Below, in pieces: positions 1 to 20,952 of a stretch of DNA of 20,952 nucleotides. The DNA is taken from IMG/VR virus record IMGVR_UViG_3300044491_002013, positions 1-20,952 of that record, one strand, 5' to 3'. The translations under genes and the position numbers were made by a program. The DNA is from a virus. Every line of letters starts with the position of its first letter. Within the stretch, counting starts at the first letter, position 1. The notes beneath the pieces were generated by a model. That model did not search any database. It worked only from the letters and a program-made list of their open reading frames with translations, and had not been told where the DNA came from.

Positions 1-294
1 ATTGATGCTTCAGATGGTGGACTATATACAGTAACAGTTGATGCCAATATATCTACATTTAATATTACAAATATGGTATCTGGACAAGCTATTACTGTTA
101 TATTCACTAATGACGGAACTGGTGGATATACTGTAACGACTAGCATTTCAGTTAATGGTGCTTCAGCCGCAGCAATTAAAACTGCTGGTGGCGCTGGATG
201 GACTATGACAACAACTGCAAGTGCAATAGATATTGTTACATTTGTCTGGGATGGTACAAATCTTTATGCAGTAGCACAACAAGATTGGAGTTAG
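1..294 (+). CDS. C-terminal part of a tail/structural protein (5' truncated)
   Basis: Frame 1 is open from the first base and stops with TAG at 292-294, so this is the last 97 codons of a gene that begins outside the window. An ATG at 73 lies inside the same frame and is probably not the true start. The visible part is Thr/Val/Ala-rich with alternating beta-strand character, including 'GQAITVIFTNDGTGGYTV' and a terminal 'TFVWDGTNLYAVAQQDWS'. From memory, 'GQA(I/V)T..(F/L)TN' followed near the end by 'TFVWDGTN.YA' is a common C-terminal beta-fold of phage tail fibres and other virion surface proteins. The last codons (TGG AGT TAG) contain the GGAG that can serve as ribosome-binding site for the next gene. 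The name is based on composition, this motif and context. Confidence 0.7.
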   Translation: MDASDGGLYTVTVDANISTFNITNMVSGQAITVIFTNDGTGGYTVTTSISVNGASAAAIKTAGGAGWTMTTTASAIDIVTFVWDGTNLYAVAQQDWS

Positions 295-295
295 T

Positions 296-1171
296 ATGAC
301 TTTAGGATTAATGCGTGCTGGATTATTCGGAGGTGTCTCTGAGATAGAATTTGATGTAGAATATTTAGTAATCGCTGGAGGAGGTTCTGGTGGTGGAGAC
401 ACTGGAGGAACTGACTGGCCAGGAGGTGGAGGTGGTGCAGGAGGTTATCGAAACTCTTATGCTTCTGAAACTTCAGGAGGTGGAAGTTCTACTGAAACTC
501 CTCTAACTTTGAACTTAGGTGAAAATTATACAGTCACAATTGGAGGTGGTGGTTCATCTGCTGGTGAAAACTCTGGTTCTAATTCTATTTTTGCAACAAT
601 CACTTCCTTAGGAGGTGGAAACTCTCCAGCTTCTGGTTCTGGTTCAACTGGTGGGTCTGGTGGTGGTGGTTCATATAATGGGACAGGTGGTGCTGGAACA
701 GATAATCAAGGAAAAAATGGTGGCAATGGTTATTGGGATGGTGACCCTTATGGTAGATATGCAGGTGGTGGTGGAGGTGGTGCTTCATCAAATGGAAATA
801 ATTCGGCTAATGGTTCAACTGGTTCAGGTGGAAATGGATTATCTTCTTCCATAACTGGTTCAGCAGTATCACGAGCAGGTGGAGGTGGTGGTGGTTCTTA
901 TGGTCAATCAGGTGGTGGAGCTTCTTCTGGAGGTGGTGCTGGTTCAGATACAGGGTCAGGTGCTTCTGGAACAGTTAACACTGGAGGAGGTGGAGGTGGA
1001 GGTCGTTATGAGGGCTCTGGTGGTTCTGGAGTTGTTATACTTAGGTGGGCTACAGCAGATGCAACCATAGGTTCAACAAGAACAGGTTTAACAGATGGTG
1101 ATGTACAAACTGATGGCACAGATAGTTATATAGTCTTTACAGAAGGAACAGGGAATGTGAGCTGGAGTTAA
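296..1171 (+). CDS. Glycine-rich tail fibre/adhesin, paralogue 1 (no adaptor module)
   Basis: 291 residues. It starts with a short hydrophobic leader, MTLGLMRAGLFGG, instead of the 'LKVDNI...YNGSAW' adaptor carried by its paralogues. The Gly-rich domain opens with 'EYLVIAGGGSGGG' (about residue 22) and runs to 'GGSGVVILRWATAD' (about 240-253). A short tail ends in 'FTEGTGNVSWS'. This layout matches the glycine-rich domain family common in phage fibres. It probably sits on the virion surface, perhaps in receptor binding, and poly-Gly segments may pack as polyglycine-II helices as in the S16-type adhesin (inference). The stretch 'YRNSYASETSG..SSTETPLTLNL' is nearly identical to the protein at 5498-6520 although their N-termini are unrelated. 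The start is supported by GGAG five bases upstream, inside the previous gene's last codons. Confidence 0.8.
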   Translation: MTLGLMRAGLFGGVSEIEFDVEYLVIAGGGSGGGDTGGTDWPGGGGGAGGYRNSYASETSGGGSSTETPLTLNLGENYTVTIGGGGSSAGENSGSNSIFATITSLGGGNSPASGSGSTGGSGGGGSYNGTGGAGTDNQGKNGGNGYWDGDPYGRYAGGGGGGASSNGNNSANGSTGSGGNGLSSSITGSAVSRAGGGGGGSYGQSGGGASSGGGAGSDTGSGASGTVNTGGGGGGGRYEGSGGSGVVILRWATADATIGSTRTGLTDGDVQTDGTDSYIVFTEGTGNVSWS

Positions 1172-1172
1172 T

Positions 1173-1769
1173 ATGGCAACTTATAGATTAATACATGTAA
1201 CAAGAACAGCTGGAGATACAGATGGTCTAGCAGAATTTACTGATGCAGATACAGTACTTCTTCCAGTACATTCATCAGACCCTACAGGTACAACTGAAGG
1301 GGAGATGATATACAATTCTACCGACAATAAAATCAAAATATACAATGGCTCTACTTGGGAAGTAGTAGGGAATACAACAGAAAACATTGAAGACATTGTT
1401 GGTGATATGCTTGTTACTAACGGTACTCATACAGGTATATCTTTTGCATACGATGACGCAGGTGATGGTGCAATAGATGCAACTGTATCAGTATCTTCAG
1501 ATGCTATTTTAGACGCAGATAGTGATACTAAAATACAAGTAGATGAGGGTGGTGTTGATGAAGATAAAATTAGATATGATGTTGCAGGAACAGAGGTTGC
1601 TGTACAAGATGCAGGTGGTATCGCTTTAACAACAAATGGCGGTATGTTTAGACATAATCAAACACAAGCTGCAACTTTTACAATACCTTCTGGCGAAGGA
1701 ACATTATTAGCAGGACCAGTAACTATTACTGGTACAGTAACAAATAACGGAACAATGGTGATTATATAA
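1173..1769 (+). CDS. Putative tail fibre protein with YNGSTW module, non-Gly-rich
   Basis: 198 residues. Residues about 44-63 carry 'EMIYNSTDNKIKIYNGSTWE', the C-terminal half of the adaptor shared by the neighbouring fibres. This is followed by an Asp/Thr/Gly-rich region ('DIVGDMLVTNGTHTGISFAY') of a type frequent in long phage tail fibres. The final part, 'TFTIPSGEGTLLAGPVTITG' up to 'TMVII', looks like a short beta-structured tip. The closest relative in the window is the protein at 6522-7052, with a similar N-terminus ('GDTDGLAEF' against 'GDSNGLAEF') and a similar C-terminus ('VTITGTVTNNGTMVII' against 'VTFTGTVTVEGEMVVV'). The gene follows the Gly-rich paralogue after one base, with GGAG inside the preceding Trp-Ser codons, and its stop overlaps the next start (TAATG). 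It is probably a virion component; the exact role is unknown. Confidence 0.7.
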   Translation: MATYRLIHVTRTAGDTDGLAEFTDADTVLLPVHSSDPTGTTEGEMIYNSTDNKIKIYNGSTWEVVGNTTENIEDIVGDMLVTNGTHTGISFAYDDAGDGAIDATVSVSSDAILDADSDTKIQVDEGGVDEDKIRYDVAGTEVAVQDAGGIALTTNGGMFRHNQTQAATFTIPSGEGTLLAGPVTITGTVTNNGTMVII

Positions 1770-1960
1770 TGGCTACATTAAAAGTAAATACAATATCAAC
1801 ATCTACAGGAAATAACATTGCAATGCAGTGTCCTATTAATGTTAAGTCTTATACAACCTCTGAGCGTGATGCTCTAACTAGTGCTGCTGGTGATATTATA
1901 TACAATAGCACAGACAGTAAAGTTCAATTTTACAATGGCTCAGCGTGGAATGATTTATAA
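1769..1960 (+). CDS. Stand-alone fibre adaptor module (63 aa)
   Basis: The whole protein is equivalent to the N-terminal adaptor of the fibres at 1960, 3066 and 4096. It starts 'MATLKVNTISTSTGNNIAM', continues through 'SYTTSERDALTSAAGDIIYN', and ends 'VQFYNGSAWNDL' exactly where the paralogues continue into their Gly-rich domains. It starts and ends in TAATG overlaps, so it appears to be a genuine translated member of the array. It may be a fibre that has lost its distal domain, a capping or assembly subunit, or a recombination acceptor; these are inferences. Virion attachment is the likely role of this module in the full-length proteins, because it is the constant part while the rest varies. 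Confidence 0.65.
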   Translation: MATLKVNTISTSTGNNIAMQCPINVKSYTTSERDALTSAAGDIIYNSTDSKVQFYNGSAWNDL

Positions 1961-3066
1961 TGTCAACACTCGAAACCAACTCTATAGGTAAATACTCTGG
2001 TAATAATGTATCTATTGATGATGCTTTAAATTTAAAGTCATACGACACAGCAGGTAGAGATGCACTTACATCAGTTGCTGGTGATACAATATACAATACA
2101 ACAACTTCTAAAATAGAATTTTACACTGGCTCTGCTTGGGTAGAAGGTGGTGGAGCTGACATATCTACTTTTACAGTAGACTTTTTAGTAATAGGTCCTG
2201 GTGGTGGAGGTGGTGGTGGTGAACCACATACATCAGGCGACCAAGCTGGTGGTGGAGGAGCTGGAAGATATAGAACTTCTTATGGTTCTGGAAATATTTC
2301 TGGTGGATTATCAGCAGTAGAAAGCAATTTAACAATAAACAAAGGCGTACCTATTCCAGTTTCTATTGGAGCAGGAGGTTCTGGTGGTACAGATTCTGGT
2401 GTTAAAGGTGGTAATGGAAGTGATACTTATTTTTATAATATTTACTCTATAGGTGGTGGTGGAGGTGGAACTGAAGAAGGTTACAATGATATTGCTGGTA
2501 ACTCTGGTGGTTCTAGTGGTGGTCAAGGTAAGAGAAATGGATTGTCTGCAAACTCTGGTAATTCTCCACAAGGTTTACCTTTTTATACTGGTTATGGTTT
2601 TCGTGGTGGTTACACTTCTGCTGGTGGTAGAGGTGGAGCTGGTGGTGGAGGAGCTGGAGCAAATGGTGTAGATGGTGGACAAAATTATGCACCACAAGGA
2701 GGAGCTGGAATAGACAGTTCTATTACTGGTTCTGCTATAGGCAGAGGTGGTGGTGGAGGTGGTGGAGCTTCTGGTGGTAATAGTGTTCTTACCTCTCCAG
2801 ATGGTGGTGGTAATGGAGGTTCTAATAATACTGTTGCACAAGCAGGAGATGTTAATAAAGGTGGTGGAGGTGGTGGAGGTTCTTGTCAAACAATAGGTAA
2901 TCCATCAGTAGGTGCAGCAGGAGGAAGTGGCGTAGTTATACTTAGATATGCTACAGCAGATGTAGCTTCTTACTCACAAATAGGTTTAACAATTTCATCA
3001 AGTACAGATGGTTCTGATACAATATTAGAAATAACAGCAGGAACAGGAACAGTGACATTTAGCTAA
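1960..3066 (+). CDS. Glycine-rich tail fibre/adhesin, paralogue 2 (adaptor + Gly-rich)
   Basis: 368 residues in three parts. Residues 1-62 are the adaptor ('SGNNVSIDDALNLKSYDTAG', 'SVAGDTIYNTTTSKIEFYTG'). The Gly-rich domain opens with 'DFLVIGPGGGGGGG' at about 72 and closes with 'GGSGVVILRYATAD' at about 321-334. A 34-residue tail ends 'ITAGTGTVTFS'. Inside the Gly-rich domain, 'SITGSAIGRGGGGGGGASGG' is shared with the other paralogues. The protein is probably a trimeric or brush-like surface adhesin of the virion. Start and stop both overlap neighbours as TAATG, so expression is likely coupled. A single Cys (in 'GGSCQTIGNP') is unusual for these Cys-poor proteins. Confidence 0.85.
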   Translation: MSTLETNSIGKYSGNNVSIDDALNLKSYDTAGRDALTSVAGDTIYNTTTSKIEFYTGSAWVEGGGADISTFTVDFLVIGPGGGGGGGEPHTSGDQAGGGGAGRYRTSYGSGNISGGLSAVESNLTINKGVPIPVSIGAGGSGGTDSGVKGGNGSDTYFYNIYSIGGGGGGTEEGYNDIAGNSGGSSGGQGKRNGLSANSGNSPQGLPFYTGYGFRGGYTSAGGRGGAGGGGAGANGVDGGQNYAPQGGAGIDSSITGSAIGRGGGGGGGASGGNSVLTSPDGGGNGGSNNTVAQAGDVNKGGGGGGGSCQTIGNPSVGAAGGSGVVILRYATADVASYSQIGLTISSSTDGSDTILEITAGTGTVTFS

Positions 3067-4094
3067 TGAGTGAATTAAAAACAAATAAGATTTCAACAAA
3101 TGACCAGAACAATGTAGCTATAGATAATGCACTTGGATTAAAGTCATACACCACAGCACAAAGAGATGCTTTAACTTCTGTTGCTGGTGATATAATTTAC
3201 AATACAACTGAAGCAGTTCCACAATATTACAATGGTTCTTCTTGGATAAGTATGAAAACTTTTCTTGATTTAGATGTAGATGTTTTACTTGTAGCAGGTG
3301 GTGGTGGAGGTGCTACTGATAGAGGTGGTGGTGGAGGTGCTGGTGGAGTATTTTATACAACAGCACAATCATTAAGTAGAAATACAAATTATACCGTTAC
3401 AGTTGGAGCAGGAGGAGCTGGTGGTGTCGGTAATTCAGGTGCAGCCGTTCCCGGAACTGTTGGTTTTGATAGCAATTTTGCAAGTTTTACATCTGCAAAA
3501 GGTGGTGGAGGTGGTGGTGGACCTGCTAACGCAGGAACTGGTGGTTCTGGTGGTGGTGCTAGATTTCCTTACAATGCTGGTACAAGTAATCAAACAAGTA
3601 CTGGAGGAAATGGTTATGGTAACGCTGGTGGAGAAGATAGTTCCTATGGTGCTGGTGGTGGTGGTGGAGCTGGTGCTGCTGGTTCTAATGCTAGTGGAAA
3701 TAATGGTGGTAATGGTGGAGGAGGAAGAGATTTTACAATAACAGGTTCAACAGTAAGATACGCAGGTGGTGGGGGTGGTGGAGCTTCTAATGATGGTAGC
3801 AATGGTTCTGGAGGTAGTGGTGGTTCTGGTGGTGGTGGAGCTGGTGCAAGTGGTAAAGTTGGAAATAGTGGTGGTAATGGTGGAACAAACTTAGGTGGTG
3901 GTGGTGGTGGAGCTGATAACTTACCAAGAACTGGTTCTGGTGGTACAGGTGGCTCTGGTGTAGTAATAGTAAGATACCCTACTTTATCTGGTACTATAAA
4001 TGTAGGTGCAGGTTTAACAAGTTCTACAACTACAGATGGTTTATATAAAGTTACTTCTTTTACAGAAGGTACAGGAACAATAAGTTGGACATAA
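3066..4094 (+). CDS. Glycine-rich tail fibre/adhesin, paralogue 3 (adaptor + Gly-rich)
   Basis: 342 residues. The adaptor (1-62) includes 'NNVAIDNALGLKSYTTAQRD' and 'IIYNTTEAVPQYYNGSSW'. The Gly-rich part starts at 'DVLLVAGGGGGATDRGGGGG' (about 75) and closes with 'GGSGVVIVRYP' near 295-305. The tail is 'GLTSSTTTDGLYKVTSFTEG' followed by 'TGTISWT'. The segment 'NTNYTVTVGAGGAGG' matches equivalent segments of the proteins at 4096 and 5498. The C-terminal part is densely encoded by GGT/GGA runs. The antisense strand of this part reads as an open Pro-rich frame, which is a composition artefact. The start overlaps the upstream stop (TAATG), and the stop is followed directly by the next ATG (TAATATG). 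Receptor binding is inferred, not shown. Confidence 0.85.
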   Translation: MSELKTNKISTNDQNNVAIDNALGLKSYTTAQRDALTSVAGDIIYNTTEAVPQYYNGSSWISMKTFLDLDVDVLLVAGGGGGATDRGGGGGAGGVFYTTAQSLSRNTNYTVTVGAGGAGGVGNSGAAVPGTVGFDSNFASFTSAKGGGGGGGPANAGTGGSGGGARFPYNAGTSNQTSTGGNGYGNAGGEDSSYGAGGGGGAGAAGSNASGNNGGNGGGGRDFTITGSTVRYAGGGGGGASNDGSNGSGGSGGSGGGGAGASGKVGNSGGNGGTNLGGGGGGADNLPRTGSGGTGGSGVVIVRYPTLSGTINVGAGLTSSTTTDGLYKVTSFTEGTGTISWT

Positions 4095-4095
4095 T

Positions 4096-5049
4096 ATGAG
4101 TAGATTAAAAGTAGATAACATAGAACCAAGAAGCGGTAATAATGTCGCAATAGATAATCCTATGAATTTAAAGTCCTATACAACTGCACAAAGAGATGCA
4201 CTTACATCTGTTGCTGGGGATATGATTTACAACTCTACTGATAGTAAGGTCCAAGTTCATAATGGTTCTGCTTGGGATGATTTAGGTGCAACACTTATAT
4301 CTGCTGATTTTTTAGTTGTTGGTGGAGGAGGTGGAGCAGGTTCAAGACACGCTGGTGGTGGTGGTGCTGGAGGTTTAAGAACTTCATCTGGAACATCTGG
4401 TGGTGGAGCAAGTGCAGAAACTGCACAAACAATAGTAGCTGGACAATCTTATACAGTAGCTGTTGGAGCAGGAGGACCAGGTTTTCCAAATGATGCTATA
4501 GATGGTTTAGGTGTGAATGGTGGACCTAGTTTATTTGCTTCTATTATTTCTATTGGTGGTGGTGGAGGTTCTGGTGGTAGAACAATAGGTTCAAATGGTG
4601 GTTCTGGTGGTGGAGGTGGTGGTAATATTACTTTTACTCCTGGCTCTGGAACAACAAATCAAGGTTTTGGTGGTGGAACTGGTAGTTCAACTAACTATCG
4701 TGGTGGTGCTGGAGGTGGTGCTGGAGGTGTAGGCAGTAATGCTGCAGACAGTGGTGCTGCTGGTGGTGTAGGTGTTTCTAACTCTTTATCTGGAAGTGCT
4801 GTAACCTATGCAACAGGTGGTAAAGGTTCTGGAACTTATTTTGCTGGAGATGGTCCAGATGGTGGAGCAAATACAGGAGATGGTGGTGGAGCTTTAAGAG
4901 GAGATGGTGGTTCTGGAATAGTAATAATAAAATTTTCTGATAGTTACACTTGCACAGTAGGTGCAGGACTTACAAGTTCTAGTTCAACAGCAGGTGGATT
5001 TACAACTATAAGTTTTACAGCAGGAACAGGAACAGTGAGCTTTTCATAA
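4096..5049 (+). CDS. Glycine-rich tail fibre/adhesin, paralogue 4 (adaptor + Gly-rich)
   Basis: 317 residues. The adaptor is the most typical copy: 'MSRLKVDNIEPRSGNNVAID', 'SYTTAQRDALTSVAGDMIYN' and 'KVQVHNGSAWDDL'. The Gly-rich domain begins 'DFLVVGGGGGAGSRHAGGGG' at about 72 and closes 'GGSGIVIIKFSDSYTCTVGA', a variant of the VVILRY closing strand. The tail ends 'TAGTGTVSFS'. It is the last gene before a 51-base gap that contains a promoter-like sequence and the ribosome-binding site of the next gene, so it probably ends the first coupled run. Its closing tail ('VGAGLTSSSSTAGG') resembles that of paralogue 3 ('VGAGLTSSTTTDG'), which suggests duplication of neighbouring genes. Confidence 0.85.
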   Translation: MSRLKVDNIEPRSGNNVAIDNPMNLKSYTTAQRDALTSVAGDMIYNSTDSKVQVHNGSAWDDLGATLISADFLVVGGGGGAGSRHAGGGGAGGLRTSSGTSGGGASAETAQTIVAGQSYTVAVGAGGPGFPNDAIDGLGVNGGPSLFASIISIGGGGGSGGRTIGSNGGSGGGGGGNITFTPGSGTTNQGFGGGTGSSTNYRGGAGGGAGGVGSNAADSGAAGGVGVSNSLSGSAVTYATGGKGSGTYFAGDGPDGGANTGDGGGALRGDGGSGIVIIKFSDSYTCTVGAGLTSSSSTAGGFTTISFTAGTGTVSFS

Positions 5050-5071
5050 TGCAATTATTTTTAAAAACCTC

Positions 5072-5080
5072 TGTTAAGAT
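5072..5080 (+). promoter_or_regulatory. Putative extended -10 promoter upstream of 5101
   Basis: TGTTAAGAT fits the TGn-TAnnAT pattern seen before several block-leading genes here. It lies 20 bases upstream of the ATG, followed by AGGAG at 5090-5094 and a six-base spacer. No convincing -35 element is visible. The -10 core TAAGAT matches the consensus at four of six positions, so this is one of the weaker members of the set. Confidence 0.4.
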
Positions 5081-5100
5081 ACATAAGATAGGAGAATAAT

Positions 5101-5505
5101 ATGGCACATTATGCCTTTTTAAACGACAACAATATAGTAACTGAAGTTATTGTAGGTAAAGACGAGTCTGATACAGAAGGACTTCCAGAAGGCTTTGATA
5201 GCTGGGAAGCTTGGTATGGAGATTTTCGTGGACAAACTTGCAAAAGAACTTCTTACAACACTGTTGGTAATTCTCACACCTTAGATGGTACACCGTTTCG
5301 CGGTAACTATGCAGGAATCGGATTCACTTATGATGAAGACGAAGATGCTTTTTACCCAGCGAAACCATATGCTAGTTGGACACTTAGTGAAAACTATGTA
5401 TGGGAAGCTCCAAATGCTTATCCAGATGATGGAGAAGCTTATATTTGGAACGAGAATGCTTACAACGGTGATAACACTCAAGGGTGGGAATTAGTCAATG
5501 GCTAG
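5101..5505 (+). CDS. Conserved phage virion-associated protein (134 aa), function unknown
   Basis: 134 residues, starting 'MAHYAFLNDNNIVTEVIVGK'. It has a middle 'CKRTSYNTVGNSHTLDGTPF', then 'RGNYAGIGFTYDEDEDAFYP' and 'AKPYASWTLSENYVWEAP'. I recognise this pattern (a short beta-rich protein with 'TSYNT.GN.H...GTPFR.NYAGIG..YD...DAF..PKP..SW') as a family widespread in marine phages, usually annotated as hypothetical and found among tail genes. Its biochemical role is not known to me. It interrupts the Gly-rich fibre array, has its own ribosome-binding site (AGGAG, six-base spacer) and putative promoter, and its last eight bases overlap the next fibre gene. A supply or assembly role for the fibres is possible, but nothing in the sequence proves it. 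Confidence 0.8.
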   Translation: MAHYAFLNDNNIVTEVIVGKDESDTEGLPEGFDSWEAWYGDFRGQTCKRTSYNTVGNSHTLDGTPFRGNYAGIGFTYDEDEDAFYPAKPYASWTLSENYVWEAPNAYPDDGEAYIWNENAYNGDNTQGWELVNG

Positions 5506-6520
5506 TGAACTAAAAGTAGATAACATATCTGAAAAGACTACTAATGCTGGTGTACAGCTTAGTTCATCTTTGGGTTTTGTTTCTAAAACTACAACTGAAA
5601 TGAATGCACTTAGTGGTATGGCTGCTGGTGATACTATCTATAATGAAACTGAAGGAACTCTTTATGTTTATAACGGTATCGTATGGTTTGCTTTGTCAGA
5701 TAACACATTTCAATTTGTAATATCTTCATTAGTTATAGCTGGTGGTGGTGGTGGTGGTTCTGGTTCTGGTGGTGGTGGAGGTGCTGGAGGTTATAGAAAC
5801 TCTTATGCTTCTGAAACTTCTGGTGATAATTCATCTACTGAAACACCCTTAACTTTAAATTTAAATACAAACTATACAGTAACAGTAGGTGCTGGTGGTG
5901 TAGGTAATAATAATGGAAACAACTCTGTTTTTGCAACAATAACTTCTACTGGTGGTGGTAAAAGTTTTACTAATGGTGGTTGTGGTGGTGGAGCAGCTTA
6001 CGATACTTCTCGTGGTTATGGAACAGCAAATCAAGGTGGTGATGGTGGAGCTGGTAGAACAGGTTCTGGTGGTGATAGTTCTGGCGACCCCTATATAGGT
6101 GGTGGTGGTGGTGGTGTAGGAGGTAATGGTAATGATGCTACCTCAAATGGTGCTAATGGTGGTTCTGGATTATCTTCTTCAATAACTGGTTCAGCAGTCA
6201 CAAGAGGTGGTGGTGGTGGTAATGGTGCTGATAGTTACAGAAAAGTATCTTCCAATGGTTCTGGAGGTTCTGGTGGTGGTGGAACAGGAGGAACTACAGG
6301 AGCAGGTTCAGCAGGAACTGCATACACAGGTTCTGGTGGTGGTGGAGGAAACAACACAAACTCTGGAGGTAATGGTGGTTCTGGAATAGTAATACTTAGC
6401 TATCCTTCAACAAAAACAATTACTTTAGCTGGTGGAGCTTCAAGTACTGCTGGAGAACAAACAAGTGGTTCAAGAAAATACATAGAAATACAAACAAGTG
6501 GAACAGTAAGCTGGAGTTAA
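5498..6520 (+). CDS. Glycine-rich tail fibre/adhesin, paralogue 5
   Basis: 340 residues. The N-terminal adaptor is a divergent copy: 'MASELKVDNISEKTTNAGVQ', 'MNALSGMAAGDTIYNETEGT' and 'LYVYNGIVWFAL'. Its 'SEKT.NAGV' links it to the motif found in the proteins at 7052 and 8192. The Gly-rich domain opens 'SSLVIAGGGGGGSGSGGGGG' at about 77 and closes 'GGSGIVILSYPSTKTITL', and the protein ends 'GTVSWS'. Within the Gly-rich part, 'GGYRNSYASETSG', 'TETPLTLNLNTNYTVTVGAG' and 'GLSSSITGSAVTRGGGGG' are near copies of segments of the protein at 296-1171. The start overlaps the end of the upstream gene by eight bases. The final TGG AGT codons supply GGAG for the following gene. Confidence 0.85.
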   Translation: MASELKVDNISEKTTNAGVQLSSSLGFVSKTTTEMNALSGMAAGDTIYNETEGTLYVYNGIVWFALSDNTFQFVISSLVIAGGGGGGSGSGGGGGAGGYRNSYASETSGDNSSTETPLTLNLNTNYTVTVGAGGVGNNNGNNSVFATITSTGGGKSFTNGGCGGGAAYDTSRGYGTANQGGDGGAGRTGSGGDSSGDPYIGGGGGGVGGNGNDATSNGANGGSGLSSSITGSAVTRGGGGGNGADSYRKVSSNGSGGSGGGGTGGTTGAGSAGTAYTGSGGGGGNNTNSGGNGGSGIVILSYPSTKTITLAGGASSTAGEQTSGSRKYIEIQTSGTVSWS

Positions 6521-6521
6521 T

Positions 6522-7052
6522 ATGGCAACAACATACGGAAATAGACCAGTAAGAATAAGATTTGAAGATGGCGATTCAAATGGATTAGCCGAGTTTTTTG
6601 ATGGTTCAGAAACTGGTGCAGATGGTATATTAGTACCAAGATTTAGCACAACAGAAAGAAATGCTTTAGCAACTGCTGATGTACTTGCTGGACTTATAAT
6701 TTACAATGAAACTGATTCCAAGATGCAAGTCTACACTGGAACAGACAACACAAACAATAGCGGTGATTGGACCGATATCGGTGGTGGTAGTATCATCTCA
6801 GACGCAGATGGTAATACAAACATAGAAATCGGTGCAACCACGGCAGATGAAATAGATGTAGATATTGCAGGAACTAAGATTGCAACATTTGACGCAGCTG
6901 GATTAAATATAGAAACAGATGCAGTAGGTGTTAGACACGCAGGAACAATAGCTGCAACTGCAACAGTCGCTGCTGGTGAAAATATAGGTTTATTCGGTGA
7001 AGTAACATTTACTGGAACTGTAACAGTTGAAGGAGAAATGGTAGTAGTTTAA
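6522..7052 (+). CDS. Putative tail fibre protein, paralogue of the gene at 1173
   Basis: 176 residues. N-terminal 'PVRIRFEDGDSNGLAEFFDG' is followed by a variant adaptor half, 'LAGLIIYNETDSKMQVYTGT'. The central region ('NTNIEIGATTADEIDVDIAG', 'TKIATFDAAGLNIETDAVGV') resembles the repetitive shaft of long phage tail fibres, where 'IDFDIAGTKVATF.A.GL' motifs are common. The end, 'ENIGLFGEVTFTGTVTVEGE' then 'MVVV', parallels the end of the 1173-1769 protein. Both genes follow directly after the two Gly-rich genes that share the YRNSYASETSG segment. The pair 296+1173 therefore mirrors the pair 5498+6522. It overlaps the next gene as TAATG. Confidence 0.75.
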   Translation: MATTYGNRPVRIRFEDGDSNGLAEFFDGSETGADGILVPRFSTTERNALATADVLAGLIIYNETDSKMQVYTGTDNTNNSGDWTDIGGGSIISDADGNTNIEIGATTADEIDVDIAGTKIATFDAAGLNIETDAVGVRHAGTIAATATVAAGENIGLFGEVTFTGTVTVEGEMVVV

Positions 7053-7834
7053 TGGGTAAAATTAAAGTTAACGAAATAGAAAAGCACGATGCTACTGAAG
7101 TAACAGTTAATTCTGATGTAGTTATGGCTGCTGGAACTTCTGTTTCTTCTCCAAGTATCTCTACTGACACTATATCTGAAAAAACTTCAGCTAGTGGCGT
7201 TACTGTAGATGGAGTTTTACTTAAAGATAATTCTGTTAACACTGATACCATATCTGAAAAGACTTCTGGTTCTGGTGTTACTATTGATGGTGTATTAATA
7301 AAAGATAGTAAAATTGGTGGAACAATAACAGTACCTAGTTCTACAGGAACAATGGCTTTGACTTCTGATATTAGTGCAGGTGGATTAGAAATGGTAGATA
7401 TTTATCAACTTACCGCAGATATTACAACCCTTGGAACAAATAGTATTACAGCAAATTTATCTCAAAAATCTGGTACTTTAGAAACAACAATAGGAACAGG
7501 AATGACAAATACAGGTGGTCAATTTTCATTCCCAACAACAGGTAAGTATTTGGTACAAGTACAAGCATATTTAGCTTCAAGAGCTAATGGTGCTGGAGAT
7601 GCACGACTTTACATAGTAGCAACTGATGATAATTTTAGTACTTCTTCTATAATTAATTGGAATAGAGTATATGCAAATGCTAATAATCAATATACAACCA
7701 CTTTCTCTCAAACATTAGTTGATATAACAGATATATCTAATGACAAAATAATATTTCAAAGTTATTTATCTGGAGATGCAAATGTTATGGGTACTTATAC
7801 AACATTTGGATTTTACAAATTAGGAGATACATAA
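7052..7834 (+). CDS. Tail fibre protein with two SEKT repeats and a predicted jelly-roll head
   Basis: 260 residues. The N-terminus, 'MGKIKVNEIEKHDATEVTVN', is an adaptor-like leader. It is followed by two adjacent 26-residue repeats beginning 'DTISEKTSASGVTVDGVLLK' and 'DTISEKTSGSGVTIDGVLIK' (residues about 39-90). After a linker ('GGTITVPSSTGTMALTSDI') comes a ~150-residue C-terminal domain with 'GGQFSFPTTGKYLVQVQAYL' and the ending 'TTFGFYKLGDT'. The 'F.FP..G.YLV...A' pattern and length resemble C1q/TNF-like jelly-roll heads found at the tips of phage fibres. This fold call is an inference from pattern only. It overlaps both neighbours as TAATG and precedes an assembly-like gene, the usual order for a fibre and its chaperone. 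Confidence 0.75.
   Translation: MGKIKVNEIEKHDATEVTVNSDVVMAAGTSVSSPSISTDTISEKTSASGVTVDGVLLKDNSVNTDTISEKTSGSGVTIDGVLIKDSKIGGTITVPSSTGTMALTSDISAGGLEMVDIYQLTADITTLGTNSITANLSQKSGTLETTIGTGMTNTGGQFSFPTTGKYLVQVQAYLASRANGAGDARLYIVATDDNFSTSSIINWNRVYANANNQYTTTFSQTLVDITDISNDKIIFQSYLSGDANVMGTYTTFGFYKLGDT
7166..7321 (+). repeat. Two tandem 78-bp (26-codon) repeats inside a tail fibre gene
   Basis: The units start at 7166 and 7244 and encode 26 residues each with the pattern DTISEKTS.SGVT.DGVL.KD. Codons differ between the units, so this is an old, purified duplication rather than a recent slip. A single degenerate copy ('DTMTEKTADAGVTIEGVQIK') occurs in the gene at 8192 and a partial one in the gene at 5498. 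Confidence 0.8.
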
Positions 7835-8142
7835 TGTTACAACAGGCACTTGCACACTTTAACAAAGACAAACACCAATGGTATGGTTGGATAAATCTTG
7901 AAGATGGCGAAGTCTATTCTAATCTAAAACTCAATGATGATACAGCTATTATGCCAACAGAAGAAGAAGTCAATGCAAAGATTGCAGAACTTCAATGGAT
8001 TAAAAATAGAGCATTTGCTTATCCACAGCTTGGAGAACAATTTGATAAGCTATGGCACGATATAAATAATGGTACATTAGACGAAACAGGCGAATTTTTT
8101 ACAGCGTTAAAACAGGTTAAAGATGACAATCCTAAACCTTAA
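7834..8142 (+). CDS. Putative tail fibre assembly/chaperone-like protein
   Basis: 102 residues. The N-terminal half is 'HFNKDKHQWYGWINLEDGEV' and then 'PTEEEVNAKIAELQ'. The C-terminal half, 'AYPQLGEQFDKLWHDINNGT', ends in 'ALKQVKDDNPKP'. The 'YP.L..Q.D.L..D...G' followed by 'FY.A...VK...PKP' layout is, as I know it, characteristic of small phage tail proteins often compared with fibre-assembly chaperones. The gene at 12155 is a relative sharing 'EQ(F/L)D.(L/M)' and the 'K.DNPKP' end. It overlaps the predicted jelly-roll fibre (TAATG) and is the last gene before a 49-base gap with a promoter-like motif. The role is inferred from family resemblance and position. Confidence 0.65.
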   Translation: MLQQALAHFNKDKHQWYGWINLEDGEVYSNLKLNDDTAIMPTEEEVNAKIAELQWIKNRAFAYPQLGEQFDKLWHDINNGTLDETGEFFTALKQVKDDNPKP

Positions 8143-8160
8143 TGACAATACCAACAGATA

Positions 8161-8177
8161 TATGTGTTAGAATAGAC
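8161..8177 (+). promoter_or_regulatory. Putative extended -10 promoter, strong copy
   Basis: TATGTGTTAGAATAGAC matches the sequence at 12543-12559 at 15 of 17 positions. The core is TGT-TAGAAT (8165-8173), five of six for the -10 box with the TGn extension. It is followed by AGGAG at 8179-8183 and the ATG at 8192. A loose -35 candidate (ATGACA, 8142-8147) stands 20 bases upstream, which is too far for a standard spacer. Confidence 0.6.
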
Positions 8178-8191
8178 TAGGAGATTAATCT

Positions 8192-8392
8192 ATGGGTAAA
8201 ATTAAAACAGACGAATTAGAAGAAAGAGTTGGTAGTGCTGGTATTACTGTAAATTCTACAGTAAAAATAGACACTATGACAGAGAAGACAGCCGATGCTG
8301 GAGTCACTATAGAAGGTGTTCAAATCAAAGACGGAACAATCGTTACTGATTTAGGATACGCTGATATAGGGCTAGTGATAGCGTTAGGTTAG
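8192..8392 (+). CDS. Small SEKT-motif structural protein
   Basis: 66 residues starting 'MGKIKTDELEERVGSAGITV', very like the leader of the fibre at 7052 ('MGKIKVNEIE'). It then has one copy of the fibre repeat motif ('DTMTEKTADAGVTIEGVQIK') and a hydrophobic end, 'YADIGLVIALG'. It looks like a truncated or stand-alone shaft module of a tail fibre, in the same way that 1769-1960 is a stand-alone adaptor. The start is backed by AGGAG with an eight-base spacer, and the gene leads a new block after a promoter-like sequence. Its TAG stop is part of the TAGGAG ribosome-binding site of the next gene. No enzymatic function is evident. Confidence 0.65.
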   Translation: MGKIKTDELEERVGSAGITVNSTVKIDTMTEKTADAGVTIEGVQIKDGTIVTDLGYADIGLVIALG

Positions 8393-8399
8393 GAGACAA

Positions 8400-8735
8400 A
8401 TGGCTAATACATTCAAGAATGCTTATTTAGATGTTACGAGCTCTGCACAAACTGTATACACAGCACCATCAAGTGCTGGTAATGTTGGTATCGTATTAAC
8501 ACTTAGAATAACAAATGTTGACGGTGCAGCAGATGATACAATAACAGCAGATATAGTAGACGCTTCATCTGGTGGTGCAAAGATTGCTCACACTATGGCT
8601 GTCCCAGCTGATTCATCAGTTGAGTTAGCAGGAACATCAAAAATAGTATTGGAAGCTGGAGATTCAATCCAACTAACTGGGGGTAATGCCTCTGGAGACT
8701 TGGAAGCTTTTGTAAGTGCTTTAGAAATAACCTAG
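8400..8735 (+). CDS. Conserved phage structural protein (111 aa, beta-rich)
   Basis: 111 residues. 'MANTFKNAYLDVTSSAQTVY' and 'TAPSSAGNVGIVLTLRITNV' are followed by a Thr/Ala/Asp-rich middle and 'LAGTSKIVLEAGDSIQLTGG'. I recognise the pattern 'MANTFKNA......T.YTAP....IV..L...N......V...I.DAS....ADSS.E...G.KIVLEAGDS(I/L)Q' as a family common in marine phages, annotated as hypothetical or virion structural. It is predicted to be an all-beta sandwich and may decorate the tail or form a fibre connector; that is inference. AGGAG overlapping the upstream stop supports the start. Its own TAG stop lies in the TAGGAGG site of the next gene. Confidence 0.8.
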   Translation: MANTFKNAYLDVTSSAQTVYTAPSSAGNVGIVLTLRITNVDGAADDTITADIVDASSGGAKIAHTMAVPADSSVELAGTSKIVLEAGDSIQLTGGNASGDLEAFVSALEIT

Positions 8736-8744
8736 GAGGTTACA

Positions 8745-9341
8745 ATGCCTTATGGTTATACAGGTGCTTTACCAAATCAAATAAAAAACAATAGCGGCGT
8801 ATTTTCTGTCGCTGACATCACAGACTTAACTGCAAAAGGTCAAGCAGGTGGCTCATTAGAACTTATACAAGACCAAACTGTTTCAAGTGTTGGTCATATT
8901 GATTTTACTTCTATTAAAGAAAATAAATTTGATGTTCATATTTTGTTTTTAAATAATATAACATCTACTGCTAATTTAAATGGTGGTTATCAATTTTTTG
9001 AAAGTGGTGTATTAAGAACTGCTAGTGATTATGATTACGCACAATATTATGGAACTAGACTTGGTAGTTTTTCAGGACAAAGTTCTACAGGTGAAACAAG
9101 AATTGTAAGTGCTAACTTTTTTTCTGCTAATCCAACAAGTGGAATTGCATATTTTTATGATTTAGGCGATAGTTCAAAATTTAGTTATTGCACATATCAA
9201 AATTGGGTAGATGGACAATATTTATTCCAGTTTGGTAGTGGTGTAAGTCCATTAACAAGTTTAGTTGATGGCATAAGAGTTTATACAAGTGGAACTGCTA
9301 TAAGTGGTAATGCAAGATTGTATGGTGTAAAAAAAGTTTAA
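8745..9341 (+). CDS. Tail fibre/tip protein, cassette gene A1
   Basis: 198 residues. The N-terminus, 'MPYGYTGALPNQIKNNSGVF' then 'LTAKGQAGGSLELIQDQ', is the connecting part. The rest is a beta-rich domain ending 'DGIRVYTSGTAISGNARLYG' and 'VKKV'. The end pattern '(I/V).F(Y)...G.I..G...LYG(V/L/I)K' is frequent in phage virion proteins with jelly-roll-like domains. The protein at 10397-11038 shares 'YGY.G..P.Q', 'N.GV....D', 'LELI' and the closing motif, so this is copy 1 of a duplicated gene. TAGGAGG with an eight-base spacer gives the start strong support. It leads a run of six coupled genes. Confidence 0.75.
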   Translation: MPYGYTGALPNQIKNNSGVFSVADITDLTAKGQAGGSLELIQDQTVSSVGHIDFTSIKENKFDVHILFLNNITSTANLNGGYQFFESGVLRTASDYDYAQYYGTRLGSFSGQSSTGETRIVSANFFSANPTSGIAYFYDLGDSSKFSYCTYQNWVDGQYLFQFGSGVSPLTSLVDGIRVYTSGTAISGNARLYGVKKV

Positions 9342-9342
9342 T

Positions 9343-9876
9343 ATGAGTAATTTAAGATATATTAGTACAACAGAAATTTCAACAACTGTTAATACTGTAA
9401 ATATTGAAAATGTATTTACAAATGACTTTGACATTTATGTTATTGAGGGAACTGATATAGGTATGACAAATGGTGGTGGGGATTATTTACATGGTAGAGT
9501 TTTAAATTCTAGTGGTAGTCAAATAACTTCTGATTATGTTTATGCTAGTGCTTATATGGCTAGTTCTTCAACAACAATGGGTGAAGATGGTTTAACAAGT
9601 AGAACAGAATGGGAAAGTTTTGCATTTGTTGGTGATGGTGTTAATGATACAATTGCTTTTACAATGTATATTTTTAATCCAACTAATGCAAGCCAACATA
9701 CTTATTACTATTTAGAGGCAAGCACCCATAGAAATTCAACTGGTATTTGTTATTTATGGCGTAGTATTGGTGTGCATCAAAGCACACAAGATATTAGAGG
9801 AATACAGTTTTCTGCTAAAACAGGAAATATGGATAAAGGAAAATTTCAAATTTATGGATTGAGAGTTGATAGCTAA
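9343..9876 (+). CDS. Tail fibre/tip protein, cassette gene B1
   Basis: 177 residues. The N-terminus is 'MSNLRYISTTEISTTVNTVN' and 'IENVFTNDFDIYVIEGTDI'. The C-terminus is 'IGVHQSTQDIRGIQFSAKTG' then 'MDKGKFQIYGLRVDS'. The gene at 11038 shares 'L.(F/Y)I.TT', 'T(V/I)N(I/V).NVFT..(F/Y)..Y.V', 'IGVH.S...IRG.Q' and 'GK..(I/V)YG(L/V)', and so is its cassette partner. The protein has no Gly-rich region and probably forms a compact beta domain on the virion. The predicted use in host binding follows from family and neighbourhood only. The stop overlaps the next gene as TAATG. The start is one base after the previous stop and has no clear ribosome-binding site, implying translational coupling. Confidence 0.75.
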   Translation: MSNLRYISTTEISTTVNTVNIENVFTNDFDIYVIEGTDIGMTNGGGDYLHGRVLNSSGSQITSDYVYASAYMASSSTTMGEDGLTSRTEWESFAFVGDGVNDTIAFTMYIFNPTNASQHTYYYLEASTHRNSTGICYLWRSIGVHQSTQDIRGIQFSAKTGNMDKGKFQIYGLRVDS

Positions 9877-10394
9877 TGGCAGGACAATTAGTACAAGTAG
9901 CAACAGAAACAGTTACAAGTCCAGTAGGTTTTGTGAAGTTAACAGGCATAGATAGTGATGATGTGTATATGGTTACATATAATGGTGTATATCCAGAAAC
10001 TGTAGACCAAGCAATTCTTATGAGATTTACAACTTCTGGAACTGCTGACACAAGTTCAAATTATAGTAATTCTTTTGAAAGAATAAGAACAGGAACTGAT
10101 GTAAGTAGCGCAAATCCTAATGTTGACTATCATCATACAACTTATAACAATGGCGATAATGCAGGTGATGAAACACAAAATTTTATTGCGTATTTATATA
10201 ATTTTAATAATGCTAGTGGTCATTCATATTTTACTAGTAATTCAGTAGGTTGGTATGCACAAACAACTGAAGCACTCGTTGGTGCACAAGGTGGTGGAAC
10301 TCAAACACTTAATCAAGCTTGTGATGGTGTGTATTTTTATGCAAATTCTGGCAACATAGCAAGTGGTACATTTACATTGTATAGGGTGGTTTAA
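9876..10394 (+). CDS. Tail fibre/tip protein, cassette gene C1
   Basis: 172 residues, starting 'MAGQLVQVATETVTSPVGFV' and 'KLTGIDSDDVYMVTYNGVYP'. The central part is 'MRFTTSGTADTSSNYSNSFE', then 'RIRTGTDVSSANPN'. The end is 'CDGVYFYANSGNIASGTFTL' and 'YRVV'. The motif 'MR...SGTA.DTS.NY......R' and the closing '(D/N)GV(Y/F)(F)Y..SG...SG.F.L' are shared with the gene at 11578, its cassette partner. 'V.FY..SG.I.SG.F.LY' is a widespread ending of phage structural proteins known to me from marine phages. It is probably a virion surface protein. The start overlaps the B1 stop, and a two-base gap separates it from A2. Confidence 0.75.
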   Translation: MAGQLVQVATETVTSPVGFVKLTGIDSDDVYMVTYNGVYPETVDQAILMRFTTSGTADTSSNYSNSFERIRTGTDVSSANPNVDYHHTTYNNGDNAGDETQNFIAYLYNFNNASGHSYFTSNSVGWYAQTTEALVGAQGGGTQTLNQACDGVYFYANSGNIASGTFTLYRVV

Positions 10395-10396
10395 AT

Positions 10397-11038
10397 ATGA
10401 GTAATAAGTATGGATATGTCGGAAAAGATGTACCAACACAATCGTTTGGTTCAAACAAAGGCGTACTTAATACTGATGATTTATACGAACTTAGTAATGC
10501 TGGAAAGCTTACACAGTATGGACAATTAGAATTAATTGAAACTAAAATTGCAAGTGCTGATAGTGCAGTAGATTTTTTAGATTTAGGTAATTACAAAACA
10601 CACTTAGCAACTGTAAATGCTTTTACCCCTGCTACTGATAGCAGACATGTTATTGTTAGATTTTCTATTGATGGTGGGTCTAGTTTTATTGAAAGTGGGT
10701 ACAGAGAAGGACAGCAAGCAATTACTGATAATGGTGGTAGAAGTAATCATAGAAGTGATAGTCAGAGTTTTTTGTGTTATTTAACTTCTTCTATTGGCAA
10801 CGAAACAAATGAAGGTGGCAATGCTGCTATAAGATTTTACAATTTAAAAGATAGTGCTTCACAAAGTTTTTCAACTCAAATGAACTCTGACGCAAGGTAT
10901 GATGGAAGAAATCAATCGGGTTATGGTGCTAGTGTTTATCCTCAAGAAAATGAGGTTAATGCTATTAGATTTACTGGAAATGCAGCAACTACTTGGACTG
11001 GGAGTATATCCTTGTATGGCTATAAGGAGTATTCATAA
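10397..11038 (+). CDS. Tail fibre/tip protein, cassette gene A2
   Basis: 213 residues. It opens 'MSNKYGYVGKDVPTQSFGSN' and 'KGVLNTDDLYELSNAGKLTQ', then 'GQLELIETKIASADSAVDFL'. It ends 'NAIRFTGNAATTWTGSISLY' and 'GYKEYS'. It is the second copy of cassette gene A. Relative to A1 it is longer by about 15 residues, and its middle part (including 'DGGSSFIESGYREGQQAITD') cannot be aligned by eye with A1. The ends are therefore conserved while the presumed exposed centre has changed, as expected of a receptor-contact domain. It begins two bases after C1 and overlaps B2 as TAATG. Confidence 0.75.
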   Translation: MSNKYGYVGKDVPTQSFGSNKGVLNTDDLYELSNAGKLTQYGQLELIETKIASADSAVDFLDLGNYKTHLATVNAFTPATDSRHVIVRFSIDGGSSFIESGYREGQQAITDNGGRSNHRSDSQSFLCYLTSSIGNETNEGGNAAIRFYNLKDSASQSFSTQMNSDARYDGRNQSGYGASVYPQENEVNAIRFTGNAATTWTGSISLYGYKEYS

Positions 11039-11574
11039 TGGCAACATCACTTGAATTTATAAAGACAACACCTGTTACATCTGGAGTAGTAACAATAAAT
11101 GTAGACAATGTTTTTACAGACAAATACGAAATGTATCGTGTTATCTTTGAAGGCATATATCATGATGTAGATATAAGTAATGGTATTGAAGGCATTAGAT
11201 TAATAGATAGTGGTGGTTCTGTTATTACAGAATCGGAATATAGTTACATGAATCATTCTGTACCAATGGCTTTAGGTAGTAGCGTAGAAGATAATTTATA
11301 TCCTACAAGAGATTTTATATTTTTAAGTTTATATGCAGACCAACAATCAGATGGTTCAGCTAATGCAATAATGAACTTTTACAAACCATACGAATCAAAT
11401 ACTTTTACTTATGTAAATTCACAAGCAGCAGGTTTGAATAGTTCTAATGGTTATGCAGGTAAAACTATTGGAGTACATAGAAGTGCAGAAACAATTAGGG
11501 GGTTTCAACTATATGAAAGTAATGGTGCTAGAACTTTTGGTGGTGGAAAGATTATCGTATATGGAGTTAAATAA
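11038..11574 (+). CDS. Tail fibre/tip protein, cassette gene B2
   Basis: 178 residues. N-terminal 'MATSLEFIKTTPVTSGVVTI' and 'NVDNVFTDKYEMYRVIFEGI' match B1 in the arrangement 'FI.TT..T....T(I/V)N...NVFT..Y..Y'. The C-terminal 'IGVHRSAETIRGFQLYESNG' followed by 'GGGKIIVYGVK' also matches B1. The middle differs strongly. The TAATG overlap with A2 shows it belongs to the same transcript. The stop is followed by three bases before C2. It is probably a structural tail-tip protein; receptor specificity cannot be read from the sequence. Confidence 0.75.
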   Translation: MATSLEFIKTTPVTSGVVTINVDNVFTDKYEMYRVIFEGIYHDVDISNGIEGIRLIDSGGSVITESEYSYMNHSVPMALGSSVEDNLYPTRDFIFLSLYADQQSDGSANAIMNFYKPYESNTFTYVNSQAAGLNSSNGYAGKTIGVHRSAETIRGFQLYESNGARTFGGGKIIVYGVK

Positions 11575-11577
11575 ATT

Positions 11578-12111
11578 ATGAGTGGTTCATTAATAAAATT
11601 AGATGAAGAAATAATTACAACATCAACAGCAAATGTAACTTTAGGTGCTGCAAATTGGGACACATCTTATGATGTTTACCAAGTTATTATGACTGATGTA
11701 CAGCTAAGTGCTAATACATCAGTCAATATGAGAATGTTATTAAGTGGTACTGCACAAGACACAAGTAATTATGATAGGGCTTACAATGTTTTAAGAACTG
11801 ACGCTACAACTGCTGCAAGTAATAATACTGAACAAACTTCTAATATGATAAATGGTGGTACAAGTGTTGGCTCGTTAACGAATCATTCTTTTAATTGCAT
11901 TCAATTTTTGTTTTCATTTAATGAATCTAGTAAAAGTAGTCACTATACAAATGAAGCTGTTTTTTTAAGTGAGCATGGTTCTGAAGTATTATTTGGTGTT
12001 AATGGAGGTGGTATGTATGAAGTATCAGCATCACACAATGGTGTATTTTACTATCCTGGTAGTGGTACTTTTGAAAGTGGAAAATTCAGCTTGTTTGGTT
12101 TAAAGAAGTAA
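11578..12111 (+). CDS. Tail fibre/tip protein, cassette gene C2
   Basis: 177 residues. It starts 'MSGSLIKLDEEIITTSTANV' and 'TLGAANWDTSYDVYQVIMTD', contains 'MRMLLSGTAQDTSNYDRAYN', and ends 'HNGVFYYPGSGTFESGKFSL' then 'FGLKK'. 'W....YD.Y.(V/F)......' at the start and 'SG.F.L(F/Y)GLK' at the end are common to many phage tail proteins. It is the partner of C1 and the last gene of the duplicated set. Downstream lies a 43-base gap with a perfect extended -10 sequence and a very strong ribosome-binding site. Confidence 0.75.
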   Translation: MSGSLIKLDEEIITTSTANVTLGAANWDTSYDVYQVIMTDVQLSANTSVNMRMLLSGTAQDTSNYDRAYNVLRTDATTAASNNTEQTSNMINGGTSVGSLTNHSFNCIQFLFSFNESSKSSHYTNEAVFLSEHGSEVLFGVNGGGMYEVSASHNGVFYYPGSGTFESGKFSLFGLKK

Positions 12112-12126
12112 TAGTATGAATATAGA

Positions 12127-12149
12127 TGATATAATTAGAAGGAGGTGAT
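12127..12149 (+). promoter_or_regulatory. Perfect extended -10 promoter and full-length Shine-Dalgarno
   Basis: TGATATAAT at 12127-12135 is a perfect TGn-TATAAT. Just downstream, AAGGAGGTGAT (12139-12149) pairs along its whole length with the usual 3' end of 16S rRNA. The ATG follows at 12155 after five bases. A ten-codon reading frame (ATG 12117, TGA 12147-12149) starts upstream and ends within this Shine-Dalgarno. It may be accidental. Confidence 0.6.
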
Positions 12150-12154
12150 ATAGA

Positions 12155-12475
12155 ATGGCAACTTTAGAAGAATTAACAGCGTCAGCACAGACTGCAATAG
12201 ACGCATTAAAAACTGCTAATGGCGGTGACGGTATGTTTGCTCAAGTCAATAACGAAAGACGAGAGTTTACAGAAGCTGAATACGACCAAGCAGTAATTGA
12301 TAAAGCTAATAACGATTTTGACTTGCAAGAAAATGGTTATAAAACAGCTCGTCAAGAAGCTTACAAATCACTACCAGAACAGTTAGATATGATGTACTGG
12401 GATGGAGTAAATGGTACAACCCTTTGGGCAGACCACATAGCTGAGGTTAAGGAAGACAATCCTAAACCAGAATAA
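12155..12475 (+). CDS. Putative tail fibre assembly/chaperone-like protein
   Basis: 106 residues. The N-terminal part is helical ('TLEELTASAQTAIDALKTAN'). The middle is 'NERREFTEAEYDQAVIDKAN'. The C-terminal part, 'YKSLPEQLDMMYWDGVNGTT', ends 'AEVKEDNPKPE'. The 'YKSLPEQLDM.YWD..NGTT.W...I..VK...P' segment is, in my experience, diagnostic of small phage tail proteins placed next to fibre genes and compared with fibre-assembly proteins such as XkdW or gpK-like families. It shares its ending with the gene at 7834, down to an identical 14-base coding stretch (GACAATCCTAAACC). It is unusually well set up for translation, with an eleven-base Shine-Dalgarno, and is followed by the only clear terminator of the window. 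Confidence 0.7.
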   Translation: MATLEELTASAQTAIDALKTANGGDGMFAQVNNERREFTEAEYDQAVIDKANNDFDLQENGYKTARQEAYKSLPEQLDMMYWDGVNGTTLWADHIAEVKEDNPKPE

Positions 12476-12504
12476 TATTTAACCATAAACCACCATTTAT
12501 GGAG

Positions 12505-12543
12505 AAAGACCCGAACCACCACATATCGGGTCTTTCGCTTTTT
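12505..12543 (+). terminator. Intrinsic terminator of the tail block
   Basis: A perfect nine-base-pair stem (AAAGACCCG at 12505-12513 with CGGGTCTTT at 12527-12535) has a 13-base loop and is followed by CGC and five T residues (12539-12543). It lies 29 bases after the last tail gene and immediately before the next promoter-like sequence, so it separates the tail and post-tail transcription units. Confidence 0.85.
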
Positions 12544-12559
12544 ATGTGATACAATAGAC
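12543..12559 (+). promoter_or_regulatory. Putative extended -10 promoter, leaderless arrangement
   Basis: TATGTGATACAATAGAC has the core TGA-TACAAT at 12547-12555, five of six for the -10 box. Only seven bases separate the box from the ATG at 12563, so a transcript starting at the usual distance would begin at or next to the start codon. The bases before the ATG (GACCTT) contain no Shine-Dalgarno sequence, which agrees with leaderless translation. Confidence 0.6.
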
Positions 12560-12562
12560 CTT

Positions 12563-12754
12563 ATGGACATACCAAAATTCCCAGAGGGAACAAAACGCGA
12601 AGACGCAATTGATGAGTTAATTGACGATGAGCAATTTAAAGAGACTGTATTAAAACAGTTTAATTATATGCGAATTAAAGGAATTAATCTTGTACAAGAT
12701 GCAGATGATATGGTAAATCTTTATCTAAAAATCTGTAAGCAATTCGATAAATAA
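12563..12754 (+). CDS. Hypothetical small acidic protein
   Basis: 63 residues, starting 'MDIPKFPEGTKREDAIDELI' and ending 'ADDMVNLYLKICKQFDK'. It appears to be all helical, with many acidic residues in the middle, and no membrane segment. I do not recognise the family. The placement right after the terminator and a strong extended -10 motif, with no ribosome-binding site, suggests it heads the post-tail transcription unit from a leaderless message. It could be a head-tail accessory or a small regulator; the sequence does not decide. Confidence 0.65.
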   Translation: MDIPKFPEGTKREDAIDELIDDEQFKETVLKQFNYMRIKGINLVQDADDMVNLYLKICKQFDK

Positions 12755-12788
12755 AAACAATCTAAATACCAACAGCTGTGCATTTGCA

Positions 12789-12797
12789 TGCTAAACT
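12789..12797 (+). promoter_or_regulatory. Weak extended -10 promoter candidate
   Basis: TGCTAAACT fits TGn-TAnnnT with four of six -10 positions. It is 31 bases before the ATG at 12829, with a GGGAGG ribosome-binding site between. Upstream, AATACCAACAG (12765-12775) is identical to 8147-8157 before another block-leading gene. This may be a shared upstream element or chance. Confidence 0.3.
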
Positions 12798-12828
12798 ATA
12801 TATCAGTAATACTTAATTGGGAGGCCAA

Positions 12829-13044
12829 ATGGCAGATAACATTAAGCTAGAAGATATGAATGAAGAGCAATTGCGTAATGCAGTCTCTTCTTTACTTCAG
12901 CAAATACAACAAGCAGATGCAACTATAAGAGACTTAGGTGCAAAGGTAGCAAATAAAGAAATAGAAAATTCTAGGTTTAGAAGCATTTTGCAAGCTAATC
13001 AACCAGCACCAGCACCGGCACCTTCTTCTACAGAAGAAGAATAA
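12829..13044 (+). CDS. Small coiled-coil protein with Pro/Ala-rich tail
   Basis: 71 residues from the ATG at 12829. An in-frame TTG at 12817 would add four residues but would place the start before the GGGAGG site (12819-12824), so ATG is preferred. 'IKLEDMNEEQLRNAVSSLLQ' and 'IQQADATIRDLGAKVANKEI' form a predicted coiled coil. The tail 'ANQPAPAPAPSSTEEE' is flexible. The pattern 'LE.MNEEQLR.A...L..Q....DATIRDLG.......E.SR.R..L' is familiar to me from hypothetical phage proteins located between tail and lysis genes. No function is known to me. It is followed after four bases by the HTH-like gene. Confidence 0.7.
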   Translation: MADNIKLEDMNEEQLRNAVSSLLQQIQQADATIRDLGAKVANKEIENSRFRSILQANQPAPAPAPSSTEEE

Positions 13045-13048
13045 AATT

Positions 13049-13279
13049 ATGAGTGCTTTAGAAGAATTTGCTAAAGACGAAAAAAGCCAATCTAACAGGG
13101 TTGCGTGGAGAGAAAAAACACCAGATAACGAAAAACTCTGGGAAGAAGCTGTAGACGGTATAGCTAAAGGTTATTCCGTTAGTACAGTTGCAAGATGGTT
13201 AATAAAGGAAAAAAGTTGTCCTTTATCTATACATACTCTCCGTCATCAACTAAAGGAATCGCTAGATGAGCGGTCTTGA
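13049..13279 (+). CDS. Small HTH-like DNA-binding protein
   Basis: 76 residues. After a charged N-terminus ('MSALEEFAKDEKSQSNRVAW') comes 'EEAVDGIAKGYSVSTVARWL' and 'CPLSIHTLRHQLKE'. This resembles a helix-turn-helix of the type used by small terminase subunits and recombination-directed regulators: 'G.S..T..RWL' as the first helices and 'S..TL...L' as the recognition part. It overlaps the metallophosphoesterase gene by 14 bases, so the two are probably made together. Similar HTH-plus-phosphoesterase pairs occur in phages as far as I recall, but the joint function is not established. DNA binding is inferred, not seen. Confidence 0.6.
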   Translation: MSALEEFAKDEKSQSNRVAWREKTPDNEKLWEEAVDGIAKGYSVSTVARWLIKEKSCPLSIHTLRHQLKESLDERS

Positions 13280-14483
13280 TGAATACGCCAAGGCAGTAAG
13301 AAGCGTTCAAAACGCTAAAGCTGATAAAAAAGAACACCCGAAAGGTTGGGAACCGGGAGTTGTTCTTAACGGAGGTAAAAGTTATGTAGCCTCTGGTCCT
13401 GTTAAATCTGAAAAAGAAGCAAGAAAAAAATGGGACAACTATATAGAATTGCTTGGCTTTAATGCTGATGAATTTGAAATTATAGAACCTGTTCATGTTA
13501 GAACTTGGGACATGCAAACACCCGAGGGTGTTCAAAGAATGTTCTACTATAAAGCAGATGTTCGTTCTAAAAAACATTTAGAAAATGATTTTGATTTTGA
13601 TGCCTTAGTAAAAGAAATTAAGAAAGTTAAAAAACCAACTCGTAAACTTAAAACAAAAGAAAACGGAAGTATGGTTGTTTGCTTATCTGACTGGCAAATG
13701 GGAAAACGCGATGGAGATGGAACAGAAGGAATTGTTAAAAGAATAACTCAAATGATACCAGATGTTTTAGACAGAGTAAAAGAACTTCGTAAAGCAGGTA
13801 ATCCTATAAACAAACTTTATGTGTTTGGATTAGGTGACCTTGTTGAAGGGTGTGGAGACCATTACGCCATGCAAAATTTTTCAGTCGAGCTCGACCAACG
13901 CCGTCAAGAAATGGTAGCTAGAAGACTTTTAGTGAAAGCATTAAAAGAATGGGCACCAGAATTTGAAAAGGTAGTTGTAGTATGTGTTCCTGGAAATCAT
14001 GGGGAAAACAGAAAGAATGGTAAAGCGTTTACTAATTGGGGAGATAATATGGATGTTTCTATATTTGACCACGCTCAAGAAATACTTGCGGAAAACAAAG
14101 CATTTAATCATGTATCTTTTGTTATTCCGGATAACGAACTATATCTAACATTAGATATAGACGGAGTTATTTTAGGAGCAGCCCATGGCCACCAATTTCG
14201 TACCGGTGGGAAGTATTCACATCAGAAAGCTGTATCGTGGTTATCTGGACAAGCATTTGGTAAAACAGATGCAGGTGATGTAGACATTTTACTATCTGGT
14301 CATTACCATCATTTATTTGTAATAAACGAGGGACAGCGTACTCTAATGCAAGCACCATCTGTTGATGGTGGTTCAGAGTGGTTTGAATCTTTAAGCGGTA
14401 AAAATTCGTTCTCTGGAACGCTTACTTTTACTGTAAAGAATCATAAAAATAAACTTCCTTGGGATAACATGCAAGTTCTATAA
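13266..14483 (+). CDS. Calcineurin-like metallophosphoesterase
   Basis: 405 residues. An N-terminal ~130-residue domain ('MSGLDEYAKAVRSVQNAKAD', then basic KVKKPTRKLKTKE) has no recognised motif. The catalytic part carries the metallophosphoesterase blocks in order: 'VVCLSDWQMGKRDGDG' (D142, Q144), 'FGLGDLVEGCGDH' (D191), 'VPGNHGENRK' (N244, H245), 'GAAHGHQF' (H307) and 'LLSGHYHHLF' (H346, H348). In place of the usual D-x-H of block I it has D-W-Q, so one metal ligand may be Gln or missing. The family hydrolyses phosphodiesters or phosphomonoesters with two metal ions. In phages such enzymes may act on DNA, RNA or nucleotides, and the substrate cannot be read here. It overlaps the HTH gene upstream and the next gene as TAATG. 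Confidence 0.9.
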   Translation: MSGLDEYAKAVRSVQNAKADKKEHPKGWEPGVVLNGGKSYVASGPVKSEKEARKKWDNYIELLGFNADEFEIIEPVHVRTWDMQTPEGVQRMFYYKADVRSKKHLENDFDFDALVKEIKKVKKPTRKLKTKENGSMVVCLSDWQMGKRDGDGTEGIVKRITQMIPDVLDRVKELRKAGNPINKLYVFGLGDLVEGCGDHYAMQNFSVELDQRRQEMVARRLLVKALKEWAPEFEKVVVVCVPGNHGENRKNGKAFTNWGDNMDVSIFDHAQEILAENKAFNHVSFVIPDNELYLTLDIDGVILGAAHGHQFRTGGKYSHQKAVSWLSGQAFGKTDAGDVDILLSGHYHHLFVINEGQRTLMQAPSVDGGSEWFESLSGKNSFSGTLTFTVKNHKNKLPWDNMQVL

Positions 14484-14683
14484 TGGATGGGGCAGAATTG
14501 TTTAAATCTATAAATAAACTTAAAAAAGATTTAGAAGAGTTTGTTCGTGGAACAGAAATAAAATTTATTAAAAAATCAGAACAGTATAAAAAAGACATAC
14601 AAGAAGTGTCTGACAAAGCTTCCAGATTGGAAAAACTTGTTCTACTGTTAGCTGTGATACAATTAGTAAATATAATTATATAG
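14483..14683 (+). CDS. Coiled-coil protein with C-terminal membrane segment
   Basis: 66 residues. A Lys/Glu-rich helical part ('LFKSINKLKKDLEEFVRGTE', 'YKKDIQEVSDKASRLEK') is followed by one C-terminal hydrophobic helix ('LVLLLAVIQLVNIII'), so it is probably tail-anchored with the coiled coil in the cytoplasm. This is the layout of XhlA-like lysis accessory proteins and some antiholins. The position immediately upstream of the endolysin supports a lysis role, which remains inferred. Its start overlaps the phosphoesterase stop, its TAG stop sits in the TAGGAG site of the endolysin, and the endolysin promoter candidate lies within its last codons. Confidence 0.65.
   Translation: MDGAELFKSINKLKKDLEEFVRGTEIKFIKKSEQYKKDIQEVSDKASRLEKLVLLLAVIQLVNIII
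14655..14663 (+). promoter_or_regulatory. Putative extended -10 promoter for the endolysin
   Basis: TGATACAAT is identical to the core at 12547-12555, and the two sites share the longer TGTGATACAAT. It lies inside the end of the upstream coding sequence, 27 bases before the endolysin ATG, which has AGGAG at 14682-14686. A separate promoter would let lysis genes be expressed independently of the upstream genes. Confidence 0.5.
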
Positions 14684-14690
14684 GAGACAA

Positions 14691-15530
14691 ATGTCTTATT
14701 TAGTAGAAAATGAGAACCCTAATGCTAAGTTACGCAGTAACGGTAAGAGAGGGCAATACTATCCTACACGCTCAAAAGAAATTCAAGGAATCGTGGTGCA
14801 CACTGCTGAAGGTGGAAAAAAAGCAATAAACATTGCGAAGTACTTGTCAACTACTGACAGAACAGCTTCTGCACATGTAGTAATTGATGACCAAGAGATA
14901 GTAGAATTAGTCCCAGATGACTTTACAGCGTTTCATTGTAGAGGTTCAAATAGCAAATCTCTAGGATTAGAGATTGCCTACTTTGCTGGTAAATGGGGCG
15001 AAGAGCCTGTTTATGAAGAAGCAGTTATCGCCCTATCAGCTAGTTGGTGTGCAGAAAAAGCAAAACTCTATGATATTCCTATGGAAAGAGTAACTATAGA
15101 TGAGTGGAATGCAGGAAAAAAAGGTTTTATATCACATGCAGAGTGTGACCCTGGAAGAAGAACTGACCCAGGTGCAAATTTTGACTGGGATAAGTTCTTT
15201 GCTTACATGCAAGGTATGATTGACTATGTTGAAAATTATGATGATGTCGATACCAAAGTTGTAGAACAAAAAGAAGATAGTAAAACAAAAATTTATGATT
15301 TCTCTGTAGTGCCTAAATGGCCGGGTAGATTGTTTAAGCGCAATGCACCTTTAATTAGAGGAAAAGATGTGTCTGACTGGCAAAAAGCTGTTGGACTCAG
15401 TGGAGATGGTATTTATGGAGGAAAGTCAGAACAGAGATGTATTGCTTTCCAAAAAGAACATGGATTAAAAGCTGACGGTATTGTTGGTAAAATTACATGG
15501 GATACTAGTTTCGCGTATCAACAAAGTTAG
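14691..15530 (+). CDS. Endolysin: N-acetylmuramoyl-L-alanine amidase with peptidoglycan-binding domain
   Basis: 279 residues. The catalytic Amidase_2/PGRP-type domain spans about 28-178. It contains 'GIVVHTAEGG' (zinc ligand H37), 'SAHVVID', 'AFHCRGSNSKSLGLEIAYFA' and 'ISHAECDPGRRTDPG' (H149, D159 in the position of the third zinc ligand). It cuts the bond between N-acetylmuramic acid and L-alanine in peptidoglycan. A charged linker (about 180-202) leads to a C-terminal PG_binding_1-like repeat: 'VSDWQKAVGLSGDGIYGGKS' and 'FQKEHGLKADGIVGKITW'. No signal peptide is present, so release would depend on a holin. It is followed directly by the r1t-like holin gene. The start is backed by AGGAG with a four-base spacer. 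Confidence 0.93.
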   Translation: MSYLVENENPNAKLRSNGKRGQYYPTRSKEIQGIVVHTAEGGKKAINIAKYLSTTDRTASAHVVIDDQEIVELVPDDFTAFHCRGSNSKSLGLEIAYFAGKWGEEPVYEEAVIALSASWCAEKAKLYDIPMERVTIDEWNAGKKGFISHAECDPGRRTDPGANFDWDKFFAYMQGMIDYVENYDDVDTKVVEQKEDSKTKIYDFSVVPKWPGRLFKRNAPLIRGKDVSDWQKAVGLSGDGIYGGKSEQRCIAFQKEHGLKADGIVGKITWDTSFAYQQS

Positions 15531-15538
15531 GAGATATT

Positions 15539-15778
15539 TTGGCAAAAGCTAAAAAGAAACCAATTAAAAATAGTTACTGGAAAGATGTAGCTATAAGAGC
15601 TATAAGAACTGCTGTGCAAGTGTTTGCAGGCGTACTTATGGCAAATCAAGCAGGAATGTTTGAAGCAGATGTTTTGATGGCTGGCTTAATAGCCGGAGCA
15701 TCAGCCCTTGTTGCTGTTATCCAGAACGCACTGGAAGACGCACCATTTGACTTTATGTCAAAGATACCAAAGGGTTAA
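15539..15778 (+). CDS. r1t-like holin
   Basis: 79 residues beginning at TTG 15539, preceded by TAGGAG with a proper spacer. No in-frame ATG would give a better start. A Lys-rich N-terminus (MAKAKKKPIKNSYWKD) is followed by 'AIRAIRTAVQVFAGVLMANQ' and 'LMAGLIAGASALVAVIQNAL', two predicted membrane segments separated by 'AGMFEADV', and a short polar end. Length and layout match the r1t-type phage holin family, which forms membrane lesions that let the endolysin reach the wall. Immediate position after the amidase supports this. Its stop is followed directly by a structured, unusually GC-rich intergenic sequence. Confidence 0.85.
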   Translation: MAKAKKKPIKNSYWKDVAIRAIRTAVQVFAGVLMANQAGMFEADVLMAGLIAGASALVAVIQNALEDAPFDFMSKIPKG

Positions 15779-15780
15779 GT

Positions 15781-15852
15781 TCTCAGCGATGAGAGCACTC
15801 GAAAGAGTGCAGGTGTGCGTGGACTTCGGGGCGGTATAACCGCTCCGTTGTC
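15781..15852 (+). ncRNA. Candidate structured RNA with two GNRA-capped hairpins
   Basis: Three hairpins follow one another on the + strand. (1) TCTCA/TGAGA (15781-15785 with 15790-15794) is capped by GCGA. (2) GCACTC/GAGTGC (15795-15800 with 15805-15810) is capped by GAAA and directly abuts the first. (3) GAC, a TT/TT internal loop, and CGGGGCGG pair with CCGCTCCG and GTC (15822-15834 with 15840-15852), loop TATAA, with one G-T pair. Two consecutive GNRA tetraloops on perfect stems are unlikely by chance, and the stretch is far richer in G and C than its surroundings. I cannot match it to tRNA, tmRNA, hammerhead or any riboswitch I know. It could be part of a 3' UTR, a processing or stability element, an unusual terminator or a regulatory RNA. 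Confidence 0.55.
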
Positions 15853-15874
15853 GTTTATAGCCTAAAATAATTAT

Positions 15875-15970
15875 ATGAATAGAATTAAAACAATGCCTAA
15901 GCAAATTTACCCTCATCTTAATAGGAAGCAAAGAAGAGCTTTAGCTTCAGTGACAGGTAAGAGTAAGTAA
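15875..15970 (+). CDS. Small basic protein (31 aa) coupled to the nuclease
   Basis: 31 residues starting 'MNRIKTMPKQIYPHLNRKQR' and ending 'SVTGKSK', strongly basic. 'LNRKQRRALAS' resembles the 'N(R)(A/K)QRRA' motif of short basic proteins I associate with actinobacteriophages. The stop overlaps the nuclease start as TAATG, the same coupling used by confirmed genes here, which is the best argument that it is translated. A TAAAAT box at 15863-15868 lies six bases upstream of the ATG, so a leaderless start is conceivable, but there is no TGn extension. It could bind nucleic acid. Confidence 0.5.
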   Translation: MNRIKTMPKQIYPHLNRKQRRALASVTGKSK

Positions 15971-16314
15971 TGTTTTATTACAAAGTAGAAATTTTAAGAG
16001 TAGTAGATGGAGATACAGTAGATGTTAGAATTGATTTGGGTTTTAATGTGTGGCATAAATGTCGTGTACGACTCATGGGCATTAATGCTCCGGAATCACG
16101 AACAAGAGATTTGGAAGAGAAAGCAAGAGGGTTGGCTGCAAAAAGTTTTTTAATAGATGTATTAGAAACAGCTCAATCAGATGTAGAACTACAATCACAC
16201 GGAACAGGAAAGTACGGAAGAGTACTTGGAGAGTTTTTTATTAACGGTGTGAACATTAATCAACTTATGGTCAAAGAAGGCCACGCTGTCGAGTATGACG
16301 GCGGTACTCGTTAA
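15970..16314 (+). CDS. Staphylococcal-nuclease-like (thermonuclease) protein
   Basis: 114 residues, a single SNase/TNase domain with no signal peptide. 'RVVDGDTVDV' (D13, D15) and 'VRLMGINAPESRT' give R34 and E42, and 'GTGKYGRVLGEF' gives R84; together they match the catalytic Arg-Glu-Arg set of the family. The third calcium ligand position is Asn (N39), a common variant. The family cuts DNA and RNA in a calcium-dependent way. Domain length is slightly short at the C-terminus but complete ('LMVKEGHAVEYDGG'). In a phage, host DNA degradation or RNA turnover is possible; the role is not shown. Translation is coupled to the 31-residue upstream gene (TAATG). Confidence 0.9.
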   Translation: MFYYKVEILRVVDGDTVDVRIDLGFNVWHKCRVRLMGINAPESRTRDLEEKARGLAAKSFLIDVLETAQSDVELQSHGTGKYGRVLGEFFINGVNINQLMVKEGHAVEYDGGTR

Positions 16315-16355
16315 CAAAGATTTAACATTTAAAAACCAATAAATAATTTCTTTTG

Positions 16356-16364
16356 TGTTATATT
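16356..16364 (+). promoter_or_regulatory. Putative extended -10 promoter, near-leaderless
   Basis: TGTTATATT has a five-of-six -10 box with the TGn extension. Nine bases separate it from the ATG at 16374, leaving at most a two-to-three-base leader, and there is no Shine-Dalgarno sequence (ATCTCTT precedes the ATG). Confidence 0.5.
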
Positions 16365-16373
16365 TAATCTCTT

Positions 16374-16547
16374 ATGTACGATTTACAAAGTTACTTAGGA
16401 AAGATGTCTGCTGGTATGGTTAGTAATAAAAAACTAAATCAAGCTAAGTACGGAAAACCTAAAAAGAAAAAAAGAATACCTTCACAAGCAAACTTTCATC
16501 AGCAGTATCACATTGGCTGGGAAATTACAGAAGACGATTTGCCTTAA
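16374..16547 (+). CDS. Hypothetical small basic protein (57 aa)
   Basis: 57 residues, 'MYDLQSYLGKMSAGMVSNKK' followed by a Lys-rich centre ('KYGKPKKKKRIP') and 'FHQQYHIGWEITEDDLP'. It has no membrane segment and I recognise no family. The frame ends at TAA 16545-16547, just before the next promoter-like sequence. Support comes from the extended -10 motif placed immediately upstream and from its filling the space between the nuclease and the large secreted protein. The basic stretch suggests nucleic-acid contact, which is a guess. Confidence 0.55.
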   Translation: MYDLQSYLGKMSAGMVSNKKLNQAKYGKPKKKKRIPSQANFHQQYHIGWEITEDDLP

Positions 16548-16554
16548 TATTATA

Positions 16555-16563
16555 TGATATAAT
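16555..16563 (+). promoter_or_regulatory. Perfect extended -10 promoter before the secreted protein
   Basis: TGATATAAT is identical to 12127-12135. Fifteen bases lie between it and the GTG at 16579, predicting a leader of about nine bases. No good -35 element is visible. Confidence 0.6.
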
Positions 16564-16578
16564 ACACTCTACGCAGGA

Positions 16579-19368
16579 GTGAATATCAGTAAAATACAAA
16601 CATTTCTTAGATTATTAGTTGTAGGTTTACTTATATATCCATTACCTATTGCTATGGCTAATCATGTTGCTACACAAGCACCTTATGATACTAATGCTAG
16701 TAATGATGGTAACGCAGGGACATTTACTATTGGTATATTAGGTTCTGATGGATTTGAAGATAGTCCACCAGAAAGCTATACAATCTTTTTTAGTACAAGT
16801 AGTGGTATAACAGAAACAAATAGTTTTTGTGTGACTACTTCTTTTGGACATCAAGATAATACTTGGCAGTATCACACCTTTAGTCTTGATAATTTAAAGT
16901 ATTACTTTAATGACCCAGCAGGTAGAAATATTTATTATAGAGTTAGAGCAAATAACATAACTGATTACAGCTTTTCTGAACTTTCTACTGAAAAGGCTTG
17001 GAATCTTTATGCAGGTCCTCCTTATGATTACAACCAAACAGATTGGTCTGCACCTACAGGAACAGACGCTTGTGATGACCCTAAGATACTTGATGGTATA
17101 GGTGCTCCTACTAACTTAACTACTTCAGCTAACTTACATACTGGAGCAATAACTATAGATTGGTACGCACCAGCTAATATATACGAGTATTCTCCAGAAC
17201 GATATGCAATAGGTTTCGACAAAAAAGACCCACCTATGTATGGTATAGCAACAGGAAATGTTGGAGACGAAAATGCTTTAAACACAGAATATACATTTAC
17301 TAAGTCATATTTACAAGCAGCTCTTGACGCACAAGTAGGAGATACTATATATTTTGAAATAAGGTCTGATAATGATACAAACGCTCAATACTCTACTTGG
17401 ACAACTCTTGCTAGTTATGTAATACAAGATGTAGCTAGTGGTGTTACAAACTTAACAATTTCAAATACTGAGTATCAAGGATTAGAACTTAGTTGGACAC
17501 AACCCAATACAGGTTGGGCAACTCAAACAAGTTATAAGATTGCTTATGGATTAGCACAGGAAAATGTTTCGTGGACTTACATTGCAGACATAGACCCTAC
17601 AGCTACTTCTTATACAATAAACAATGTTAATGCAGGAGATTATGTATTTAGTCTTTATGCTTGCACACAGAATGGTAGCTGGTGTCACGGTAATCAAGAT
17701 GGTCAAAAAGAAGTTACTGTAAACTCAACTACTTCAGTCACTATTCCCCCAGTTCTTGGACCTCCAATGAATCCGCAAGTTCTACAATTTTACAATGCTG
17801 GTGTAACTGTTGCTTGGAATGAAGCAAACACTGGTACTTTAACTGCTGAAAGTTATGAACTTTATTACAGGACTAGCAGTGAAAATGAATATGTTATTAC
17901 AGGAATTACAAATACAAATTATACTATACCTTATGCAGAAATTCCTAATGGAGACTGGACATTTTCAATCAGAGGTTATAGCTCTGACGACAATGTGTAT
18001 AGTGGTTTTTCTACTGAACCTACGGTAACTATATTTAATCAAAAAGCTAAAGACGACGCTGACGCTGCTGCCCAAGCAGCTTATGAGGCTGAGCAAGCTC
18101 GTATAGCTGAAGAAAATCGTATCGCTGAGGAAAATCGTATTGCCGCAGAGAAAGCTGAGGAAGCTCGTAAGGCTGAGGAGGCTCGTATAGCTCAAGAAAA
18201 AGCTGAAGAAGAGGCTCGTATTGAAGCAGAGCGTATTGCAGAAGAAGAGCGTTTAGCTGAAGAAGAGCGTCTTCGTTTAAAGGAAGAAGCTAGAATCAAA
18301 GCTGAGCTAGCAGAGTTAGCTCGTATCGAGGCTGAAGCTGAGGCTAAAATACAAAAGGAGTTAGAAGAGTCTATACTTAAAGATGTAGATACTGATAATT
18401 TATCTGACGATGAAAAAGAAGATTTGAAAGCATTAGTTGATACAATACAACAGTTACAAGAGACATTAGAGGTTATTGAATATGAAGAAGAAGTATTTGA
18501 GTTGGAAGAAATTGTTATTGTTGCTCCTAGTACCACGACTACTACTACAACAACGCTCCCAATTAAAGAAGATTTTGCTGATGAAGAAGCCGAACTTGAC
18601 GAAGTGGAGATTGACCCACTACCTAGTGAGGAAAGAGATTCAGAGGTACAACTCACAGAAGAAGAAGTAGAAATTCTTGTTGAGGAGACTGAAGAAGCTA
18701 TCGCTAAGGTTATTACTATTGAGATAGTAGAAGAAGAGCCTCTCGATACTGAGGGCTTAACAGAAGAGGAAGTATTTGAAGCAGAAGAAAAAGCTGACCA
18801 AGAGCTTACAGAAAAAGTCGAAGCAGCCGTTGCAGAATTACCTACAGAAGAAAAGGTTAAAGTTGTTCAAGCAGTTGCAGAAACTAAGATACAAAACTTA
18901 GGTTCAGCTGATAAAACTACACAAAAAGTAGTTCAAGCTGTTGTTAAAGAAGTAACTAAAGTTGAAACAGTTGCTACTTTATCTGAAGAACAAAAGACAG
19001 AAGTTGGTCAAGTATTAGGATTTACAGAAGAAGAAGCCTCTGAAGACCTTACTATTATTGCCGAACAAGCTTCTAAGGACAAAAATACAGCTCAAGCACT
19101 TGATGAGTTTGTTGAAAGGTCAATTGCTAGTTCTAAAATAGAAAACTTCACACTTGCTGATGTTGTGACAGAGGTACAAATAGAAGCATTTCTTGAAAAC
19201 CCTGTACAGGAGATTTTTAGTGTAAACTTAGAAGAGTTGGATATCAGTTCTATTGGACAAGACATGACCAGTGACCAAAGGGAAAAGGCACAGGAAGTAG
19301 TCGTCCCCGTAATCATTGCGTCTCAAATAATTGCACAAGCGGGTGCATTGATGACTAGGAGATTTTAA
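16579..19368 (+). CDS. Large secreted fibronectin-III-like, coiled-coil, membrane-anchored protein
   Basis: 929 residues. A signal peptide (MNISKIQTFLRLLVVGLLIY, cut near AMAN) is followed by about four fibronectin-III-like beta domains (about 38-140, 177-285, 292-382, 388-484). A Glu/Ala/Arg-rich coiled coil ('IAEENRIAEENRIAAEKAEE' type) runs over about 489-600. A poly-Thr-Leu-Pro linker lies near 651-661, then a very acidic helical region, and finally a hydrophobic segment with 'PVIIASQIIAQAG' and a terminal RRF that looks like a membrane anchor. The start is uncertain: GTG at 16579 keeps the full signal peptide but overlaps its own AGGAG, which points to a short-leader message. The protein would stand on the cell surface, so host-surface modification or superinfection exclusion are candidate roles. 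Poly-Thr-LP linkers are typical of secreted actinobacterial proteins, suggesting host origin. A virion role is less likely given the signal peptide. Confidence 0.7.
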   Translation: MNISKIQTFLRLLVVGLLIYPLPIAMANHVATQAPYDTNASNDGNAGTFTIGILGSDGFEDSPPESYTIFFSTSSGITETNSFCVTTSFGHQDNTWQYHTFSLDNLKYYFNDPAGRNIYYRVRANNITDYSFSELSTEKAWNLYAGPPYDYNQTDWSAPTGTDACDDPKILDGIGAPTNLTTSANLHTGAITIDWYAPANIYEYSPERYAIGFDKKDPPMYGIATGNVGDENALNTEYTFTKSYLQAALDAQVGDTIYFEIRSDNDTNAQYSTWTTLASYVIQDVASGVTNLTISNTEYQGLELSWTQPNTGWATQTSYKIAYGLAQENVSWTYIADIDPTATSYTINNVNAGDYVFSLYACTQNGSWCHGNQDGQKEVTVNSTTSVTIPPVLGPPMNPQVLQFYNAGVTVAWNEANTGTLTAESYELYYRTSSENEYVITGITNTNYTIPYAEIPNGDWTFSIRGYSSDDNVYSGFSTEPTVTIFNQKAKDDADAAAQAAYEAEQARIAEENRIAEENRIAAEKAEEARKAEEARIAQEKAEEEARIEAERIAEEERLAEEERLRLKEEARIKAELAELARIEAEAEAKIQKELEESILKDVDTDNLSDDEKEDLKALVDTIQQLQETLEVIEYEEEVFELEEIVIVAPSTTTTTTTTLPIKEDFADEEAELDEVEIDPLPSEERDSEVQLTEEEVEILVEETEEAIAKVITIEIVEEEPLDTEGLTEEEVFEAEEKADQELTEKVEAAVAELPTEEKVKVVQAVAETKIQNLGSADKTTQKVVQAVVKEVTKVETVATLSEEQKTEVGQVLGFTEEEASEDLTIIAEQASKDKNTAQALDEFVERSIASSKIENFTLADVVTEVQIEAFLENPVQEIFSVNLEELDISSIGQDMTSDQREKAQEVVVPVIIASQIIAQAGALMTRRF
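18050..18380 (+). repeat. Degenerate short repeats encoding a Glu/Ala/Arg coiled coil
   Basis: Units of about 18 bases encode variants of I-A-E-E-N-R and E-A-R-I-A. The clearest adjacent pair is 18103-18120 and 18121-18138, with two differences. The repeats stay in frame and build a long alpha-helical rod between the fibronectin-like domains and the poly-Thr linker. Confidence 0.7.
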
Positions 19369-19632
19369 ATGATTAAAAAATTAATAAAGTTTTTATATAA
19401 GGTATTAGGCATTCCTTTTGAATTAATAAAATATGTCATATCAGTAAAGAATCTTAAGTTTATGGGTAAATGGCTAATAGACGCTATTAAAGAATCTATT
19501 GCACAAATTTTTACCATTCTAGGTTTCTTTATCGCATGGTTTACACTTACAGGTTCTGCACAGGACATTGTAGGTATTGCAATACTTGTATCCGTAACAG
19601 TATGGTTACTTACTATATACATAAGAGACTAA
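19369..19632 (+). CDS. Small two-TM membrane protein
   Basis: 87 residues. An N-terminal, Lys-rich amphipathic part ('MIKKLIKFLYKVLGIPFELI') is followed by two predicted membrane helices, 'AQIFTILGFFIAWFTLTG' and 'DIVGIAILVSVTVWLLTIYI'. It begins directly after the stop of the large secreted protein, with AGGAG nine bases before the ATG, so the two are likely co-expressed, and it overlaps the next gene as TAATG. I do not recognise the family. It could be a partner of the secreted protein in the membrane or a holin-type lysis protein; position fits both. Confidence 0.7.
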   Translation: MIKKLIKFLYKVLGIPFELIKYVISVKNLKFMGKWLIDAIKESIAQIFTILGFFIAWFTLTGSAQDIVGIAILVSVTVWLLTIYIRD

Positions 19633-19841
19633 TGAAAGAAGCATTAATGAAAGAAAAGATAATACTTACCGTAACAATAGGTTTATTTGTATTGTTAGGT
19701 GTAATTGTTGTAGGAGATTTTTACATATCATTAAAAGAGAACAAATCGCCAGATAGTAGCGTAATAGAACTACTACAAATGTCTATAACAGGCGTAGTAG
19801 GTATTATTGCTGGATATGTTTCTGGAGAAAAGAAAAAGTAA
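19632..19841 (+). CDS. Small holin-like membrane protein
   Basis: 69 residues from the ATG at 19632, which overlaps the upstream stop (TAATG); the longer open frame starting at 19536 lies inside the previous gene and is not preferred. 'MKEALMKEKIILTVTIGLFV' begins a membrane helix that ends near 'VVGDFY'. A polar loop ('SLKENKSPDSS') leads to a second, weaker segment, 'LLQMSITGVVGIIAGYVSG', and the end is basic (EKKK). Size, two segments and the charged C-terminus resemble phage holins. It overlaps the next gene by one base. A function in a second lysis module is plausible but unproven. Confidence 0.6.
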   Translation: MKEALMKEKIILTVTIGLFVLLGVIVVGDFYISLKENKSPDSSVIELLQMSITGVVGIIAGYVSGEKKK

Positions 19842-20104
19842 TGCCAGCTAAAGCAACAAAATTTCAAAAGATTAAGATTATTATTGCGCGGATGCTTGCT
19901 GTGTTTATAGCCAACGGTCTTGCAGTAATAGGCGCTGGTTCGCTTATAGGTGTTGACACAGTAAGTTCCGTACTCTTAGCAGGAAGCTTAGGAGTTATTA
20001 AAGTAGCTGAATCATTAGCTAGGGCTTATATAGATGATGGAAAAATAACATTAGAAGAAATAAACGAATCTTTTGCTATAATGGATAAACCAAAGAAAAA
20101 ATAA
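19841..20104 (+). CDS. Holin-like membrane protein
   Basis: 87 residues. 'KIIIARMLAVFIANGLAVIG' and 'SVLLAGSLGVIKVAESLARA' are two hydrophobic segments joined by 'AGSLIGVDTVS'. A conserved-looking hydrophilic end, 'YIDDGKITLEEINESFAIMD', follows. The 'GAGS..G.D...S..LAG..GV..V.E.LARA...DGK.T..EIN..F' pattern is one I know from hypothetical or holin-annotated phage proteins. Its membrane layout parallels the r1t-like holin at 15539, so two holin-like proteins may be encoded some four kilobases apart. It starts by TAATG overlap. Confidence 0.65.
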   Translation: MPAKATKFQKIKIIIARMLAVFIANGLAVIGAGSLIGVDTVSSVLLAGSLGVIKVAESLARAYIDDGKITLEEINESFAIMDKPKKK

Positions 20105-20106
20105 TT

Positions 20107-20196
20107 ATGTGTAAAATTTATAAAAAATCTGACCAAAGCTATGTGCAAATTTGTAATTGTAAATATGGCTCCGAACACTGCTTAGGGACAAACTAA
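20107..20196 (+). CDS. Tiny Cys-rich peptide (29 aa)
   Basis: 29 residues, 'MCKIYKKSDQSYVQICNC' followed by a segment with one more Cys (KYGSEHCLGTN). Four Cys plus a His in so short a peptide could bind a metal. It is placed two bases after the previous gene and its stop overlaps the next ATG as TAATG, the same coupling as larger genes here. No ribosome-binding site is obvious. Translation is likely but unproven, and no function can be given. Confidence 0.45.
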   Translation: MCKIYKKSDQSYVQICNCKYGSEHCLGTN

Positions 20197-20387
20197 TGGC
20201 TACTAACACTAATGGTAATGGTTTAACGCAGAAAGAAATGTTATTAATGGTTTTAGAAGGTCAAGATAAGATTAATGAGCGAATTGACTCGCTCCACGAA
20301 AAAGTCAACGCAAAGATTTCAAGACAGGAACTCGCTGGATGGGTTGTCGTTGTAGGCACACTCTCCGCACTCTTAACACAAATGTAA
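20196..20387 (+). CDS. XhlA-like coiled-coil/TM protein
   Basis: 63 residues. A polar start ('MATNTNGNGLTQKEM') is followed by a coiled-coil segment ('LEGQDKINERIDSLHEKVNA') and one C-terminal hydrophobic helix ('ELAGWVVVVGTLSALLTQM'). The topology matches XhlA-type haemolysin or holin-accessory proteins, which are tail-anchored with the coiled coil inside the cell. The protein at 14483 has the same layout. Together with the holin-like genes at 19632 and 19841 it may form a second membrane-active set. The start overlaps the upstream Cys-rich peptide stop. Confidence 0.65.
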   Translation: MATNTNGNGLTQKEMLLMVLEGQDKINERIDSLHEKVNAKISRQELAGWVVVVGTLSALLTQM

Positions 20388-20411
20388 TCAGTCGCCTCGA
20401 AAGGAGGTATC

Positions 20412-20555
20412 ATGACAGAAATCATATTAGTACTTACAGTCTCACTTATATCTATTGGTGTATTGGTTTGGCTAGCAGTACTTTCCACAAGATTAATAAA
20501 AGAATTTATACCAATAGTACAGGAGATTTTAGATGAGCAGAAGAAAAATAAATAG
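20412..20555 (+). CDS. Small single-TM protein (47 aa)
   Basis: 47 residues. 'MTEIILVLTVSLISIGVLVW' and 'LAVLST' form one N-terminal membrane helix, and the rest is a charged amphipathic helix ('RLIKEFIPIVQEILDEQKKN'). An excellent ribosome-binding site, AAGGAGGT at 20401-20408, precedes the ATG by three bases, which argues strongly for translation. It overlaps the zinc-ribbon-like gene by 23 bases. It is probably an inner-membrane peptide of unknown role. Confidence 0.65.
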   Translation: MTEIILVLTVSLISIGVLVWLAVLSTRLIKEFIPIVQEILDEQKKNK

Positions 20556-20694
20556 ATGTGTGGAGTGCAATGCTCCACTTAAACATATTCAAAACAATCA
20601 ATGGATGTGTGACCAGTCGCCAAGTAATTGTAAGTTGTCGGCTAAGGTTTCGTTTTTAAATAACCCAGACCTAAAAGAGGATGAGGAAGAGTGA
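20533..20694 (+). CDS. Small zinc-ribbon-like protein (53 aa)
   Basis: 53 residues with a basic start ('MSRRKINRCVECNAPLKHIQ') and a second Cys pair ('WMCDQSPSNCKL'), giving C-x2-C, a 13-residue spacer and C-x6-C. This could fold as a small zinc ribbon. The tail is acidic ('DLKEDEEE'). An AGGAG stands 9 bases upstream of the ATG, inside the upstream gene. Its stop overlaps a GTG that starts the next tiny frame (GTGA). Zinc ribbons in phages often serve in nucleic-acid binding or as stabilised mini-domains; no specific role can be assigned. Confidence 0.6.
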   Translation: MSRRKINRCVECNAPLKHIQNNQWMCDQSPSNCKLSAKVSFLNNPDLKEDEEE

Positions 20695-20768
20695 TTGATT
20701 GGGTTATTATAGTATCTTGTATTGGATTCTTATATCTTGCCTCGTATATTGGTTCTACAGAGAAATAA
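20691..20768 (+). CDS. Tiny hydrophobic peptide (25 aa), tentative
   Basis: 25 residues starting at GTG 20691, which overlaps the upstream TGA as GTGA. The first 20 residues (MIDWVIIVSCIGFLYLASYI) form one hydrophobic helix, followed by GSTEK. The upstream purine-rich GAGGAAGAG could act as ribosome-binding site. The short size leaves real doubt; the neat overlap and hydrophobicity are the support. Confidence 0.4.
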   Translation: MIDWVIIVSCIGFLYLASYIGSTEK

Positions 20769-20772
20769 GACT

Positions 20773-20901
20773 TTGAACCCAGATTGTCCAGTGTGCCAAA
20801 GCACATTACTTGAAATACACGCAGGTTTATACTGCAACAACCCCTCTTGTCCCTCATACAAACAAAAAGTAGTAGCTTGCTGTGAAGGTGGCGCGTGTTA
20901 A
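20773..20901 (+). CDS. Small Cys-rich zinc-ribbon protein (42 aa)
   Basis: 42 residues from TTG 20773. 'NPDCPVCQSTLLEI' and 'GLYCNNPSCPSYK' give C-x2-C and C-x4-C, separated by 12 residues, a typical rubredoxin- or zinc-ribbon-like arrangement. A further CC and a terminal C follow ('ACCEGGAC'). The start is uncertain: an in-frame TTG exists at 20749, and no strong ribosome-binding site is seen before either. The Cys pattern and its position after another zinc-ribbon-like frame make it likely to be real. Function unknown. Confidence 0.5.
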   Translation: MNPDCPVCQSTLLEIHAGLYCNNPSCPSYKQKVVACCEGGAC

Positions 20902-20952
20902 CCTCTATTAGCCACATACAAGCCTCCTAAGAAGACCTATACCTATTAGTGG

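Follow-up and report, generated by a model that had tools for sequence, protein, structure and literature searches.

The locus studied here raises the question of why one phage should carry two homologous sets of three short genes in a row, and of what their products build together. The window, i.e. the whole stretch of DNA analysed, is a 20,952-base IMG/VR virus record of an ocean phage. The original prediction held that three genes, A, B and C, occur twice in the same order at 8745-12111, and the coordinates and the pairing proved exact: the interval is filled by six adjacent genes on one strand, A1-B1-C1-A2-B2-C2, which form two cassettes.

8745..9341, plus strand: A1, 198 aa, anchor and head domain of cassette 1
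9343..9876, plus strand: B1, 177 aa, head domain of cassette 1
9876..10394, plus strand: C1, 172 aa, head domain of cassette 1
10397..11038, plus strand: A2, 213 aa, anchor and head domain of cassette 2
11038..11574, plus strand: B2, 178 aa, head domain of cassette 2
11578..12111, plus strand: C2, 177 aa, head domain of cassette 2

Pairwise comparison of the six proteins gave full-length matches at 27-31% identity for A1/A2, B1/B2 and C1/C2 (E 3e-14, 2e-21 and 4e-26, respectively). These same-letter pairs scored above 300 of 300 shuffles (z = 16, 26 and 23 for A, B and C) and were the top-scoring among all pairs; A1 is closer to A2 than to B or C, and the same holds for the B and C pairs. Matches between letters were weaker, but mostly beyond the shuffles (for example B1/C2 at 1e-9 and A1/C2 at 7e-8). 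Because these cross-letter matches are real, A, B and C are paralogues, sister families of one beta domain. On sequence evidence, the six genes all encode copies of a single domain, and A-B-C has been doubled as a set. A tree of the domain alone recovers the A, B and C clades with support of 100/98, 100/100 and 98/96.

In order to find relatives, we scanned IMG/VR with profiles of B, C, A2, C2 and B2, which gave more than 200 loci. Two contigs of genomes were also recovered, one from a single-cell assembly of Candidatus Actinomarina and the other binned as Maricaulis. The Candidatus Actinomarina contig (L177) carries a six-gene cassette, a possible host link for the phage group that is not proven for the window. 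A tblastn search of phage records with the window genes gave no matches, and cultured phages were reached by using a more central C-family relative as query. The pelagiphages HTVC010P, HTVC034P and HTVC019P each have three consecutive genes of about 205 aa with the same domain (AGE60300-60302 in HTVC010P), all annotated ‘hypothetical protein’. Same-slot proteins of HTVC010P and HTVC019P are 58-65% identical, while paralogues within one phage share about 47-57%. A second scan with these nine pelagiphage proteins added 80 loci, with short genes in threes or sixes and longer genes with a fibre N-terminus that have one domain copy each; ORFs with two domains were not found. Six of the pelagiphage-type loci (L205, L206, L218, L234, L244 and L255) have a second, upstream trio with N-terminal signatures of the FNSFNVT or MANY/MATY type, which parallels the doubled cassette of the window.

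The number of genes per run is strikingly constant. Among 125 complete, non-duplicate runs, 120 have exactly three or six genes, namely 34 ABC, 38 ABCABC, 41 three-gene and 7 six-gene runs of the pelagiphage type. Every ABC-type run of three or six genes in IMG/VR reads ABC or ABCABC (72 of 72), and with slot-specific profiles the uninterrupted loci resolve into A1B1C1A2B2C2 or a single A2B2C2-like set. Related phages hence carry A-B-C as a unit, in one or two copies and in fixed order. The five exceptions comprise a locus with a frameshifted A2, one in which A1 is cut by a contig join (L116; the last residues of A1 are still present beyond it) and three singletons with a different fibre N-terminus. 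The frameshift splits A2 at 4647-5197 of L011 and may be real or a sequencing error. The genes overlap or almost touch at their junctions, and the gaps are near constant, with medians of -4, -1, +1, -1 and -1 bases.

Two loci (L110 and L176) have a glycine-rich fibre gene and a second gene between the two cassettes, which are therefore separable modules. The genes of single-cassette phages group mainly with cassette 2. B1 and C1, by contrast, each make up a clade with few other members, which marks cassette 1 as the extra set. The prediction had regarded the second set as an alternative or additional receptor-binding complex; ‘additional’ fits better than ‘alternative’, although the extra set is cassette 1. 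No inverted repeats of at least 18 nt were found in 8300-12600, and phase-variable alternative fibres were rejected, as no invertible or recombining repeat was found there. Internal promoter and terminator sites in the block were at chance level, and searches for RNA elements and tRNAs found none.

The pelagiphage trios form their own clade (99/98) apart from ABC in the domain-only tree. With more trio types added, the pelagiphage cores mix between slots and the ABC and pelagiphage cores still separate. This mixing led us to reject one ancient triplication that would give all slots the same tree; judged from the trees, the trio may have arisen once or twice.

Conserved ends and replaced middles, as originally proposed, hold across relatives, but within the window the middles are diverged homologues rather than replaced sequence. 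The original pairing of the genes is right, but several of the motifs named as terminal are interior: LELI lies at residues 38-41 of A1, MR..SGTA.. at residues 49-57 of C1 and IGVH at residues 142-145 of B1. The motif given as NVFT..Y..Y reads NVFTNDFDIY in B1. Across relatives, the first twelfth of the proteins has a mean column identity of 0.60-0.66, as against 0.11-0.27 for the bins that vary most. The letter (A, B or C) is fixed at 92-100% over most of the length in the window family, with 75% in one ten-residue segment; the cassette number is fixed mainly towards the ends, at 99% for the N-terminus and 95% for the final seven residues, and at 54-88% (mostly 54-77%) elsewhere. Slot specificity in 70 pelagiphage trios is 98% for the first 60 columns and the last 8, and 49-57% for the middle, with 33% expected by chance. 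It appears from these profiles that the protein ends mark the slot, and that the middles vary or are exchanged.

In the window family only A has an extra N-terminus, of about 36-42 residues, which is absent from B and C.

8745..8855, plus strand: N-terminal anchor of A1, about residues 1-37, without counterpart in B and C
10397..10525, plus strand: N-terminal anchor of A2, about residues 1-43, with related anchors on glycine-rich fibre proteins

BLAST alignments to B and C start at A1 residues 34-47, and in B and C the head domain is the first part of the protein. The suggestion of three separate docking sites, one for each N-terminus, is not borne out by these data, since B and C have no N-terminal extension and align with A from about residue 35. 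The A-type anchor also occurs on glycine-rich fibre proteins of two relatives (L118, E 1.3e-7, and L151) and, by eye, in L110 and L176. Most A proteins of single-cassette phages have instead a start of the type MPLGAARFGLLGGV, similar to that of the glycine-rich gene at 296 in the window. In the pelagiphage trios the N-termini are short in all three members, and the rule that A anchors while B and C do not is therefore limited to the window family.

We then measured covariation as the correlation of pairwise head identities across 43 six-gene loci. Heads within a cassette gave r of 0.25-0.47 (at most 3 of 1000 permutations), and heads of different cassettes 0.05-0.18. Of the four ways to divide the heads into trios the true one scored highest, and it still did so when the set was thinned to 31 loci and when the anchor was controlled for. 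The adjacent pair C1/A2 (r 0.18) covaries less than the non-adjacent pair A1/C1 (r 0.47; bootstrap P 0.007), which argues against neighbourhood or linkage as the sole cause; the contrast of C1/A2 with A2/C2 is weaker (P 0.10). Between the A1 and A2 anchors the correlation is strong (r=0.87), whereas the A1 anchor shows none with the A1 head (r=0.01). Single genes are, as judged from their similarities, exchanged between phages: in 19 mosaic pairs of loci one gene is identical at 80% or more and another at 45% or less. Exchange of whole cassettes, with breakpoints at the conserved ends, could give covariation without subunit contact.

The neighbouring genes bear on where the products would act. 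In a single-cassette relative (L132) the cassette is preceded by major head, connector, tail terminator and major tail genes, and in a six-gene relative (L036) by the tape measure gene, which places the cassette at the usual site of receptor-binding proteins in long-tailed phages. Its position thus appears to be that of the tail tip in a siphovirus tail operon, among the distal tail genes, where a tail-borne receptor-binding protein would lie. Three genes flank the cassettes of the window.

7834..8142, plus strand: second phrog_9114/1787 member, upstream of the cassettes
8400..8735, plus strand: 111-aa gene directly upstream of A1, weak match to phrog_26609
12155..12475, plus strand: 106-aa assembly-factor-like gene directly downstream of C2, phrog_9114

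The 111-aa gene shares its phrog_26609 match with the HTVC010P ‘virion structural protein’ AGE60294. A homologue or a gene of the same size (109-110 aa) precedes A1 in all six-gene loci with upstream flank and is not found beside single cassettes; the 111-aa gene is probably part of the cassette-1 module. A phrog_9114 gene directly follows the cassette in nearly all loci with downstream flank. Its counterpart beside the HTVC010P trio matches Pfam XkdW, and a tail-assembly chaperone (PF16778) also adjoins that trio. The two phrog_9114/1787 members of the window flank the cassette region, possibly as one assembly factor per fibre set.

AlphaFold2 monomer models predict for A2 a helix at residues 26-34 followed by an all-beta head (pLDDT 88), and for C2 11 beta strands (pLDDT 94.5). 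A Foldseek search of the PDB returned nothing at E <= 1e-3, with TM <= 0.3 among the matches listed; as there is no convincing match to a solved structure, we claim no fold name. PDB sequence profiles gave no match, and none of the six genes had a usable Pfam match. Foldseek did return 122 viral models at E <= 1e-3; they include one named tail fibre as well as fibre proteins with collagen or Stf repeats, a type that is trimeric. PHROG 14820 is matched nearly over the full length by A2 (1e-5) and B1 (9e-5), by A1 at 0.005 and by 30 of 103 A-family members, and gave no match to C1, C2 or B2; all three HTVC010P trio members match it at E 1e-98 or better. This family matches trio members, but it lumps the three slots and has no function assigned.

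Collectively our data point to each cassette encoding a single receptor-binding head, an obligate A:B:C heterotrimer that A anchors, with two such heads per phage, a reading that we consider probable. We prefer it because it accounts for the number three, the slot-specific ends, the trio-wise covariation and the anchor on A alone. The hetero-oligomeric tip of the original prediction is thereby the best-supported reading, given copy numbers of only three or six, ends specific to the slot and covariation by trios. In the proposed mechanism and ALTERNATIVES, one A, one B and one C paralogous beta domain would form each head. Docking of the head to the tail tip would fall to the N-terminal anchor of A; B and C would join A through slot-specific interfaces encoded mainly in the conserved ends, and the variable middles would make up the receptor-facing surface. 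Translationally coupled genes would suit a 1:1:1 supply, with the assembly factor encoded next door. The window phage would then display two heads, that of cassette 2 being widespread and that of cassette 1 an addition.

Phage fibres are as a rule homotrimeric, and the genes might instead specify three (or six) separate homotrimeric tips, by which several receptor-binding proteins are displayed. Single-gene fibres with the same domain do exist, and in the mosaic pairs single genes are highly similar between phages that differ in other cassette genes. Such tips, however, would not fix the number at three, and runs of 1, 2, 4 or 5 genes are missing save for the explained cases. Moreover, the single-gene versions always have a longer fibre N-terminus, which B and C lack, and the covariation is trio-wise. 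We regard separate homotrimers as unlikely.

Assembly of all six proteins into one hetero-hexamer at the tail tip would agree with six distinct slots in fixed order in 38 runs and with the strong covariation of the A1 and A2 anchors. Yet 34 runs are single cassettes, the cassettes hardly covary with each other, and in two loci they are separated by a glycine-rich fibre gene and a second gene; the covariation of the anchors is expected from a shared virus backbone alone. We give this arrangement hardly any credence. A heterotrimer may also sit on the capsid or neck as a head fibre, given that the virophage precedent described below is predicted on the capsid (PMC12724248) and that the trio is also present in podoviruses that have other tail fibres. 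Against such a site, the cassette of a long-tailed phage comes after the tape measure gene and a further gene of the tail region, the HTVC010P trio adjoins the tail-assembly chaperone, and the A anchors are common to glycine-rich fibre proteins; a capsid or neck location seems improbable to us. The A-anchored heterotrimer at the tail tip remains the reading that we favour.

Phage receptor-binding proteins are generally treated as homotrimers, and the open-access literature (most subscription journals were outside its scope) yielded no heterotrimeric tail fibre in tailed phages. One precedent, the closest, comes from the DSLV2 virophage, where a heterotrimer of three consecutive paralogous tail proteins (QIG59353-59355) was recovered by co-purification (PMC12724248). 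For these proteins the paper reports a fold resembling the collar and needle of T4 gp37, with PF07484, and predicts a site on the capsid. As in DSLV2, the window genes are three consecutive paralogues of about 200 aa that form clades by position and not by virus, with a proposed role in receptor binding. They differ in their all-beta head, which is unrelated and matches nothing in Pfam or the PDB, in belonging to tailed phages and in their doubled cassettes, and the complex is one that we infer from the genes. Because the gp37-like fold with PF07484 collar is not found in the window genes (no Pfam match; no PDB fold at E <= 1e-3), the set would work like that of DSLV2 without membership of its family. 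What may be new here is a tailed-phage variant of the principle that consecutive paralogues form a heterotrimer, the heterotrimer being a candidate still to be proven.

Two further kinds of fibre share parts with the cassette. Marine tail fibres of the HTVC034P gp39 type have the same C-terminal head domain and an N-terminal YIGxxP module, but consist of one gene with a long N-terminal region and one head, presumably a homotrimer, unlike the cassette of the window. Some Gly_rich_2 fibre proteins have the A-type anchor (L118 and L151) but differ in the distal domain and are single genes.

We lean, with some reserve, towards a widespread and so far undescribed class of obligate heterotrimeric receptor-binding heads in tailed phages, including the abundant pelagiphages, in which ends would fix the slot and exchangeable middles would allow combinatorial host recognition, once or twice per genome. 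If three unequal subunits form one head, three surfaces can change independently, and the search for, expression of or swap of a single gene would miss the functional unit. Trio heads may be a host recognition mode of many marine phages, since relatives that include cultured phages of SAR11, a very abundant bacterium, have the genes in threes or sixes. The trio is a concrete candidate for the means by which phages of the HTVC010P type recognise SAR11, directly testable with nine already sequenced genes. Hypervariable host-recognition regions are described in the covered parts of two pelagiphage papers, which do not mention the trios (PMC3909814, PMC10504331).

Five glycine-rich fibre-like genes lie at 296-6520 of the window (at 296, 1960, 3066, 4096 and 5498). 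Four of them have a common N-terminal module, KxNxI / DALTSVAGDxIYN, and the fifth starts MTLGLMRAGLFGGV; the one tested matches Gly_rich_2. A 134-aa gene at 5101-5505 (phrog_7759) adjoins these genes, and a homologous-looking counterpart lies beside the inserted glycine-rich gene in L110 and L176. Further downstream, 16579-19368 encodes a 929-aa protein whose N-terminus is signal-like and which combines an fn3 domain with a long repeat rich in Glu and Ala; the protein is conserved near the cassette in many relatives. Its only match among phage records is Actinomycetia phage DSL-LC01, which hints at an actinobacterial host.
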